Positions 1-64,000 of a stretch of 64,000 nucleotides of DNA are shown in pieces (the stretch's first letter is position 1; each line of letters opens with the position of its first letter). The DNA comes from Roseivirga echinicomitans (GTDB taxonomy: Bacteria; Bacteroidota; Bacteroidia; Cytophagales; Cyclobacteriaceae). Where the stretch lies: assembly GCF_001592935.1 (NCBI RefSeq), contig NZ_LRDB01000051.1, positions 177,851 to 241,850 of the forward strand, in the 5' to 3' direction. The notes beneath the pieces were generated by a model. It had not been told where the DNA came from and ran no database searches. It saw nothing but the letters and a program-made list of their open reading frames with translations. A program made the translations under genes and the position numbers.

Positions 1-1170
1 TTTAAGAGCGGATTGCATATCAAATTCAGTGGTATTCCAAATATTACGTAGCTGGTTTTGCAAACCATAGTACTGTCCTGTAATCACTTCTTTTTTGAGC
101 TCGGCTTCTTTGATAACTGATTGGTTCTTTTTTCCGAAAATGGGGAGGCTTAGGGTGACCATTGGCATCAACACATCCTTACCATTATCAGCCATGACCA
201 TGTCCTTCCGCTTATTTACCATAACATAATCCAATCCTATACCTATGTTCGGTTTTCTTTTAAGCTGAGCTAGAATCACTTCATTGTCTACTGCTTCTAG
301 ACTTGCTTGAATTGCCTTGACCCCTGGCTGATTAACGAGCACAGAGTCGAGTGAGGCCATATGCTGCCGATTGATTTCCACAGACTCATTTATAGGCACT
401 TCCGTATTTAGTTCGCGATTAAGTAAGGTGTTGAAATCGCCTACAAGATTGAGTTTTTTAAGTTCAAGCAGCTCTAGTTTGGTTTCAGATTGCTCTACGG
501 TAATTTGTACACGAACTAAATCTGCCAAAGAGACTAAACTGGCCTCATACTTTGTCTTCGTTATGGGTTCGTAAGAACGAAGGATGCTGAGGTTTTGGTT
601 GGTGATTCTTATTTCTTCCTGAATCTCTAAAAGCGTAAGCCATTTGGTTTTTACATTTAGGAAAAGGAGGTTTTTTGCTTCTTCAAACTCTTCGAACCGG
701 GCTCTAGCAATCATAGTGGCAGCCTGCTCTTTTGTTTTGAGCGTGCCCATCCATGGAAACATTTGAGAAATGGACAACCTAAGCTGCTGCGCACCAACAC
801 GTGTTTCTACTGGAGAAATAAAATAGCCAAAGCTGAGATTCGGGTCAGGTAAAATACCTTGTTGATTAACATTTTCTAAGGCAACCAAGTATTGATTATA
901 CTTGGCTTTTAAAGAAGGGTTTTGCTCGGCTGCAATCCTGAGGTATTCATTAAGAGGGGTCTGGGCCCTAAGGCCCATTCCCATCATTATCCATATACCA
1001 CAGATATAAAAAACCTTATTCCAAAGTCGCCACTTAATTGATTCTTTCAGTTGAGCACCAACAATTTGGATTCCTAAATATAGATTAAGAATGTTCGACT
1101 CAATAGCGCTAATAATAAGAGCGGTATATATGTTTATATGATATATAAAACTGGATGATGACTGGTTCAT
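1..1170 (-). CDS. TolC/CusC-like outer-membrane efflux channel protein, partial (3' end beyond window)
   Basis: The minus-strand frame stays open from about 1170 to the left edge, so the C-terminus is missing. The translation is a typical outer-membrane factor of the TolC/CzcC family: a hydrophobic export signal ending in GLRAQ, then TPLNEYLRIAAEQNPSLKA, and long helical stretches rich in E, K, Q and L. It would form the outer-membrane exit duct for the CusA-like pump encoded just upstream. The ATG at 1170 overlaps the pump's stop codon as ATGA, which indicates translational coupling, but it would put about 44 residues before the signal peptide. An ATT-AAG codon pair at 1038 sits exactly where Met-Lys of the signal peptide is expected, so the real start is uncertain. 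The periplasmic adaptor (CusB) is not in the window and may lie beyond the left edge. Confidence 0.85.
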   Translation of the reverse strand, partial: MNQSSSSFIYHINIYTALIISAIESNILNLYLGIQIVGAQLKESIKWRLWNKVFYICGIWIMMGMGLRAQTPLNEYLRIAAEQNPSLKAKYNQYLVALENVNQQGILPDPNLSFGYFISPVETRVGAQQLRLSISQMFPWMGTLKTKEQAATMIARARFEEFEEAKNLLFLNVKTKWLTLLEIQEEIRITNQNLSILRSYEPITKTKYEASLVSLADLVRVQITVEQSETKLELLELKKLNLVGDFNTLLNRELNTEVPINESVEINRQHMASLDSVLVNQPGVKAIQASLEAVDNEVILAQLKRKPNIGIGLDYVMVNKRKDMVMADNGKDVLMPMVTLSLPIFGKKNQSVIKEAELKKEVITGQYYGLQNQLRNIWNTTEFDMQSALK

Positions 1171-4100
1171 AGTGGTTTTGCTTTTAATAATGAACGGAAC
1201 TGTGCATCCTTGTAATAAGAGTAAAGCACGGGGACAACAAACAGTGTGATTAAGGCAATGAGCATCCCTCCGAAGGATGGAATTGCCATTGGTATCATTA
1301 CATCAGCGCCTCTTCCAGAAGAAGTTAAAACAGGTAATAGTGCGAGCAAAGTAGTAGCTGTTGTCATTAAACAGGGGCGTACTCTTCTTTTTCCAGCCTC
1401 TATAACCAAGGCTCGGGTTTCTTCCTTATTTAAGTTTTCTTTTCCCTCAAAGGATTGGGTCAGGTAAGTGGCAATTAAAACACCATCATCTGTGGCAATA
1501 CCAAATAGGGCGATAAATCCTACCCAAACGGCTACACTTAAATTGATTGGACTTACTTGAAATAGCTCGCGCATATTGGTGCCGAATAATCCAAAATCAA
1601 GAAAGCCATCCCAGCCATAGAGACCTAACATAATAAAGCCTCCGCCAAAGGCTACTGCAATTCCAGAAAACACCATAAGTGTAACTGGTACCGATTTGAA
1701 TTGGAAGTAGAGAATCAGGAAAATAACGGCCAACACAATTGGAATAACGATGGCGAGTCGGGCCTCCGCTCTTTGTTGATTCTGATAGTTTCCTGCGAAC
1801 TTAAATGAAACTCCGGCAGGTACTTTCAACTCACCCGCTGCAATTTTTTGGTCGATTAATTTTTGAGATTGCTCCACCACATCAGTTTCGGCATACCCCG
1901 TTTTTTTGTCGAAGATCACATAACCAACAAGGAAAGTGTCTTCACTTTTAATCATTTGTGCACCCTGGGTGTATTCTATACTGGCCAATTGCCCAAGAGG
2001 AATTTGCCCATTTGACGGGGTCGGAATCAGAATGTCTTTAAGTGCTTCTGGATCATCTCTCAATTCTCGAGGGTAGCGAACTCTAATTGGATATCTCTCT
2101 CTACCTTCAACGGTTTTGGAGAGTTCCATGCCCCCAACCGCCACTTGCAAATACTGTTGAACTTGTGCAACGCTTAGGCCATAAAGCGCTAGTGCTTGGC
2201 GATCTAAGTTGATGAGCAAATAAGGTTTCCCTACTATGCGTTCGGCAAAAACCGACTGGGCTTTTACCGAAGGCACTTCTTTCAGAATATCTTCAAGTTG
2301 CAATCCAAAAGCCTCAATGGTGGCTAAATCAGGTCCTTTCACTTTTATTCCCATGGGTGCTCTCATGCCGGTTTGTAGCATTATCAAGCGAGTTTCTATG
2401 GGCTGAAGTTTTGGGGCGGAAGTAACGCCTGGTAGGCTGGTGGCCTCTACAATTTCATTCCAAATATCATCTGGTGAAGAAATATGGTCTCGCCATTGAC
2501 GAAAGTAGGAACCGTCTTCATCTCGAACTAGTTCGCCCTTTGCATCGCGTACAAATGCACCATTTTCCTTTTTGAAGCGAAGTCTTCTTCCGTTTTCATC
2601 GGTGAGGTATTCACTCTTGTAGTTGATTATGTTTTCGTACATCGAGATGGGGGCAGGATCCAAAGCACTTTCTGTTCTCCCCAATTTCCCTACGACAGAT
2701 TGAATTTCCGGAATAGCGGTTACAGCCATGTCCAAGTTTTTCAACACCTCTATATTTTGAGCCATTCCCGCATGTGGCATGGAAGTAGGCATCAATAGGA
2801 ACGAACCCTCGTCTAATGAAGGCATAAATTCTTTTCCAATACCAGAGAATCTGTGGTTTAGATTTGAATAGACTTTGTTTGTTCGAACTGAGTCACCGAA
2901 AGTGGCGGGAATAAACCCAAAAACCTTGTCGAAGCCCTGCCAAATGGTTATTCCTAATAAAAAGATGAAGGTAGGGATGATAAGAAATTTCAATCGGTTT
3001 TGTAAACACCAATCGAGAATTCTTGGATAGAAATGGATAAACAGATTGAAAAAACCTAAAGTGATTCCGATAATGAGCGCAACGAAAATAAAGTTGACGA
3101 AGCCACTTACTTGAACCCCCAATGGCATCCATTCTTGACTTAATAAAATTGTAATGGCCAATAAGGAAATGGCGATAGAACCGTATTTCAGGAAGCCGAG
3201 AGAAGGGACGTAGTGACGAACGAGGTTTAAAATGCCAAAGGTAATCAATACCCATCCCGCAAATGAATAAGAGAGGGTTAAGGCCCAGATTCCAAAAACT
3301 ATAAGTCCGATGTTGAGCGCTAACTTTAGGTTTTTGCCTTTAGGTTTGAAGCCAAAGCACCAATAAGCCATTGTTGGCAGAATTATCAAGGCAACGATAA
3401 TGGCTGCAATGAGTGCGAAACTCTTGGTGTAAGCCAAAGGAGAGAATAATTTACCCTCAGCAGCCTGCAAAGTGAAGACAGGGATAAAACTGACAATTGT
3501 AGTTAGAACAGCTGTGATAATGGCCGAGGCAATTTCTTGACTGGCTTCTAAGATTGTTTTCAGAAGCGGCTGATCCTTCTTCTCGTCCAAGTGTTGGGTA
3601 ATGTTTTCGGTCAGCACAATCCCCACATCTACCATGGTACCAATGGCAATGGCAATTCCTGATAGCGCCACAATATTGGCATCTACACCAAAATAGCGCA
3701 TGGCAATAAAACACATAAGTACTGCAATCGGCAGCAAACTGGAAATTAGAATAGAAGCCCTTAGGTTAAAGAGCATTACCAATACTACCACAACCGTAAT
3801 TAGAATTTCCAGCGTTAGTGCCTCTTCCAAAGTGCCTATGGTTTCCTTGATCAACTTGGTACGGTCGTAAAAAGGAACAATGGTGAGTTTGGAAACTGTG
3901 CCGTCAGCCAATGTTCTTGAAGGAAGGCCTTGACTAATTTCTTCAATTTTGAGCTTCACATTATCTATTACGGCCATTGGGTTTGCCCCATAGCGGGCCA
4001 CTACCACACCACCAACGGCCTCTGCTCCCGATTTATCCAAAGCACCTCTTCTGGCCATTGGCCCTAAAGAAACATGAGCAACATCTTTAACTAAAATAGG

Positions 4101-4913
4101 CGTATTTCCATTTGCCTTGACAACAGCTTTTTCTAGGTCGGCCAAGCTTTTGATGTAACCTAGCCCTCTGACCAAGTACTCAACTCGGTTAATTTCAAGT
4201 GTTTTAGCCCCAATATCTTGGTTCGATTCCTTGACAGCTTTGACCACTTGATCTAATGACACTCCATAACCTTCCATGGCATTCGGATCAATGTCTACTT
4301 GATATTCCTTGACAAAACCACCTACAGAAGCAACTTCCGAAACGCCCTCAGCTGAGGCAAGTGCATACCTGACAGTGTAGTCCTGAACGGTTCTAATTTC
4401 TTGTGGGTCCCAACCGCCAGAAGGGTCTCCGTTGGGATCTCTTCCTTCAATTGTATACCAGAATATTTGACCCAATCCAGTAGCGTCAGGTCCTAAAGCG
4501 GGCTGCGTTCCTTCTGGTAAAAGCCCTTTGGGCAATGAGTTGAGTTTTTCTATAATTCTACTTCTGCTCCAGTAGAACTCTATGTCCTCATTAAAAATGA
4601 TGTAGATGGATGAAACTCCGAAAATGGAAGAGCTTCGAATCGTTTTCACCCCCGGAATACCTAATAGGGAAGAGGTTAACGGATAGGTGATTTGATCGTC
4701 AATATCTTGTGGAGACCTGCCCGCCCATTCGGTAAAAACGATTTGTTGGTTTTCTCCAATGTCTGGAATGGCATCTACAGGTACTGGGTCCTTTGGCAGG
4801 TTGATATCCCAGTCAAAAGGAGCTGTAACTATACCCCAGGCAACAAAAGTTACCATGAACAGAAAAGTAACTAGCCTGTTCTCTAGGAAAAATTTAATAA
4901 GTCTATTGATCAT
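1167..4913 (-). CDS. cusA: CusA/CzcA-family heavy-metal efflux RND transporter
   Basis: Inner-membrane proton-driven pump of the heavy-metal efflux RND family. The chosen start (4913) gives MINRLIKFFLENR, a normal RND N-terminus; the frame extends 21 codons upstream without homology-like sequence. The TM4 motif near residues 418-434 reads GTMVDVGIVLTEN, closer to the CusA (Cu/Ag) pattern than to CzcA. The second repeat has GIATDDGVLIATYL near 1140. At about 1248 aa it is longer than typical CusA (about 1050 aa). The extra length includes a hydrophobic block with several additional membrane segments around residues 530-640 and a charged soluble insert around 755-800 (DENGRRLRFKKENG). It is coupled to the downstream TolC-like gene by an ATGA overlap, and the HYC_CC_PP-type gene lies upstream in the same orientation. 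Metal specificity (copper or silver) is inferred. Confidence 0.93.
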   Translation of the reverse strand: MINRLIKFFLENRLVTFLFMVTFVAWGIVTAPFDWDINLPKDPVPVDAIPDIGENQQIVFTEWAGRSPQDIDDQITYPLTSSLLGIPGVKTIRSSSIFGVSSIYIIFNEDIEFYWSRSRIIEKLNSLPKGLLPEGTQPALGPDATGLGQIFWYTIEGRDPNGDPSGGWDPQEIRTVQDYTVRYALASAEGVSEVASVGGFVKEYQVDIDPNAMEGYGVSLDQVVKAVKESNQDIGAKTLEINRVEYLVRGLGYIKSLADLEKAVVKANGNTPILVKDVAHVSLGPMARRGALDKSGAEAVGGVVVARYGANPMAVIDNVKLKIEEISQGLPSRTLADGTVSKLTIVPFYDRTKLIKETIGTLEEALTLEILITVVVVLVMLFNLRASILISSLLPIAVLMCFIAMRYFGVDANIVALSGIAIAIGTMVDVGIVLTENITQHLDEKKDQPLLKTILEASQEIASAIITAVLTTIVSFIPVFTLQAAEGKLFSPLAYTKSFALIAAIIVALIILPTMAYWCFGFKPKGKNLKLALNIGLIVFGIWALTLSYSFAGWVLITFGILNLVRHYVPSLGFLKYGSIAISLLAITILLSQEWMPLGVQVSGFVNFIFVALIIGITLGFFNLFIHFYPRILDWCLQNRLKFLIIPTFIFLLGITIWQGFDKVFGFIPATFGDSVRTNKVYSNLNHRFSGIGKEFMPSLDEGSFLLMPTSMPHAGMAQNIEVLKNLDMAVTAIPEIQSVVGKLGRTESALDPAPISMYENIINYKSEYLTDENGRRLRFKKENGAFVRDAKGELVRDEDGSYFRQWRDHISSPDDIWNEIVEATSLPGVTSAPKLQPIETRLIMLQTGMRAPMGIKVKGPDLATIEAFGLQLEDILKEVPSVKAQSVFAERIVGKPYLLINLDRQALALYGLSVAQVQQYLQVAVGGMELSKTVEGRERYPIRVRYPRELRDDPEALKDILIPTPSNGQIPLGQLASIEYTQGAQMIKSEDTFLVGYVIFDKKTGYAETDVVEQSQKLIDQKIAAGELKVPAGVSFKFAGNYQNQQRAEARLAIVIPIVLAVIFLILYFQFKSVPVTLMVFSGIAVAFGGGFIMLGLYGWDGFLDFGLFGTNMRELFQVSPINLSVAVWVGFIALFGIATDDGVLIATYLTQSFEGKENLNKEETRALVIEAGKRRVRPCLMTTATTLLALLPVLTSSGRGADVMIPMAIPSFGGMLIALITLFVVPVLYSYYKDAQFRSLLKAKPL

Positions 4914-5056
4914 TAATGCTTGTTTTACAATCCGAAAATAACGGTTTGGCTCAATGGATTGAGCGTCTGAGCACAAATCTTAGGGTTAGATTTGGAAAAA
5001 GATATAGTCTGCCACTTTAAAAAAGCACAGTTAAATCTAACCTATGATAAGGCCGA

Positions 5057-5467
5057 TTAGGATTGTAATGCAGCAGGAATTTTGAGGGAATGGTAGGTGA
5101 TGTAGAGGCCAAGTTTGGGGATATCTGGTGGTCCAGTGTTTTTGACTTCTACTTTTTCTTCTTGTTCGTCCATAACCACAAGGAATGCGCTATATGGAAC
5201 TTCATAAAGAAGAGTATAATTGGTGTTTGGAATTTCGTTATGAACAGAAGCTTGCTGATTGTCTTCGATTTTTGTTAAAGACCACTCATCCTCACAGCAG
5301 TCTTTCATGCTTTTGTGCATTTCGGCAGACATTTTGCACTTTTTCTCCTGTTGTTTGAATAGCGCAGCTTCCTTTACTCTGCCCATACAAACATGCTGCC
5401 CAACCAGTATTCCAGTGCTGGCAAGTAAGTAGAGGGTAGTGAATAATATGGTTACTGATTTTTTCAA
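5057..5467 (-). CDS. HYC_CC_PP-family small exported protein, probable metal-associated
   Basis: A small protein of about 136 aa with an N-terminal hydrophobic segment (KKSVTILFTTLYLLASTG). It carries the three signature blocks of the Bacteroidota HYC_CC_PP family: QHVCMG, KDCCEDE and TGPPD. It also contains His- and Met-rich KCKMSAEMHKSM, compatible with thiophilic metal binding. It sits immediately upstream of the CusA-like pump on the same strand, which supports a role in copper/silver handling; no biochemical function is established that I can name. The frame opens at a TTG at 5476, but a promoter-like TATATTTG overlaps that codon, so the next TTG (5467, followed by two Lys codons) is preferred. 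Confidence 0.72.
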   Translation of the reverse strand: MKKSVTILFTTLYLLASTGILVGQHVCMGRVKEAALFKQQEKKCKMSAEMHKSMKDCCEDEWSLTKIEDNQQASVHNEIPNTNYTLLYEVPYSAFLVVMDEQEEKVEVKNTGPPDIPKLGLYITYHSLKIPAALQS

Positions 5468-5468
5468 G

Positions 5469-5483
5469 CTGGCCAAATATACG
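5469..5483 (-). promoter_or_regulatory. Bacteroidota -7 element TATATTTG before the HYC_CC_PP gene
   Basis: On the minus strand TATATTTG matches the Bacteroidota TAnnTTTG -7 consensus and is followed after six bases by TTG-AAA-AAA. The upstream -33 element is weak. If used, the transcript would have almost no leader and the upstream TTG could not be the start. Confidence 0.5.
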
Positions 5484-5593
5484 GAAGTTTTAGAATATGG
5501 TTTAAAGAATGGCTAATCCCCTTCTATCCGATACCATTTCTATTCTATTGTTGGGCTTATTATTTTTCCATTGATCAACCATTATAGTAAATC

Positions 5594-8500
5594 ATGAACA
5601 AGAAAATTTTATTTACACTAATTGTCTTTATAGGTCTTTTAGGCTCTGTTTCTGCCCAAAAAATCGACATATCACTTCTAGAAGACATGAAGCCAAGAAG
5701 CATTGGCCCCGCAGGAGCAAGTGGTAGGATAACTGCCTTTGATGTAGAGCTTAATAATCCCGATATAATTTACGCTGGCACTGCTGCAGGTGGGTTATGG
5801 TTATCCGAAAATGGCGGATCTACTTGGGATGTTTTGTTTGATGATGGTAAGTCTGCTTCAATAGGTTCTATTGCCATTAATCAAAATAATCCGAATGAAA
5901 TTTGGGTAGGAACTGGCGAAGGAAACCCACGAAATAGTATGAACAATGGTGCGGGTATTTATAAGACCATTGATAAAGGAAGAACTTGGGAGTTTTTAGG
6001 ATTAGAAAGAACGAACGGTATTCACCGTATTATTCTCAACCCAAATGATCCAAAAATAGCAGTAGTTGCAGCTACAGGAACTCCTTGGGGAGAAAATCCA
6101 GAACGAGGCATTTATAAAACCACTGATGGAGGTAAAACTTGGACAAAGACTTTATACATAGATGTAAAAACTGGAGCTGCCGACTTGGTAGTTGACCCTT
6201 CAAATCCAAACAAACTCATTGCGGCCATGTGGGAACACAGAAGATGGCCATGGTTTTTTAATTCAGGCGGAGCAGGCTCTGGCATATTTGTGAGCTTAGA
6301 TGGCGGAGACACTTGGAATAGAAGAACAGCAGAAGACGGTTTGCCAAAAGGTGATTTAGGCCGTATAGGTTTGGCTTTTGCTCCTTCTGACCCTAACAGG
6401 GTTTACGCGTATGTAGAATCAAAATCGAATGCCATTTTCCGCTCAGATGATGGCGGTTTTAATTGGCAGCAGGTTTCAAAAGATGGAGATAGAAATATAG
6501 GCGGTAGACCTTTTTACTATGCTGACATCTATGTTGACCCAATCAATGAAAATAGAATTTACAGTATCCATTCCACCGTTACCGTTTCGGAAGACGGAGG
6601 GAAAACTTGGGGAAGTTTTGTGTCTGGAGGAAAAGTACATACCGATCACCATGCCTGGTGGATTCACCCAGAAGACCCTTCTTTCATTTTAGATGGCCAT
6701 GATGGCGGACTTACTTATACTAGAGATCGTGGTAAGAACTGGCATTTTGTAACAAGCCTTCCGCTAACACAATTTTACCATGTAAGAGTAGACAATGATA
6801 TTCCTTATAATATTTATGGGGGTGCGCAAGACAATGGCTCTTGGAGAGGCCCAAGTCAGTCATGGTTCAGGGGCGGAATACGTAATTTTTACTGGCAACG
6901 ACTGAGTACTGGTGATGGTTTTGATATGGCACCCGACCCAAGAGATAACCGCTATGGTTGGTCTATGGGGCAAGGAGGAAACTTAAATTATTATGATCGA
7001 GTAACGGGCTTAATGAACAAAGTGCGCCCAGTTCACCCAGAAGGAGTTGCTTTACGATTTAACTGGAATGCGGCTTTAGAGGTAGATAAGATTGATAAAT
7101 CTGTCGCTTATTACGGGAGTCAATTTTTACATAAAACCAACGATCGTGGAGCATCATGGGAAATAATTTCACCGGATTTAACTACTAACGATCCTGCCAA
7201 ACAAGATTACAAATCGGGTGGGCTTACTTATGACAATACCGCTGCTGAAAATCACACTACGATTTCTGCGATAGGGCCAAGCCCGAAGCAAGCAGGTGTG
7301 ATTTGGGTAGGTACAGATGATGGTAATGTTCAAGTGACCCAAGATGGGGGTAAAACCTGGAACAATGTTGTTAGCAACATGAAAGGACTTCCTGCCAACG
7401 CTTGGATTACTCAAGTTCAACCTTCTGAATACGATGCGGCTGAGGCTTTCGTGGTCATTGACAACCATAGAATGCATGATTGGACGCCTTATGTTTATCA
7501 CACCAAGAACTTTGGTCGTACCTGGACGAGGTTAGTTGATGACACAGATATGAGAGGTGCAACCTTGAGCTTTGTGCAAGATCCAATTGAACCAAAGTTG
7601 ATGTTTACAGGCACTGAGTTTGGTCTTTGGGTAAGTGTTGATGCAGGCACCACTTGGTCGCAATGGACCAACGGATATGGGTCAATTCCTACGCAAGACA
7701 TGGTGATTCACCCAAGAGAACACGATTTGGTGATTGCTACTTTTGGTAGGTCTTTTTGGGTGTTAGATGATATTCGACCACTACGGGCAATGGCTACCAT
7801 GGGAATGAAGAATTTGATGGATAAGCAGGTACAGGCATTCGATGCGCCAGATGCATACAAAGCCTTTATCGGTGAATCTTTTGGCTACCGTGCCAATCTG
7901 GTAGGTGATGCCATTTTTGAAGGCGACAATCGCTCTCCTAACGCTATGATCTCTTTCTACTTTAAAGGGAAGGATGATAAAACGGAACGTGTTAAGGTTG
8001 AAATTCTTGATGACAAAGGAGTGGTTATAAAAACCATAAATCAAAATGCAAAAAATGGTTTGAACCGTTTTGAGTGGAGGCTAGATTCTGATGGTGCAAA
8101 TCCATCGGCAGGCCGTTTTTCACGTGGGCCAGATGTTTTTCCAGGTAAGTACACCATTCGCGTGAGCTATAAAAACGAAAAAAGCGAGGCTAAGGTAAAT
8201 GTTTTTCCAGATCCACGAATAGAAGTGAATACGCAAGATATGATTGCCAAAAGGGTATTTATGGAAAAATACAATGAGTTGCAGAGTAAGGTATCCTCCA
8301 TGACTACCGATTTGAGAAATGCAAAAGCTGCCGTTGAAAAGGTGAATGCTAGAGTGAGAGAGGAACAAAAAACTGTGGCAGACCCAGTGGTGAAGCGTGG
8401 ACAAGAAATGATTAAGGCAATTGATGAATTGTATTATCAGATTTCGAGTAAACCTGCACCTCAAGGAAGTTATAGTGACAGAACAGTATTGTCCGCTAAA

Positions 8501-8692
8501 TTGAGCTTGGTAAGAGGAGCCATGCAATCGGTACAATTGCCAATCACTAAAAACGATGAAACTGCAATGAAGCTTATAGAAGCTGCTATTCCTCCAATGG
8601 AAGCCAAGGTAAAAGCGCTTTTAGGCAATGATTTTGCGGCATACAAAAACTATGTTAATGGTTTGGGTTTAAAACTGATTTCAGATAAGTAG
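5594..8692 (+). CDS. exported BNR/Asp-box repeat protein (VPS10/sialidase-like beta-propeller)
   Basis: A 1032-aa protein with a clear signal peptide (MNKKILFTLIVFIGLLGSVSAQ). Eleven Asp-box-like motifs of the form S/T-x-D-x-G-x-T-W can be read along the first 700 residues, for example SENGGSTWDVL, TTDGGKTWTKT, SEDGGKTWGSF, TQDGGKTWNNV and SVDAGTTWSQW. They indicate one or two beta-propellers of the BNR/VPS10 type. A beta-sandwich-like region follows around 780-890 (EILDDKGVVIKT, FEWRLDSDG), then a charged helical tail. Such proteins are annotated as glycosyl hydrolase or sialidase-like, but no sialidase catalytic triad can be identified by eye and the substrate is unknown. It stands alone as a transcription unit, ending at a strong terminator hairpin. 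Confidence 0.85.
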   Translation: MNKKILFTLIVFIGLLGSVSAQKIDISLLEDMKPRSIGPAGASGRITAFDVELNNPDIIYAGTAAGGLWLSENGGSTWDVLFDDGKSASIGSIAINQNNPNEIWVGTGEGNPRNSMNNGAGIYKTIDKGRTWEFLGLERTNGIHRIILNPNDPKIAVVAATGTPWGENPERGIYKTTDGGKTWTKTLYIDVKTGAADLVVDPSNPNKLIAAMWEHRRWPWFFNSGGAGSGIFVSLDGGDTWNRRTAEDGLPKGDLGRIGLAFAPSDPNRVYAYVESKSNAIFRSDDGGFNWQQVSKDGDRNIGGRPFYYADIYVDPINENRIYSIHSTVTVSEDGGKTWGSFVSGGKVHTDHHAWWIHPEDPSFILDGHDGGLTYTRDRGKNWHFVTSLPLTQFYHVRVDNDIPYNIYGGAQDNGSWRGPSQSWFRGGIRNFYWQRLSTGDGFDMAPDPRDNRYGWSMGQGGNLNYYDRVTGLMNKVRPVHPEGVALRFNWNAALEVDKIDKSVAYYGSQFLHKTNDRGASWEIISPDLTTNDPAKQDYKSGGLTYDNTAAENHTTISAIGPSPKQAGVIWVGTDDGNVQVTQDGGKTWNNVVSNMKGLPANAWITQVQPSEYDAAEAFVVIDNHRMHDWTPYVYHTKNFGRTWTRLVDDTDMRGATLSFVQDPIEPKLMFTGTEFGLWVSVDAGTTWSQWTNGYGSIPTQDMVIHPREHDLVIATFGRSFWVLDDIRPLRAMATMGMKNLMDKQVQAFDAPDAYKAFIGESFGYRANLVGDAIFEGDNRSPNAMISFYFKGKDDKTERVKVEILDDKGVVIKTINQNAKNGLNRFEWRLDSDGANPSAGRFSRGPDVFPGKYTIRVSYKNEKSEAKVNVFPDPRIEVNTQDMIAKRVFMEKYNELQSKVSSMTTDLRNAKAAVEKVNARVREEQKTVADPVVKRGQEMIKAIDELYYQISSKPAPQGSYSDRTVLSAKLSLVRGAMQSVQLPITKNDETAMKLIEAAIPPMEAKVKALLGNDFAAYKNYVNGLGLKLISDK

Positions 8693-8716
8693 TTTTAAGA
8701 GTACAGAAGACACAAA

Positions 8717-8750
8717 AAAAGGCCAGACTTTCTTGAGAGTCTGGCCTTTT
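8717..8750. terminator. bidirectional rho-independent terminator
   Basis: Perfect stem AGGCCAGACT/AGTCTGGCCT with flanking A-run and T-run, lying between convergent genes (the BNR protein on plus and the beta-barrel on minus), so it can serve both strands. Confidence 0.9.
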
Positions 8751-8771
8751 TGACTTTGTTAATTCTTGAGT

Positions 8772-9335
8772 TTAACGAATGTAGAAGCTAACTCCCATGC
8801 TCACATTGGTCATATTTAAGTTCAAGCCGTAGTTTTCATTTTCGGTTTCAGCATTACCTAATTTTGTGGTTTCTTTAGAATAGTTTAGCATTCCCCAATT
8901 CATATCTAAAGCAAACTTTGGAGAGAGGAAGTAAGTCATTCCTGGAGCAAGTCTTATATCGAATGAGTTTAAATCAGCATCTGCTCCACCAACTTCTCTA
9001 CTTCCAAAACCAAAGGTCAGAGATGGCTCTAAATACAAATAAAAATTTTCGACCATTGGTTTATGAAAACGTGCGTAAGCCCCAATATTGAATTCATTGG
9101 AGTTCTCCCCGTTAAAATCACGACTGGTATAGCCAATAATACCCCCTAAACTTGTTGTTTCTGAGACGAAAACACCCGCTTTGGGTAAAAGTGAAAAGCT
9201 TGATATTTCAGTACCAGCGTTATTGACTTTTTGAAATGAGACATTTCCATTAATCTGAACATCTCCCTTTTGGATCTGGGCAAAACCCATGGTACTGACC
9301 AGAAGAATCGCCATTGTAAAAATTAACTTTTTCAT
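8772..9335 (-). CDS. small outer-membrane beta-barrel protein
   Basis: A 187-aa protein with signal peptide MKKLIFTMAILLVSTMGFAQ. It has alternating hydrophobic/polar strands and ends in an aromatic-rich strand (NVSMGVSFYIR) typical of outer-membrane beta-barrels. Segments such as IGAYARFHKPMVENFYLYLEP and LDMNWGMLNYS look like 8-strand OmpA/OmpW-type porin-like barrels of Bacteroidota. No catalytic motif is visible, and a specific function cannot be assigned. It is monocistronic, converging on the BNR gene across a shared terminator. Confidence 0.75.
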   Translation of the reverse strand: MKKLIFTMAILLVSTMGFAQIQKGDVQINGNVSFQKVNNAGTEISSFSLLPKAGVFVSETTSLGGIIGYTSRDFNGENSNEFNIGAYARFHKPMVENFYLYLEPSLTFGFGSREVGGADADLNSFDIRLAPGMTYFLSPKFALDMNWGMLNYSKETTKLGNAETENENYGLNLNMTNVSMGVSFYIR

Positions 9336-9523
9336 GATGTTATTTTTGAGTTTTAAAAATGATTTAACCTTTAGACGGAAAAGAGGATGTGAAAATCTCC
9401 CATTTAGTACTGTTGGGAAAATAATTCTTTTAACGGAAGTAATTGTCTATTAACAATTAGATGAAGGAAAATTAGATGTATTAATGAATTATACTTGTCT
9501 TTAGCTAAAACCTGTGTTTTTAG

Positions 9524-10018
9524 TTATTGGAGTACTTTCGCTTTAAGAAAATCACTTTCATTAACCGTAGCGGCTTCGCTGGTATCGGCATCCATGTAGA
9601 TTTTCCAGGTGCCATTCACGCGTTTTAAGGTGACGTTGAATTTACCGTAGAGGTGTTCAGGGTTGAAGCCATTGTAACGCGTAAGCCTATAGACGCCTGT
9701 TTCATAAGCCCAATCTCCTTTTTGTATTCGGTTGGTAAAACTGAACTGAATACGCTGTTTAATTCTATGTTCGTTCCAAAGATTGAACATGTTGAGGTTA
9801 GAATCTTTGTACTCTCTGCCTACCAATATTTGATTTTGATCAATCGGTATTCGAAGTACATCATCTGTATGGATATGATTGAAAAGGCTGGCGTTCAAAT
9901 CCTGATAAGCCTGCATAAAGTTGTACCAAACGTCTTTGTTGATTTTGACCTGTTCCGACTGCGCAAATGTATTGGAGTAGCACATGACAAACATGGCTCC
10001 GAGTAATATCTTCTTCAT
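9524..10018 (-). CDS. exported NTF2-like/SnoaL-type (DUF4440-like) protein
   Basis: A 164-aa protein with signal peptide MKKILLGAMFVMCYSNTFAQ, followed by a cone-like alpha+beta fold signature. An N-terminal helix (WYNFMQAYQDLNASLFNHI) is followed by DDVLRIPIDQNQILVGREYKD, and paired strands end in NVTLKRVNGTWKIYMDAD. This resembles the NTF2-like superfamily (SnoaL/DUF4440). These proteins bind small ligands or act as isomerases, but no catalytic residues can be assigned here. The gene lies downstream of the S41 protease, separated by a terminator, and so is probably transcribed on its own. Confidence 0.65.
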   Translation of the reverse strand: MKKILLGAMFVMCYSNTFAQSEQVKINKDVWYNFMQAYQDLNASLFNHIHTDDVLRIPIDQNQILVGREYKDSNLNMFNLWNEHRIKQRIQFSFTNRIQKGDWAYETGVYRLTRYNGFNPEHLYGKFNVTLKRVNGTWKIYMDADTSEAATVNESDFLKAKVLQ

Positions 10019-10091
10019 AGTTTAATGACCTTACAGATGCAACGGAGAGGAAGTAGGAATCGTGTCTAACGGGACGGATTTTTCGAAATTT

Positions 10092-10125
10092 AAAAGCCAG
10101 AATCATTGAAGTGACTCTGGCTTTT
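10092..10125 (-). terminator. rho-independent terminator after the S41 protease gene
   Basis: Stem AAAAGCCAGA...TCTGGCTTTT (with ATCA/TGA extending the pairing), loop about 6 nt, T-tract on either strand. It sits 22 bp past the stop codon of the protease gene. Confidence 0.85.
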
Positions 10126-10146
10126 AAAGTATGAGTTGTTCGTTTC

Positions 10147-11796
10147 CTAGCGCTTTTGAAGTAGCAAACTATTCGATTTGTCTTGAAGTAAATCGGGGTT
10201 GTTAAAAAGAGCTAAGGCCTGAACGTAGATCTCATTGGTCTGATTGTAAATCTTATAGAAAGCATTGTCGTCATACGTATCTCTTGCCAATTGGGCTTTA
10301 ATCAGGTGCACTAAAAAATGCTTTGACTTAAGGTATTCCCTTTCTCTGAATTTTACTCCATTGTTTTTTCCAATTTCAATGACTTGGTTGAGCATGGCTT
10401 CGGTTACTTCAAATTCTTTATTGAATTTTTCAAAGTCCCATTCGTCCAAATATTTATTGTTGTCCCTATAGTCTAGCGTAAACTCTTTAACCGCATTGCT
10501 CGCAAATAAGCGGTTCACATAGGCCGTAGCATAAGTAGTGTCTAGCGGCACAAAGTAGTCTGGCATAATGCCACCACCACCGTAAACGGTTCTTCCAGAG
10601 GTGGTTTCATATTCTAAGTCTTTGTTGAAATGCACACTGTCCTGACTGAAAAGCTCACCAGAGATAAAGCGTTGATAATAGTCTGAAGCATAAGCCTCTT
10701 CTCCTTCACTATAAGGTTTTTGGATTGAACGTCCGCTTGGCGTATAATATCGGGCAATGGTCATTCGTAACTCTGAACCATCTTTTAGGTCGAAAGGCAA
10801 TTGTACCAAACCCTTACCGAATGACCTTCTGCCGATAATCAAAGCTCTGTCGTTGTCTTGTAAAGCACCCGCTACAATTTCCGAAGCAGAGGCGCTTCCT
10901 TCGTTCATTAATACGGTAACAGCTCCTTCTTCAAAAATACCACGCTTGGTAGCCCTGGCTTCAGAATCATATTTGGTTCCTTGGCCTTTTTGACTAACAA
11001 TTAACATTCCGTCTGAGAGTAGTTCGTCAGAAATACCAATGGCAGCACTCATGTAACCACCTCCGTTATTTTGCAGGTCGAGGATCAGCTTTGTCATGCC
11101 CTGCTCTTTCAGTTTTTCTAAAGCCGATTTGAATTCAGCATAAGTGTTTTCGGCAAACTTGTTCACCTTGATATAGCCCACTTCATCGTCTACCATATAA
11201 CCAGCATCTACTGAATACTGCGGAATGGCATTGCGGATCAGGCTAAAGTCAATCAAATCGTCTTTCCCTTTTCTTAAAACGGTAATGGCAACCTCGGTAC
11301 CTCTGGGTCCTCTGAGTAGGTTGAAAACTTGGTTGTTATCCATCCCGATACCGGCAATGTTTTCACCATCCACCTTCACAATTTTGTCTCCAGCGATAAT
11401 CCCTGCTTTTTCTGAAGGGCCTCCTGCCAATGGAGTCACCACGTATAAGGTGTCTCTGAGCAAATTAAATTCAACGCCTATTCCATCAAAGCTTGCACGT
11501 AATTGACTTTCGGCAAGTGCTCTGTCTTGTGGGGGAATATATACCGTGTGTGGATCTAGTTTGTCCAGCATTTGGCTGATGGATTCTTCCAGTAATTCTT
11601 CTGTATCTACTGAATCTACATAGTCGTGCTCAATGTAGTCCATGAGCTGGGTGAATTTTTGAATCGAAGCATTGTACTTGCTGTTTCCTCCTGGTGTTGA
11701 AAAAAAGCTTGAACCAATCCAGATGCCGATAACCACAGCGGCAGCAAGTAAAAGGGGTAAACGTATTTGATTTTTGGAATTATGGGTATCACTCAC
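10147..11796 (-). CDS. ctpA: S41-family C-terminal processing protease (CtpA/Tsp-like)
   Basis: A 549-aa periplasmic serine protease with an N-terminal membrane anchor (LPLLLAAAVVIGIWIGSSFF). A PDZ domain spans roughly residues 95-170 (GIGVEFNLLRDTLYVV, GIIAGDKIVKVDGENI), followed by the S41 protease core. The catalytic serine lies in NEGSASASEIVAGAL near residue 300, and the general-base lysine in RRSFGKGLVQ about 25 residues later. The extended C-terminal helical region (EFTLDYRDNNKYLDEWDF onward) is common in Bacteroidota homologues. The start is a GTG at 11796. Such enzymes trim C-termini of periplasmic and envelope proteins. It is divergent from the hemerythrin gene and followed by a terminator. 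Confidence 0.93.
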   Translation of the reverse strand: MSDTHNSKNQIRLPLLLAAAVVIGIWIGSSFFSTPGGNSKYNASIQKFTQLMDYIEHDYVDSVDTEELLEESISQMLDKLDPHTVYIPPQDRALAESQLRASFDGIGVEFNLLRDTLYVVTPLAGGPSEKAGIIAGDKIVKVDGENIAGIGMDNNQVFNLLRGPRGTEVAITVLRKGKDDLIDFSLIRNAIPQYSVDAGYMVDDEVGYIKVNKFAENTYAEFKSALEKLKEQGMTKLILDLQNNGGGYMSAAIGISDELLSDGMLIVSQKGQGTKYDSEARATKRGIFEEGAVTVLMNEGSASASEIVAGALQDNDRALIIGRRSFGKGLVQLPFDLKDGSELRMTIARYYTPSGRSIQKPYSEGEEAYASDYYQRFISGELFSQDSVHFNKDLEYETTSGRTVYGGGGIMPDYFVPLDTTYATAYVNRLFASNAVKEFTLDYRDNNKYLDEWDFEKFNKEFEVTEAMLNQVIEIGKNNGVKFREREYLKSKHFLVHLIKAQLARDTYDDNAFYKIYNQTNEIYVQALALFNNPDLLQDKSNSLLLQKR

Positions 11797-11975
11797 GGTG
11801 TTGCAAAATTTTGAATTCGGTAAAATTAACTATTTCGTTCAAACAAAATATTCTGTTTGAGCATAGTATGATAGAAACGAAATGCGTTGGTTTGTGTTTA
11901 AATTAAAATTTAACTGTGTTCATCGAGGCATAGATCGCTCAAGATTTATTATTTTAGCTGAATAGTCAAAGTCAA

Positions 11976-12728
11976 ATGCAAGGTATACAAGAACGTACGA
12001 TCAATGATTTAGTAGCTGAGAACCATGTTAGGGCTTCGGTGCTTTATTATTTTGGGGTTAATTTTTACGATAATCAGGAAAGAACTTTGAAAGAAGTTTG
12101 CACCTCTTGTGGTTTGAATATCAAGACTGTCATAAAAAGTTTGGAGTCTGAGCCAAAGAAGTCAGAGGTAAGCGAGCTAAGGCTGATGGCCTACCCAATC
12201 GACCTTGTGGTGGAATATTTGAAGCACGCGCATTCAGTGTTCGTGAAAAAGCGTTTGGCTTATATAGCTCAATTGATTGACAGTTTGGGCGTGGTGAACT
12301 ATCGTTACCAAAGCTTGGCGCACGATTTAAAGACTGTGTTTCCCTTATTTGTTGAAGATTTTATCCATCATATTCACGAGGAAGAAGATTCTCTTTTCGT
12401 CTATATTCAGCAGCTGAGAGATTTCCTTTCAGGAGAAAATCACGGCACCAAACTTTTCTATACCATGGAAAAGATATCCATTCATGAATTTGCTGTAGAT
12501 CACGAAGAGCATGAGCATGAAATGGATGGTCTTCGGAAAATCACCAATAATTACACCTATTGCGAAGAGGCAGACTTACATATCAAAGTGCTTTATGAAG
12601 AACTGAAAGCCTTTGAAGAAGACTTACTCATCCATGCTAAAATTGAAGATGATATTTTATTACCAAAGGCACTTCAATTAGAAAAACTGGTCAAACTTCG
12701 TTTTTACGATATTATCAAACAGAATTAA
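11976..12728 (+). CDS. hemerythrin-domain protein, RIC/ScdA-like with altered N-terminal motif
   Basis: A 250-aa cytoplasmic protein. Residues 1-50 align by eye with the ScdA_N/DUF542 domain of RIC (repair of iron centres) proteins. However, the usual FCCGG cysteine motif is replaced by FYDNQ at residues 30-34, while a CTSC pair appears at 42-45. The rest is a hemerythrin-like four-helix bundle with iron-ligand candidates HIHEEED (about 129), DHEEHEHEMD (about 185) and IHAKIEDDIL (about 230). RIC proteins release or deliver iron for Fe-S repair under nitrosative or oxidative stress; this variant probably senses or carries a di-iron centre. Its stop overlaps the ruvX start by one base (TAATG), so the two genes are translationally coupled. 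Confidence 0.82.
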   Translation: MQGIQERTINDLVAENHVRASVLYYFGVNFYDNQERTLKEVCTSCGLNIKTVIKSLESEPKKSEVSELRLMAYPIDLVVEYLKHAHSVFVKKRLAYIAQLIDSLGVVNYRYQSLAHDLKTVFPLFVEDFIHHIHEEEDSLFVYIQQLRDFLSGENHGTKLFYTMEKISIHEFAVDHEEHEHEMDGLRKITNNYTYCEEADLHIKVLYEELKAFEEDLLIHAKIEDDILLPKALQLEKLVKLRFYDIIKQN

Positions 12729-13138
12729 TGGGCAGAATCCTCGCCATAGATTATGGCAGTAAGCGTGTTGGCATGGCTGTCACCGATCCACTTCAAATTA
12801 TAGCATCTCCTTTAGATACAGTTCACAGCAAGGATGTAATCCAGTACTTGAAGGATTACGACAAGGCTGAAAACATTGAGTCCTTTGTATTAGGAATGCC
12901 AATGAATTTAAACAACCAACCTACGGATGCTACTTTGGGGGCTCAACAATTTGAGAACCTACTTAAAAAGCAATTTCCAGAAAAAGACGTTTATTTGCAG
13001 GACGAAAGGTTTACCTCCAAAATGGCCATGGACGCGATGATAGCCGGAGGGATGAAAAAAAAGGATAGAAGAGAAAAAGGGAATATCGATAAAATAAGCG
13101 CAACCATTATTTTACAGTCCTTTTTGGAAAGCAGATAG
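12728..13138 (+). CDS. ruvX: RuvX/YqgF Holliday-junction resolvase-like / pre-16S rRNA nuclease
   Basis: A 136-aa RNase H-fold nuclease of the YqgF family, standard length. The first catalytic motif, LAIDYGSKRVGMAVTD, is at residues 4-19, DERFTS is near 97 and the C-terminal IDKISATIILQSFLE contains the last acidic residue. In E. coli the orthologue acts in 16S rRNA 5'-end maturation; a resolvase role was also proposed. Overlaps the preceding gene by one base and is followed one base after its stop by def, forming a tight three-gene operon. Confidence 0.95.
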   Translation: MGRILAIDYGSKRVGMAVTDPLQIIASPLDTVHSKDVIQYLKDYDKAENIESFVLGMPMNLNNQPTDATLGAQQFENLLKKQFPEKDVYLQDERFTSKMAMDAMIAGGMKKKDRREKGNIDKISATIILQSFLESR

Positions 13139-13139
13139 C

Positions 13140-13694
13140 ATGATTTACCCAATAGTAGCTTACGGAGACAATATTTTAAGAAAAGAAGCCAAAGAATTTC
13201 ATCGGGATTCTGAAGACCTTACCAAGCTGGTTGAAGCGATGTATGACACTATGAATAACGCCAATGGTGTTGGTTTGGCGGCTCCGCAAATAGGATTGTC
13301 CAAAAGACTTTTTATAATCGATTCTACTAAAATGGAAGAGGAGGAAGGAAAAGGCGTTAAGCGTGTTTTTATTAATCCCGAAATTCTAGACGAATACGAT
13401 GAAGAATGGAGCTTTGAAGAAGGCTGTTTAAGTATACCCGATGTACATGGCGATATCCTTCGTCCTGAAAAACTAACCATTCGCTATTTCGATGAACTTT
13501 GGAACGAACACGAAGAAGAGTTTGATTCCATGACGGCTCGAGTAATTCAGCACGAATACGATCACCTCAATGGTGTTCTTTTTACTGACTATATCAAAGG
13601 ATTAAAAAAGCAGATGCTCAGGGCTAAACTCCTTAATATTTCCAAAGGCTCGGTAAAAACAGATTACCGAATGAAATTTCCGAGTAAAAAATAA
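13140..13694 (+). CDS. def: peptide deformylase
   Basis: A 184-aa metalloenzyme that removes the N-formyl group from nascent proteins. All three deformylase motifs are present: GVGLAAPQIG near residue 43, EEGCLSIPDV near 98 (Cys metal ligand), and QHEYDHLNGVLF near 138 (two His ligands and the catalytic Glu). The C-terminal KKQMLRAKLLNISKG extension is as in other Bacteroidota. Last gene of the hemerythrin-ruvX-def operon. The downstream spacer contains two imperfect hairpins and then a promoter for the symporter. Confidence 0.97.
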   Translation: MIYPIVAYGDNILRKEAKEFHRDSEDLTKLVEAMYDTMNNANGVGLAAPQIGLSKRLFIIDSTKMEEEEGKGVKRVFINPEILDEYDEEWSFEEGCLSIPDVHGDILRPEKLTIRYFDELWNEHEEEFDSMTARVIQHEYDHLNGVLFTDYIKGLKKQMLRAKLLNISKGSVKTDYRMKFPSKK

Positions 13695-13725
13695 CCCCCA
13701 AGTTAAAGAGTAATAGAAGATTCAG

Positions 13726-13846
13726 ATCAGAGTCGGACGTTCCGTCAGACTTGATACTAGGCAGGGAACTACGAATATTTTTCAAAAGTATTTGAGGCTT
13801 TAAGCTCCATATCCTCCGGTCTGACCTTTGGTGCCGACCTTAAAGC
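13726..13846. repeat. two imperfect hairpins in the def-symporter spacer
   Basis: First hairpin (13726-13755): arms ATCA/AGTC/GACG and CGTC/GACT/TGAT pair across a TTC loop with one bulge and one mismatch. Second (13797-13846): outer helix GCTTTAAG/CTTAAAGC encloses a smaller GGTC/GACC helix. Neither is followed by a T-run, so they do not look like ordinary terminators. They lie upstream of the putative promoter at 13903 and so are probably not in the symporter leader. They could be degenerate palindromic repeats or a small structured RNA. Confidence 0.45.
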
Positions 13847-13902
13847 AATAGAGAATACCTTCCCCATTAAAACCATGGATTGTCACTAATATAATTACGG
13901 GC

Positions 13903-13932
13903 TTTGTTGGGAAGCATTAATCCCTATTTTTG
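13903..13932 (+). promoter_or_regulatory. putative promoter of the symporter gene
   Basis: TTTG at 13903-13906, 18-bp spacer, then TATTTTTG at 13925-13932, matching the Bacteroidota TTTG/TAnnTTTG promoter, about 30 bp before the ATG at 13963. Confidence 0.55.
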
Positions 13933-13962
13933 TGACTTCCTTAAAAACCATAAAACCGAATT

Positions 13963-15645
13963 ATGCAGCAGCTCAACGATTTTCTTTCCGTCATAGATAG
14001 TTACATAGGTAGCGCAGGATGGTTTCCATTCGCTCTTTTGGGAGTAGGTCTATTTTTTACTATTTACCTTAAATTTCCTCAAATAAGATACTTTGGCTTT
14101 GCCTTTAAAATTCTAAGAGGAAAGTTTGATAAGGCTGGTGATCAGGGAGATACTTCTCATTTCCAGGCCTTAACCACAGCGCTTTCTGGAACTGTGGGTA
14201 CCGGAAACATTGCTGGTGTTGCACTTGCTGTTCACCTAGGTGGCCCCGCTGCTTTGTTCTGGATGGTAGTTACTGCTGCCATTGGTATGTGTACCAAGTT
14301 TGTAGAAGTTACGCTTTCTCATAAATATCGTGAAGTAGCACAAGATGGTACAATGGCTGGAGGGCCTATGTACTACATGAAGAATAAGTTGAATATGAAG
14401 TGGCTAGCGGTAGTTTTTGCTGTAGCTACAGTGCTTTCTTCTTTTGGTACGGGTAACATGCCGCAGATCAATAGTATTTCTTCGGCATTGAAATCAACTT
14501 TCGCCATTGAGCCTTGGATGACAGGAGCGGTTTTATCTGTTATTTTAGCATTTGTTATTATTGGCGGGATTAAAAGAATTGCTTCGGTGACGGAGAAGTT
14601 AGTGCCAGCCATGGCCATTGTTTATTTCATAGGTTGTTTCTCTGTGATTTTTGCCAACCTAGAAAACTTGATTCCATCAATCACTTCGATCTTTTCGAGC
14701 TTATTCACGACCACGGCAGCTACTGGTGGCTTTTTAGGAGCAACAATAATGTATGCCTTTAATGTTGGGGTAGGTAGAGGTCTTTTCTCTAACGAAGCAG
14801 GTCAAGGTTCTGCACCCATTGCGCACGCATCAGCCAAAGGACACGAGCCAGTATCTGAAGGAATGGTTGCGATTTTAGAGCCATTCATTGATACTATTAT
14901 CATTTGTTCGATCACAGGTCTTACACTTCTTTCTTCCGGTGTATGGCAAGAAAAACATTTGAATGATTTTGCAGTAACTGACATGTCGATTCTTGCTGGT
15001 CATGATTATACTGATGATAATAAACCAGGTAGAGTCGCTTTAAAAGAGCACTTGTCAGGAGAAAATCCATTGCCAGTATTTGACGGAATGCTTCAAGTAG
15101 AGAACGGAAAGATTACGAGTGTTGTAACCGTAATTCATGCCCGGTCTTTGGCTGAAGACATTACAGTAAACGAATCTTTTGGAGGCTCACCGCTTACAGG
15201 TGAGGTTGAAATCTCTAATGGTAAACCGGTGGATGGAAGTATTTCATTTTATGGTAAATCGTTAATTCATAGTGTTCCGCTTACGGCCATTGCCTTTACC
15301 AAAGGTTGGTTTGGTGACTACGGGCAATACATTGTATCCATTGGTATTCTGTTGTTCGCCTTTAGTACTGCCATTTCATGGTCTTACTATGGAGATAGAG
15401 CGATGACATTCTTATGGGGTTCTGGTTCAGTGAAGTATTATAGAATTGTATATGTGGCTGGTTTCTTTATTGCTGCCATTGCAGATACGACTATTATATG
15501 GACAGTAGCTGCCATAGCCATTGCTGTGATGACCTTGCCTAACTTGTTGGGTATTTTCTTACTGAGAAAGGACATGAAGAGCACTATTGCGGATTACTGG
15601 AAAGGAATGAAAGAAGAATTCCCAGACGAGAAAACGCCTGAATAA
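13963..15645 (+). CDS. alanine/glycine:cation symporter (AGCS family) with a large hydrophilic insert
   Basis: A 560-aa polytopic membrane protein of the AGCS (DAGF/AgcS) family, which imports alanine or glycine with Na+ or H+. Family hallmarks include the N-terminal [21 protein letters not shown] block near residue 70, GGPMYYMKN near 130, [13 protein letters not shown] near 277 and a late [16 protein letters not shown] block. Between GVWQEKH (about 330) and [10 protein letters not shown] (about 438) there is an extra segment of about 105 residues, polar and strand-like, not found in the typical family length of about 450. A terminator hairpin follows the stop. Confidence 0.93.
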
Positions 15646-15668
15646 TAATTCAGTTTAAAGAATAAATG

Positions 15669-15704
15669 GAGCCGTCTTAATTCAGTTTGAGATGGCTCTT
15701 TTGT
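15669..15704 (+). terminator. rho-independent terminator after the AGCS symporter
   Basis: Stem GAGCCGTCT/AGATGGCTC (one G-U pair in RNA), 12-nt loop and a TTTTGTTTT tract, 24 bp after the symporter stop. Confidence 0.75.
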
Positions 15705-15726
15705 TTTCATTCCATTAAATTGCGTC

Positions 15727-16317
15727 ATGAAAATTTGCTTCGCTACCAACAATAAAAACAAGCTTAACGAAATCTCTCAGATTTTAGGAGATCAGTTTGA
15801 ACTAGTCTCTTTAGAGCAAATTGGTTGTACGGAAGAACTGGCAGAAACGCAGGATACGCTTGAAGGGAATTCCTTACAAAAGGCCGCCTATGTTTTCGAA
15901 CATTATGGTATTCCTGTTTTTGCAGATGACACTGGGCTAGAAGTGAATGGCTTGAACGGAGAGCCGGGAGTTTACTCCGCTATGTATGCTGGGCCAGAAA
16001 GGGATTCCAGTATGAATATGGCAAAAGTGTTGGAGGGGCTTAAAGTGACTGACGATCGCTCGGCAAAATTCAGAACGGTAATCACTTATATCGAAAACGG
16101 TGAGCCAATCCAGTTTGAAGGAATAGCGGAGGGAGTAATTACTATGGAAGTTAGCGGAAAAGGTGGTTTTGGTTACGACCCTATTTTTCGACCAAAAGGC
16201 TATGATAAAACCTTTGGAGAATTACCATCAGAAATAAAGAATACGATTAGCCATAGAAAAAGAGCCTTCGATAAACTTATCAATTTTTTGAAAGGCAAAG
16301 AAGGTAAATCAGTTTAG
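15727..16317 (+). CDS. rdgB: RdgB/HAM1 XTP/dITP pyrophosphatase
   Basis: A 196-aa house-cleaning enzyme hydrolysing non-canonical purine triphosphates (dITP, XTP) to monophosphates. Motifs: N-terminal CFATNNKNKLNEI, the acidic FADDTGLEVNGLNGEPGVYS near residue 63, and GGFGYDPIFRP near 155, ending with the usual ISHRKRAFDKL. Length is normal for the family. Followed 17 bp later by udk in the same direction. Confidence 0.96.
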   Translation: MKICFATNNKNKLNEISQILGDQFELVSLEQIGCTEELAETQDTLEGNSLQKAAYVFEHYGIPVFADDTGLEVNGLNGEPGVYSAMYAGPERDSSMNMAKVLEGLKVTDDRSAKFRTVITYIENGEPIQFEGIAEGVITMEVSGKGGFGYDPIFRPKGYDKTFGELPSEIKNTISHRKRAFDKLINFLKGKEGKSV

Positions 16318-16322
16318 GTTAC

Positions 16323-16330
16323 TACTTTTG
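16323..16330 (+). promoter_or_regulatory. TACTTTTG -7-like element four bases before the udk start
   Basis: Matches TAnnTTTG and is separated from the udk ATG by only CAAA. If active it would start transcription at or next to the initiation codon. No good -33 element is visible, so the call is tentative. Confidence 0.4.
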
Positions 16331-16334
16331 CAAA

Positions 16335-16967
16335 ATGTCTGAGCATAAGCCGTATATCATTGGAATCACAGGAGGGAGTGGATCGGGGAAAACACGTTTT
16401 CTTCGTTCGCTAATCGAAAGCTTTGATTCAGGAGTAGCCAGTATTTCCCAAGATGACTATTATAGGCCTCGAGAACATCAATTGGTGGATAAAAATGGTG
16501 AGTTCAATTTTGACCGACCAGAGTCTATTGATTATGAGCATTTCGCTAGCGACCTTTTGGCTTTGAGCAATGGAAAGGACGTAGAAAAACAGGAGTATAC
16601 CTTCAATAACCCTAATGTTCAACCCAAAAATATAGTAATAAAAGCCGCACCAGTAATTTTGGTGGAGGGGATTTTCATCTTTCATTACCAAAAAATATCT
16701 GAATTAATCGACCTAAAGGTCTTTGTGGATGCAAAGGATTACATTAAGCTGCAGAGAAGATTAACCCGCGACAGAGTTGAAAGAGGTTATGATGCGGATG
16801 ATGTGCTTTATAAATATGAGAACCATATTATGCCATCGTATCAGAAATATATAGAGCCGCATAAAGAACACGCAGACATTGTAGTGCCCAATAATACTGA
16901 TTTTGGAGTAGCCTTAGATGTATTAAAGGCATTCATTCAGTCGAAAATAAATGAGCATACCGTATGA
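16335..16967 (+). CDS. udk: uridine kinase (uridine/cytidine kinase family)
   Basis: A 210-aa P-loop kinase phosphorylating uridine and cytidine to UMP and CMP in pyrimidine salvage. Walker A GITGGSGSGKT is at residues 10-20, followed by SISQDDYYRPR near 35, FDRPESIDYEHF near 54, the EGIFIFHY block near 112 and RRLTRDRVERGYDADDV near 137, all as in Udk. Located between rdgB and a small hypothetical gene upstream of secDF. Confidence 0.95.
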   Translation: MSEHKPYIIGITGGSGSGKTRFLRSLIESFDSGVASISQDDYYRPREHQLVDKNGEFNFDRPESIDYEHFASDLLALSNGKDVEKQEYTFNNPNVQPKNIVIKAAPVILVEGIFIFHYQKISELIDLKVFVDAKDYIKLQRRLTRDRVERGYDADDVLYKYENHIMPSYQKYIEPHKEHADIVVPNNTDFGVALDVLKAFIQSKINEHTV

Positions 16968-17001
16968 TTGTAAAGTCTATTCTATAAATTTGACACGCTA
17001 A

Positions 17002-17373
17002 ATGAAAATGTCACCAAAAATATCAGGCATCAAAAGGACCCTCTTCTATGTATTAGGGGTGATGGTGGCTGTATTTGTAGTGGCGCAAGAACTTATAGAC
17101 TACCAGAGTTTAAGGATTGATTTAGCTTCAGAATCAACTGATCAGCAACAAACCGATGATCAAGGAGATGAAAAGGAGATTGTATATGACTACACTTGTG
17201 AATTGGCTTTGCCATCTACAGTGGTTCAGTTGCAAGCCTTTATTCCTGTTTTTATAGGAACAGTCATCAGAGAGTCTGAAGAAAAACAGATTCAATACCC
17301 TAGCGTTTCGCTATCCGATTCGCCTCATTACAAGAATCTTTTCCGAAAGAAAATATCCCCGAACGCCCCATAG
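17002..17373 (+). CDS. hypothetical single-pass membrane protein
   Basis: A 123-aa protein I do not recognise. Residues 12-30 form one hydrophobic helix (TLFYVLGVMVAVFVVAQE). It is followed by a Q/D/E-rich linker (STDQQQTDDQGDEKE) and a moderately hydrophobic segment around 75-90 (STVVQLQAFIPVFIG). The tail is basic (FRKKISPNAP). There is a single cysteine at about position 68. It lies 34 bp after udk and 149 bp before secDF on the same strand, and codon use looks like that of its neighbours, so it is probably a real gene. No function can be given. Confidence 0.6.
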   Translation: MKMSPKISGIKRTLFYVLGVMVAVFVVAQELIDYQSLRIDLASESTDQQQTDDQGDEKEIVYDYTCELALPSTVVQLQAFIPVFIGTVIRESEEKQIQYPSVSLSDSPHYKNLFRKKISPNAP

Positions 17374-17522
17374 GCTTTCTTTCTTATAGCATGAGTCTTC
17401 TGCTATAAACACGCACGCACAAAACAAACTTTATTATATCAGGAGTATATGAAGCTAGTTGTCATTCATTTAGATAACGAACCTCGGAAAACCTCCAAAT
17501 GATTAACTAACCATAAACCAAA

Positions 17523-20500
17523 ATGAAAAATAAGAATACCATAGTCCTTCTGACAGTGATCATTACGGCTCTGTGTCTTTATTACCTTGGGATTACCTTT
17601 TTCTCAAGAGGAATTCAGCAAGACGCAGTTGATTATGCTAAAAATGAAGCTGGTGTAATAGACCAGCAAAAGAAACAATCGTACCTAGACTCAATTTGGA
17701 GAGAGCCTGTACTCAATATTTTAGGTGCTGAGTTTACTTACCAAGAAATCAAAGAATATGAATTGAACCTTGGTCTCGATTTACAAGGTGGAATGCATGT
17801 TACCTTGGAAGTTTCCCCTATAGCTATTATAGAGGGGCTTGCTGGAAATAGCAAAGACCCACAGTTTAGAGCAGCATTAGCACAGGCAGATGAAGCGCAC
17901 AAAACGAACACCCAAGCGCCATACTCGAGCTTATTTGAAACAGCTTATGCTGACGTCACCTCTGGTGGGCAGTTGAGCAAAGTGTTTGCAAATGCAGCCA
18001 ACAAAGGCAGAATTGAGTTTGGCTCAACCAATGCTGATGTAATGAAGGTGGTTAACGAGGAGATCGATAACGCTATTGATCGTGCCTTCCAAATTCTTAG
18101 AACTAGGATTGATAGGTTTGGTACATCACAGCCAAACATTCAGAGACTTCAAGGAACAGGTAGAATCCAAATTGAATTACCAGGGGTAGATAACCCACAG
18201 AGGGTAAGAAAACTATTACAAGGTGTAGCCAAGTTAGAGTTCTGGGAGGTTTATGGAATAAGTGAAGTTTCTCCTACGCTTTCTGCTATTAATGATGCAC
18301 TGTTGAAAATTGAAGCAGCAGACAAAACAGTAAAGCCTACAACCGACTTGGCTTCTGAATTGAAAGCTGAAAGTGCTGATGGACAAGAAAATTCTCTTGA
18401 AGATGAATTGTCTGGTGATACTACAAACACTGTTGAAGAAGATTTGGCTACTCCAGGTCAATCAAAGTTCTTCGCCTTAATGAAACAAGGTACTTCAGAG
18501 GGCTTTTTCTACGCTCTAGAAGATACTGCGAAGATTAACAAGGTGCTTAAGAATCCAAGTATTACAAAACTCTTCCCAAGTACTTTAAAATTCTTATGGG
18601 GTGTAAAGCCTGCTGAGGGAACTGAATTGCTAGAGCTTTACGCCATTAAAATGGGTAGAGGTGGAGAATCTCCTTTAACGGGTGAGGTAATCATAGATGC
18701 TCGTCAATCTTTGGATGAAATGATGAGACCAGCTGTAAGTATGCAAATGAACGCGTTGGGAGCAAAAAAATGGAGAAACATTACTGGGGCGAACATTCAA
18801 AGAAGAATTGCAATTGCCCTTGATAACTATGTTTATACTGCTCCAAATGTTATTCAGGAGATTGGAGCAGGTAGCTCATCAATCAGTGGAAACTTTACAA
18901 TAGAGGAAGCAGAAGATCTTGCAAACATTCTAAAAGCCGGCTCACTTCCGGCACCAACAAAAATTGTAGAAGAAGCTGTGATTGGCCCAACTTTGGGTAA
19001 AGAAGCACAAAGACAAGGGGTGACTTCAATTTTGGCCGGTTTGGCCATTGTGGTTATTTTCATGATTTTCTATTATGCTAAAGGAGGAATTGTAGCGAAC
19101 GTAGCTTTGCTTTTCAACATCTTCTTTATTCTTGGGATCTTGGCCAATTTAGGTGCCGCGCTGACCTTGCCTGGTATTGCAGGTATCGTGTTAACCATTG
19201 GTATGTCCATTGATGCCAACGTACTTATTTTCGAAAGAATCAGGGAGGAAATGCGAAACGGTATCCCGCTTTTGCAATCGATAGCCTCGGGTTATCAAAA
19301 AGCTTACAGTTCTATTATTGATGCGAACGTAACCACTTTCCTTACAGGTGTTATCCTTTACGTTTTGGGTCAAGGTCCATTAAAAGGATTTGCAGTAACC
19401 TTAATGATTGGTATTATATGCTCATTCTTTTCAGCGGTATTCATTACTAGGGTAATTATTACCTACATGACTAAGAAAGGAAATGATAGTAAACTAACGT
19501 TCGATACTCCTTTGTCAAAAGGCTGGTTGAACAATGTTCATTTTGACTTCTTAGGTAAAAGGAGATTGGCTTACCTTATGTCAACGATTGTGATTTCAAT
19601 TGGTATCATATTGATGGCAACCAACGGATTGAGACTAGGTGTAGACTTTAAAGGTGGTCGTTCTTATGTAGTGAATTTTGATGAAGCGATGACCGCTTCT
19701 GATATCAAAACGTCACTTTCTGGAATGGAGACCTTCGCTAATTCAGGTATCGAAGTGAAAACTTACAATACTGCGAATATGCTTAAGATTACCACGTCTT
19801 ATTTGATCGAGGATGAATCGGTAGAAGCAGATGCTGCTGTTAAAGGCGCGTTGACTGATGCATTGAGTCAGATTACTAATAAGACATTTGTAGATGGAAC
19901 TGTTGATAATGTAGAGGCTGGTCAATTTATAATTGGCGGGTCATCTAAAGTATCTCCAACTATAGCTGATGATATTAAAAACTCATCACTTGAATCGTTT
20001 GGTTTGGCTATTCTAGCCATCTTCTTCTATATCCTTATTAGGTTCCGAAGATGGCAATTCTCACTGGGTGCAATTATCGCCTTGGTGCATGATTCATTAA
20101 TTGTATTGTCTGCATTTGCTATCGCTGGCTTGTTTGGAATTAACTTCGAGGTAGATCAGGTATTTATTGGAGCCTTGCTTACAATCATGGGTTATTCTAT
20201 AAACGATACCGTGGTAGTGTTTGATAGGATTCGTGAGAACTTGCAGCTTAAAGGATCGAAAGACTTAGTGGGTACATTCAATGAGTCAATTAATAGCACC
20301 ATTAGCCGTACTTTGATTACTTCAATGACTACTTTGATTGTAGTTGTTGTCCTATTCATCTTTGGTGGAGAGGTACTAAGAGGCTTCTCTTTCGCTTTCA
20401 TGGTAGGTATTATTGTAGGTACTTATTCTTCAATCTTTATCGCATCACCAATTGTGGTTGATTTGTCTAAGAAAACATTAGGGAAAGCAGCAGATAAGGA

Positions 20501-20558
20501 GCAGGAATCTGCTAGAGCTAAGCTAAGCGCTAAAGCGGCAGCTACTGCCAATCAATAG
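17523..20558 (+). CDS. secDF: fused protein translocase subunit SecDF
   Basis: A 1011-aa fusion of SecD and SecF, the proton-driven accessory subunits that help pull preproteins through SecYEG. The SecD half has the N-terminal TM, the DLQGGMHVTLEV motif at residues 86-97, the P1-domain helper RIDRFGTSQPNIQR near 198 and the TM4 signature GMSIDANVLIFERIREE near 565. SecF begins around residue 665 with HFDFLGKRR, then LGVDFKGGRSYVVNF and the TM signature GYSINDTVVVFDRIREN near 895. An acidic low-complexity insert (residues about 265-315, rich in D, E, T and S) interrupts the SecD periplasmic domain. Fused SecDF is usual in Bacteroidota. A terminator follows. Confidence 0.97.
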   Translation: MKNKNTIVLLTVIITALCLYYLGITFFSRGIQQDAVDYAKNEAGVIDQQKKQSYLDSIWREPVLNILGAEFTYQEIKEYELNLGLDLQGGMHVTLEVSPIAIIEGLAGNSKDPQFRAALAQADEAHKTNTQAPYSSLFETAYADVTSGGQLSKVFANAANKGRIEFGSTNADVMKVVNEEIDNAIDRAFQILRTRIDRFGTSQPNIQRLQGTGRIQIELPGVDNPQRVRKLLQGVAKLEFWEVYGISEVSPTLSAINDALLKIEAADKTVKPTTDLASELKAESADGQENSLEDELSGDTTNTVEEDLATPGQSKFFALMKQGTSEGFFYALEDTAKINKVLKNPSITKLFPSTLKFLWGVKPAEGTELLELYAIKMGRGGESPLTGEVIIDARQSLDEMMRPAVSMQMNALGAKKWRNITGANIQRRIAIALDNYVYTAPNVIQEIGAGSSSISGNFTIEEAEDLANILKAGSLPAPTKIVEEAVIGPTLGKEAQRQGVTSILAGLAIVVIFMIFYYAKGGIVANVALLFNIFFILGILANLGAALTLPGIAGIVLTIGMSIDANVLIFERIREEMRNGIPLLQSIASGYQKAYSSIIDANVTTFLTGVILYVLGQGPLKGFAVTLMIGIICSFFSAVFITRVIITYMTKKGNDSKLTFDTPLSKGWLNNVHFDFLGKRRLAYLMSTIVISIGIILMATNGLRLGVDFKGGRSYVVNFDEAMTASDIKTSLSGMETFANSGIEVKTYNTANMLKITTSYLIEDESVEADAAVKGALTDALSQITNKTFVDGTVDNVEAGQFIIGGSSKVSPTIADDIKNSSLESFGLAILAIFFYILIRFRRWQFSLGAIIALVHDSLIVLSAFAIAGLFGINFEVDQVFIGALLTIMGYSINDTVVVFDRIRENLQLKGSKDLVGTFNESINSTISRTLITSMTTLIVVVVLFIFGGEVLRGFSFAFMVGIIVGTYSSIFIASPIVVDLSKKTLGKAADKEQESARAKLSAKAAATANQ

Positions 20559-20585
20559 AAAGGATTGGTTTAAATCATAAAACTT

Positions 20586-20614
20586 AAAGGAGTCTCATTG
20601 AGACTCCTTTTTTT
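20586..20614 (+). terminator. rho-independent terminator after secDF
   Basis: Stem AAAGGAGTCTCA/TGAGACTCCTTT followed by a T-run, 28 bp after the secDF stop. Confidence 0.92.
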
Positions 20615-20637
20615 GTGCTTACACTAAAATTCTTCAT

Positions 20638-20645
20638 TAGCTTTG
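20638..20645 (+). promoter_or_regulatory. TAGCTTTG -7-like element before the small membrane gene
   Basis: Matches TAnnTTTG, four bases from the ATG at 20650. A TTTG lies 22 bp upstream, partly in the secDF terminator T-run, and could serve as -33. Suggests a very short or absent leader. Confidence 0.45.
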
Positions 20646-20649
20646 TAAC

Positions 20650-20901
20650 ATGAAGGCTAAGGTAGAAAAGCGAATACTGGTAGTTCTAGTAATCATCATC
20701 AGTATTTGTTTACTGCTACTGTATGTGGTGGGGGTTGATAACTTCTCCGATCCAGTAATGGCAAAATATTGGTTAGAGTTTGTTCTGTATCCGTCTTGTT
20801 TGGCTGTGTTAATCCTTATTTGGCGGCTCACCTTAGATAAGAAGATCGAAGGGAAAGACCAGCGTGAAGAAAATTTCAAAAACTTAAAGCGCGACAATTG
20901 A
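20650..20901 (+). CDS. small two-pass membrane protein, hypothetical
   Basis: An 83-aa protein with two predicted membrane helices (ILVVLVIIISICLLLLYVV at about 9-27 and FVLYPSCLAVLILIWRLTL at about 44-62) and a charged C-terminus (KKIEGKDQREENFKNLKRD). Not recognised. Its stop TGA overlaps the TTG start of the DUF2721 gene (TTGA), so the two are co-translated and probably function together in the membrane. Confidence 0.65.
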   Translation: MKAKVEKRILVVLVIIISICLLLLYVVGVDNFSDPVMAKYWLEFVLYPSCLAVLILIWRLTLDKKIEGKDQREENFKNLKRDN

Positions 20902-21311
20902 ACATTGATATCTCAACTCCTGCATTACTTTTTCCAGCCATTACGCTCTTGCTGTTGGCTTTTACTAATCGCTTTGTGGCTTTGGCTACCCTTGCACGTG
21001 GTTTAAGGCAACGGTATTTAGATCATAACGATCCGCCCGCTACAATACTTGGTCAAATCAAAAATTTGAAAGTGCGCCTTTTGTTAATTCGGAACATGCA
21101 GGCGCTGGGAATTGCAAGCTTCTTCTGTTGTGTTTTGAGTATGGTGCTTATGTACTTGCGCGAGCAACAAACTGCCGATCTCATTTTTGGAGCGAGCCTT
21201 TTTCTTCTACTTGCTTCACTCATACTTTCCTTTATCGAAACCCAAATATCCACCAAGGCGCTCAACCTCGAACTGAGCGATTTAGAGCGAAAATCTAGCA
21301 GAAAGATCTGA
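20898..21311 (+). CDS. DUF2721-family membrane protein
   Basis: A 137-aa protein with the DUF2721 pattern: an N-terminal helix STPALLFPAITLLLLAFTNR, a basic link LARGLRQRYLD, the motif IKNLKVRLLLIRNMQALG around residue 55, and two further TM helices. The TTG start overlaps the upstream stop by four bases, and an ATG alternative is not available near the N-terminus. Family function is unknown; the conserved arginines face the cytoplasm by the positive-inside rule. Confidence 0.82.
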   Translation: MNIDISTPALLFPAITLLLLAFTNRFVALATLARGLRQRYLDHNDPPATILGQIKNLKVRLLLIRNMQALGIASFFCCVLSMVLMYLREQQTADLIFGASLFLLLASLILSFIETQISTKALNLELSDLERKSSRKI

Positions 21312-21459
21312 AATAGCCTCTTTTGACGATTTTTTCATTCATTGGTTATTCTTCGTTTAATCGCTTGATAATATGACTGCTGTCTTTTCATGGCAGATGT
21401 GATTTCTATTTACTTTTTGATTAAAATTTTCAGCTATTCCCTCTGGAGTCAATTTTTTT

Positions 21460-21499
21460 TTTAATCAAAATACTTGTCTAGACAAGTATTTTGATTAAA
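21460..21499. promoter_or_regulatory. perfect 40-bp palindrome, probable MarR-family operator
   Basis: The two 20-base arms are exact reverse complements with the centre TACTTGTCTAGACAAGTA, ending 24 bp before the MarR start codon. The outer arm TTTTGATTAAA recurs once at 21415-21425. MarR-family dimers bind such palindromes and commonly repress their own gene, so this is probably the autoregulatory operator. No T-run follows, which argues against a terminator. Confidence 0.75.
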
Positions 21500-21523
21500 T
21501 TCAACTAGATTTACCATCTACTT

Positions 21524-21979
21524 ATGGATTTCGGTAAGACTCTCTTTCACTTAAATAGCAATCTTGGCTATAATCTTTACCGCACCTACCTGCTCTTTCA
21601 TAGAGAGTTAATTAGGGCGCTAAAGGGGTATTCAGTTACCCCAGAGCAATGGCAGGTATTGATTATGCTTTGGAATCACGGAAGCGTAACTCCAACTGAA
21701 ATCAGTAGGGTTACACTTCAGGATTTGCCTTCAATTTCTCGCATGCTTGTGCGTATGGAGCGTAATGGCTGGGTTGAAAAGGAAGGCAATGAAGCAGACG
21801 GAAGGTCTTTTCGGGTAAAACTTACGCAACGTGGTGTGGAGAGTAAGTCCGAGATGATGATGTCAATGGAGGTACACTTTGCCAAATTTCTAAAGAGTGT
21901 CCCCGCACAAACGAATTACAGCATAAAACAGGAGCTTGTAAAGCTGCGCACAATGCTAGGAGATTACACACCCAAATAA
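21524..21979 (+). CDS. MarR-family transcriptional regulator
   Basis: A 151-aa winged-helix regulator. N-terminal dimerisation helix FHLNSNLGYNLYRTYLLFHREL, then VTPEQWQVLIMLWNHGSVTPTEI, the recognition helix region PSISRMLVRMERNGWVEKEG near residue 75 and wing ADGRSFRVKLTQRG. Such proteins usually repress nearby efflux, stress or catabolic genes and release DNA on binding a phenolic ligand or on oxidation. There are no cysteines, so a thiol switch is unlikely. The target gene is not obvious; the palindrome just upstream suggests autoregulation. Confidence 0.92.
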   Translation: MDFGKTLFHLNSNLGYNLYRTYLLFHRELIRALKGYSVTPEQWQVLIMLWNHGSVTPTEISRVTLQDLPSISRMLVRMERNGWVEKEGNEADGRSFRVKLTQRGVESKSEMMMSMEVHFAKFLKSVPAQTNYSIKQELVKLRTMLGDYTPK

Positions 21980-22048
21980 TGGCAGACGGTCAGGTCATTT
22001 TGAAGCTGGTTTAGCTTCAAATCTCTAATGTTTAGTTTAACGGAGAAA

Positions 22049-22077
22049 CCGGTTAGGAACCTTAGGTTCCTAACCGG
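22049..22077. repeat. 13-bp stem hairpin repeat in spacer
   Basis: CCGGTTAGGAACC and GGTTCCTAACCGG form a perfect 13-bp stem with a TTA loop, downstream of the MarR gene. There is no T-run after it. It resembles the short dispersed palindromes found between genes in many Bacteroidota. Confidence 0.65.
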
Positions 22078-22149
22078 GAGATGACTCAAATAAAATTATT
22101 TGCACTTCCTCCCTTTTCCCCCTAGATTCCGATTCTAAAAAATACTCCC

Positions 22150-23163
22150 TTGATAGATTTACGAAGTGATACCCTAACCAAGCCTACTCCTGAAATGCAT
22201 GCGGCCATGATGGCAGCCGAAGTAGGCGATGATATGTTTGGTGAAGACCCGACAGTAGCTGCGCTCGAGAAAAAGGCAGCTGATATGTTTGGGATGGAAG
22301 CGGCACTCTATTGTGCTTCTGGCACCATGACCAATCAAATTGGAATTCGTTTACATACCACTTTGCAGGACGAGGTGATCTGCCATAAATATTCGCATAT
22401 CTACCTTTATGAAAGTGGTGGGATTATGTCAAATTCGGGGGTTTCTGTTCGCTTACTTGAAGGCGACCAAGGTAGAATTACAGCGAAAGATGTAATAGCT
22501 GCAATTCAGCCAGACGATATTCATTCACCAGTTTCAAGAATGGTTTCACTTGAGAACACCATGAATAAGGGCGGGGGCAGTTGTTATGACTTTGATGAAA
22601 TTTTGGCCATTAAAAAAGTCTGTACTGATAACGGACTGGCTTTTCATTTGGATGGCGCCAGACTGTTCAATGCCTTGGTAGCTAAGAACCAGAAAGCAGA
22701 AGATTACGGTAAAGCTTTCGATACCATTTCTATTTGTCTTTCTAAAGGTTTAGGCGCTCCGGTAGGTTCTTTGTTATTAGGATCCGCTGATAAAATTAGG
22801 CGTGCAAAGCGCGTTCGTAAAGTAATGGGTGGTGCCTGGAGACAGGCGGGATACATTGCTGCTGCTGGTTTGTATGCTTTAGAAAATCATATTGAGCGCT
22901 TGGCGGAAGACCATAAAAATGCCCAAATCATAGCCGATACTTTGCAAAGCTTAGATTATGTAGAAGAGATTTATCCTTGTGAAACGAACATTCTGATTTT
23001 TAGAATAAGCGACCGATATACCAACGAATCCTTTTTAGCCAAACTTAAGGAGCATGGTGTTTTGGCTTTTGGCTTTGGCCCTCAGCTGATCCGTTTTGTA
23101 ACGCATTATGATTTCACTCAAGATCATTTGACGGATCTTCTACAAATACTGAAAAAGCTTTAA
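22150..23163 (+). CDS. ltaE: low-specificity L-threonine aldolase
   Basis: A 337-aa PLP enzyme of fold type I cleaving threonine or allo-threonine to glycine and acetaldehyde. The N-terminus IDLRSDTLTKPTPEM and GDDMFGEDPTVAALE are diagnostic of threonine aldolases. The substrate loop FHLDGARLFNA is near residue 170 and the PLP lysine lies in SICLSKGLGAPVGSLL near 199. The start is TTG at 22150; the motif begins immediately after it, so no alternative start fits. Length is normal. Confidence 0.95.
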   Translation: MIDLRSDTLTKPTPEMHAAMMAAEVGDDMFGEDPTVAALEKKAADMFGMEAALYCASGTMTNQIGIRLHTTLQDEVICHKYSHIYLYESGGIMSNSGVSVRLLEGDQGRITAKDVIAAIQPDDIHSPVSRMVSLENTMNKGGGSCYDFDEILAIKKVCTDNGLAFHLDGARLFNALVAKNQKAEDYGKAFDTISICLSKGLGAPVGSLLLGSADKIRRAKRVRKVMGGAWRQAGYIAAAGLYALENHIERLAEDHKNAQIIADTLQSLDYVEEIYPCETNILIFRISDRYTNESFLAKLKEHGVLAFGFGPQLIRFVTHYDFTQDHLTDLLQILKKL

Positions 23164-23192
23164 AGCTTGATGTTGAAATGGGTACACAATCC

Positions 23193-23720
23193 TTAAACTC
23201 CCTTTAAGTAGATTTTGATTAGGTTACGGTGGTGATCCGCATGGTGAATGGTGAAGTACATCATTTCTCGGATGGTAATTTTACCCAGTAGTGGATGAGG
23301 AAAAATGAACTCATCCAGCTGTGCTTCGGTCCATTTATCGAGTTTTTGATTTATGGATTCGATGTTGTTTTGAAGCTGGTTAATGAGTTTTTTCTTCTGG
23401 TTAAAATCAATTTTTTGAGGAGTAAAAGCTGCACTGGCTACTCCACCCAAACCAAGTTTTTCTTTATAGCGTCCCACCAGTTGGTCAAAGGTTTTTGAAG
23501 GGCGATTGGCTTTGCCGAATCTGAACTTGATCAAAAATTTAGGTAAGCCCATTCCTTTATGTAATGGAGAAGTACTTTTAATCAGGTGCTCCATTTGCTG
23601 TCCAGCCGACCATTTCCCTTCTGGTGCATACTCAAATTCATCTTTGGTGAGTGAGTCGCAGCTGTTTACAAAGTTTAAATAGGAAGAAGTAAGTGCCTCT
23701 TTGATTTGATCTTTTTTCAT
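23193..23720 (-). CDS. DinB-family protein (DinB_2-like four-helix bundle)
   Basis: About 175 aa starting at MKKDQIKEALTSSY (23720); the longer frame upstream adds 16 unlikely residues. Features: WSAGQQMEHLIKSTSPLHK near residue 38, and a C-terminal REMMYFTIHHADHHRNLIKIYL. The His residues in these two helices form the usual three-His metal site of DinB/YfiT-like proteins. DinB family members are putative metal-dependent thiol or bacillithiol transferases or damage-inducible proteins; the substrate is unknown. Convergent with ltaE. Confidence 0.88.
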   Translation of the reverse strand: MKKDQIKEALTSSYLNFVNSCDSLTKDEFEYAPEGKWSAGQQMEHLIKSTSPLHKGMGLPKFLIKFRFGKANRPSKTFDQLVGRYKEKLGLGGVASAAFTPQKIDFNQKKKLINQLQNNIESINQKLDKWTEAQLDEFIFPHPLLGKITIREMMYFTIHHADHHRNLIKIYLKGV

Positions 23721-23982
23721 TGTTTTTGTCCTTAAATTGAAGGTAGGACTTCTTTCTGTGAAGGACAAAAAGAAAACCGAGCTATCCTTCTGATGGCTTG
23801 GTTTTCAACTAAAAAAACACTCTGTTATATACTACTTTAACTTATGGAGTGACGGCTAAGAGTGGATCTCTCCTAATGAAAATAATAGTAAGATTTTTAT
23901 AATCTAGAGGTGAAGGGTCACCTAAACTGCTTTTGTGTGCTTTTTATAAGCCTTCAACTTTTCATTTCTTTATCTTTACGCG

Positions 23983-24855
23983 ATGTTTTTGATCAGGCTT
24001 ATATCATTACTTCCGTTTTGGTTTCTGTACGCACTCGGGAAGGTGATTTCTTTTTTACTCTACTATACTGTGGGCTACCGCAGGTCTGTAATTCGTGAAA
24101 ATTTAAGCAAAACGTTCCCAGACTTATCGGATAGGGAACGATTCAAAGTTGAAAAGGCATTTTATATTCAATTCACTCAGGTTTTTATTGAGTCGATTAA
24201 GGGGTATCGTTTTAAAAAGAAGGATTGGGAAAAGCGTGTGCCGCTAGTGAATGCTCAGGCAATGCTTGAGTATTTAGATCAAGGCCAACCAGTTATTTTA
24301 CTTTCAGGCCATACGGCCAATTGGGAGTGGCCAGCTTTTTCAATAGGTCAGCAAATTGGCTATCCAATGGAGTTTCTCTATAAGCCCGTGAAAAACCCCA
24401 GGTTTGATCAGTTAATGATCAACTTAAGAACCAGGCATGGTGGGCGTGCACTTCCGAAAGACTCTGCCTTAAGGCAAATTATAAAACGCAAGAATGAACC
24501 GAGAATCGTTGGCATTTTAGCGGATCAGTTGCCTTCCATTGGTGCAGACAAATACTGGATTGATTTTTTAAATCAATCAACCGCCTTTTATACTGGTCCT
24601 CAAAAGATTGCTCAGATAGTGAACTATCCAGTCTTCTACTCACATACTGAACGTACCTTGGAAGGCCATTATCGAGTAGAGTTCAAGCCCGTTAAGTTTC
24701 CTCCTTACCAAAAGGATGGTCATGATATAGTGCAAAGGTTTGCAGTATTGTTAGAGCAAACTATTCGTGAGCACCCTTCCGATTATTTATGGTCACACAA
24801 ACGCTGGAAGTATGATCAAAAGAAAGAACAAGAGGTGCTTCAGGCGAACAAATAA
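23983..24855 (+). CDS. LpxL/HtrB-like lipid A acyltransferase
   Basis: A 290-aa membrane-anchored acyltransferase of the LpxL/LpxM/HtrB family, which adds secondary acyl chains to lipid A on the cytoplasmic face. N-terminal TM (LISLLPFWFLYALGKVISFLLYY), YRRSVIRENLSKTFPDLSD as in the family, the catalytic block LLSGHTANWEW with His at about 110, then ILADQLPS near 186 and C-terminal SDYLWSHKRWK. All hallmark residues are present. Which lipid A precursor it acylates cannot be told from sequence. Confidence 0.92.
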   Translation: MFLIRLISLLPFWFLYALGKVISFLLYYTVGYRRSVIRENLSKTFPDLSDRERFKVEKAFYIQFTQVFIESIKGYRFKKKDWEKRVPLVNAQAMLEYLDQGQPVILLSGHTANWEWPAFSIGQQIGYPMEFLYKPVKNPRFDQLMINLRTRHGGRALPKDSALRQIIKRKNEPRIVGILADQLPSIGADKYWIDFLNQSTAFYTGPQKIAQIVNYPVFYSHTERTLEGHYRVEFKPVKFPPYQKDGHDIVQRFAVLLEQTIREHPSDYLWSHKRWKYDQKKEQEVLQANK

Positions 24856-24863
24856 ACATTTCA

Positions 24864-27368
24864 TTACTCATCTCTCAGCGCCTCAACCGGATTTCTATAA
24901 GCCGATTTTAAAGACTGGAAACTAATGGTGCCCCAAGCAATAAGTAGTGCGGAACCACCAGCAATAATAAATACCGTAGCCGTTATTGGGGTTTGATAAG
25001 CAAAATCTGCAAGCCAAGTTTTTACAGCATAATAGGCCAGCGGAATTGCTATCAGAATCGCAATAATTACCAGTCGTGTGAATTCAGTACTGAACAGAAG
25101 CACAATGTCTTTTACGCTGGCGCCCAATACTTTTCTTACACCCAATTCCTTGGTACGCTGTTCTGATGTAAAGGCTGCCAGTCCGAATAAGCCAATACAG
25201 GCAATTGATAAGGCCATTACTGTAAAGATATTGAGCACTGAAGTCATGCGTTGCTCTGTACGAAAACTGCTTTCAAAATCCTTGTCCATAAAACTGTATT
25301 CAAAAGGAAGCCCAGGTTTTATGGCGGCTAGTTCCGTTTTCACTTCATCCAATAGCTTGGACATCTTCTCTCCAGAATTAATTTGAGTCGGGTCAACCCT
25401 GGCTGAAAGAAAAGAGGTGCCAATATCAAAGAGGTCTTCATTTCCTTTGTGCGCAATCATTAAGGGAGCGATGGTCATTCTTAGGCTGTTGTAATTGAAA
25501 TCTTCTACCACGCCTATCACTTCAAATTTTATAATTTCAGAACCAGGAAAGGTAATGTGTTTACCCAGTGGGCTATCGGTGTCATAGGTTTCTGGACCAC
25601 CAAAGCCTAAGGTTTTTGCACCAGAAACATTCAGAATAACGGCCTGTTTATCACTGGTTCTGGTATCGTCAAAATTGCGACCTACAATAAATTGGGGGCT
25701 TAGTAAATCAATATAATCTTCGTCTACCATCACTCGGTTTAGTGTGGTGATATCGTTTTCAGGGCCTTCAGCTTTGTATTTATCCTCATTATAAATATTT
25801 GGAGCGACTAGGTCTGAGTAACCTACTTGAGTAAATGCGGGGTTTTGCTTCAATCTGTTTTGCAAAGTCACAATGCTCGAAGGATCCAGTAGCTCCAGGT
25901 TATGCACCTGAAGAATATTCTCTTTTTCGAAACCAACATTGTAATTGGCGGTGTAAGTCAGTTGTTTCTGAACGAAGAATGTGGTGATAATAAGCGCCAC
26001 TGAAATGGTGAACTGAAAAACGACTAGGGTATTTCTTATGCCTTTCCCCCTAAAACCATTGCTTACTTTACCTTTTAATGCCTGTATAGGCTTGAAAGAA
26101 GAAAGGTAAAAGGCTGGGTAGCTACCTGCTACAAGACCCAGGCCTAAAATGAATATTAGAATTCCTCCTAAAAATAATGGATTGGATATCTCTGTTTGCA
26201 GGGAAAGCGTTTTGTTGGCAACCGCATTGAATGCGTTTATGAAAAGTTCGCACAGAATCAGTGCAATCGTGGTGCCTACTAAAACGAAAATTACAGATTC
26301 GAAAATGAATTGATTGGCTATTGATTTTCTACCTGAACCCAACACTTTTCTTACCCCAACTTCTTTTGCCCTTCCTGCCGAACGAGCGGTAGAAAGGTTC
26401 ATGAAGTTGATACAGGAAAGCATAAGCACTAAGATTCCTACAGCGCCAAATATTTTAACGTAAGCGATATTTCCAGATGGACCGATTCGGTTGCCGGTAA
26501 TAGGAGAATGTAAATAGGCTTCGCGAATGGGCTGCATGGTGAGCGTCCATTTTTTACCATCAGGTACAAATTCATCATAAGATTCACCAAAGGCACGCTC
26601 TACTGCTGGAGCTGCCCACTTTGGAGGAATGGCTTGCAGTTTTGCATTTATTTTTGTGAGATCGGCACCGGGAGCAACTTTCACATAGGTGACAAAAGTA
26701 GTCCAAACCCATGTCCATTGGCGTGCTTCAATATGACGGTAGGTACTCATGGAAGTCATCATATCGAATTGGACATGAGAGTTAGACGGGATGTCTTCTA
26801 ACACCGCTGTTACTTTAAACGGACCAGCGTCTTCGCCTTGTCTTACTTCTAATATTTTGCCCACGGCCTCTTCTTCCCCGAAATACTTGGTGGCCATGCT
26901 TTTGGTAATGATAATGCTTAAAGGTTCTACTAAAGCTGTTTCAGGGTTTCCTTCTAAAACAGGAAAAGAGAAAAGGTTGAAGAAATTGGCTTCGGCTGTA
27001 TATACTCTTGCTTCTTTAAATGAAACAGGGGCATCATTTTTAGGCTGATAAGTAACCAAGTTTTCACCAGAATCGTGAATTCGCAAAACTTCAGTAAACT
27101 CAGGAATATCTTCGCGGAGTGCCACTGCTACTCCAGGGGCTGTGGAGGCAAATCCCGCATCCCAGTCGCCCCAAATCATTGGCTGGTTAATACGGTATAC
27201 TTGGTCGGCATCTTTGTGGAAGTTGTCATAAGACAACTCTTCTTGAACATAGAGGGTAATCAGCAGACAGGCGGTAATGCCAATAGAGAGCCCAAGAATA
27301 TTGAGAATGGTGAATTGTTTGTTTGCGATTGCGTTGCGCCAAGCAACCTTGAACATGTTCTTCAGCAT
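24864..27368 (-). CDS. FtsX/MacB-like ABC transporter permease
   Basis: About 834 aa from the preferred start MLKNMFKVAWRNAIANKQF (27368). It has two MacB-type units: each has a TM helix, an extracytoplasmic MacB_PCD domain and FtsX-type TM bundles. Landmarks are LNILGLSIGITACLLITLYVQEELSYD near residue 20, a first FtsX bundle with STARSAGRAKEVGVRKVLGSGRKS near 330, and a second ending TSEQRTKELGVRKVLGASVKDIVLLF near 735. Such large permeases of Bacteroidota work with a separate ATPase in mechanotransmission or lipoprotein/peptide export; no ATPase gene is adjacent here. The frame stays open 79 codons upstream of the chosen start, with low-complexity sequence. Confidence 0.93.
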   Translation of the reverse strand: MLKNMFKVAWRNAIANKQFTILNILGLSIGITACLLITLYVQEELSYDNFHKDADQVYRINQPMIWGDWDAGFASTAPGVAVALREDIPEFTEVLRIHDSGENLVTYQPKNDAPVSFKEARVYTAEANFFNLFSFPVLEGNPETALVEPLSIIITKSMATKYFGEEEAVGKILEVRQGEDAGPFKVTAVLEDIPSNSHVQFDMMTSMSTYRHIEARQWTWVWTTFVTYVKVAPGADLTKINAKLQAIPPKWAAPAVERAFGESYDEFVPDGKKWTLTMQPIREAYLHSPITGNRIGPSGNIAYVKIFGAVGILVLMLSCINFMNLSTARSAGRAKEVGVRKVLGSGRKSIANQFIFESVIFVLVGTTIALILCELFINAFNAVANKTLSLQTEISNPLFLGGILIFILGLGLVAGSYPAFYLSSFKPIQALKGKVSNGFRGKGIRNTLVVFQFTISVALIITTFFVQKQLTYTANYNVGFEKENILQVHNLELLDPSSIVTLQNRLKQNPAFTQVGYSDLVAPNIYNEDKYKAEGPENDITTLNRVMVDEDYIDLLSPQFIVGRNFDDTRTSDKQAVILNVSGAKTLGFGGPETYDTDSPLGKHITFPGSEIIKFEVIGVVEDFNYNSLRMTIAPLMIAHKGNEDLFDIGTSFLSARVDPTQINSGEKMSKLLDEVKTELAAIKPGLPFEYSFMDKDFESSFRTEQRMTSVLNIFTVMALSIACIGLFGLAAFTSEQRTKELGVRKVLGASVKDIVLLFSTEFTRLVIIAILIAIPLAYYAVKTWLADFAYQTPITATVFIIAGGSALLIAWGTISFQSLKSAYRNPVEALRDE

Positions 27369-28001
27369 GGGAATGAATTTAGGTATTTCTGCTGGTTTGT
27401 TTCCAAAACGAATGCCAAAAGATAACAAGTGTTTTTTGGCTGGAATGAGTCCTTTTGAAGCTTGCCACCTTTCATTTTGTGCCGTAGAGAACAGTAGTGT
27501 GCGGTGGCGGACGGTGGTAGTGTGTTGAAGTGTTAATGTGTTTGGGTGTTGAAGAAAGGAGCTGACATCAATTAGCTGACTCCGCAACTGTCGCAGGTTT
27601 TCCAAACCTGTGACTCATTATGGGTTTTAGGACTCTGTCCGTCTATTGCCAAAGTGCTTTATTTCTCCGCCCTTGTTGGAGTTTTCTCCAACAAGTTGAT
27701 GAAGTATCTATAATTTCAACCTTAGATGAGGTATGGTATCTCAAGCGCAGGAGAGAAAATAATTGATTAATGCCTACTGCAGTTTGTGGGTGACAACACC
27801 CACAAAGACGGACGCCAAAGAAATTGAGCTGCTGCAAACCCACCCCTTCCCCGCCAGCGGGGTATATTCGAGGTTCATTAAAATGTTGATGTTGAATGCT
27901 TCAGTCATGCTGAGCTTGTCTCAGTATTCATATCTATAGCCACAAAAAAAGCCCCAATCCATTGCTGAATTGAGGCTTCTGTTTATATAAGTTGTAGAGA
28001 A
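27369..28001. repeat. gene-free spacer with a series of short perfect hairpins
   Basis: About 630 bp between the permease and htpG. Hairpins seen: 27591-27613 (TCGCAGGTTT/AAACCTGTGA, TCC loop, one G-T pair), 27672-27695 (CTTGTTGGAG/CTCCAACAAG, TTTT loop), 27783-27806 (TTTGTGGGTG/CACCCACAAA, ACAA loop) and 27849-27862 (CCCCGC/GCGGGG). At 27903-27924 lies TCATGCTGAGCTTGTCT, like the widespread TCATnCTGAGCTTGTCGAAG dispersed repeat. The three largest hairpins each have a 10-bp stem with a 3-4 nt loop. No gene is supported, although the permease frame is open to 27605. Confidence 0.6.
27944..27977 (-). terminator. rho-independent terminator after htpG
   Basis: Minus-strand stem AAGCCTCAAT/ATTGGGGCTT (one G-U pair), loop of about 10 nt, then seven T, 25 bp past the htpG stop. 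Confidence 0.8.
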
Positions 28002-29894
28002 TTACTCGCCTAAAATGGCAGTACTTCTTTTGATGAAATCGGTAAGGGCTTTGCCTTCCAACAAACCTTGAGAAAGTAGGGCCAAATCAAATGCTTGTTT
28101 TGCCAAACCTTCTTTGTCGCCTTCTTCTGTAGCCTTGATGATTTTGTCCACCAATTTATGGTTTCCGTTTACGGTTACATTATAGTTGTCTGGCATTGAA
28201 CCGAACATGTTGAAACCGCCACCGCCAGTTGCTTGCATGTCTTTCATTCTTCGCATAAACTCAGGCATGGTTACAGAAACAGGAGCATCTGATGGTGCTA
28301 AAGGCTCAATCGCTACTGTATAAGTTTTGTTATTGATCGCTTTGTCGAAAACGCCTTTCACCGCTTCTTTCTGCTCGTCATTAATGACCAACTCGCGCTT
28401 TTCATCTTTGTCTACCAGCTTGTCGATGTTGTCGGCATCCACACGTTTGATTTGTGTGTTTTCCATCTTAGTCTCCATGTGGTTAATGAAGTGGCTGTCG
28501 ATTGGCGTATCCAATACAATCACATCATAGCCCTTGTCAACGGCATCGCTAATGAATGAATCTTGCTTTGCAACGTTCGTAGCGTAAAGCCAAACTTTGT
28601 TGTTGTCTTTGTCTACTTGGTTGGCTTCAATATGCGCTTCGTACTCTTTCATTGTAAAGTACTTGCCCGCTGTGTTTTTCACCAACACAAAGTCTTTTGC
28701 TTTGTCATAGAATTTCTCGTCAGAGATCATTCCGTACTTCACAAAAAGACCGATGTCTTCCCATTTGCTTTCGTAAGACTCACGTTCTTTTTTGAAAAGC
28801 TCACTCAGTTTGTCGGCTACTTTCTTAGAAATGTAAGTATTGATTTTCTTCACATTTCCATCCGACTGTAAGTAGCTACGCGAAACGTTCAATGGAATGT
28901 CTGGTGAGTCAATTACACCGTGAAGTAACATCAAGAATTCAGGAACGACATCCTTGGTTTCGTCAGTAATAAATACTTGACGAGAGTAAAGCTGGATTTT
29001 GTTTTTCTGTACTTCGAAGTCTTTCTTCAATTTAGGGAAGTAAAGAATACCTGTAAGCTCGAACGGATAATCCACATTCAAGTGAATCCAGAACAATGGT
29101 TCTTCAGAGAACGGATAAAGCTCTTTGTAGAAGTTTAGGTAATCCTCATCTGTTAAATCATTTGGTGATTTTGTCCAAAGTGGCGTAGTGTTGTTAATGA
29201 TATTGTCTTCCTTAACAGTCTTATATTTCTTCTTGCCCTCTTTGTCTTCACCGTCTTCAACTTGCTTGTCTTTCTCTCCAAATTTCACTTCGATAGGAAG
29301 GAATTTGGCATACTTGGTAAGCACATTCTGAATACGAGATTCTTCCAAAAACTCAACAGAATCTTTGTTCACGTGAAGCGTGATGGTTGTACCTCTTTCT
29401 TTTCTTGTTCCTTCAGTAATTTCGAATTCTGTAGAACCGTCACAAATCCATCTGGCAGGTTCTGCGCCTTCCTGATAAGAAAGGGTGTCAATTTCTACGT
29501 TATCGGCTACCATAAAGGCAGAGTAGAAACCTAAGCCGAATTTACCGATGATTTCTTTGGCATCGCCCGCATCTTTAAACTTCTCTACAAACTCAGTGGC
29601 GCCAGAGAAGGCGATTTGGTTGATGTATTTTTTGATCTCCTCAGCCGTCATTCCGATTCCTCGGTCACTGATGGTAATCGTCTTTTTCTTTTTGTTTACG
29701 CTTACTTCTACCCTTACCTCTCCGAGGTCACCTTTGTACTCTCCGAGTACAGCAAGGCGTTTCATTTTCTGACTGGCATCAACTGCGTTCGATACCAATT
29801 CTCTTAAAAAGATCTCGTGATCTGAATAGAGAAACTTCTTGATGATTGGGAAAATATTCTCGGTGTGAATCGAGATTGTACCTTTTTCTTGCAT
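28002..29894 (-). CDS. htpG: molecular chaperone HtpG (Hsp90)
   Basis: A 630-aa bacterial Hsp90. GHKL ATPase N-domain motifs: FLRELVSNAVDAS near residue 25, ISDRGIGMT near 75, and GKFGLGFYSAFMVADNVEI near 116. The middle domain has YSRQVFITDE and FLMLLHGVIDSPDIPLNVSR near 325; the C-terminal dimerisation domain ends in KALTDFIKRSTAIL. It has a longer charged linker (KDKQVEDGEDKEGKKK) near 215 than E. coli HtpG. Monocistronic, with its own terminator. No CIRCE-type heat-shock operator was seen in its upstream region. Confidence 0.97.
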   Translation of the reverse strand: MQEKGTISIHTENIFPIIKKFLYSDHEIFLRELVSNAVDASQKMKRLAVLGEYKGDLGEVRVEVSVNKKKKTITISDRGIGMTAEEIKKYINQIAFSGATEFVEKFKDAGDAKEIIGKFGLGFYSAFMVADNVEIDTLSYQEGAEPARWICDGSTEFEITEGTRKERGTTITLHVNKDSVEFLEESRIQNVLTKYAKFLPIEVKFGEKDKQVEDGEDKEGKKKYKTVKEDNIINNTTPLWTKSPNDLTDEDYLNFYKELYPFSEEPLFWIHLNVDYPFELTGILYFPKLKKDFEVQKNKIQLYSRQVFITDETKDVVPEFLMLLHGVIDSPDIPLNVSRSYLQSDGNVKKINTYISKKVADKLSELFKKERESYESKWEDIGLFVKYGMISDEKFYDKAKDFVLVKNTAGKYFTMKEYEAHIEANQVDKDNNKVWLYATNVAKQDSFISDAVDKGYDVIVLDTPIDSHFINHMETKMENTQIKRVDADNIDKLVDKDEKRELVINDEQKEAVKGVFDKAINNKTYTVAIEPLAPSDAPVSVTMPEFMRRMKDMQATGGGGFNMFGSMPDNYNVTVNGNHKLVDKIIKATEEGDKEGLAKQAFDLALLSQGLLEGKALTDFIKRSTAILGE

Positions 29895-30403
29895 GGCTTA
29901 TTGTCAGTTTTTTTAATCCAAGTCCATTAAGACAAAGGCCATACCAAGCGAAAATGGGTGACAGGGTGGCAGAAATGACTTGCTGCTTAACTAAATAATT
30001 ACCGCCAAGCCCAAATAAGTAGCAAAACCAAGAAACTATTTGCTTATAAATGAATAATATGTTTAGTAAATATATTAATATGATTTGTCAATGATTAGTA
30101 ATTAAAAAAAAGTGAAAAATATTTTTGATGCTAAAATGTGCTATACGGCTGCATATAGTGATATTTTTAAGGTTTAGCTTGATAAATCACAATAGTGAAT
30201 TTATTCACGCTATTGTTATTATGGATTATTATACATAACATTATCATGTTAATTAAATGAAGACTGCTTAAAAATTTGTTTTATAGTAGGCTAAATTAAT
30301 GATAAAATATGGTGGCATGCAACCTGTTTTACCGCTTTTGATTGACAATGGGAGATGCTGTAGTATCTTCTGTGAAATGAGTTTTTATGAAAAAAATATG
30401 ATT
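29895..30403. other. AT-rich gene-free spacer before the peptide operon
   Basis: About 510 bp, very AT-rich in its second half, between divergent htpG and the first small peptide gene. It contains one weak hairpin (AATAG-TGAA/TTCA-CTATT with a bulge, 30191-30213) and several ATTAAT-like tracts. No convincing TAnnTTTG promoter or coding frame could be assigned; TATCTTCT at about 30365 is a poor match. The promoters of htpG and of the peptide operon must lie here. Confidence 0.5.
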
Positions 30404-30634
30404 ATGAACAGAAAAATAGTATCAAGTTTATTAGTAATGGTATGCTTTTTTATATCATTTACAGCCTTTGGGTGGAGGCAAGAGTCTTCAGATGACAAAA
30501 TCACTGCTTACAAAGGAAAAGATGCTCCAATGATTGATGAAAACCTCAATTTTTGCAAGGGAACTGGTTTCAAATGTGCTGAGCTAACTACATCACAAAT
30601 GACTGAAATAATTAAAGCACTAAAACAAGAATAA
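30404..30634 (+). CDS. small exported two-cysteine peptide, copy 1
   Basis: A 76-aa product starting at MNRKIVSSLLVMVCFF; the same frame is open upstream to 30299 but only this ATG gives a proper signal peptide (hydrophobic 5-22). The mature part is acidic and contains YKGKDAPMIDEN at 36-47 and FCKGTGFKCAEL with Cys51 and Cys58 (spacing C-x6-C), then an amphipathic tail. Stop and next start overlap (TAATG). It occupies the position that NVEALA-type peptides take next to beta-propeller lipoproteins in Bacteroidota, but the NVEALA motif is absent. Function unknown. Confidence 0.65.
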   Translation: MNRKIVSSLLVMVCFFISFTAFGWRQESSDDKITAYKGKDAPMIDENLNFCKGTGFKCAELTTSQMTEIIKALKQE

Positions 30635-30855
30635 TGAAAAGAATTTTTCCTGCAATAGCACTAATGGTGCTATTGCTTATCCCTGATTTATATGCTAAAA
30701 CTAATGAAGATGAAATTTTAATTTATAAGGGGAAAGATAATGAAGTATTTGAGAATGGTGGTCTATGCAATGGTTCTGGTTTTAAATGTATGGAACTCAG
30801 TGCTGCTGAACTAGCAGGTATTATAAAATTCATCAAAAGTATCAATAAAAATTAA
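30634..30855 (+). CDS. small exported two-cysteine peptide, copy 2
   Basis: A 73-aa product with signal peptide MKRIFPAIALMVLLLIPDLYA, then YKGKDNEVFEN at 31-41 and LCNGSGFKCMEL with Cys45 and Cys52. It is clearly related to the preceding peptide (same order of KGKD block and C-x-G-x-G-F-K-C core, same helical tail ELAGIIKFIKS), which suggests tandem duplication. Translationally coupled to copy 1 by a one-base overlap. Function unknown. Confidence 0.68.
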   Translation: MKRIFPAIALMVLLLIPDLYAKTNEDEILIYKGKDNEVFENGGLCNGSGFKCMELSAAELAGIIKFIKSINKN

Positions 30856-30860
30856 ACTCT

Positions 30861-31109
30861 ATGGAAACGATTTTAACAAAAGGCAGGCGTAAGATAATAT
30901 TAGTGCTTTTCTTGTTCATTTCTTTTTTTGCTATTTCTGAATTAGTTGCACAAGAACAAGATGACAGCACAGAATATGTGCTGTGCCCTGGCTGGGGATA
31001 CAAATGTATTTCAATCACGAAGCAAACTTGGCTTGGGGCAGTTACAGTTCCTGTTTACTTAAAAGGGAAAGACAAGCCGATGATCGAGTTTATAGATAAA
31101 CAAGAATGA
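30861..31109 (+). CDS. small exported two-cysteine peptide, copy 3 (blocks in swapped order)
   Basis: An 82-aa product with a basic N-terminus and hydrophobic signal (KIILVLFLFISFFAISELVAQ). The cysteine core LCPGWGYKCISI (Cys42, Cys49, again C-x6-C) comes first, and the block YLKGKDKPMIEF comes about 17 residues later; the order is the reverse of copies 1 and 2. It lies five bases after copy 2 and five before the next gene, so it is in the same operon. Function unknown; a disulfide between the two cysteines is expected once exported. Confidence 0.65.
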   Translation: METILTKGRRKIILVLFLFISFFAISELVAQEQDDSTEYVLCPGWGYKCISITKQTWLGAVTVPVYLKGKDKPMIEFIDKQE

Positions 31110-31113
31110 GCTT

Positions 31114-32172
31114 ATGAAGCGGATTGGCCTAATAGTAATAATATTATTATTTGTATCTCTTTATTTTGTTATTGATTATGATTCTAATAATTCTTCATCT
31201 GAATTGATTAAGCCTGTAATTGATGAAACTGGTATCCGTACTTTTAAAATGGAATTGGTTTTGTTAAAACCGTTTAATTTTCCAGACGGGAAGTCGGTTT
31301 TTAGGATTTTTTCAGATGGGGCGAATGTGTGGGGCATAGATAATAATCAAGAGGTAATTCTAATAGAAAACTATGGGAACAAGGTTAATCTTGGTTTAGT
31401 GAAATCTGGTGGTGCTCCTTTTGAAAACTCTCAATTATCATCGGTAAGAAATTTCAATGGAAACCTGCATATGGTAGATATTGAAAAAAACACAATACGT
31501 TCTCAGATTGGGTTGGATAGTATAGTTGATTTTAGAAAACTGTTAACACCTATCTATAATGGTGTACCAGTAAAAGATGATCGTTATTTGACAATAACCG
31601 ATGAAGGCCCTCAGTCTTCTTTGCAACTAATAAGTGTTTCTGATGCAGTTCCAATTTGGAGTAAGGAATTAATGGATTTATTTGAGTTAGAGTCAACTGA
31701 TTTTCCTGAGATTGTAGCTGAGGGAGTATTTACATATAACCAGAAACAAACCTTTTATGTACCTGGAAGAATAGGGGCTTTCGCTACATTTAGTGAGGAC
31801 GGTAGTTTGAATTATATAGCTAAAACAATTGATAAAACTCAAGCTCCAAAGGTATTTACTAAACAAATATTGAAAGGCTTTACAGCACAAATGTTTGTTA
31901 GAGAACCTGATTTCTATGTGAATTATTCTGCCTCAGCTGATGATCGACTCATATACATTTTGTCTAAATTTAAGCTTGGCAGAAATGATGATTTTATGAC
32001 AGTTGATACTTATGAGGTACATAATGGAGGTTACTTCACAAGCTTTGCAGTGCCAAACCTTGGAGAGGAATTACCCATTGAAATTGCAGTTTTAGACAAT
32101 AATTTATTTTTTGTTTTATATGAAAACTATAGCGTTGCTGTTTTCGAAATACACCTCAAGACTGAATATTAA
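31114..32172 (+). CDS. membrane-anchored or exported propeller-like protein, unknown function
   Basis: A 352-aa protein with an N-terminal hydrophobic segment (IGLIVIILLFVSLYFVI) without lipobox cysteine, followed by a strand-rich domain. Repeated short blocks such as VFRIFSDGANVWGIDNNQEV, LHMVDIEKNTIRSQ and LNYIAKTIDKT look like weak beta-propeller blades, similar in style to the 6-bladed beta-propeller proteins downstream. No cysteine and no catalytic motif. Follows the three peptides by four bases and overlaps the MauE/DoxX gene by 53 bp, so it is an integral part of this operon. Confidence 0.6.
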   Translation: MKRIGLIVIILLFVSLYFVIDYDSNNSSSELIKPVIDETGIRTFKMELVLLKPFNFPDGKSVFRIFSDGANVWGIDNNQEVILIENYGNKVNLGLVKSGGAPFENSQLSSVRNFNGNLHMVDIEKNTIRSQIGLDSIVDFRKLLTPIYNGVPVKDDRYLTITDEGPQSSLQLISVSDAVPIWSKELMDLFELESTDFPEIVAEGVFTYNQKQTFYVPGRIGAFATFSEDGSLNYIAKTIDKTQAPKVFTKQILKGFTAQMFVREPDFYVNYSASADDRLIYILSKFKLGRNDDFMTVDTYEVHNGGYFTSFAVPNLGEELPIEIAVLDNNLFFVLYENYSVAVFEIHLKTEY

Positions 32173-32572
32173 GCGTATAATCGAATTTGTTATTTTGATT
32201 TATTCGGGCTTTATGTTGTATTCTGGTGTTTCAAAGTTTATGAATTTATTGGACTTTGCATTTGGCATGACAAACTCTAATTTGTTTGATGGTAATACGG
32301 TTTTTTTTCTATCCTATTTTATTCCTTTATTTGAGATTATTCTAGGAGTGGTTCTTTTGTTTAAAAAAATGAGGATTGGTGCCTTGTACGCATTAATATC
32401 TCTGATGATTCTTTACTCAATCTACTTGGCAGTGTTTAAATATTATGCAGTCAGTGGTTGGTGTAGTTGTGGTTCTGTAATTGATTTGAGTCTCACAAAA
32501 CACTTGATTTTTAATGCTATAATTACAATACCCTTAGTCATTACGGTGTTTTTGATGGGTAAGGAAAAATAG
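32120..32572 (+). CDS. MauE/DoxX-family redox-associated membrane protein
   Basis: About 150 aa with four TM helices (IEFVILIYSGFMLYSGVSKF, VFFLSYFIPLFEIILGVVLLF, GALYALISLMILYSIYLAVF, LIFNAIITIPLVITVFLMG). The CSCGS cysteine pair at the end of the third helix, followed by LTKHLIFN, matches the C-[GS]-C-G...H-x-x-x-N pattern of MauE/DoxX proteins, which are linked to disulfide chemistry in the envelope. The ATG at 32120 is preferred over a TTG at 32111. It overlaps the preceding gene by 53 bp, so translation is coupled. In this operon a role in oxidising or reducing the two-cysteine peptides is plausible but inferred. Confidence 0.8.
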   Translation: MKTIALLFSKYTSRLNIKRIIEFVILIYSGFMLYSGVSKFMNLLDFAFGMTNSNLFDGNTVFFLSYFIPLFEIILGVVLLFKKMRIGALYALISLMILYSIYLAVFKYYAVSGWCSCGSVIDLSLTKHLIFNAIITIPLVITVFLMGKEK

Positions 32573-32786
32573 CCAAGTCATTGGATCCATACCTTATTGG
32601 ATGTTTTTTCAATAGATTGTAATATTTATGCTATATCTTGAATTGTAGCAAAAGTACTCTTAATTAAATGATGATTACTTTTGTTGTCACGGTATCTGGA
32701 TCAATACTCAGAATAGCAATTCTAGTTTGTCTTTTATTGCCAGCCGCTTTTACGCTTGATTACTTATCGGTAAAAGTTTTTCGATT

Positions 32787-33968
32787 ATGGTGTTTTTGCC
32801 TAAATTTTTAGGTAAAAACATCTATTCCTATGCACTTCAAACACTTTTGCCTATGTTTTTAATTATAATCTCCTCTTGCGCTATACAAAAAGACGAGGTA
32901 ACCATTGATCTAAAAGTCTATGAAGTAGACCTAGATGCTGAGTTAGTTCCCTTTTCTGATATTCTAACAGATATTGAAATTACGGTTTTGGAAGAAAGCG
33001 AAAATTCGATGTTTGGGTATGTGGATAAAATAATTCTTGATGGGGATGAATTGATCATTGTGACGGGTGGTCATGGAAAAGCCATACGCTTTGATCAAGA
33101 TGGAAAGTATATTTCTCACTTATCGGAGCGAGGAATGGGACCGAGGGAATATTCATCCATTACTGATTTAATGGTTATGGATGATCAAGTCTTGTTGCTT
33201 GATGGCAAGCGTCAACGAATTACTAAGTGGACGAAAGACTGGGCCTATGACTCAGCAATGCGATTGGGCTTTGCAGCAGCTCATTTTACTTCACAAGGAG
33301 AGGGGTATTTGTTCAATGCCAATTACAGCTTAGTGGCCGACACTGTTCATGCAAATGTGATTACAGCCAACGCAAATCTTGAGTTAGAGGCAGCCTTAGT
33401 TCCATTTAAAAAACCAAAATCTTTGCTACTGGGGAATAGGGTTGTTTTTAGTAAAGTCGGCCGAGACATACATTATAGGCCTGGCTTTAGTGATACCGTA
33501 TATAGCATCACACCCGAGCATAAAGTTAGTCCTGCTTATCGATTTGAATTTGGCAAGTATTGGCATTTCGCAAATGAGCTACAAACCGATCATGAGTTTT
33601 TTGAATTTATAGACAACCTGAAAGGGAAGGCCGAGGCATTGATATATTTTACGAATATAGAATCTGATAATTGGATTTTTGGTAAGATGACATTGATGCC
33701 TACATATCGAACAGTGGGAGTGGTGATAGATAAAAACTCGGGGAGAGCGGAGTATTTGGGCCTTCAAGTAGGTGAAGGTTTACGAGACTCTATTCTTCCA
33801 ATTTTGGTTGAGAACGAACGCGTTTATGTGGCTATTGATGCTGATCATCTCAGGTATATTCTATCCATAAACCCTCAATTTGAGAAGGCCATAAAAGGGA
33901 GTCAATCCATTGAGAAAGCCTTGGCCTCTGAGAACCCTATGATCATGTCATTTAAGTTTAAGCGCTAA
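32787..33968 (+). CDS. 6-bladed beta-propeller lipoprotein (DUF5128-like)
   Basis: A 393-aa lipoprotein: the hydrophobic segment ends in the lipobox LIIISSC (Cys near residue 31). The mature part has the pattern of Bacteroidota 6-bladed beta-propellers: FGYVDKIILDGDELIIV, AIRFDQDGKYISHLSERGMGPREYSSITDLMV, then QVLLLDGKRQRITKW, typical of the blade with the conserved GxGPxEY. Probably surface- or periplasm-exposed and anchored in a membrane by lipid. Ligand unknown. Follows the MauE gene after a 214-bp spacer, same strand. Confidence 0.8.
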   Translation: MVFLPKFLGKNIYSYALQTLLPMFLIIISSCAIQKDEVTIDLKVYEVDLDAELVPFSDILTDIEITVLEESENSMFGYVDKIILDGDELIIVTGGHGKAIRFDQDGKYISHLSERGMGPREYSSITDLMVMDDQVLLLDGKRQRITKWTKDWAYDSAMRLGFAAAHFTSQGEGYLFNANYSLVADTVHANVITANANLELEAALVPFKKPKSLLLGNRVVFSKVGRDIHYRPGFSDTVYSITPEHKVSPAYRFEFGKYWHFANELQTDHEFFEFIDNLKGKAEALIYFTNIESDNWIFGKMTLMPTYRTVGVVIDKNSGRAEYLGLQVGEGLRDSILPILVENERVYVAIDADHLRYILSINPQFEKAIKGSQSIEKALASENPMIMSFKFKR

Positions 33969-34014
33969 AACAGAATTACCACTCCTAAATATTAGTCGAA
34001 TGTCTTTTCAAATC

Positions 34015-35202
34015 ATGGATTCAGATAAGAAGTATTTTTTAATCCTGTTTTTGCTAATCTTCTGGGGTTGTTCAACACAGAAGGACAATGTAAATGATGA
34101 TGCCTTTGGCAAATTTGAACTTGAGAAAATAGGGGAGAAGGCCTTTTATCTTGACAGTACACTGGCTCCTTTTAACCAGTCCATCTTAACTTTTGAACAG
34201 GATGGAGTTACCAAACTGTCAATCTTTAATCACTTTAATGTCAGTGTAAACGTTTTTGATTACTCGTCAGGTAAAATAGAAAAGCAGATAGGCTTTTTGA
34301 AAGATGGCCCAGAAGGAATTGGAACAATTACGAATATGGGGCACTTCATTCAAAACTCAGATTCCATTTTCTTTTTTAATCATTGGCAAAGTAGAGTACA
34401 CTTGATGAATGCTAAAGGTGAGAAATTACGCTCCTATGATGTTGGAATAGGGGAAGATAGTGAAGAACAGTCAAAACAAGGGTTTCACATGATGGTGTCA
34501 CCCCTTTCTCAAGCTTTCAAAAATGGTGATCGACTTTTTATTTCTGTCCAGAATGCAGGAGCAAATCCTTTTGATGATCAGCGACTGATCTATATGATTG
34601 AGTTGAATTTGAGGACAGGAGAACGAGAGTACCATTCGCTTCCGCAACCTTTAATGTTGAATAATTTCTGGGGAGTTTATACTCCTTTTGCCTCTTCTTT
34701 GGCATTTAACCCAAATACTCAACAATTGAGTTTGAGTTATACTAAAAATCCAGAAATAGACATTGTCTCGGTCATCGATTTGGATAGCATTCAAGAAAGT
34801 AAGTCGGTAAAATCTGAATACATGAGAGAGATGAAGCCGCTCCCTAAGCGCAGAGACACGCCTACTTTGTATGGCTATAGTTTTAATGAACTTTCCGACC
34901 TTACCAATATGCAAGGTTTTTATATGAACTTCATTTATGACCCTTATAAGGATGTTTATTATCGGGTTGCTCTCCATGAAAGAACGGTTGAACAGTATGA
35001 GAAAGGGAGAAGGAGTTTTAAGCTATCCATAACCGTGACCAATTCAAATTTTGAGAAGATGGATGAGCTGGATTTGGCTGAAGGAATGTATGAATACGAA
35101 ACAGCTTTTGTAAGTAAAGAGGGTTTGCACCTTTCACGCCAAATTGATTATCAGCCTGATGAGGATCTGTTAGTATTTGATGTTTTTAACTCGAAGAAAT
35201 AG
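34015..35202 (+). CDS. beta-propeller lipoprotein, DUF4221/BF3164-like
   Basis: About 395 aa starting at MDSDKKYFLILFLLIFWGC; lipobox IFWGC with the lipidated Cys near residue 20 (an ATG five codons earlier at 34000 is also possible). The mature part reads like DUF4221/BF3164-type propellers: SVNVFDYSSGKIEKQIGFLKDGPEGIGTI, then FNHWQSRVHLMNAKGEKLRSYDVG. Lies 46 bp after the preceding propeller lipoprotein on the same strand, so the two are likely co-transcribed and may act as a pair. Function unknown. Confidence 0.75.
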   Translation: MDSDKKYFLILFLLIFWGCSTQKDNVNDDAFGKFELEKIGEKAFYLDSTLAPFNQSILTFEQDGVTKLSIFNHFNVSVNVFDYSSGKIEKQIGFLKDGPEGIGTITNMGHFIQNSDSIFFFNHWQSRVHLMNAKGEKLRSYDVGIGEDSEEQSKQGFHMMVSPLSQAFKNGDRLFISVQNAGANPFDDQRLIYMIELNLRTGEREYHSLPQPLMLNNFWGVYTPFASSLAFNPNTQQLSLSYTKNPEIDIVSVIDLDSIQESKSVKSEYMREMKPLPKRRDTPTLYGYSFNELSDLTNMQGFYMNFIYDPYKDVYYRVALHERTVEQYEKGRRSFKLSITVTNSNFEKMDELDLAEGMYEYETAFVSKEGLHLSRQIDYQPDEDLLVFDVFNSKK

Positions 35203-35208
35203 TCCCAC

Positions 35209-38200
35209 TTACTTATACATCACCACCCTGCCTTTGGTTTGTGCGGCTAGTTCGGGGTTGATGGGATCAGAATAATCAATTCTATAGATATAGGCACCAG
35301 CAGGAAGCTCTTTTCCGTCTTGCGTACCGTCCCATTCACCACCTGTTTCAGAGATGAAAATTGGGTGGCCCCATCGGTTGAAAATAGTAATTTTATAACT
35401 GATAATACATGGAGATATTGGTTTGAAAGTGTCGTTAATTCCGTCTCCATCTGGGGTGAAAATGTTGGGCACAAAGAGCCTAGGGAAGGTCTCTTCTTTT
35501 TTAATTTCTTTAGTAATAGTACATCCATTGGCATCGGTTACAATGACTTGATAAGTTCCTTTGCCTACATCATAAATGGTGGGAGCGTTAACATTTGGGT
35601 GAGACGACCACTGATAAGTATAGGGAAGTGTCCCTCCAGTTACTGATATCGATATTGTTCCGTCTTGTGTTTGTGGACATATTTCAACATTGTCGGTAAC
35701 GGTTAATTCTAGAGGGTCAGGGTCAATTATTTCAACATAATGATTGTAAGTACAGCCATTTTTGTCTGTCACAACTAATGTATAGACGCCTGCTACCAAA
35801 CTGTTAAATAAAGGATCGGTATTGGTGACATCGTAGTTACTTGCTCCAGTGCTTGCATAAAGATGATAGGTGTAGGGAGCGGTACCTCCTTTGGGTAGGA
35901 TGCTCACGCTACCGTCTGCTTCTCCATTACAAAACTTAAATATTTCTACACTAGCCTCTAATAGCTCAGGGGTGGTGATTTCAAAAGATTTTGTTAGACT
36001 ACAGCCAATTTCATCTGTTACAGTTACTTCATATTGGCCAACTGCTAAGGCACCCACGCTTGGGGCTAATTCCTTACCATTACTCCAGCTAATTGTGTAA
36101 GGTGCTTTTCCACCTTGAATAGAAACACTTGCTTTACCATCGTCCGCATCGAGGCAAGAAAGGTCGATGGTTTGAATATCAAAGGTAAGGTCTTCGTAGA
36201 CAAGGACATTGAGTTCTTCTGAGGTACCGAAACATGAGCTCTGAAATAAGGTGTAAGACACTTTTCCATTGGGCTGAGTCCAGTTTACATTGATTTGATT
36301 GGTGGTCTGACCAGAAGTAATCGTTCCTCCTTCTACATGCCATTCGAAAGATGCGCCTGTAATTGATGGAGTATAATATACTTGACTGCTTCTTTCTTGA
36401 AAACACACCTCTGTACTTCCAAAAGGTAGGTCTGGGTTTAGTTCGTCTTTGGCTTCTAAAACTACAGCTAGTCCTATGGCAGGAATGGCACAACTGAATT
36501 CATCAGAGACATATACCCTTACCATTGCCTGTAGATTTGGTGGCCCCCAGTCAATGGTTACTGTTTCCTGATTGTCTGCGCCAACAATAGTACCTCCAAT
36601 TACTTCCCAATTGTAGAAGTAATCCCCCTCTTTTATCAGGGTATATACCATGTTCTGAGAAAATGGGCAAAGTGAAGTGGGGCCTTCTATTCGTTCGGCT
36701 ATTATTTCGTGAACTTCCACTTCTCGAATCAAAGTGTGGGTAGTTAGACAGATGTCTTCATCGGTAAAAATCTTGGCAGAAATTCTGTATAATCCGGCTT
36801 CATCATAAGTTTTACTTACACTTCTGCCTTCTGCAGTAGTGCCATCACCAAAATCCCATTCAATATGATTGTAGGAGCCTTCAAGTCCTGGCTTAAGGTA
36901 ATTAAGGTCGATTTGTAGCTCAGTGTTAATACAGGCATCTTCTTTAACTGTGCCTAATTGCTGATCGTTGATAGCCACTTCAAAATTAAGGTTGTTCAGG
37001 TTTTGAAAAGGATTTTGGCCATAACTTGTACTAAGTCCGAATCCATATTCGGTTACAGTAAACTTCCCAGTTCCTGCCTTGAGTCGATATGTAACAGTGG
37101 GATCTACCGCTACGGAGGCATAGGAGAAGCCACTGTTCCCAATATCTGTAAAGTTTATAGCGCCAGGACTTGGCGAAATACTAAAGTTGGGGGCATCGGC
37201 TGTAGCAATTCCAATGTTCAAAAAATGATTAAGAATGTTTTTGGTTTCAGCAATTTCGATCACCGTTTCTTCAATGCCTTGCTCGAAAGGAGAGAGCGTA
37301 ATTGAAAATGGAGAGCCCATGGTTTTACCCAAGGGGGGAGGTGAGAATGGATCACAACCGTCTTGCGCTGACGCTTGCTGTGTGACTAGAATGGGCTTGT
37401 CTGCTTTGACGTATATGGCATCTCCCTTAGAAAGGGCAAATACTTCACCCTTATTGAGAACCATTGTTGTGGTATTATGGAAATTGGTGGTTTTTATGGT
37501 TGTGTTGTTTTCAGTAGCCGTATAGCCGTATGAGAATTTTTTTTCTTCCCTGCCTAAAAGTGGGGTTAAAACGTATTCTGTACCTAAGGTAGACAAGGGA
37601 GAAAGAGCTTCCACTATATGACTAGAAGCAACGGGGAATGGGCAGTGGCCAAATGATCGTTCTTGACTGCCAGTGTAAACAATCACAGGATTACAATTTA
37701 GAGCAGGTAGCCCGACACCACCTGGGGGGGGTGGAGGCCCATTGCTGGGTACAAGTGTAGGGTCTTTAGAAACAATGATTTCCAAGCCCGAGAGATTACT
37801 AGTTGACTCTATGGTATAGGTAGACATAGCATCTATAAACACGGCCTCTTCCGTGCCGTTAGGGTGAATTATCTTCAGCACGGTTTTGCCACCAGTGGCA
37901 ATGATATTTACCTGGCTAGGGTAGGGTGGATTAAGGCCGCCTTCCCAATCATCGGACACTATATAGTGATGACCTGCGGAAATCATCGGCATGGCGATGG
38001 TGGCATCAACACTATATGTACTTGAGTTACTAAAGGCAAAAATTATTTTATTATCCGAGATGATTTGGGCGGAGGTATTGACATTATCTCCATTTAAAAC
38101 AGAAGCAGTTATGAGGTTGGTTTGTTCTGAAGTGATCTTAAAGCTCGATTGACCAACTGGTAGGTCATAGGTTACATTTTGTTTATTGGCAAAATTGACA

Positions 38201-38373
38201 TTTACAGTACTTGGCTCTTCTGCTCTAAAATGAAAATACATCTCTTGTTGAGGTTTATCATGCGGAAATAGACTCACATAGAACTCTCTTCCCCAACTGT
38301 CATTCTGCCCAAAGGAGGAATGACCTAAAAGGAGCAGAAAAAATAATAGATATGTTTTTCTCAACAATAGCAC
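35209..38373 (-). CDS. T9SS type B cargo protein with IgGFc-binding-like, PKD and SprB repeat domains
   Basis: A 1054-aa secreted protein with signal peptide TYLLFFLLLLGHSSFGQ. Residues about 25-450 resemble the IgGFc-binding N-terminal domain of Bacteroidota surface proteins (WGREFYVSLFPHDKPQQEMY). A PKD domain (HIEWDFGDGTTAEGRSVSKTY) follows near 500 and Ig-like regions to about 710. Three SprB repeats come next (GGKAPYTISWSNG, GGTAPYTYHLY, GGTLPYTYQWSS, each closing with VTDxxGC). The C-terminal about 90 residues are the gliding/T9SS type B sorting domain (FVPNIFTPDGDGINDTF, FNRWGHPIF, GTQDGKELPAGAYIYRI). Expected to be exported by T9SS and attached to the cell surface, possibly as an adhesin. 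Confidence 0.92.
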   Translation of the reverse strand: MLLLRKTYLLFFLLLLGHSSFGQNDSWGREFYVSLFPHDKPQQEMYFHFRAEEPSTVNVNFANKQNVTYDLPVGQSSFKITSEQTNLITASVLNGDNVNTSAQIISDNKIIFAFSNSSTYSVDATIAMPMISAGHHYIVSDDWEGGLNPPYPSQVNIIATGGKTVLKIIHPNGTEEAVFIDAMSTYTIESTSNLSGLEIIVSKDPTLVPSNGPPPPPGGVGLPALNCNPVIVYTGSQERSFGHCPFPVASSHIVEALSPLSTLGTEYVLTPLLGREEKKFSYGYTATENNTTIKTTNFHNTTTMVLNKGEVFALSKGDAIYVKADKPILVTQQASAQDGCDPFSPPPLGKTMGSPFSITLSPFEQGIEETVIEIAETKNILNHFLNIGIATADAPNFSISPSPGAINFTDIGNSGFSYASVAVDPTVTYRLKAGTGKFTVTEYGFGLSTSYGQNPFQNLNNLNFEVAINDQQLGTVKEDACINTELQIDLNYLKPGLEGSYNHIEWDFGDGTTAEGRSVSKTYDEAGLYRISAKIFTDEDICLTTHTLIREVEVHEIIAERIEGPTSLCPFSQNMVYTLIKEGDYFYNWEVIGGTIVGADNQETVTIDWGPPNLQAMVRVYVSDEFSCAIPAIGLAVVLEAKDELNPDLPFGSTEVCFQERSSQVYYTPSITGASFEWHVEGGTITSGQTTNQINVNWTQPNGKVSYTLFQSSCFGTSEELNVLVYEDLTFDIQTIDLSCLDADDGKASVSIQGGKAPYTISWSNGKELAPSVGALAVGQYEVTVTDEIGCSLTKSFEITTPELLEASVEIFKFCNGEADGSVSILPKGGTAPYTYHLYASTGASNYDVTNTDPLFNSLVAGVYTLVVTDKNGCTYNHYVEIIDPDPLELTVTDNVEICPQTQDGTISISVTGGTLPYTYQWSSHPNVNAPTIYDVGKGTYQVIVTDANGCTITKEIKKEETFPRLFVPNIFTPDGDGINDTFKPISPCIISYKITIFNRWGHPIFISETGGEWDGTQDGKELPAGAYIYRIDYSDPINPELAAQTKGRVVMYK

Positions 38374-38582
38374 TAGTAGGATCCGATTGATATGCTAAAG
38401 ATATGGAAACCACTGTCATCTCAAAACAATATTATGTGGTTGAAAAATGCTCAAGAATAATGGGCAATTAGATCGTGGTAAAAGTAGTGTAGGCCACAAT
38501 TAACTAGAATTATGATGCTTTGTTACTTTGGAGCATCTTCTATTGAAATACAAATGACAGAAAAGAAGTTTAATTTCTGTCC

Positions 38583-39713
38583 CTATTTAATCACTCCATG
38601 CTTTTTAAGTATTGCGGTTACTCTTTCCATAGGTAGTTTTTGTATGACATGGTCCTCTCTTCCTTTAGCGGTTTCAGCCATGAATAGAGAATTGATAATG
38701 GACTCTTCTGTCGCCTCAATTGTTGCCATGAAAATAGAGCTCATGTGGTCATTTCTTAGTACATCACCTGTGTCAAACTTCTCTCTAGTTTGATAAGGAA
38801 TTCGCATGGATTCTGCCGTGGAGGCTGCTATAACGTAATCGCCACTACCATTTGAGGCTATTCCACCAGTTTTGGCCAAGCCCATCATGGCCCTTTTAGC
38901 CACACGTTCCAACTGACGGGCATCTAATGGTGCATCGGTTAATACTACGATCATGCATGACCCGTCACTTTTTTTGATGGCACTAGAGAATGGATATTGC
39001 TCTAGTTCTTTCCCAACGGGTACGCCATTAATGGTGAGTACACCTCCAAAATTGGTTTGTACCAAAACGCCTATGGTATAGCCCCCTAAAGATTCTGGTA
39101 ATTTTCTTGATGAAGTGCCAATCCCCCCTTTAAAACCAAAGGCTACTGTACCCGTTCCAGCACCAACATTTCCTTCGGGAACAATATCTGATTGTGCATT
39201 TTGAATGGCGGTAATAACGTCAGCTTCAGAAACATGCATTCCTCGAATGTCATTCAAATAACCATCGTTGGTTTCGCCTACTACTGCATTGACCGACTGA
39301 ACGTTTTCATTTCCTTCTAAAGCGAGTGTGTATTTTACTGTGGCCTGAATGCCCATTGGGATACTCAATGTATTTGTAAGAATAATTGGGGTTTCTAGGT
39401 TTCCTAATTCCTGCACTGGGCTGATACCAGCCAGTTTGCCAAAGCCATTTCCAATGTATATGGCTGCAGGAACTTTGTCTTGAAAAACATTTCCAGAATG
39501 GGGTAGAATGGCAGTTACTCCAGTTCGAATATTATCTCCTTTAATGAGGGTCTGATGACCAACTTTTACACCCGGAACATCTGTTATGGCGTTGAGGTTT
39601 CCAGTGGCCATTACGCCTATTTCAATACCATAGTCCCGAGCGCGCTTTTTTTCTTGGGCTTGAGCACTTGTAAAAAGGAATAGGCATGATAGAGCAAAAA
39701 TGTAGCGTTTCAT
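38583..39713 (-). CDS. exported P1-family peptidase (DmpA/BapA-like N-terminal nucleophile aminopeptidase)
   Basis: About 376 aa from MKRYIFALSCLFLFTSAQAQ, a clear signal peptide. The P1 (DmpA) fold signature is present: ITDVPGVKVGHQT near residue 40, GFGKLAGISPVQELGNLETPI near 90, VGETNDGYLND near 145. The self-cleavage/nucleophile region GFKGGIGTSSRKLP near 200 would split the precursor into alpha and beta chains. DmpA-type enzymes remove N-terminal D- or beta-amino acids from small peptides. Export is not universal in the family. It lies between two giant T9SS cargo genes on the same strand. Confidence 0.9.
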   Translation of the reverse strand: MKRYIFALSCLFLFTSAQAQEKKRARDYGIEIGVMATGNLNAITDVPGVKVGHQTLIKGDNIRTGVTAILPHSGNVFQDKVPAAIYIGNGFGKLAGISPVQELGNLETPIILTNTLSIPMGIQATVKYTLALEGNENVQSVNAVVGETNDGYLNDIRGMHVSEADVITAIQNAQSDIVPEGNVGAGTGTVAFGFKGGIGTSSRKLPESLGGYTIGVLVQTNFGGVLTINGVPVGKELEQYPFSSAIKKSDGSCMIVVLTDAPLDARQLERVAKRAMMGLAKTGGIASNGSGDYVIAASTAESMRIPYQTREKFDTGDVLRNDHMSSIFMATIEATEESIINSLFMAETAKGREDHVIQKLPMERVTAILKKHGVIK

Positions 39714-39739
39714 TCCCGAAAATAGCAATTATTTACGGA

Positions 39740-42700
39740 CTAACGAACTACTGTAATCGCTCCTCGTTGCTCGAATTCGCCTCTTTCTGGTTGGAGCCTA
39801 CTTCTGAATTTCATTACATAAGGATAGGTGCTTATTGGTACCAGCCTGCCATTGAATGTGCCGTTCCATTGAAATTCTACTGTATTGCTTTGGAAAATCA
39901 ATTCCCCCCAGCGGCTATAAATGAAAATCTGGAAGTCGGATACAAAGTCATTTGGAATGACCGAGAACACATTATTTGGCGGATTACCTTCTGGCACTAT
40001 TACGTTAGGAGCAATGATGACAGGCTCACAACTTTCTATAATTTGAATTTGATCTATTCTCACACAGCCTGTGGCTGTAGTCATGGTTACCTCATAAATA
40101 CCAGCTGAAGGAACTATCAGCTCTTGGTCTGCATTTGGAAAAGGCTGGCCGTTCAGAGTCCATTCATAGGTTTCAAAACCAATACCTGCAGTTAAGGTTA
40201 ACGCAGTAGAAGAAGTTGGGCAATAATATTCGATATCAGGTAAAAGCCCTTCCGGAATCCCAGTTCTGCGAATCAAAATACTTCTTTCAATAGAACAGCC
40301 GTTGTTGTCGCTGATGGTCACTGTATAAGGTCCTTCATCACTCACTACCATTGGATTGCCAGTTCCTACAGTTTGGTTATCGCGGGTCCAAGTGAAACTG
40401 CTGGCATTACCAGACAAAACATCTACAGTAAGTGTTATCGGTTGTCCGTCATCACAAGCAGGGCTTGAACTTAAGGTAGCTTCTAATTCTTCAGGGAAAT
40501 CAATGGTTTCCGTGTCTGTTCCAGTACAAGTTAAATCCCCTGCTTCCCTTACTGTAACATCATAAGTTCCATCTGCTGTAACGGTAATCCACTTTGTGTT
40601 TTGGCCTGTAGACCAAGAATAGTTGTAGGCAGTGTTTGGCTTCTCATTGTTGATTTGAGCTTCCAAAACCAAAGTGCCATCACAAATATCTCCTTCACGA
40701 ATAATGGTGACATCTGGCTGAACGGTGAGGGTAACAATCACCGATTCAGAAGTAGGGCAAGCCACACCAGGAGCATCGGCTGTAACGGTGTAAGTGCCAG
40801 ATTCTGTTGCGGTAATACTGGCTGTGTTTCCTGCGGGTCCACTAGGGCCAATCCAAGTATAGATTGTTCCATTGGTAGAAGAGCTTGCCGTTAATGTTGT
40901 GCTTGGGTTTGCATCGCAGACCTCTGTAGTTCCAGAGATTTGTAGATTCTGAACATCAGTAGGTTGGTTTACCACTATATCCGCTGCGGTTGCGGTACAG
41001 CCTAAAGCCGTAGAAGTTACCTCAATATTGTAAGTGCCACCTTCGAGGCCAGTAATCATAAAGCCATTGGTTGTAGCATTTCCAGATAATGGAGTGAAGC
41101 CCGTTTCATTTCTGTTGAGCACATAGGTCACAGGAAAAACTGTGGCATCATCTAAAGTAATGGTAATACTTCCATCCGCTGTATCGCATGTAGCATTGGC
41201 TGTAACAACAGGTACAACGATATTGAAATTATTATTCTGAATTTGAATGCCTGTAAGTTCATCCGTGCAGTTCGTACTATTATCAACTACGCTGACAGAA
41301 TATATGCCGCCATTTAAACCAGTAACGGTCACATCATTGGGGCCATCAGTCGAGCTGTTTTGAGCCACGGTAGTGCCAATAGCATTACTTACAGTGTAGC
41401 TATAATTACCAGTTCCTCCAATATTGAATACAAATCCGCCATCTGGTGCAGGACCTACTTGTGGGCAAGTGGCATCTTGAGTACTGACCAATGATAAATT
41501 TGGGGAGCCGTTGATGGTGACTACTGTTGAGTCATTGGCAAAACAACCTGGTTCAACAGGGTCTTCAATGGAAACTACATAAGTGAATATACCCGGAACA
41601 CTACTGTCAACAACAGCTGTTCTTTGGTTTGGAAGTGTGGTTGTGGAATTATCGGGGTTAATTCTAGTCCATATATAGTTGTTGGCATTTACGTTTGGAT
41701 CTAAGGTTAGCGGTTCTCCTTGGCATATAGTAGCGGTTTCTGGTAACTCAATCTCAAAAGGAGGCGCGGCAAAGATTTCAGCACTAGAAACACAGCCTCC
41801 CCCTCCAATACTCGTGATAGTGATGGTATAAATCTCTTCTTCAGTAACTGTATAATATCGTGTATTACTTACTACAGCACCTTGGCTGTTGGTCCATTCA
41901 AAACTCAAGGCTGGATCGTCTGGGTCACCACCTAAAGCATCTAAATCATAGCTAGCCCCCTCGCAAAGCACCACGGCAGTTGGCACTGCCGGCCTTGGCG
42001 GAATATCGAATACCTGAATGGTTTGAACGAATGTAGTATCGAAACCACAGCGGTTAGAAATGTTCAACGAAATATCAAACCTACCTGCTTGGCCTTGAGG
42101 GAAAACATAAGCAGTATCTTGGCCTGAAGCACTGAATACGGTTAAGTTTGCTTCGTCAATAATGGTCCAAAGGAATTCGTCAATATCAGAGGTTCCTACT
42201 CCAGATAACTCGATTCTTTCTTCTACACAGGTACTGTCTGGGGCCGACATTGAAGGCTCCATTGGAGGATTTACATTGTTTTGAACAAAATTAGGGAGCC
42301 CTAAACGCGAATTGCCTGTGGTTAAGGGCACCTGCATTTGATTGAAAGAAGAAAACGAAGCGGTATCCTCATTTGCATTAATTGAACCAATAAATGCTGT
42401 TCCTGCGGGGTTGCCAGAGATTTCCATGGCTACATATAATTGCCCATCTGGGCCAGTTTGTATAGCACCGTAGTTTACGGTAATCGTGGCGCTGCTGGCA
42501 ATGTTGGTTTTAGATGCTAGTCGAGTGGCTTCTGTAGAGGCGGTATCAATTCTGTATTCCAAAATCCGACCTCCTGGGGCTCCACCGTTTCGGTTGTTCA
42601 TAGTAGCAAAAAGCTTTAAACCACCTGGAGAAAAATGAACATCATAAAGTTGATCGTTCAAGTTTGGCCCACCTTCACTAATATCAATTTGGTATAATAA

Positions 42701-45085
42701 ATCGGTCACCTCTCCCGTGCCCCCATCGAAACTAAATAGCTCAACGTAGTCTTCGGAACCTTCAATTAGGGCTACCGCTATGCGAGAGCCATCACCTGAG
42801 AATTTCATTCCTGCTTGGCCACTTGAAGCATCGTTGAGGCTATGGATTGAACCCACGGAAGACAATACAGGCTGTCCAATTCCTTGGTTAGTAATGGGGT
42901 ATGCTCTAAAAGTATTCGTACCGTATTCGTGGGCCATTAGCCAGTAACCACCACCGCCTTCTAAGGCAATTAGTTTTTCTGTACTCTTGGTAAAGAGTAT
43001 ATTATCTTTTGATATTACAGCTCCCAATCCATTATCTTCTTTAAGGTCGACAACAGAATATTTTAGCATGAAGGTATTGTCGCCATATACCTCTTCCGTA
43101 GTGAAAACATAGAATAGGGTTTCGTCATCTTCGAATGGAATAATGACCACGGATTGTGTTGAGGTGGAGTCTCCTCCAATACCTGTTCCATTTGGCATTA
43201 CACCGTTGTCAGCATTCCAGACTGTTGTTCCATTGGTGTAGAATAGCACTTGCCCATTGGCATCAGATATTGTAGAGGTTCCCTCCGGTGCATCCATCGC
43301 GTGTGGACTGGTAATACTCCTTGGGGGCGCAGGGAGCCCGTCCACCTCATTAAAGTCCATTCCTGCCCCATTTCCAAAATACCAAATGTTGGCAGTTGGG
43401 TTTTCATCACCATATACTTTTACTTCTACTGTCTCATAAATTGGGCAACCAGTAGTTGGTGTAATTACTACCCAATAGTTACCTGCGTCTGTTACATCAA
43501 TTGAAGATGTGGTTTCTCCTGTATTCCAACGGTATTCAAATGGGCCACCAGTTGCTCCTCCTTGTTGTCCTTGTCCACCACTCTCAGGTTCGGCATCCAA
43601 AGTCAGTGTTTCTCCTTCACAAATAGTGGTGTCTTGAAGGTCAACCTGAATATCGTTTTCCATGATTTCACCCATGAGGGTATTGGACATTACCGTCCCT
43701 ATTCCATCAAATTCTACCGTAAGTGTGGCCATGTACATTCCCGCCTCATCAAAAGTGAAAATAGGGGCAATTGCGTTTGAGTTAATTCCGAATGGCTGAA
43801 TATCCCAAGAATAAGAAGTTGGAATCGCTGTTGAAGGGTCAATACTCGCATAAAACTGAACGGGAGTGTTCATACAATAGTCTCCGTCTTCTGAAATGGT
43901 AACTGTTGGCCCTATGGCTGCTGGAGGCATAAACTGCTGAAAATAATCAGATGAGGGGTCAACTCCTTCAAAAAGCGAAGCTTCATAAGCTAAGGCGGTA
44001 AGTGCACTGTCAGGTTGATTGATCCGAGCCAATAATCTAGGTCCCGATGCAGTTTCTCTATAAATGTGGTAAAGTGCACTGTCTGGTCCAAGCATTACAC
44101 TTTGGCTAGCGCCAACCGGATTACTGAAGACAGGCTCTACAGAAGCCATTGGGTCAGTCAAGTCTATTCTGAAAAGGTTGCCAAAAGTTGAATTAGCTAA
44201 GTTTCTACTAAAATAAAGTTTCGTTCCATTATTTGACCAGCCAACAGAGCCTGATAAGGTTTGATTTGGCACAAATGAATTGGCCACTGAACGGTTGAAC
44301 ATTAACTCAGGAGTGTTTCTGTTAAAATTTAATATTTGAATGTTGACATTATTTTTTGGTCGTACTGCAATTTGGGTGCCCATGGGGTTTAATGACAAAT
44401 GCGCTGCTTGAACATTGGATGTTAAAACAGTTGGAGCGCCTTGTGGGTCGAATGGCTGACCTGCCACTGGTAACTCATGAATTTCGAAATTCCCATTCGT
44501 ACTATTTTGGCTTACCAACCAAAATTGGGTCATATCATCAGAAGCTACTGTAAGCATGCCATCGCCTCGATTTATAATTCCTGTTACTTGGTTTTTGCTT
44601 CCAATTACAACTGCTCCAGCGGGAGGGCCATTTGCCCTGTTTCCCTGTGAACTCATATCTATTAAAGTGTAAAGTATTTCACCAGCCGCATTACGGTGGA
44701 AAATATAATAGCGAGACTCATTCCCAACCCCAGGGACAGGGCTCAAAGCAAGAGGTTGAATGCCATTAGGGTCGGTAGTTAGACCATTTCCATTTTGCAT
44801 AATGGAATGGGTGGCATCATAAATATTAATTCCGTCAGAGTAAAAAAGTAGGTCGCCAGTAGTGGGGTCGGTGGCAGTTAGCTTTTCACCGATATTGGTT
44901 TGCGATGATTTCCCGTCTTCTAAAAAGGGTTTTGCAGGCCGGGCTTTTCCAAAAACAAGTGCTTGGTCATTGTTGGAGAAATACCAATTATGACGCGTAA
45001 AGTTCTGAGCATATGTCAGCACCGAGAAAGTGATCCCTAATAAAAAGAATAAAATGCGAGTTTTTCTTACCACGCTAAATTTCAT
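39740..45085 (-). CDS. giant T9SS type B cargo protein with duplicated propeller-like modules and Ig/SprB-like repeats
   Basis: About 1781 aa from MKFSVVRKTRILFFLL (45085); a GTG five codons upstream is an alternative. After the signal peptide come two related propeller-like modules at roughly residues 30-390 and 570-950: NWYFSNNDQALVFG versus NIWYFGNGAGMDFN, and GDLLFYSDGINIYDATHSIM versus GQVLFYTNGTTVWNADNGVM. They are separated by PKD/Ig-like domains and a Gly/Gln-rich linker (GGQGQQGGATGG). A series of Ig-like and SprB-like repeats follows (TTGCPIYETVEV, NNGCSIERSILI). The last 90 residues are a type B T9SS sorting domain (APNVIVPEGNPPNNVFSV, IYSRWGELIFQSN). Divergent from the PorP/SprF gene, its likely partner; probably a cell-surface adhesin. 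Confidence 0.9.
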   Translation of the reverse strand: MKFSVVRKTRILFFLLGITFSVLTYAQNFTRHNWYFSNNDQALVFGKARPAKPFLEDGKSSQTNIGEKLTATDPTTGDLLFYSDGINIYDATHSIMQNGNGLTTDPNGIQPLALSPVPGVGNESRYYIFHRNAAGEILYTLIDMSSQGNRANGPPAGAVVIGSKNQVTGIINRGDGMLTVASDDMTQFWLVSQNSTNGNFEIHELPVAGQPFDPQGAPTVLTSNVQAAHLSLNPMGTQIAVRPKNNVNIQILNFNRNTPELMFNRSVANSFVPNQTLSGSVGWSNNGTKLYFSRNLANSTFGNLFRIDLTDPMASVEPVFSNPVGASQSVMLGPDSALYHIYRETASGPRLLARINQPDSALTALAYEASLFEGVDPSSDYFQQFMPPAAIGPTVTISEDGDYCMNTPVQFYASIDPSTAIPTSYSWDIQPFGINSNAIAPIFTFDEAGMYMATLTVEFDGIGTVMSNTLMGEIMENDIQVDLQDTTICEGETLTLDAEPESGGQGQQGGATGGPFEYRWNTGETTSSIDVTDAGNYWVVITPTTGCPIYETVEVKVYGDENPTANIWYFGNGAGMDFNEVDGLPAPPRSITSPHAMDAPEGTSTISDANGQVLFYTNGTTVWNADNGVMPNGTGIGGDSTSTQSVVIIPFEDDETLFYVFTTEEVYGDNTFMLKYSVVDLKEDNGLGAVISKDNILFTKSTEKLIALEGGGGYWLMAHEYGTNTFRAYPITNQGIGQPVLSSVGSIHSLNDASSGQAGMKFSGDGSRIAVALIEGSEDYVELFSFDGGTGEVTDLLYQIDISEGGPNLNDQLYDVHFSPGGLKLFATMNNRNGGAPGGRILEYRIDTASTEATRLASKTNIASSATITVNYGAIQTGPDGQLYVAMEISGNPAGTAFIGSINANEDTASFSSFNQMQVPLTTGNSRLGLPNFVQNNVNPPMEPSMSAPDSTCVEERIELSGVGTSDIDEFLWTIIDEANLTVFSASGQDTAYVFPQGQAGRFDISLNISNRCGFDTTFVQTIQVFDIPPRPAVPTAVVLCEGASYDLDALGGDPDDPALSFEWTNSQGAVVSNTRYYTVTEEEIYTITITSIGGGGCVSSAEIFAAPPFEIELPETATICQGEPLTLDPNVNANNYIWTRINPDNSTTTLPNQRTAVVDSSVPGIFTYVVSIEDPVEPGCFANDSTVVTINGSPNLSLVSTQDATCPQVGPAPDGGFVFNIGGTGNYSYTVSNAIGTTVAQNSSTDGPNDVTVTGLNGGIYSVSVVDNSTNCTDELTGIQIQNNNFNIVVPVVTANATCDTADGSITITLDDATVFPVTYVLNRNETGFTPLSGNATTNGFMITGLEGGTYNIEVTSTALGCTATAADIVVNQPTDVQNLQISGTTEVCDANPSTTLTASSSTNGTIYTWIGPSGPAGNTASITATESGTYTVTADAPGVACPTSESVIVTLTVQPDVTIIREGDICDGTLVLEAQINNEKPNTAYNYSWSTGQNTKWITVTADGTYDVTVREAGDLTCTGTDTETIDFPEELEATLSSSPACDDGQPITLTVDVLSGNASSFTWTRDNQTVGTGNPMVVSDEGPYTVTISDNNGCSIERSILIRRTGIPEGLLPDIEYYCPTSSTALTLTAGIGFETYEWTLNGQPFPNADQELIVPSAGIYEVTMTTATGCVRIDQIQIIESCEPVIIAPNVIVPEGNPPNNVFSVIPNDFVSDFQIFIYSRWGELIFQSNTVEFQWNGTFNGRLVPISTYPYVMKFRSRLQPERGEFEQRGAITVVR

Positions 45086-45292
45086 ATAATTATAAAACAC
45101 CGAAGCTAAAATACAACCCTATTACGTGGTTAACGGAGTTTTTATTATATTCATCGCTCCTTAAAGTCAGGCCTAAGATAGGAGATTCTTATTGTATGCT
45201 AGGCTTTAAGCGTTGGGTTTCGAGGAAAAAAAATAACTTTACGTTTTCACAATAGTTTGAGGGTACTCAAACGTTAAAGGTTAAAAGTTTAA

Positions 45293-46324
45293 ATGCGCAA
45301 AACTTTATTTTTGCTGATTGTCACGTTGGGAGTAGGGTTGGGACAGGCTAAAGCCCAAGATCCACAGTTCTCTCAATTCTATGCGGCTCCATTGTATATT
45401 AACCCTGCTTTTACGGGAGCATCTGGTTTTACTCGCTTAGGGGTTAACTATCGAAATCAATGGCCGTCTCTCGATGCTTCTTTCGTTACATTTTCGTTTT
45501 ATGCCGACCATTATTTGGAAAAATATAATAGCGGAGTAGGTTTTATTGTAACCACAGATCGTGAAGGAGTAGCTGGCTTGCAGAGCACTAATGTGGGTTT
45601 GACTTACGCATATCAGCTTAAAATTTCAGAAAATATTGTTTTTCGTCCAGGTATTCAGGCTAGCTACTTTATGCGGAATGCAAATTTTTCTAACCTTGTT
45701 TTTGCCAGTCAGATTGACCCTGTTAATGGCTTTGACCCTAACTTACCTGGTGAAAATATAGAAGGTAATAACCTTAATGTAAATTACTTAGATCTTGGTG
45801 TTGGAGGAATTATATACTCGAGAAATTTGTTTTTGGGTGCTTCAGTTCAGCATTTAACTGAGCCGAATCAGTCATTATTGGATGGTGATAGCCCACTTAG
45901 TAAGCGTGTTAGTATTCATGGGGGGTACAGAATAATGTTAAAGGAAGGAGCGCTAAGAAGAGATCTTACTTATACCAGAAAGGAAAGAAGCATTACACCA
46001 ATTTTTCAGTATAAAACCCAAGGCGAATTTAGTCAGTTGGATGCAGGGTTCTTTTTGCATTTAGAGCCGATTAATTTGGGTTTACAATACAGAGGCTTGC
46101 CAATTAAAACCTTCGAGAACTTTCCTAATAATGAGGCACTCATTTTCTCTTTTGGGGTAACTACTGACGACTTTAATTTTGGTTATAGCTACGATTACAC
46201 CCTTTCGGAATTGAGCAATGCAAGTGGAGGAGCGCATGAAATCTCTATTTCTTACCTCTTTCAATGGGGAAAACCTTCGAGGTTGCCACGCAATCAATGG
46301 AGCATCCCTTGTCCGAAAAACTAA
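45293..46324 (+). CDS. PorP/SprF-family T9SS membrane protein
   Basis: A 343-aa outer-membrane beta-barrel with signal peptide MRKTLFLLIVTLGVGLGQAKAQ followed directly by the family signature DPQFSQFYAAPLYINPAFTG. Further family blocks: GVNYRNQWPSL near residue 48 and a long run of amphipathic strands such as GVGFIVTTDREGVAGLQST. The C-terminal segment is ISISYLFQWGKPSR-like. PorP/SprF proteins anchor or help secrete individual type B T9SS cargo (SprF for SprB). This copy is divergent from the 1781-aa cargo gene, so it probably handles that protein. It is followed six bases later by an M48 protease gene. Confidence 0.95.
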   Translation: MRKTLFLLIVTLGVGLGQAKAQDPQFSQFYAAPLYINPAFTGASGFTRLGVNYRNQWPSLDASFVTFSFYADHYLEKYNSGVGFIVTTDREGVAGLQSTNVGLTYAYQLKISENIVFRPGIQASYFMRNANFSNLVFASQIDPVNGFDPNLPGENIEGNNLNVNYLDLGVGGIIYSRNLFLGASVQHLTEPNQSLLDGDSPLSKRVSIHGGYRIMLKEGALRRDLTYTRKERSITPIFQYKTQGEFSQLDAGFFLHLEPINLGLQYRGLPIKTFENFPNNEALIFSFGVTTDDFNFGYSYDYTLSELSNASGGAHEISISYLFQWGKPSRLPRNQWSIPCPKN

Positions 46325-46330
46325 GAGAGA

Positions 46331-47572
46331 ATGTCTTCCTTTCAACTGTTGGGGCTCATTATTGGAATTGTTTTGGTTGATTATTTTTTTGATCAGCTGC
46401 TCGATTTCTTTAATATGAAATCGGCCAAAAGCAAACTACCGATGGCGTTAGAAGGTATTTACCCTCCTGAGGAATACGCCAAGTCTCAGCGATACTTAAA
46501 AGCCAGGTCCAAATTTTCATTTCTTACCACTGCTATTAGCACTTCACTTACTATACTTATTCTTGTATTAGGGCTTTTTGGAGATTTACACATTTGGCTT
46601 TCTGATCATTTTCAAAACCCTATCGTGCATTCATTGGTCTTTTTTGGTGTTTTATTTTTTGTTTCCGACATCATTAATATTCCATTTGAACTGTACTCCA
46701 CTTTTGTAATTGAGGAGAAATTCGGCTTCAATAGAACTTCTTTAAAAATATTTCTTGCTGATAAGCTAAAGGGCTATTTATTGGTCATCGTTTTAGGTGG
46801 GGGCTTAGGGTGTGTCTTACTATGGCTGATTTTTGAATGGCAAGAGCAGTTCTGGATTTATGCGCTCATTGTCATTACGGTGGTCTCATTGCTGATGAGT
46901 GTATTTTATACTTCGCTCATATTGCCCTTATTCAATAAGCTTACACCTTTGGCAGATGGAGAATTGAAAGATAAAATCAACGCGTATACAGATCGCGTTA
47001 AATTTCCTTTGGACAATATTTTTGTAATAGATGGCTCTAAAAGGTCGAGCAAGGCCAATGCATTTTTTTCTGGAATGGGAAAGAAAAAGAAAATTGTGCT
47101 TTATGATACTCTCATCGAGAAACAGTCTCAAGAAGAGCTAGTGGCTGTTTTAGCCCATGAGGTAGGTCATTTTAAGAAGAAACATGTCATTGTCAGTATG
47201 GCTATTTCAATAGTGCAGATGGCGATCACTCTATATGTTTTGTCGCTTCTTATTTTTAATGAAAATCTTTCAATGGCTTTAGGAGCTGAGGGCATGTCTG
47301 TTCATTTAAACCTTGTTGCTTTTGCATTATTATACACTCCGATTTCAAAACTCACGGGTGTTTTAATGAACATGATAAGTAGGAGACATGAGTATGAAGC
47401 AGATGCTTATGCTTCCACGACCTATGACCCTGTTCCTTTACAGTCGGCACTGAAGAAGTTGTCGGTAGATAGCCTCAGCAACCTCACACCGCATCCTGCT
47501 TATGTTTTTGTGAATTACTCACACCCTACCCTGCTTCAGCGGCTTGAGCATATGAATAGGTTCAAAAAATGA
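46331..47572 (+). CDS. M48-family (Ste24/CAAX-type) membrane metalloprotease
   Basis: A 413-aa membrane protein of the Ste24 type: TM helices around residues 5-20, 60-85, 100-115, 155-200 and 290-335. The zinc site is LAHEVGHFKKKH near residue 277 (HExxH) with the third ligand Glu in RRHEYEADAYAS near 355. The N-terminal domain includes FVIEEKFGFNRTS (EKxGFN motif) near 128. These proteases degrade or process membrane proteins; prenylated substrates are not expected in bacteria. Begins six bases after the PorP/SprF gene and ends nine bases before the convergent BamA-like gene. Confidence 0.95.
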   Translation: MSSFQLLGLIIGIVLVDYFFDQLLDFFNMKSAKSKLPMALEGIYPPEEYAKSQRYLKARSKFSFLTTAISTSLTILILVLGLFGDLHIWLSDHFQNPIVHSLVFFGVLFFVSDIINIPFELYSTFVIEEKFGFNRTSLKIFLADKLKGYLLVIVLGGGLGCVLLWLIFEWQEQFWIYALIVITVVSLLMSVFYTSLILPLFNKLTPLADGELKDKINAYTDRVKFPLDNIFVIDGSKRSSKANAFFSGMGKKKKIVLYDTLIEKQSQEELVAVLAHEVGHFKKKHVIVSMAISIVQMAITLYVLSLLIFNENLSMALGAEGMSVHLNLVAFALLYTPISKLTGVLMNMISRRHEYEADAYASTTYDPVPLQSALKKLSVDSLSNLTPHPAYVFVNYSHPTLLQRLEHMNRFKK

Positions 47573-47581
47573 GAATAGTCC

Positions 47582-49537
47582 TTATCTGAAAATACTTGGA
47601 GATGGACGCGTGATTAGGAAGTCAGAGAAATTAAAACCGCTGTTTCCTGATAAATCTAAGTCTGTCATAGGAATACCAATTGGGGCATCGGGATAATAGG
47701 CCAATCGGATTTCTATTGCTTTAAAAGTGAGGTTGTCATTTCTGATTCTAAAGCCAACCCCAATCCCAGATTGAGCTTTTTCTCTGAAAATATGGCGTTT
47801 GCCATCGTTGACCATCCCTAAATCGTAAAAACCAAAAATTGCTAGTTTGAAATCTGCGGCTTCAAATGGGGTGAAGCTCACGGTTTCAATATTGAGTAAA
47901 AAACGCTGGGTTCCTCTCAATGTATTGCTTCCTAAGCCTCTTATGCCATTTTTGTCCCTTATATCGATGTACTCATTAGGAAAACGATCTATACCAAATG
48001 TATAGTTGAAATTGATAAATTGTCTGAATTTCCATTGGTTCAAATCAATTAATGAGCTAAAAAACCTGAAGTCCACTTTAAATACGCCTTGTTCGAAAAT
48101 TTTATTTTTCAGAAAACTTTCCAGCGAAAACCCACCCAATAGGTAGCCCAAATTCCCAATGTACCCACCGCGGCCTGCTTTTCCTCCAAGGAAATAACGG
48201 TTGCCAAATTCAGCCCATTCATAGCCTCCGAGTAATTCAATCTGATAACCGTAAGGAATGTCTTCCGTTCTGCCATAGCCAAAAATCAACTGATCTTTGA
48301 AATATCTTCTCTGTGAAATTCCTATTGATGTAATGGACAAGGTGCGGTTGTGAAATTGTTGATTTAGGTCAATATCGACTTCTGGTCTGAGTGAAAACTT
48401 AATGTTTGAGACCCTTCCTGAAAGAATAAGTCGTGTTCGATCATTCAGAATGGGATCTTTTAAGTTAAGTGGGAAGGCCCTAGCCAGCCAAAAATCCTGA
48501 TAGTCATAACGTTCATTGATGGTTTGAATGTCATACTCATCATCAGAAATGATATTTGATAATTCTCTGAAACGAAGCCTCTGGTTGGTGATTTCAATAC
48601 CACCTGCAAACTTAATTTTAGGAGAAATGAACTCTCTACTCAACTTTATATTACTGAAATCTTTGTTAACGGTATTTGCATAATTGGCCTCGAAGGAAAT
48701 AAATGAGCGCTTAATATTGGGTACTTTATATCGTGCTTGATAACTAAATTTCTGATCTGAACTATTGTCAACAGCGAATCGATTGTCTATTTCATGACCA
48801 GACCCAAAAATATTTTTGTGGTTGACCCTTAAGATACCTGAATCAAAATCTCGTGCCTCAATGTCGAATGAAAGGGCTAAAACGTCTTTAGTGATAATTT
48901 CTACGTCAACAATATTCGGGTTATCTGCTCGGGGGCTTAAGTAAATTCTGGCATCTTTTATATAGGGCAGTTCACGAAGGATCCTTTCATTATCTGATAT
49001 CACCAGCGGGTCAACTATGTCTCCACTGCTGAAGAGTAAGTTGTTGAGAATTACCCGTTCCCTAGTATTGAAGTTAATTGTGTTGCCTGTTTTTTGAACA
49101 AATGACTTTGGTCTTTCTTCAGGCTTATCCATTCGTGTACCGAGTGCCTTAAGCTTGATCAGTTTAATCTCACCTATGATTTTTCCGTTATAGTCTTTAA
49201 AAGGATTTTCACTCTTTACCAACTGAGTGGAGTCGATTTTAAAGTCATCTGAGGGTAATGAAAACAACAGATTGAACAGCTCTTTGGTTAATTTTCGCTG
49301 TGACCATTTCCCATGCAAGCGTTGATAAAAATTACCATTTACTTTATAGAAAACTGTATCGGGTAAAATGAGTGTAGTGTCTTTGTCAAAGGTAAGTCTG
49401 GCATCTTTTAAAATGATAGTGGTGTTTTTCGATAGTTGTAATGTGTCATATTTCACTCTTTTTTTCTGAGCACAGAGCGAAAGTGAAGACCATAAAGTCA
49501 AACAAAGAATGATGATATGGTGCCTTGTGAGTTTGAT
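47582..49537 (-). CDS. BamA/TamA-family outer-membrane protein
   Basis: About 650 aa. The first canonical start codon (TTG at 49501) would leave only half a signal peptide. The upstream frame gives IKLTRHHIIILCLTLWSSLSLCAQ, a complete one beginning at an ATC-AAA pair at 49537, with no ATG, GTG or TTG back to the in-frame stop near 49622. Mature protein: a POTRA-like domain around residues 160-230 (NTRERVILNNLLFSSGD, ILRELPYIKDARIYL, DVEIITKDVL), then a 16-strand barrel with surface loops, ending in a strand region near SGNSGFNFSDFL. Homologous in style to Omp85 proteins acting in outer-membrane protein or lipid assembly. Convergent with the M48 gene. Confidence 0.88.
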   Translation of the reverse strand: MKLTRHHIIILCLTLWSSLSLCAQKKRVKYDTLQLSKNTTIILKDARLTFDKDTTLILPDTVFYKVNGNFYQRLHGKWSQRKLTKELFNLLFSLPSDDFKIDSTQLVKSENPFKDYNGKIIGEIKLIKLKALGTRMDKPEERPKSFVQKTGNTINFNTRERVILNNLLFSSGDIVDPLVISDNERILRELPYIKDARIYLSPRADNPNIVDVEIITKDVLALSFDIEARDFDSGILRVNHKNIFGSGHEIDNRFAVDNSSDQKFSYQARYKVPNIKRSFISFEANYANTVNKDFSNIKLSREFISPKIKFAGGIEITNQRLRFRELSNIISDDEYDIQTINERYDYQDFWLARAFPLNLKDPILNDRTRLILSGRVSNIKFSLRPEVDIDLNQQFHNRTLSITSIGISQRRYFKDQLIFGYGRTEDIPYGYQIELLGGYEWAEFGNRYFLGGKAGRGGYIGNLGYLLGGFSLESFLKNKIFEQGVFKVDFRFFSSLIDLNQWKFRQFINFNYTFGIDRFPNEYIDIRDKNGIRGLGSNTLRGTQRFLLNIETVSFTPFEAADFKLAIFGFYDLGMVNDGKRHIFREKAQSGIGVGFRIRNDNLTFKAIEIRLAYYPDAPIGIPMTDLDLSGNSGFNFSDFLITRPSPSIFR

Positions 49538-49624
49538 TGCCTTAGGGATTAGAGCGCCTTTCTTAATATAATTGAAAAAAAGGGAATCTGATTGAATGGG
49601 AAGGAGATGTTTTTCTTTAGACTA

Positions 49625-50659
49625 CTAAAGAAAGTCAATGTCGATATTGCCAGGGTATTTCATAAGGTAGCTTAGGCCTTCTAGGGGTTTCATGTCTTCA
49701 TAAAGAATTTTATAAAGCATATCAGTAATCAATGGCTTTATTCCTTGGGCATCCGCTAATTGCTTAATAATTCTAATGGTATTAACTCCTTCAGCGGTTT
49801 CTTCCATTTCGGCAATCGCCTCATTCATAGTTTTGCCTTGGGCTAATTTAAAGCCAATGGTGTAGTTACGACTAGTTTGACTGGAAGCAGTTGCCACCAA
49901 GTCGCCAATCCCTGCTAAACCTATGAAAGATGATATTTCGCCCCCTAGGGCCTTGCCTAGGTAGATCATCTCTACTAGACCTCTACTGATTAATAATCCT
50001 TTAGCGTTATCGCCAAAGCCCAAGCCAGAGATGATTCCGGAGGCTATAGCGATAATGTTTTTAAGAACACCGCAAAGCTCAACGCCTTTGAGGTCTTGAT
50101 TGCCATAAACTTGAAATTTGTCCGACCTCAATAACCTTTTGCCTTCATTGATCACTTCGTTAAAAGGCGAAGCAATCACAGTGGCTGCAGGGTGTCCTAA
50201 AGCTAATTCTTTTGCCAAATTTGGGCCTGCCATACAACCCACACGGACAACTACACTTTCTTCCCTGATTACTTCACTCATGGTTCTGATACATGAACGA
50301 TCCATTTTGAAATCTGAAGGGATTTCGTCTGGTAGGATCAAATCCAAGCCTTTAGTGCCGTGAATTAAAACATGATAAGGGTGGAGGAATGGTGCGAATT
50401 GGCGCATCATTTCCCTGAAATTTGAAGATGGGACTACTGGGAAAATAACATTGCAACTTTTAGCAACCTCTTCTAAGCTATTGGTAATAGTGATGTTTTC
50501 ACTAAGTTGTTGACCATTTGAAATTCGAGAAGCGCTGATCTTCTCTACCGTTTCGGGGTTTCGAGCGTATAACAATACATTCGAATTCTTTGAAAGAATG
50601 TTTGCTACGGCTGTCCCGAAACTGCCTGAACCAATGACTCCAACGCATTCCTTAGACAT
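49625..50659 (-). CDS. gpsA: NAD(P)H-dependent glycerol-3-phosphate dehydrogenase
   Basis: A 344-aa cytoplasmic enzyme reducing dihydroxyacetone phosphate to sn-glycerol-3-phosphate for phospholipid synthesis. Rossmann motif GVIGSGSFGTAVANIL at residues 7-22, GTKGLDLI near 104, GPNLAKELALGHPAA near 145 and the catalytic lysine in ELCGVLKNIIAIASGI near 200, followed by GLAGIGDLVATASSQTSRN near 255. Length normal. Its start overlaps the end of the upstream PlsB-like acyltransferase gene by eight bases, placing two consecutive steps of glycerolipid synthesis in one operon. Confidence 0.96.
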   Translation of the reverse strand: MSKECVGVIGSGSFGTAVANILSKNSNVLLYARNPETVEKISASRISNGQQLSENITITNSLEEVAKSCNVIFPVVPSSNFREMMRQFAPFLHPYHVLIHGTKGLDLILPDEIPSDFKMDRSCIRTMSEVIREESVVVRVGCMAGPNLAKELALGHPAATVIASPFNEVINEGKRLLRSDKFQVYGNQDLKGVELCGVLKNIIAIASGIISGLGFGDNAKGLLISRGLVEMIYLGKALGGEISSFIGLAGIGDLVATASSQTSRNYTIGFKLAQGKTMNEAIAEMEETAEGVNTIRIIKQLADAQGIKPLITDMLYKILYEDMKPLEGLSYLMKYPGNIDIDFL

Positions 50660-52355
50660 ATTTCTCCAGGTTATAACCCACTAAACGGTTGTGATAGTAA
50701 AACAGCAAATTTAAATCTTGGGTGCTAATGTCACCTTTTTTATTCTTGATCAACGGACGCTTAGCATGGTACATACCCATATTGGCCAAGCCATGCGCTA
50801 TGATTTTATCAGGATCCCCAGTAAGGTAAGGAGAAACACTAATTTCACCTTTGTTGTACATTTCGTGAACCCTTCTTAATACCGTCTGGAAAACAGTTTT
50901 GAATTCCTCATAAGGGATGATTTGATCTTCCTCTGGAATTCTCAGTAGATTGTATAAATCAAGTTTGTTGAATTTCTTCTGAAGCATTTCAAAAGCTACA
51001 AAAGCTACCAAATGACTAGCAAAAACCTTGTTAATTCGGTGGAACTCTTCAACAATTCTATCACTTAACATTCGTGTGTATTCATCCTCGCGTTGCTGAT
51101 CATGCGAAATGATTTTTCCATCTTTGGTGAAATACTCTTGTGTATCTATTTGGCGACCACTTTTGTCGTAACTATTGCCGTCTGTATCAACGTAATTGCC
51201 CAAAACATCTAAGCCTCGGCCAATGGATACAGATATGTCGGATCCTTTGGTGAAGAATTTGAGTAAGAAAGCTGAGATTTTATAAGAAGTCGAGTATTCA
51301 TCATTTTCGACATAGTAACGTTCTTGACCTTTCAGTCTCAAATATTCACGAATAAGCGAGGGTGCCTCAAGTACAAAATTGTAGTTTAAAGTAACTGGGA
51401 CAATAAAAATTTTGTGAAGTCCATCCCTTTTTCCTTTCTGATAATTGACACGTTGAGCCTCGATGGCAGTACTCAAAAGACCAAGCTTCAACCTTTTTTC
51501 TATTTGGCCTGAACGCGAACGAGTCCCACCAGGGAAGAAAAGGCTATGACAACCCTTCTGAATCGCAAGGCTTGAGTAGCTCTTCAGGGTTTCTAAGTAA
51601 AGCAGGTTTTTTTTCCTTCTATCTACTTTATAAGCCCCAAGGCTTTCCATGAAATAGGCAAATATTTTAATGTTGAAGAGGTTTAGACCAGCACCATAAA
51701 TAAAAGCAGGCAACCCTAAAGCGTTGATTACCCACCCAATTAAAATAGAATCGAGATTGCTAAAGTGGGTAGGGACCATTATGATTGTCCCTTTTTTGGC
51801 CAAGGTGCGTAATTCTTCTACTTCACCTGTAATGTGAATCTTATCTTGTAGTGAATATCGGGTACTGAAAATAGACCAAAAACCTCGTGCACGGGAAGCA
51901 TTCAATAATCTGGCAAAGCCAAAGGTTACTATGGAGCGGGCCATTCTAAAGCGAGATTTTTTGAAGTTACCCGCAATTTCACTGGCGTATCGCTCTATAA
52001 TTTCGGATAGAATATCTTCTAAAGTTCCATCAATATCCTCCTTGTCGTCATTACTTGAGATTTCGAGGAGTCTGTCTTTAATCGACTGTAAAAAGTCGGC
52101 TTCATCGGGTGGGTCAACAGCCCATGGATTTCTTTTGACTCTTAACTTCTCCCGAAAAAGAGTAGTCTCTATTTCTTCAATTAGGCTGGAGCGTTTTGGG
52201 GTCAGTTTTTTTATACGCTTAATGCTTTCAGCGGTCACCTCTTTAATAAAAGCGTCCCTGTTATTACTCAAGCTCACGACAGGCCACTCGTCAATTCCTC
52301 CCGGAACCACCTGGTCGTACTTCTTCTTTACGTAGTCTTTGCCGATTGGCTTCAT
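50652..52355 (-). CDS. PlsB-like glycerol-3-phosphate / 1-acyl-glycerol-3-phosphate acyltransferase
   Basis: A 567-aa protein with a central PlsC/PlsB acyltransferase fold. The H-x4-D motif lies in VPTHFSNLDSILIGW near residue 200, the glycerol-phosphate binding block FFPGGTRSRSGQIEKRLK near 277, and VPVTLNYNFVLE near 318. It has long helical N- and C-terminal extensions (SSNDDKEDIDGTLEDILSE, and LLRIPEEDQIIPYEEF). Overlaps gpsA by eight bases, so acceptor synthesis and acylation are genetically coupled. Whether the acceptor is glycerol-3-phosphate (as in PlsB) or lysophosphatidic acid cannot be decided from sequence; the context favours glycerol-3-phosphate. Confidence 0.86.
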   Translation of the reverse strand: MKPIGKDYVKKKYDQVVPGGIDEWPVVSLSNNRDAFIKEVTAESIKRIKKLTPKRSSLIEEIETTLFREKLRVKRNPWAVDPPDEADFLQSIKDRLLEISSNDDKEDIDGTLEDILSEIIERYASEIAGNFKKSRFRMARSIVTFGFARLLNASRARGFWSIFSTRYSLQDKIHITGEVEELRTLAKKGTIIMVPTHFSNLDSILIGWVINALGLPAFIYGAGLNLFNIKIFAYFMESLGAYKVDRRKKNLLYLETLKSYSSLAIQKGCHSLFFPGGTRSRSGQIEKRLKLGLLSTAIEAQRVNYQKGKRDGLHKIFIVPVTLNYNFVLEAPSLIREYLRLKGQERYYVENDEYSTSYKISAFLLKFFTKGSDISVSIGRGLDVLGNYVDTDGNSYDKSGRQIDTQEYFTKDGKIISHDQQREDEYTRMLSDRIVEEFHRINKVFASHLVAFVAFEMLQKKFNKLDLYNLLRIPEEDQIIPYEEFKTVFQTVLRRVHEMYNKGEISVSPYLTGDPDKIIAHGLANMGMYHAKRPLIKNKKGDISTQDLNLLFYYHNRLVGYNLEKYV

Positions 52356-52410
52356 TCAGTTTTTCAAAACCCCAAAGATATGATAAAAATTGTTCCTCTA
52401 GCTTCCGCTG

Positions 52411-53541
52411 TTAACAAAGTAAGGAATTCAGTCCATGCGCCAAGCCCATTACTTCATTTTTGCTGTTGAAACTATGTATGCAGATTCTTAATCGTTCTTC
52501 TCCTTCCTTCACCGTGGGTGAAAGTATTGGACGAACATCAAACCCCGATTCCTGAAGTTCATTTGACGTGGATTTAGCTTTTTGGTTGCCAGAAGTGATT
52601 ACTACCTGTACTGCACTTGTAGATAAATAGCGGGAAGGTCGCTGAACCTTAAGGGATTGATTAAACAGAGAAATGTTTTCTTTTAGTGCGATAGCTAAAC
52701 TCGGTTTGCTTTCAAGGAATCGGAAAGCTTCTTGTATTGATAAAAACTCAAAAGCTGATGGTGCAGTAGTATATATGAAGGGGCGTGAATAATTTATCAT
52801 ATAATCGATCACGGTTTGGTTTGAAGCTACGCAAGCACCATGAATTCCCATGGCTTTGCCGAATGTGAAAATAGCCGCATATACTTGTTCAGTCAATCCT
52901 AATTCAGCCACAAAGCCTGCTCCGCTCTTCCCGAATACGCCTGTGCTGTGTGCTTCATCCACTATTAATTTCGCACTGTATTTTTCTGAAAGTTGACAAA
53001 GTGCTTTTAATGGTGCAAAATCACCATCCATAGAATACACAGCTTCACAAGCAATATAGATTTCGCCCTCACTTAGTTTTAATTTCCGTTCAAGGTCTTC
53101 TAAGTCGTTGTGCTTAAACGGCATTGATTTGGCCAAACTCAATCGACTACCATCTTTAATGCAGGCATGAGAAAGTTCATCATATAGAATAGTATCACCC
53201 CTCTGCGGAAGGCAAGAGAAAAAACCCAAATTGGCGCTATATCCCGAATTAAAAACAAGACAGGCACCGTACCCAAATAAAGTGGCTAATTCTGACTCGA
53301 CCTGAGAGGCCAATACTGAATTGCCCGTCAATAGCCTTGACCCAGTTGATCCGTTTTTGGGCGATAGCTTCTCGTAGGCACTTAAAATTTGAATTTTCAA
53401 ACCCTCAGATCTAGAGAGGCCTAAGTAATCGTTCGAACTAAAGTCAACGAGCTTTTCATCAACCAGTTTTAAGCTTCGCTTGTTGCCCAGAGAGGTACGT
53501 TTATTCAGTTGCTGCTCAATTCTTAAATTCTTTTTATCCAT
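52411..53541 (-). CDS. bioF: 8-amino-7-oxononanoate synthase-like alpha-oxoamine synthase (BioF-like)
   Basis: A 376-aa PLP enzyme of the alpha-oxoamine synthase family (BioF, KBL, serine palmitoyltransferase). Motifs: FSSNDYLGLSRS near residue 33, GSTGSRLLTGN near 62, LIVDEAHSTGVFGKSGAG near 193, and the PLP lysine in FTFGKAMGIHGACV near 228. The closest style is BioF (7-keto-8-aminopelargonate synthase in biotin synthesis), but no other bio gene is in the window and the neighbours are lipid genes. A lipid-related oxoamine synthase is therefore a weaker alternative. Divergent from the LpxR-like gene. Confidence 0.82.
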   Translation of the reverse strand: MDKKNLRIEQQLNKRTSLGNKRSLKLVDEKLVDFSSNDYLGLSRSEGLKIQILSAYEKLSPKNGSTGSRLLTGNSVLASQVESELATLFGYGACLVFNSGYSANLGFFSCLPQRGDTILYDELSHACIKDGSRLSLAKSMPFKHNDLEDLERKLKLSEGEIYIACEAVYSMDGDFAPLKALCQLSEKYSAKLIVDEAHSTGVFGKSGAGFVAELGLTEQVYAAIFTFGKAMGIHGACVASNQTVIDYMINYSRPFIYTTAPSAFEFLSIQEAFRFLESKPSLAIALKENISLFNQSLKVQRPSRYLSTSAVQVVITSGNQKAKSTSNELQESGFDVRPILSPTVKEGEERLRICIHSFNSKNEVMGLAHGLNSLLC

Positions 53542-53611
53542 TTGCTGTTAATCCGCTGGCTAAAATTATAAATAATTGAGACTTTAGCGGCTCAAATTAA
53601 ATAACACTGCA

Positions 53612-54550
53612 ATCAAGTCGCTCTTTATTTGTCTATCACTGCTTTTTTACTTCCCTGTTTTAGGGCAGAGCGACTATCGTAGGGCTGAATTCTCATTAAC
53701 AACAGAGAATGATGTTTACTTAATGAATAGGGATGATGAGTATTATTCGAATGGATTTCTTTTCCATTACCGCTACGTGCCAAACAAGCCAGATTCTTTG
53801 AATAATAAGGAGATAATTGACATAGAGCTTACGCATAAATTTTATACCCCAAATGATTTATTATTTGATGAAATTTCGGAACTAGATAGGCCTTATGCCG
53901 GACTGCTGTATGCAGGGGTTTCTAAGTCTATATTCAAAAGACCACAATCAAGGTTTAAATATGGACTGGTGTTAGGTACAACGGGCAAGGCCTCGGGGGC
54001 GGAAGTTTTGCAGAAATGGTATCATAATGCAGTGGGATTTAAGCAACCCAGAGGATGGCAGCATCAAATTAAAACGGCTTTGGTTTTAAATGCCACCGCT
54101 GAATATAATAGGCAGTTTTGGCTAGTGCCAAAAAGCATGGCTTTTATTAGTTCATCTTCAGTCTCATTAGGGACAGGTCACAGTAACATTGCTCAAAATT
54201 TCGATTTTCGAATGGGGATATTAAATGCACTGAACAAGTCACCATTTGTAAATGCAATGATTGGAGAAAAAAACCAAGACCTTGAGAAGTTAGGATATGT
54301 AGTATTCGGCTACGGAGTGTCATATGTTTTGCATGATATTACCGTTTCTGGGAGTCTGTTCAATAATGATAGTCCTCATACCGGAAGACAGATGCCTTGG
54401 GTAAGTACTTTTAGGGCAGGCTGGGCGACTGGTAATGAGAAAACAACATTTAAAATAATGTACCATTGGTTGAGCAAAGATGTTCAAACAGCACGCAACG
54501 ATTCATATATTTCATTTAGCTTTGACTTTAGGTTGAAGAGTGAAAATTGA
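53612..54550 (+). CDS. LpxR/DUF2219-family lipid A deacylase-like outer-membrane protein
   Basis: The first in-frame ATG (53723) lies inside the mature protein. The frame upstream encodes IKSLFICLSLLFYFPVLGQS, a full signal peptide, starting with ATC-AAG at 53612, with no ATG/GTG/TTG back to an in-frame stop near 53588. The mature protein begins RRAEFSLTTENDVYLMNRDDEYYSNG, matching the LpxR family (DN-D-Y-S-NG block). It continues with YRYVPNKPDSL, FDEISELDRPYAG near residue 90 and C-terminal barrel strands. LpxR removes the 3'-acyloxyacyl chain of lipid A in the outer membrane. Lipid A remodelling fits the neighbourhood of envelope lipid genes. Confidence 0.85.
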   Translation: MKSLFICLSLLFYFPVLGQSDYRRAEFSLTTENDVYLMNRDDEYYSNGFLFHYRYVPNKPDSLNNKEIIDIELTHKFYTPNDLLFDEISELDRPYAGLLYAGVSKSIFKRPQSRFKYGLVLGTTGKASGAEVLQKWYHNAVGFKQPRGWQHQIKTALVLNATAEYNRQFWLVPKSMAFISSSSVSLGTGHSNIAQNFDFRMGILNALNKSPFVNAMIGEKNQDLEKLGYVVFGYGVSYVLHDITVSGSLFNNDSPHTGRQMPWVSTFRAGWATGNEKTTFKIMYHWLSKDVQTARNDSYISFSFDFRLKSEN

Positions 54551-54667
54551 GAATAAACTAGTAGTAAAATTTTTTAATGGAGAAAGGTTGTATTTTTCTC
54601 CTCAAATAAAGCTCCCCTCACTTTGCCATTGAGGCATTACCTGTTAATATTGTGGCATTCTACTGAT

Positions 54668-55642
54668 ATGGCATTAAAGCTTTCCGAAATACAAGCCCCC
54701 ATTGCTAATGAAATGACTGAATTTGAACAGAAATTCAGGTCATTCATGAAGAGTAAAGTATTTCTGCTCGATCAAATCATGAGTTACATCGTAAAACGAA
54801 AGGGCAAGCAAATGCGGCCTATGTTTGTGTTTTTGGCTGCAGGGGTAACAGGCAAAATATCAGATAGAACTTACAGGGGAGCATCACTTATCGAGTTACT
54901 GCATACGGCCACATTGGTGCACGATGATGTAGTAGATGATTCCAATTACAGAAGAGATTTCTTTTCAATAAATGCCCTTTGGAAGAATAAAATAGCCGTT
55001 TTAGTAGGTGATTACTTGCTTTCACGTGGATTGTTGTTGTCAGTTGATAATGAAGATTTTGATTTTCTAAAGATTGTTTCTCGAGCCGTGCGTGAAATGA
55101 GCGAAGGGGAGTTGCTTCAAATGGCAAAGGCCCGAAACTTGGATATTACAGAAGATATTTATTACGATGTAATCCGCCAAAAGACAGCTTCCCTGATTGC
55201 TTCATGTTGTGCCGTTGGTGCTACAGCTTCAAATGCTTCTCAAGAAGACATTGAAAAAATGAGGGATTTTGGATTGAAGGTGGGAATGGCTTTTCAGATC
55301 AAGGACGATCTTTTCGATTATGGTACAGAGGAAATTGGTAAGCCGTTGGGTATTGATATTAAAGAGCAGAAAATGACTTTGCCGCTGATTTACTCATTGC
55401 AAAATGCTAGTAGTAGTACCAAGCGAAGGATCATTCGAACCGTAAAGAGCAAAGGAGATCATTCTAAAAAAGTGAATGAAGTCGTTGCCTTTGTTAGAGA
55501 GTCGGGTGGCATAGACTATGCCCAAAAGGTGATGAATCAATACTACCAAGAAGCGAAAGACATTCTAGAAACATTTGAGCCAAGCGTTTACCGAGACTCC
55601 CTTTCTCAGCTGGTTACTTACACAATAGAAAGGTCGAAATAG
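54668..55642 (+). CDS. long-chain polyprenyl diphosphate synthase (IspB-like)
   Basis: About 324 aa from MALKLSEIQAPIANEM (54668); the frame extends 15 codons further up but with an unlikely start. Trans-prenyltransferase motifs: KGKQMRPMFVFLAAG near residue 45, the first aspartate-rich motif HDDVVDD near 86, GDYLLSRGL near 112, and the second, QIKDDLFDYGTEEIGKP, near 212. It makes an all-trans C30-C45 chain, used in Bacteroidota for the menaquinone side chain. No other isoprenoid gene is adjacent. Confidence 0.93.
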   Translation: MALKLSEIQAPIANEMTEFEQKFRSFMKSKVFLLDQIMSYIVKRKGKQMRPMFVFLAAGVTGKISDRTYRGASLIELLHTATLVHDDVVDDSNYRRDFFSINALWKNKIAVLVGDYLLSRGLLLSVDNEDFDFLKIVSRAVREMSEGELLQMAKARNLDITEDIYYDVIRQKTASLIASCCAVGATASNASQEDIEKMRDFGLKVGMAFQIKDDLFDYGTEEIGKPLGIDIKEQKMTLPLIYSLQNASSSTKRRIIRTVKSKGDHSKKVNEVVAFVRESGGIDYAQKVMNQYYQEAKDILETFEPSVYRDSLSQLVTYTIERSK

Positions 55643-55644
55643 AA

Positions 55645-55676
55645 AACAACGCCACACTTTGAGGTATGGCGCTGTT
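55645..55676. terminator. hairpin after the polyprenyl synthase gene, possible terminator
   Basis: Arms AACAACGCCACAC and GTATGGCGCTGTT pair over 13 positions with two mismatches (G-U pairs on the minus strand), directly after the stop codon. There is no strong T-run on the plus strand (TTCAGTTAGTTAG), so the terminator call is tentative. Confidence 0.4.
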
Positions 55677-55821
55677 CAGTTAGTTAGTAGTAAATTTGTT
55701 TGATTGCTATAGCATGATATTAAATCAGTCTATGGCAGACGCTAAAATAACAATCTGTCTTTGAAAAGCCCTTACCTAAAATCTTATTTTTTTTAAAAAC
55801 CACCAATAGCTTTTAGTACAC

Positions 55822-56925
55822 ATGAAAAAACTAAAGATAATTGAGTTGGCTTCCGTTTTGGCTGGGCCAAGTGTAGGGCAGTTTTTTGCGGAATTAGGTG
55901 CGGAAGTAATAAAGGTGGAAAGCCCGAGAACTGGTGGTGATGTTACACGATCATGGCGCTTTAAGGGAGAGAAAATGAATGGTACTGTTTCGGCTTACTT
56001 TACTTCAGTAAACTGGGGTAAGAAGTCATTGGCCATAGACCTAAATAATAAGGAAGAAAGAGCAATGCTTTATAAGCTTATAAAGGGTGCCGATATTGTA
56101 ATTGCCAGCTATAAGCCAGGAGATGCGGAGAAGTTAGGTGTTGATTATAAGACCCTGAAAGAAATTAACCCAGCACTTATTTATGGTCAGATCACTGGCT
56201 ATGGACTAAATAATCCTAAAGTAGGATACGATGCGGTTATTCAAGCCGAGTCTGGATTCATGAGCATCAATGGAGAATTAGGGGCTGCCCCCTTAAAAAT
56301 GCCTGTGGCCTTAATTGATGTTTTGGCTGGACATCAACTGAAAGAAGCCATACTGGTCGCCCTTATTGAGCAGATGGAAAGCGGTCAAGGGAAGTTTGTT
56401 CAGGTGGCCTTGATCGATGCTGCTATCAGTGCTTTGGTGAATCAAGGTGCGAATTGGTTGGTAGGGCAGAATCAACCTAAATCCATGGGAAATATTCATC
56501 CAAACATAGCGCCCTATGGAGAGATTTTCATGACTAAAGATCAGTGTCACTTGCTCTTAGCCGTAGGGAATGATAAGCAGTTCTCAAAACTCTGTAAAAT
56601 CTTAAAAATTAATGAGATGCATCGTTTTTCAACCAATCAAGAACGGGTGGAAAATAGAGCGGACTTGAATCGAATGCTTTCAGATGAAATTGAAAACTGG
56701 TCTTCTGTCGAATTAATGGAGGTATTGATGAATGAACAGGTGCCTGCTGGCTTGGTGACCACGATAGGTGAGGCGCTTGATCATGGGGAATCTCATTGGT
56801 TCCTTAAGGCTGAAGGCTTCACTGGATTACGGTCTTTTGCAGCTTCTGGCTTCGATCGCCTCTCATTAAGTTCTCCACCACAATTGGGGCAGCATAATCT
56901 GGAAATACTTAGTGAACTAGACTGA
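55822..56925 (+). CDS. CaiB/BaiF-family CoA-transferase
   Basis: A 367-aa family III CoA-transferase or racemase. N-terminal IIELASVLAGPSVGQFFAELGAEVIKVES is diagnostic, followed by NWGKKSLAIDLNNKEER near residue 75. The catalytic Asp sits in VGYDAVIQAESGFMSING near 138, and GAAPLKMPVALIDVLAG follows. Family members move CoA between carboxylic acids or racemise 2-methylacyl-CoA; the substrate cannot be predicted. It stands alone between the polyprenyl synthase and the mraZ regulatory region. Confidence 0.92.
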   Translation: MKKLKIIELASVLAGPSVGQFFAELGAEVIKVESPRTGGDVTRSWRFKGEKMNGTVSAYFTSVNWGKKSLAIDLNNKEERAMLYKLIKGADIVIASYKPGDAEKLGVDYKTLKEINPALIYGQITGYGLNNPKVGYDAVIQAESGFMSINGELGAAPLKMPVALIDVLAGHQLKEAILVALIEQMESGQGKFVQVALIDAAISALVNQGANWLVGQNQPKSMGNIHPNIAPYGEIFMTKDQCHLLLAVGNDKQFSKLCKILKINEMHRFSTNQERVENRADLNRMLSDEIENWSSVELMEVLMNEQVPAGLVTTIGEALDHGESHWFLKAEGFTGLRSFAASGFDRLSLSSPPQLGQHNLEILSELD

Positions 56926-57245
56926 TTTTTTCATCAAATCCTTAATTCACCTTTTAACACCTTTTTTGGTGTGATTTTTCTCCCACTTTACTCCACGATC
57001 TTGAAAATGGGGATGATTAGGCGCTTTTTGAATGATTTCAGTCGTATCGCTGTCATGTCTAGGTCTCGTGTGTAATCTTTTGACAGGTCAATTTTTCTGA
57101 GCTAGAATTGATTTAGAAGGGTAATTTTCTGTTAGTAAAACCTTTTATTTTTTCTCAAAATGAGTTTTTTGTCGGATTCGATCCTGGCATGTGTTTTTGA
57201 GTCACGCTTGTTTTTCTGCATAGAAAAAGATACTTTTCATAAAAA
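56926..57245 (+). other. gene-free upstream region of the dcw cluster
   Basis: About 320 bp after the CoA-transferase, T-rich, with no coding frame on either strand that looks real. A TTTTTTGGTGTGATTTTTCTCC stretch and repeated TTTTTTGAGT-like tracts are present but no defined motif could be assigned. The functional promoter and operator are at its downstream edge. Confidence 0.45.
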
Positions 57246-57281
57246 GTGGGGAAAAGTGAGTAAAAGTGGTGAAGTGTGGGA
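57246..57281 (+). promoter_or_regulatory. MraZ operator: four GTG-G-type boxes with exact 10-bp period
   Basis: GTGGGG at 57246, GTGAGT at 57256, GTGGTG at 57266 and GTGGGA at 57276, each separated by an A-rich 4-base spacer. MraZ is known to bind TGGG-like direct repeats with 10-bp spacing upstream of its own gene and to repress the dcw operon. The array ends about 9 bp before the -7 box, so binding would block RNA polymerase. Confidence 0.82.
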
Positions 57282-57289
57282 AAAAATCT

Positions 57290-57297
57290 TACTTTTG
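57290..57297 (+). promoter_or_regulatory. mraZ (dcw operon) promoter -7 element
   Basis: TACTTTTG matches the Bacteroidota TAnnTTTG element, 18 bp before the mraZ ATG. The MraZ boxes occupy the expected -33 region. Confidence 0.6.
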
Positions 57298-57315
57298 TAA
57301 AGGTTCAGGTGTGTA

Positions 57316-57762
57316 ATGGCTTTTTTTACAAGTGAATATGATTGTAAGCTCGATGTAAAGGGCAGGTTGGCTTTACCTTCAAAGGTAAGGGCTGCATTGC
57401 CGGATAATGCATCAGAAGAGCTGGTATTAAGACGAGGTTTTGAGCCTTGCTTGGTATTGTATCCTATGATCGAGTACAAAAAGATCTATTCAAAGATAAA
57501 GGGGCTGAGCGAATTCAGTGAAGAGTATCGTAGGTTTCAGCGAACTTTTTTTAGGGGAAATGTTGATGTTGAGTTGGATGGAGCGGGGAGGATTAACATT
57601 CCTAAAAAAATGATGGAATATGCGAGTCTTGAGAAGGAGGTTGTGTTAGTGGGGTTAGGAAATAGAATCGAAATCTGGAATCCTGACCAGTATGAGGAAT
57701 ACCTCATTCAAGACGCAAACGAGTACTCCAAGATGGCGGAGAAGTTTTTGGCAGAAGAATAA
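57316..57762 (+). CDS. mraZ: transcriptional regulator MraZ
   Basis: A 148-aa AbrB-fold protein with two SpoVT/MraZ domains. The N-terminal block FFTSEYDCKLDVKGRLALPSKVRAAL and the second GNVDVELDGAGRINIPKKMMEYA carry the conserved D-x-K/A-G-R signature. It forms a ring oligomer that binds GTGG-type repeats to regulate cell-division and wall genes. First gene of the dcw cluster; followed after 7 bp by rsmH. The four boxes upstream indicate autoregulation. Confidence 0.97.
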   Translation: MAFFTSEYDCKLDVKGRLALPSKVRAALPDNASEELVLRRGFEPCLVLYPMIEYKKIYSKIKGLSEFSEEYRRFQRTFFRGNVDVELDGAGRINIPKKMMEYASLEKEVVLVGLGNRIEIWNPDQYEEYLIQDANEYSKMAEKFLAEE

Positions 57763-57769
57763 ATAAACT

Positions 57770-58678
57770 ATGTCAGATTATCATGTGCCAGTTATGCTTA
57801 AGGAGTGCGTTGACGGCCTCTCGATCAAGCCAAATGGAACCTATGTGGATGTCACCTTTGGAGGTGGCGGACATTCAACTGAAATTTTGAAGCATTTAAA
57901 TAGTGAAGGCAGGCTCTTTGGTTTCGACCAAGATATTGATGCCCGAGCAAATGCAGATAAAATTCAAAATCGTTCTTTCACATTTGTGCAAGCCAATTTT
58001 AGGCATATCAAGCGATACCTCAAGTTACACGGGGTAAAGCAGGTAGACGGAATTTTGGCTGACTTGGGGGTTTCTTCTCATCAGATTGATGAGCCAATGC
58101 GTGGGTTTTCAACTCGTTCTGAGGCTGATCTTGACATGAGAATGGATTTAAACGCTTCGCTGAATGCTAGCGATGTGGTGAATGAATATTCAGAAGAGCA
58201 ATTGCATAAGCTTTTGGGTATTTACGGAGAGGTGAAAAATGCAAAAACTTTGGCTGCGGCTATTGTTTCAGAGCGTTTTTCAAAGCCCTTCAAAACTACA
58301 AAAGATCTGATTCAATTATTGGATCGATTGGCACCAAGACATAGGGAGTATAAGTATTACGCTCAGGTTTTTCAGGCCATCCGCATCGAAGTAAACGATG
58401 AAATGGGTGCGCTAGAAGAATTCTTGGAACAGTCGGCTGAGGTGATTAAGCCAGGTGGTCGGTTGGTGGTAGAGTCTTATCATTCTCTCGAAGACCGAAT
58501 GGTGAAGAACTTTATTAATAAAGGCAAAGTGTTCGGTGAAGTGGAAAAAGACTTTTTCGGAAATCAGTTGAAACCATTTAATGCGATCAACAGAAAGCCG
58601 ATTGAGGCCAATGAAGAAGAGTTAGTAGTGAATAAAAGGGCAAGAAGTGCAAAGCTTCGTATTGCCGAAAAAATATAA
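57770..58678 (+). CDS. rsmH: 16S rRNA (cytosine(1402)-N4)-methyltransferase
   Basis: A 302-aa SAM-dependent methyltransferase acting on C1402 of 16S rRNA. N-terminal YHVPVMLKECVDGLSI, SAM motif VDVTFGGGGHST near residue 28, DGILADLGVSSHQID near 95, FSTRSEADLDMRM near 113, and C-terminal LVVESYHSLEDRMVKNF near 233. All are conserved in MraW/RsmH. Standard second gene of the dcw cluster. Confidence 0.97.
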   Translation: MSDYHVPVMLKECVDGLSIKPNGTYVDVTFGGGGHSTEILKHLNSEGRLFGFDQDIDARANADKIQNRSFTFVQANFRHIKRYLKLHGVKQVDGILADLGVSSHQIDEPMRGFSTRSEADLDMRMDLNASLNASDVVNEYSEEQLHKLLGIYGEVKNAKTLAAAIVSERFSKPFKTTKDLIQLLDRLAPRHREYKYYAQVFQAIRIEVNDEMGALEEFLEQSAEVIKPGGRLVVESYHSLEDRMVKNFINKGKVFGEVEKDFFGNQLKPFNAINRKPIEANEEELVVNKRARSAKLRIAEKI

Positions 58679-58688
58679 GTAAACGAAA

Positions 58689-59072
58689 GTGGCAGCGAAT
58701 AAATTTAAAGCGAAAAAGAATGAAAAATCTAGCACTCGAGGCGGTGGTGGGTTGTTCGGTCTTTTGGCAAAGCTGAAAATTGCTGGAAACTTAGAAACGG
58801 GTCTTCCTGTAAAGCATCTGCCAAAAGTTGCTTTCGCATTAGTATTGGGTGTGTTCTATGTTTGGAACAGCCACTATGCTGAAAAGGCAAATAGAAATAT
58901 TGATAAACTAGAGACCGAGGTTGAGGATTTAAGGGCCGATGTTACTACGCTGGAAGCAGATTATATGTACAGTAGTAAGCAGTCGGAAGTCGCCAAGAAT
59001 GTAAAAAAACTAGGATTAGAGGAAAGTAAAGAACCGCCATACAAAATTGTTGTAGACAAAAGTGAATATTAA
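58689..59072 (+). CDS. FtsL-like divisome protein
   Basis: A 127-aa bitopic protein starting at GTG (58689). It has a basic, glycine-rich cytoplasmic tail (KFKAKKNEKSSTRGGGG), one TM helix (VAFALVLGVFYVWNSHY at about 48-64) and a leucine-heptad periplasmic coiled coil (IDKLETEVEDLRADVTTLEADY). This is the architecture and gene position of FtsL, which links FtsB/FtsQ to FtsW/FtsI. Sequence identity with known FtsL is low, as is usual. Overlaps the ftsI start by 11 bases. Confidence 0.8.
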   Translation: MAANKFKAKKNEKSSTRGGGGLFGLLAKLKIAGNLETGLPVKHLPKVAFALVLGVFYVWNSHYAEKANRNIDKLETEVEDLRADVTTLEADYMYSSKQSEVAKNVKKLGLEESKEPPYKIVVDKSEY

Positions 59073-61167
59073 GGAGTCGATATTACTAAGAGTAAGAATA
59101 GCTTTTTTAGCTGTGATTGCCTTTGTCTTGGTAGTAATCTACCGGATTGCAGACATTCAGTTTGTTCAAGGTGATGAATGGCGAAAAGAAGCACAAGAAA
59201 TTGGGCTGGACTATAAAACAATAAAGGCCACCCGAGGAAGTATCTATGCCGATGGTAACGACCTGATGGCGACCTCACTTCCTTTTTACAAAATTGCATT
59301 CGATCCATCGCTTGCAAACGATAATACCTTTAAAACAGGTATTGACTCCCTTTCACTACTATTGTCGAAATTTTTTCGAGATCGCTCTCCTGGTGAATAT
59401 CGGAAGAAGATCTCGGAAGCTCGACAATCCCGCAAGAGGTACTTAGTTCTAAATAACAACCTCATCAATTATCAGAATAAAGAGATGATGGAGAAATGGC
59501 CCATCTTTAGAGAAGGTCAAATGATTGGTGGGGTAATATTTGATAAGTTCGATGAGCGTCATCGCCCTTTTAAAACTTTAGCCCAGCGTACAATTGGTGG
59601 TGTAAACAAGGATGGAGAAGCTACTGTAGGAATAGAAAAGAGTTACGATCAATTTTTGGCTGGTCAAGACGGAAAAGGTTTATATCAAAGAATAGCAGGC
59701 GGTAACTGGATGCCCGTGAACGTGGCCTCAGATGTGAAGCCTAGAAATGGCTATGATGTCTATACAACAATAGATATCAACCTTCAAGATGTGGCTCAAA
59801 ACTCATTATTGAGGCAATTAGAGAAATACGGAGCCGCCTATGGCACGGTAGTTTTAATGGAGGTAAAAACAGGCGAAATCAAGGCCATGTCTAACCTTAC
59901 AAGAACAGAAAGTGGTTCATATGTTGAAGACTATAATTACGCGGTCCAAGGATTAAATGATCCCGGGTCTACCTTTAAGCTTGCTTCAATGCTAGCGCTT
60001 TTAGAGGCAGATAAAATTGAGCTTACGGATTCGGTTGATACGGGTGATGGGACGGTAAAATTTTATGACCGTACCATGGAGGATCAGAGTGCTTCGAAAG
60101 GAGGGTATGGGAAACTTACTGTTCAAGAGGTGTTTGAAAAATCTTCCAATGTAGGGGTGTCCAAATTGGTAGATCAATATTTTGGCAAGAACCCACAGCG
60201 GTACATTGATATTATTAAGTCAACTGGTTTAGGCAAGCCTCTCGACTTCCAAATGATGGGTGAGGGTATTCCTTACATTAAGAATGTAGATGATAAATCT
60301 TGGAGTGGAACAAGCTTACCGTGGATGTCTGTAGGTTATGAGACCGCAATAACTCCCCTTCAAACCTTAGCTTTCTATAATGCGGTTGCCAATGATGGTA
60401 AAATGATTCAGCCCATCATTGTGAAGAGCATTAGAAAAGGGAATCAGATTGTAGAGGAATTTGAGGCTAAAACACTCGATAAGAAAATAGCGTCAAAAGC
60501 TACGCTAGAGAAACTGAAAATCATGCTTGAGGGCGTGGTGGAAAGAGGTACAGCTAAAAACATTAAAAACGACTTTTATAAGATTGCTGGAAAAACTGGA
60601 ACAGCTCAAAAATTAATGAATGGACGATATTATAAGCAACGCTATTACGCGTCTTTTGCTGGTTATTTTCCTGCCGATGAGCCTCTGTATTCTTGCATTG
60701 TGGTGATTGATTACCCTAAGGGCTGGAACAGTTTCGGAGGGGATGTTTCTGCTCCAGTTTTCAAAGAAATAGCCGATATGATTTTTGCCCTTGATCTTGG
60801 CTTACATGATACATTCAAGGAAGAACGTTTGGCCAAAGAAGGAACTTTCCCTGTGATCAGAGCAGGTAACTATGATGAATTGAACCAACTTCTAAATGAG
60901 TTTGGCATTTCAAATCACATGGAAGAAGAAAATGTAGAATGGGTGAGAGCAAGCATCAGTAATAATGCAATTGCGTGGAAATCGAACCATTCAGAGTCGA
61001 GCCTTGTGCCGAACGTGGAAGGAATGACGCTTAGAGATGCACTTTATATACTGGAAAATAAAGGACTAAAAGTTTCTGTCTCTGGTACGGGTCGAGTGCT
61101 TAGGCAATCGGTCTCTTCAGGGAGAAGAATAGTTAAAGGAACAACGATCACTATTGAACTAGGGTAA
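59062..61167 (+). CDS. ftsI: division-type penicillin-binding protein (FtsI/PBP3-like) with C-terminal PASTA domain
   Basis: A 701-aa class B PBP with a GTG start. N-terminal TM (VRIAFLAVIAFVLVVIYRIADIQF), PBP dimerisation domain around 40-240, and transpeptidase domain with the nucleophile serine in GSTFKLAS near residue 302. SSNVG lies near 363 and KTGTAQK near 511. The last about 55 residues form one PASTA domain (PNVEGMTLRDALYILENKGLKV). It cross-links septal peptidoglycan together with FtsW. A PASTA tail on FtsI is common in Bacteroidota. Overlaps the FtsL-like gene and is followed three bases later by murE. Confidence 0.96.
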   Translation: MNIKESILLRVRIAFLAVIAFVLVVIYRIADIQFVQGDEWRKEAQEIGLDYKTIKATRGSIYADGNDLMATSLPFYKIAFDPSLANDNTFKTGIDSLSLLLSKFFRDRSPGEYRKKISEARQSRKRYLVLNNNLINYQNKEMMEKWPIFREGQMIGGVIFDKFDERHRPFKTLAQRTIGGVNKDGEATVGIEKSYDQFLAGQDGKGLYQRIAGGNWMPVNVASDVKPRNGYDVYTTIDINLQDVAQNSLLRQLEKYGAAYGTVVLMEVKTGEIKAMSNLTRTESGSYVEDYNYAVQGLNDPGSTFKLASMLALLEADKIELTDSVDTGDGTVKFYDRTMEDQSASKGGYGKLTVQEVFEKSSNVGVSKLVDQYFGKNPQRYIDIIKSTGLGKPLDFQMMGEGIPYIKNVDDKSWSGTSLPWMSVGYETAITPLQTLAFYNAVANDGKMIQPIIVKSIRKGNQIVEEFEAKTLDKKIASKATLEKLKIMLEGVVERGTAKNIKNDFYKIAGKTGTAQKLMNGRYYKQRYYASFAGYFPADEPLYSCIVVIDYPKGWNSFGGDVSAPVFKEIADMIFALDLGLHDTFKEERLAKEGTFPVIRAGNYDELNQLLNEFGISNHMEEENVEWVRASISNNAIAWKSNHSESSLVPNVEGMTLRDALYILENKGLKVSVSGTGRVLRQSVSSGRRIVKGTTITIELG

Positions 61168-61170
61168 TTC

Positions 61171-62634
61171 ATGTCTGCATTAAAAGACATATTGTACAAA
61201 GTGGCTTTGCAGTCAGTGTCTGGTGATACTGCTGTGGAGGTGGCTGCATTGGCTTTCGACTCAAGAAAAGTGGGCGCCAATACTGCCTTTATTGCTACGC
61301 GTGGCACCCAAGCCGATGGTCATGATTATATAGAACAAGCCATTGAAAAAGGCGCTGTTGCCATTATTTGTGAACAACTTCCAGAAAATCTAAATACTTC
61401 CATTACCTACGTTCAGGTGAAAGACAGCAGTGAGGCCTTGGGCATCATGGCTTCTAATTTCTTCGGAAACCCTAGTGCGAAATTGAAGTTGGTGGGCGTT
61501 ACAGGCACCAACGGAAAAACTACTTGTGTGAGCTTGTTGTTCCAGCTGTTCAAACAATTGGGCTATAATGTTGGCTTACTTTCTACAGTAGTCAATAAAA
61601 TCAATGATGAAATAATTGTAGCAACCCACACCACGCCCGATGCCATTCAAATGAATGAGCTAATGGCAAAAATGGTAGCCAAAGGTTGTTCTCATTGTTT
61701 TATGGAGGTCAGTTCTCATGCCTTGGTGCAACACCGAGTTTCAGGACTTACTTTTCAAGGAGCGGTTTTCACTAACCTCTCCCACGATCATTTAGATTAT
61801 CACAAGACTTTCGATGAGTACATCAAAGCAAAGAAGATGCTGTTCGATGGACTTCCGTCTTCAGCTTTTGCCTTGACCAATATAGATGACAAAAGAGGAG
61901 CAGTAATGCTTCAGAATACTAAAGCTTCGAAATACCGCTATGCACTAAAAACCATGGCCGATTTCAAAGCAAAGATTCTTTCCAACACCCTTCAGGGTTT
62001 GGAATTAGATATTGAAGGCCATAATGTTTGGTTCAAACTGATTGGTGACTTCAATGCTTATAATCTGATGGCGGTTTATGGAGCGGCCATTTTATTGGAA
62101 GAAGAATCAGCAGATGTGCTCCAAGCTTTATCTGATTTAAACCCAGCACCTGGGCGTTTTGAGCAGGTGCTTACGGATACAGGTATCACCGCTATTGTGG
62201 ATTATGCCCATACACCAGACGCGTTGGAAAATGTACTCTCTACCATTAAAGTTTTCCGCAGTGGAAACGAGAAAGTGATTACGGTGGTAGGCTGTGGCGG
62301 AAATAGAGACACCACCAAAAGACCTGAAATGGCCAAGATCGCTTGTGAACTAAGCGATAAAGTAGTGCTGACTTCAGATAACCCACGCTTTGAGGAGCCA
62401 ATGGCGATTATTGAAGACATGCAAAAAGGCGTGAGTCCAAGTAACTATAGAAAAACACTGGTCATGGCAGATAGAAGAGAAGCGATTAAAACCGCCTGCT
62501 CAATGGCTGAACCCAATGATATTATCCTAGTGGCGGGAAAAGGTCACGAAACCTATCAAGATGTAAAAGGAGTGAAATCCGATTTCGATGATAGAAAAGT
62601 ATTGAAAGACATGTTAAACCTAATTCATAAATAA
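61171..62634 (+). CDS. murE: UDP-N-acetylmuramoyl-L-alanyl-D-glutamate--2,6-diaminopimelate ligase
   Basis: A 487-aa cytoplasmic Mur ligase adding the third residue of the stem peptide. ATP-binding motif VGVTGTNGKTTCV near residue 108; HTTPDAIQMNELM near 149; FMEVSSHALVQHRVSG near 176; VDYAHTPDALENVL near 344; and the substrate-selecting DNPRFEEP near 405, the signature for meso-diaminopimelate rather than lysine. Start is ATG four bases after the ftsI stop. Followed by a 75-bp spacer with TAATATC repeats before mraY. Confidence 0.96.
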   Translation: MSALKDILYKVALQSVSGDTAVEVAALAFDSRKVGANTAFIATRGTQADGHDYIEQAIEKGAVAIICEQLPENLNTSITYVQVKDSSEALGIMASNFFGNPSAKLKLVGVTGTNGKTTCVSLLFQLFKQLGYNVGLLSTVVNKINDEIIVATHTTPDAIQMNELMAKMVAKGCSHCFMEVSSHALVQHRVSGLTFQGAVFTNLSHDHLDYHKTFDEYIKAKKMLFDGLPSSAFALTNIDDKRGAVMLQNTKASKYRYALKTMADFKAKILSNTLQGLELDIEGHNVWFKLIGDFNAYNLMAVYGAAILLEEESADVLQALSDLNPAPGRFEQVLTDTGITAIVDYAHTPDALENVLSTIKVFRSGNEKVITVVGCGGNRDTTKRPEMAKIACELSDKVVLTSDNPRFEEPMAIIEDMQKGVSPSNYRKTLVMADRREAIKTACSMAEPNDIILVAGKGHETYQDVKGVKSDFDDRKVLKDMLNLIHK

Positions 62635-62669
62635 AGTACGATTGACGATGTCAGAGCTAAGAAACCCAG

Positions 62670-62709
62670 TTTTTTAACGTCTAATATCTAATATCCAAAA
62701 TCTAAAAAA
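62670..62709. repeat. short TAATATC-like tandem motif before mraY
   Basis: The spacer murE-mraY holds TCTAATATCTAATATCC followed by AAAATCT, two clear copies of TAATATC and one degenerate. The sequence is unlike a promoter or terminator. Confidence 0.45.
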
Positions 62710-63924
62710 ATGCTATACTACCTATTCAATTATTTAGATAGAGAATTTGACTTGGTTGGCGCGGGAGTGTTTCAGTACATCTCATTCCGTGCGGGTATGG
62801 CTGTGCTTTTGTCTTTGTTAATCACCATTACTTTCGGTGAAAAGTTGATCAATATGCTTCGGAACAAGCAAGTAGGTGAAAGCATAAGAGACTTAGGTTT
62901 AGAAGGTCAAATGGCTAAAAAGGGTACGCCTACAATGGGTGGGCTTATCATTATTGCTGCCATTGTAATTCCAACTTTGCTTTTCGCGAAGCTTGAGAAT
63001 ATTTACGTCATTCTGTTGTTGATTACTACTTTGGGTTTGGGAGCTATTGGCTTTTTGGATGATTACATCAAGGTTTTTAAGAAGAACAAAGAAGGCCTGG
63101 CAGGTAAATTTAAAGTAGTTGGTCAGGTAGGAATAGGTCTCCTGGTAGGGGCTGTGCTCTATTTTAATGATGATGTAGTGGTTAGAGAATTCAATCCAAC
63201 TCCACAAGTAGAAACCACTTCGGAGATAACGGTTCCCAATTATGTCGACAGTAAATCTACGACCACCACTATTCCTTTTGTTAAGAATAATGAGTTGGAT
63301 TATGATGCATTCAACCCGACAAATAACGAATGGGTGACTGCCGCCATTTACATTTTGGTGGTGATTTTCTTCGTTACGGCCATTTCTAATGGAGCCAATA
63401 TTACGGATGGAATAGACGGTTTAGCCGCAGGAACATCTGCTATCATTGGATTGGCACTGGCGATTTTCGCCTATATATCAGGTAACGCAATTTTCTCTGA
63501 CTACCTGAATGTCATGTTCATACCAAACTCTGGAGAGCTCGTGATTTTTTGTACTGCCTTTGTAGGTGCCTGTGTAGGTTTTTTATGGTACAACTCTTAT
63601 CCGGCCCAGGTCTTTATGGGTGACACAGGCAGTCTGTCATTGGGTGGAATTATAGCTGTTTTGGCTCTAGTGCTCCGAAAAGAACTTTTGATTCCGGTGT
63701 TGTGCGGAATCTTTGTGATCGAAAACCTCTCTGTAATTATTCAGGTGAGCTATTTCAAATACACAAAAAGGAAATATGGTGAAGGAAGAAGGGTGTTCTT
63801 AATGTCACCTTTGCATCATCACTATCAGAAAAAAGCAATGCCAGAAGCTAAGATTGTAACAAGGTTCTGGATCATTGGAATTCTGTTGGCAATTATAACA
63901 TTAGCAACGCTTAAACTGAGGTAG
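62710..63924 (+). CDS. mraY: phospho-N-acetylmuramoyl-pentapeptide transferase
   Basis: A 404-aa polytopic membrane enzyme transferring phospho-MurNAc-pentapeptide to undecaprenyl phosphate, giving lipid I. Motifs: [13 protein letters not shown] near residue 71, the Mg2+-binding [16 protein letters not shown] near 117, [15 protein letters not shown] near 230, [12 protein letters not shown] near 302 and [11 protein letters not shown] near 365. Between TM helices 4 and 5 (about 160-205) it has a hydrophilic insert ([16 protein letters not shown]) that makes it longer than the about 360-aa E. coli enzyme. Part of the dcw cluster. Confidence 0.97.
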
Positions 63925-63928
63925 AAAA

Positions 63929-63958
63929 GTGAAACAGAAAACAGTGAAGCAGAAGACA
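63929..63958. repeat. 15-bp imperfect tandem repeat after mraY
   Basis: GTGAAACAGAAAACA and GTGAAGCAGAAGACA are adjacent copies identical at 13 of 15 positions, in a purine-rich spacer. Confidence 0.6.
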
Positions 63959-63973
63959 GGAAAAAGAACAAAT

Positions 63974-64000
63974 ATGGAGAGTTGGGAACTCAATTTTCTG
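63974..64000 (+). CDS. possible start of the next gene, truncated by the window edge
   Basis: ATG at 63974 opens a nine-codon frame (MESWELNFL) to the end of the window. murD is the expected next dcw gene, but this peptide is too short to identify. Confidence 0.25.

Follow-up and report, generated by a model that had tools for sequence, protein, structure and literature searches.

Three very short genes of Roseivirga echinicomitans, each predicted to encode an exported peptide with one pair of cysteines, stand immediately upstream of genes for a propeller-like protein and a MauE-type redox membrane protein. The locus raises the question of whether these neighbours form one unit and, if so, what that unit might do to the peptides. 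Here we analyse a window of 64,000 nucleotides (the whole stretch of DNA studied; contig NZ_LRDB01000051.1, positions 177,851 to 241,850) that contains the locus, together with relatives from the host family and from the wider phylum, Bacteroidota.

Three peptides, a predicted propeller and a MauE protein

An ORF check confirmed five genes in 30404..32572 (Table 1). The three consecutive short genes of 76, 73 and 82 amino acids described by an earlier sequence-only reading were found where it had placed them, each encoding, as that reading held, exactly six residues between the cysteines and one KGKD block. The genes are closely packed: the gaps between peptides 1 and 2, peptides 2 and 3, and peptide 3 and the propeller are −1 (a 1-nt overlap), 5 and 4 bp, and the MauE gene, counted from its ATG, shares 53 nt with the 3′ part of the propeller gene. 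Longer in-frame starts are also open for peptide 1. Sigma-70-type promoter-like sites numbered 20 against 14.7 in shuffles (s.d. 3.7) and terminator-like sites 2 against 1.3; four matches to what we take to be the Bacteroidota-type promoter motif occur in the window, none of them upstream of the peptide genes, and an Rfam search of the window gave no match.

Table 1. Features of the locus, in window coordinates
Feature	Position	Strand	Details
Peptide 1 gene, 76 aa	30404..30634	+	Predicted signal peptide, KGKD block, then CKGTGFKC
Peptide 1 KGKDAPMID block	30512..30538	+	Before the Cys pair
Peptide 1 C-x6-C motif	30554..30577	+	
Peptide 2 gene, 73 aa	30634..30855	+	Predicted signal peptide, KGKD block, then CNGSGFKC
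Peptide 2 KGKDNEVFE block	30727..30753	+	Before the Cys pair
Peptide 2 C-x6-C motif	30766..30789	+	
Peptide 3 gene, 82 aa	30861..31109	+	Predicted signal peptide, CPGWGYKC, then KGKD block
Peptide 3 C-x6-C motif	30984..31007	+	
Peptide 3 KGKDKPMIE block	31062..31088	+	After the Cys pair
TM-anchored propeller, 352 aa	31114..32172	+	TM helix at about residues 2-23; predicted six-bladed propeller at about 40-350
MauE redox membrane protein (PF07291)	32120..32572	+	ATG start 32120; TTG 32111 also possible
MauE C-S-C pair	32462..32470	+	

The peptides share the core C-x-G-x-G-[FY]-K-C, and the order of their two blocks is swapped: the KGKD block precedes the cysteine pair in peptides 1 and 2 and follows it in peptide 3, whose order is also that of relatives at other loci. 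At the DNA level, the motif occurs three times in the window against 0.01 expected from shuffles, and a slightly stricter version occurs three times in the whole 4.18-Mb genome, always at this locus, with no occurrence of a reversed-pattern control. With signal peptides assigned from a rough rule and visual inspection rather than a trained predictor, cleavage at plausible sites would yield mature forms of about 53, 52 and 52 amino acids. Peptide 2 is identical to one relative (P0002) at 69 of 73 positions, and peptide 3 matches a metagenome relative (P0004) at 48 of 51 positions of the mature part and at 15 of 30 of the signal part. Because the mature part was conserved while the signal part drifted, the peptide ORFs look like real genes. 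None of the three peptides matched PF14055 (NVEALA) or PF20130 (DUF6520) at E ≤ 1 and no Pfam or NCBIfam family scored over its cut-off, in agreement with the earlier suggestion that they form a distinct family. NVEALA peptides are likewise tiny exported peptides of this phylum, often placed beside propeller lipoproteins according to the earlier reading, but they differ in carrying the PF14055 signature. When 198 Bacteroidota genomes were searched for that signature, no match passed the cut-off and two fell below it. Structure prediction for the peptides was poor (pLDDT 56.5) and was set aside.

The propeller was modelled with a pLDDT of 79.8 as about six four-stranded blades behind the TM helix, the blade count being our own reading of the strands. 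It had no Pfam match at E ≤ 1, including to the six-bladed DUF5128 and DUF4221 propellers, from which its TM anchor also sets it apart; judged by its sequence, it is a member of a family without a Pfam name. A sequence search of the PDB returned two matches, neither meaningful (best E 0.077). The MauE protein matches PF07291 with 66.7 bits (E = 3.3 × 10−18; cut-off 27), and a C-x-C is present in each of 86 near-full-length copies from the loci that were fetched. Downstream of the peptides, the PF07291 match and the C-S-C pair confirm the MauE protein that had been proposed, and the model of about six blades is in line with the propeller-like protein.

The same trio of a propeller, a MauE protein and a small exported cysteine protein is found in the mau cluster, whose methylamine dehydrogenase has a seven-bladed propeller as its large subunit and a small subunit that needs tryptophans for its quinone cofactor. 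The locus could on this basis encode a miniature enzyme of that kind, with the propeller as the large subunit, a cysteine peptide as the small catalytic subunit and MauE as the maturation factor. However, no Pfam match at E ≤ 1 named the peptides or the propeller as Mau subunits of the MauA or MauB type, the model has about six blades rather than seven, and peptide 2 contains no tryptophan from which a quinone could be derived (the sole tryptophan of peptide 1 lies at its predicted cleavage site). On these grounds we rejected such an enzyme, which we consider extremely unlikely. Methylamine-dehydrogenase chains were absent among the 50 fold matches listed for the propeller, an absence that carries no evidential weight. 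A disulfide role for MauE, which would suit this enzyme, is proposed in passages of the decRiPPter study, where it is called speculative even for the mau cluster (PMC7794033). Those passages describe candidate RiPP families of Streptomyces in which mauE homologs, as proposed modifiers, lie beside small cysteine peptides; the precursors there have at least eight cysteines and the passages mention no propeller, whereas the peptides here have two cysteines and a propeller beside them (PMC7794033).

Recurrence of the trio across the phylum

A propeller profile (the A5 model) matched 55 of 390 genomes of the host family, in 21 of 84 genera, and the family was matched in 83 of 395 genomes of a phylum sample; the viral contigs searched held no relative. 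Within the genus, 17 other genomes gave no propeller match, and the nearest ortholog, from a Roseivirga MAG, is accompanied by a MauE gene split over two frames, with the peptide motif absent from the fetched locus and, by a strict pattern, from the genome.

In the host-family sample, which was fetched except for two short propeller fragments, 64 of the 74 propellers have, on their own strand and no more than 600 bp away, an exported ORF with at least two cysteines, whereas 7 of 35 control ORFs taken from these loci do (Fisher P = 1.5 × 10−11; one locus with no propeller ORF in its box, L115, was excluded from all counts). MauE lies within 1.5 kb of 47 of the 54 propellers scoring at least 100 bits. 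Some of the seven positive control ORFs themselves resemble real peptides. From the phylum sample we fetched all 38 new places of at least 150 bits and, of the weaker ones, the upper part of the list. Among the 38, MauE and the propeller are fused in 33, MauE is adjacent in four and one is without it; a small cysteine peptide lies within 600 bp in 35. A Pfam scan of three fusions confirmed MauE in all three. The host-family sample also contains a fusion (L090), a single 502-aa ORF with MauE at residues 10–147 and the propeller at 150–484. A reverse search from DUF6520, with an independent profile in a genome set that overlaps the propeller samples, found 13 places over the cut-off, with a propeller in 12 of the 13 loci and MauE in all 13. 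The earlier proposal that MauE, propeller and peptides belong together is borne out by this co-localisation, the fusions and the reverse search.

Peptide type follows the propeller tree: the labels, with ‘none’ counted as one, change 22 times against 44.5 when shuffled, and none of 200 shuffles was as low, on a quick tree with long branches in which such clustering could stem from near-copies. Two clades, A and B, lie on the two sides of one well-supported branch. Loci with DUF6520 peptides resemble the one studied here in having a small exported peptide, a propeller of the same superfamily (one model finds both) and an adjacent or fused MauE, but DUF6520 and clade-B peptides differ from those of the window, having mostly 2–4 cysteines in 75–115 amino acids without the combination of C-x-G-x-G-x-x-C and a KGKD tail. 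The ‘DUF6520-like’ label of clade B was given mostly by look, and a PF20130 scan of nine of its peptides put five over the cut-off and four below. The loop pattern itself appears at one clade-B locus (L066). It might still be argued that the window’s peptides are ordinary NVEALA or DUF6520 members beside an ordinary propeller lipoprotein, since they are of similar general size and DUF6520 peptides do adjoin clade-B relatives of the propeller. We consider this very unlikely: the three peptides match neither family model, the propeller beside them is TM-anchored and without a Pfam match, and the branch separating clades A and B is well supported.

Tandem, diverged peptide copies recur across loci, as might be expected if the peptides were secreted signals or antagonists, matured by the propeller and MauE and carried over the outer membrane by an RND-type pump. 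At two loci (L017 and L061), AcrB-type genes with HlyD-type partners adjoin the propeller and MauE, and AcrB-type genes are present at two more (L159 and L160). Yet of the 24 clade-A loci just 3 have an RND match, as do 10 of the 110 other loci, and RND genes are common in general. The window’s clear RND-like ORF (1167–4976) is about 25 kb away and a nearer weak match (17523–20558) is SecDF by Pfam. We consider it unlikely that the peptides are products secreted in this way.

Anchor type and the presence of MauE

MauE is found with 52 of the 54 TM-anchored propellers and with none of the 18 lipid-anchored ones, by an anchor rule framed after seeing the data; an earlier, coarser rule separated the two groups less sharply (40/48 against 10/24). 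These 72 propellers are the 74 above less L093 and L103, which are shorter than 300 aa and were left out of the tree and the anchor count. The 52 comprise 50 labelled by the 1.5-kb distance, L048 with a sub-cut-off PF07291 match and the fused L090, and the 54 were classed as TM by default, with a hydrophobic stretch found in all. The events behind this tie are few: anchor type changes four times on the tree, with one independent pair on well-supported branches and four on all branches. In the 30 weaker phylum-sample places below 150 bits, 12 propellers are TM-anchored and 11 lipid-anchored without MauE, three are TM-anchored and one lipid-anchored with it, and three have an unclear anchor, one of these with MauE; a peptide is nearby in 14 of the 30. 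In these distant relatives, the pattern of MauE, propeller and peptide fades and the tie between anchor and MauE breaks.

The sequence-only reading had made MauE neighbours a test of its account. In the host-family sample, that expectation largely holds for the TM-anchored propellers and fails for the lipid-anchored ones, 14 of 18 of which keep cysteine peptides with no MauE in the fetched locus. MauE is thus not needed for the association of peptide and propeller, which points to these two as the stable core and to MauE as tied to the TM-anchored form. The loop differs as well: C-x6-C is present in all five clade-A TM/MauE loci that have peptides, and at the eight lipid-anchored loci whose nearby peptides have only two cysteines, the loop has seven residues, not six.

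Retention of peptides on the lipid-anchored branch, together with the tracking of peptide type along the propeller tree, favours an account in which the functional unit is the pair of peptide and propeller. The two would make up a stable complex in the envelope, such as a sensor or a surface ligand held by its partner, and MauE would do no more than assist the folding of that complex or act on other envelope proteins. Against it stand the phylum-sample fusions, which unite MauE and propeller in a single polypeptide in 33 of the 38 strong relatives, and the presence of MauE at all five clade-A loci that combine a TM anchor with peptides; a helper role for MauE would not call for as much. We regard such a complex as possible, though on the doubtful side.

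A possible peptide-oxidation module

Taken together, the co-localisation, the anchor tie, the fusions and the reverse search from DUF6520 suggest that MauE and the propeller are one unit, with the small peptides as its likely clients. We give an even chance to the locus working as one peptide-oxidation module, close to what the earlier reading proposed. The three C-x6-C peptides, with their predicted signal peptides, would be exported; the TM-anchored predicted propeller would hold each of them by physical contact; the C-S-C pair of MauE would close the peptide disulfide; and electrons would pass from the peptide via MauE into the membrane. The finished peptides may be short envelope or surface ligands, a guess suggested by their construction from two short blocks of swappable order. 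Of the other roles that the earlier reading had considered, neither that of toxins nor that of metal-binding peptides is indicated by any result; each peptide has two cysteines and matches no profile.

More broadly, such modules may represent an envelope machine found across the phylum, in which a MauE oxidase physically joined to a periplasmic propeller, often within a single polypeptide, oxidises its own exported peptides, with lineage-specific clients and an altered sister branch; we hold this about evenly balanced between right and wrong. The clients may differ by lineage, as C-x6-C peptides with a KGxG/KGKD tail, DUF6520 peptides and C-x6-CC types, and the sister branch may have become lipid-anchored instead of TM-anchored, with loss of MauE and an extension of the peptide loop to seven residues. 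As far as literature searches show, partly over the beginnings of abstracts, the machine would be undescribed: among the papers listed none dealt with such a module, and none was found for NVEALA, DUF6520 or several MauE phrases. On this peptide-oxidation reading, unnamed short genes (C-x6-C here, DUF6520 elsewhere) would have a partner in common and a function open to test. For MauE, naturally occurring fusions would in turn give a clue to the substrate, as in the 510-aa protein of locus L124, where the oxidase and its presumed substrate holder are encoded in one gene.

Organization of the module in the window

The sequence-only reading had described three peptide genes followed by propeller-like and MauE genes, separated by overlaps or a few bases, and five plus-strand open reading frames (ORFs) confirm this packing (see table). 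As it had claimed, each peptide carries one C-x-G-x-G-[FY]-K-C motif, together with a hydrophobic N terminus that fits a predicted signal peptide. The corresponding DNA motif occurs 3 times in the window versus 0.01 expected, and a slightly stricter form occurs 3 times in the whole genome, always at this module. Pfam returned nothing for the 352-aa protein at E ≤ 1; its structural model (pLDDT 79.8) comprises a propeller with roughly six blades and a predicted transmembrane (TM) helix, in line with the earlier assignment. Two lipoprotein propellers (DUF5128 and DUF4221; 32787–33968 and 34000–35202) lie downstream on the same strand after a 214-bp gap.

Genes of the module and window-like peptides at other loci (L-numbers, fetched loci of relatives)
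Feature	Position in window	Strand	Remarks
Peptide 1 gene	30404–30634	+	ORF
Peptide 2 gene	30634–30855	+	ORF; gap to peptide 1, −1 bp
Peptide 3 gene	30861–31109	+	ORF; gap to peptide 2, 5 bp
Propeller gene, 352 aa	31114–32172	+	ORF; gap to peptide 3, 4 bp
MauE gene	32120–32572	+	Clear profile match; 53-nt overlap with propeller gene
L016 peptide			Loop CPGRGERC
L061 peptides			CPGSGERC; CRGSGYHC...KGKDEPGAV
L048 peptides			CPGSGESC...KGKDDSAIVI; CPGGGESC

MauE, a propeller and a small cysteine-containing subunit are parts of the mau cluster, which the module resembles in its MauE, propeller and small cysteine protein. We did not find the module described in the literature searched, which covers a minority of subscription papers. 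Candidate RiPP families of Streptomyces provide a precedent for MauE beside small cysteine-rich peptides (PMC7794033).

Peptide relatives and block order

When the three peptides were searched against 5.8 billion proteins, only two relatives came up besides the window's own, both on 1107-nt contigs that are likely one and the same. Because the relative of peptide 3 has a drifted signal part (15/30 identical) but a conserved mature part (48/51), the peptides look like genes. The KGKD block precedes the cysteine loop in peptides 1 and 2, and follows it, as KGKD or KGxG, in peptide 3 and relatives at other loci. Across this swap, KGKDAPMID of peptide 1 aligns with KGKDKPMIE of peptide 3 at a level equalled by 0 of 1000 shuffles, and the peptide 2 block aligns with peptide 3 at a level reached by 8 of 1000; same-side comparisons of peptide 1 or 2 with peptide 3 were unremarkable (233 to 827 of 1000). 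The metagenomic relative of peptide 2 (P0002) retains its swapped order. From this order we infer that the peptides may consist of two short independent blocks, not a single folded domain.

The peptides of L016, L061 and L048 share a C-x-G-x-G-x-x-C loop, a KGxG/KGKD-type tail and a hydrophobic end. With a joined peptide alignment as query, 21 proteins matched at E ≤ 1, of which two had been found before; their sources include Algoriphagus, Belliella and Mongoliitalea; the named ones are all 'hypothetical protein' or uncharacterised, and Pfam assigned none of the matched proteins. By eye, the middle of three tandem peptide copies in L017 (4494–4690) appears degenerate, with a premature stop in frame.

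The propeller family and its neighbours

The first propeller relatives comprised six at 40–56% identity and one named locus from a Roseivirga metagenome-assembled genome (L007); whole-genome searches found the propeller in 4/59 genomes, including the window's own. L007 still encodes the propeller as well as MauE, which is split over two frames (8989–9470). The cysteine motif is absent from this locus and, by strict pattern, from its genome; in the peptides' expected place (7853–8000) is a short piece that by eye resembles a transposase start, for which Pfam gives nothing. A broader propeller model matched 55/390 genomes of the window's family (21/84 genera) and 83/395 of the phylum (41/170 genera).

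In the first (family) sample, 64/74 propellers have an exported small ORF containing two or more cysteines within 600 bp, versus 7/35 large control ORFs at the same loci, and MauE lies within 1.5 kb of 47/54 propellers of at least 100 bits and 3/20 weaker ones. Searching 198 genomes for the peptide family DUF6520 gave 13 places over the cut-off, with a propeller at 12/13 loci and MauE at 13/13; this query is independent, yet most of its places are loci already in the two samples.

At places of at least 150 bits in the second (phylum) sample, 33/38 propellers are fused to MauE, four adjoin it and one, close to a contig end (L161), has none; a small cysteine peptide lies within 600 bp of 35/38. 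A fusion in the first sample (L090) is a single 502-aa ORF with MauE at residues 10–147 and the propeller at 150–484. Pfam confirmed MauE in 3/3 fusions scanned and gave DUF6520 in 5/5 neighbouring peptides, three of them below the family cut-off. The pattern weakens at the other 30, lower-scoring places (12 TM-anchored and 11 lipid-anchored without MauE, three and one with it, three unclear; a peptide near 14), which may belong to other propeller families.

In a propeller tree built by a quick method, with long branches flagged, a branch with support 99 separates clade A (24 rows, including the window), adjoining short peptides of CxGxGxxC, CxxGDxxxC, CDAST and C-x6-CC types, from clade B (48 rows), mostly adjoining DUF6520-like peptides; clade-B exceptions are L066 (CxGxGxxC) and the identical L108 and L109 (a CC pattern). 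Peptide labels cluster on the tree (22 changes versus a shuffled mean of 44.5; 0/200 as low), a test that near-copies make easier to pass.

Other genes were seen around these loci. AcrB-type RND pump genes adjoin the module in a minority of loci (L017:6729–10917, L061:831–3782 and 5674–6732, L159:1860–5033, L160:2–2908, L102:5688–8807); in L017 and L061 they are joined by HlyD-type partners. Downstream of the module in L016, three ORFs (6147–6629, 8121–8732, 8787–9500) share a near-identical stretch (MDKYEVTMAEFQRFVAATGYKTS) near their starts and resemble tandem duplicates of a single gene. Distant propellers in L164, L165, L168, L172 and L173 stand beside longer cysteine peptides of other patterns, with no MauE in the fetched locus. 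Further exported cysteine-rich peptides between lipoprotein-like ORFs of 320–400 aa (L103:5360–8763, L097:5209–8417) are perhaps peptide–lipoprotein pairs of other kinds.

Anchor type, MauE and the proposed chemistry

In the first sample MauE, adjacent or fused, accompanies 52/54 TM-anchored propellers versus 0/18 lipid-anchored ones, under an anchor rule devised after data inspection and with L048 counted through a PF07291 match below cut-off with a CGC pair; an earlier, cruder lipobox rule gave a weaker split (40/48 versus 10/24 with MauE). The neighbouring MauE of the sequence-only reading is mostly present at the TM-anchored loci of this sample and absent from the lipid-anchored ones. The loop has six residues in 5/5 clade-A loci with MauE and a peptide (window, L016, L017, L048, L061). 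Of the 14 peptide-bearing lipid-anchored loci, eight carry two-cysteine peptides whose loop spans seven residues; the rest carry additional cysteines, with a spacing of seven residues among them everywhere but in L110, where it is six. Because few evolutionary events underlie it (four anchor changes, one well-supported independent pair), this association is a pattern, not statistical proof.

That peptide and propeller manage without a neighbouring MauE in the lipid-anchored branch makes a lasting complex between them the main rival to a redox role. The recurrent fusion indicates that MauE and the propeller probably act together; that the small peptides keep recurring beside the propeller and co-segregate with it indicates that they are probably what it serves. 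The peptides would be exported and would contact the propeller; given the C-x-C pair in 86/86 near-full-length MauE copies and the conserved cysteine pair of the peptides, disulfide formation would be the natural chemistry.
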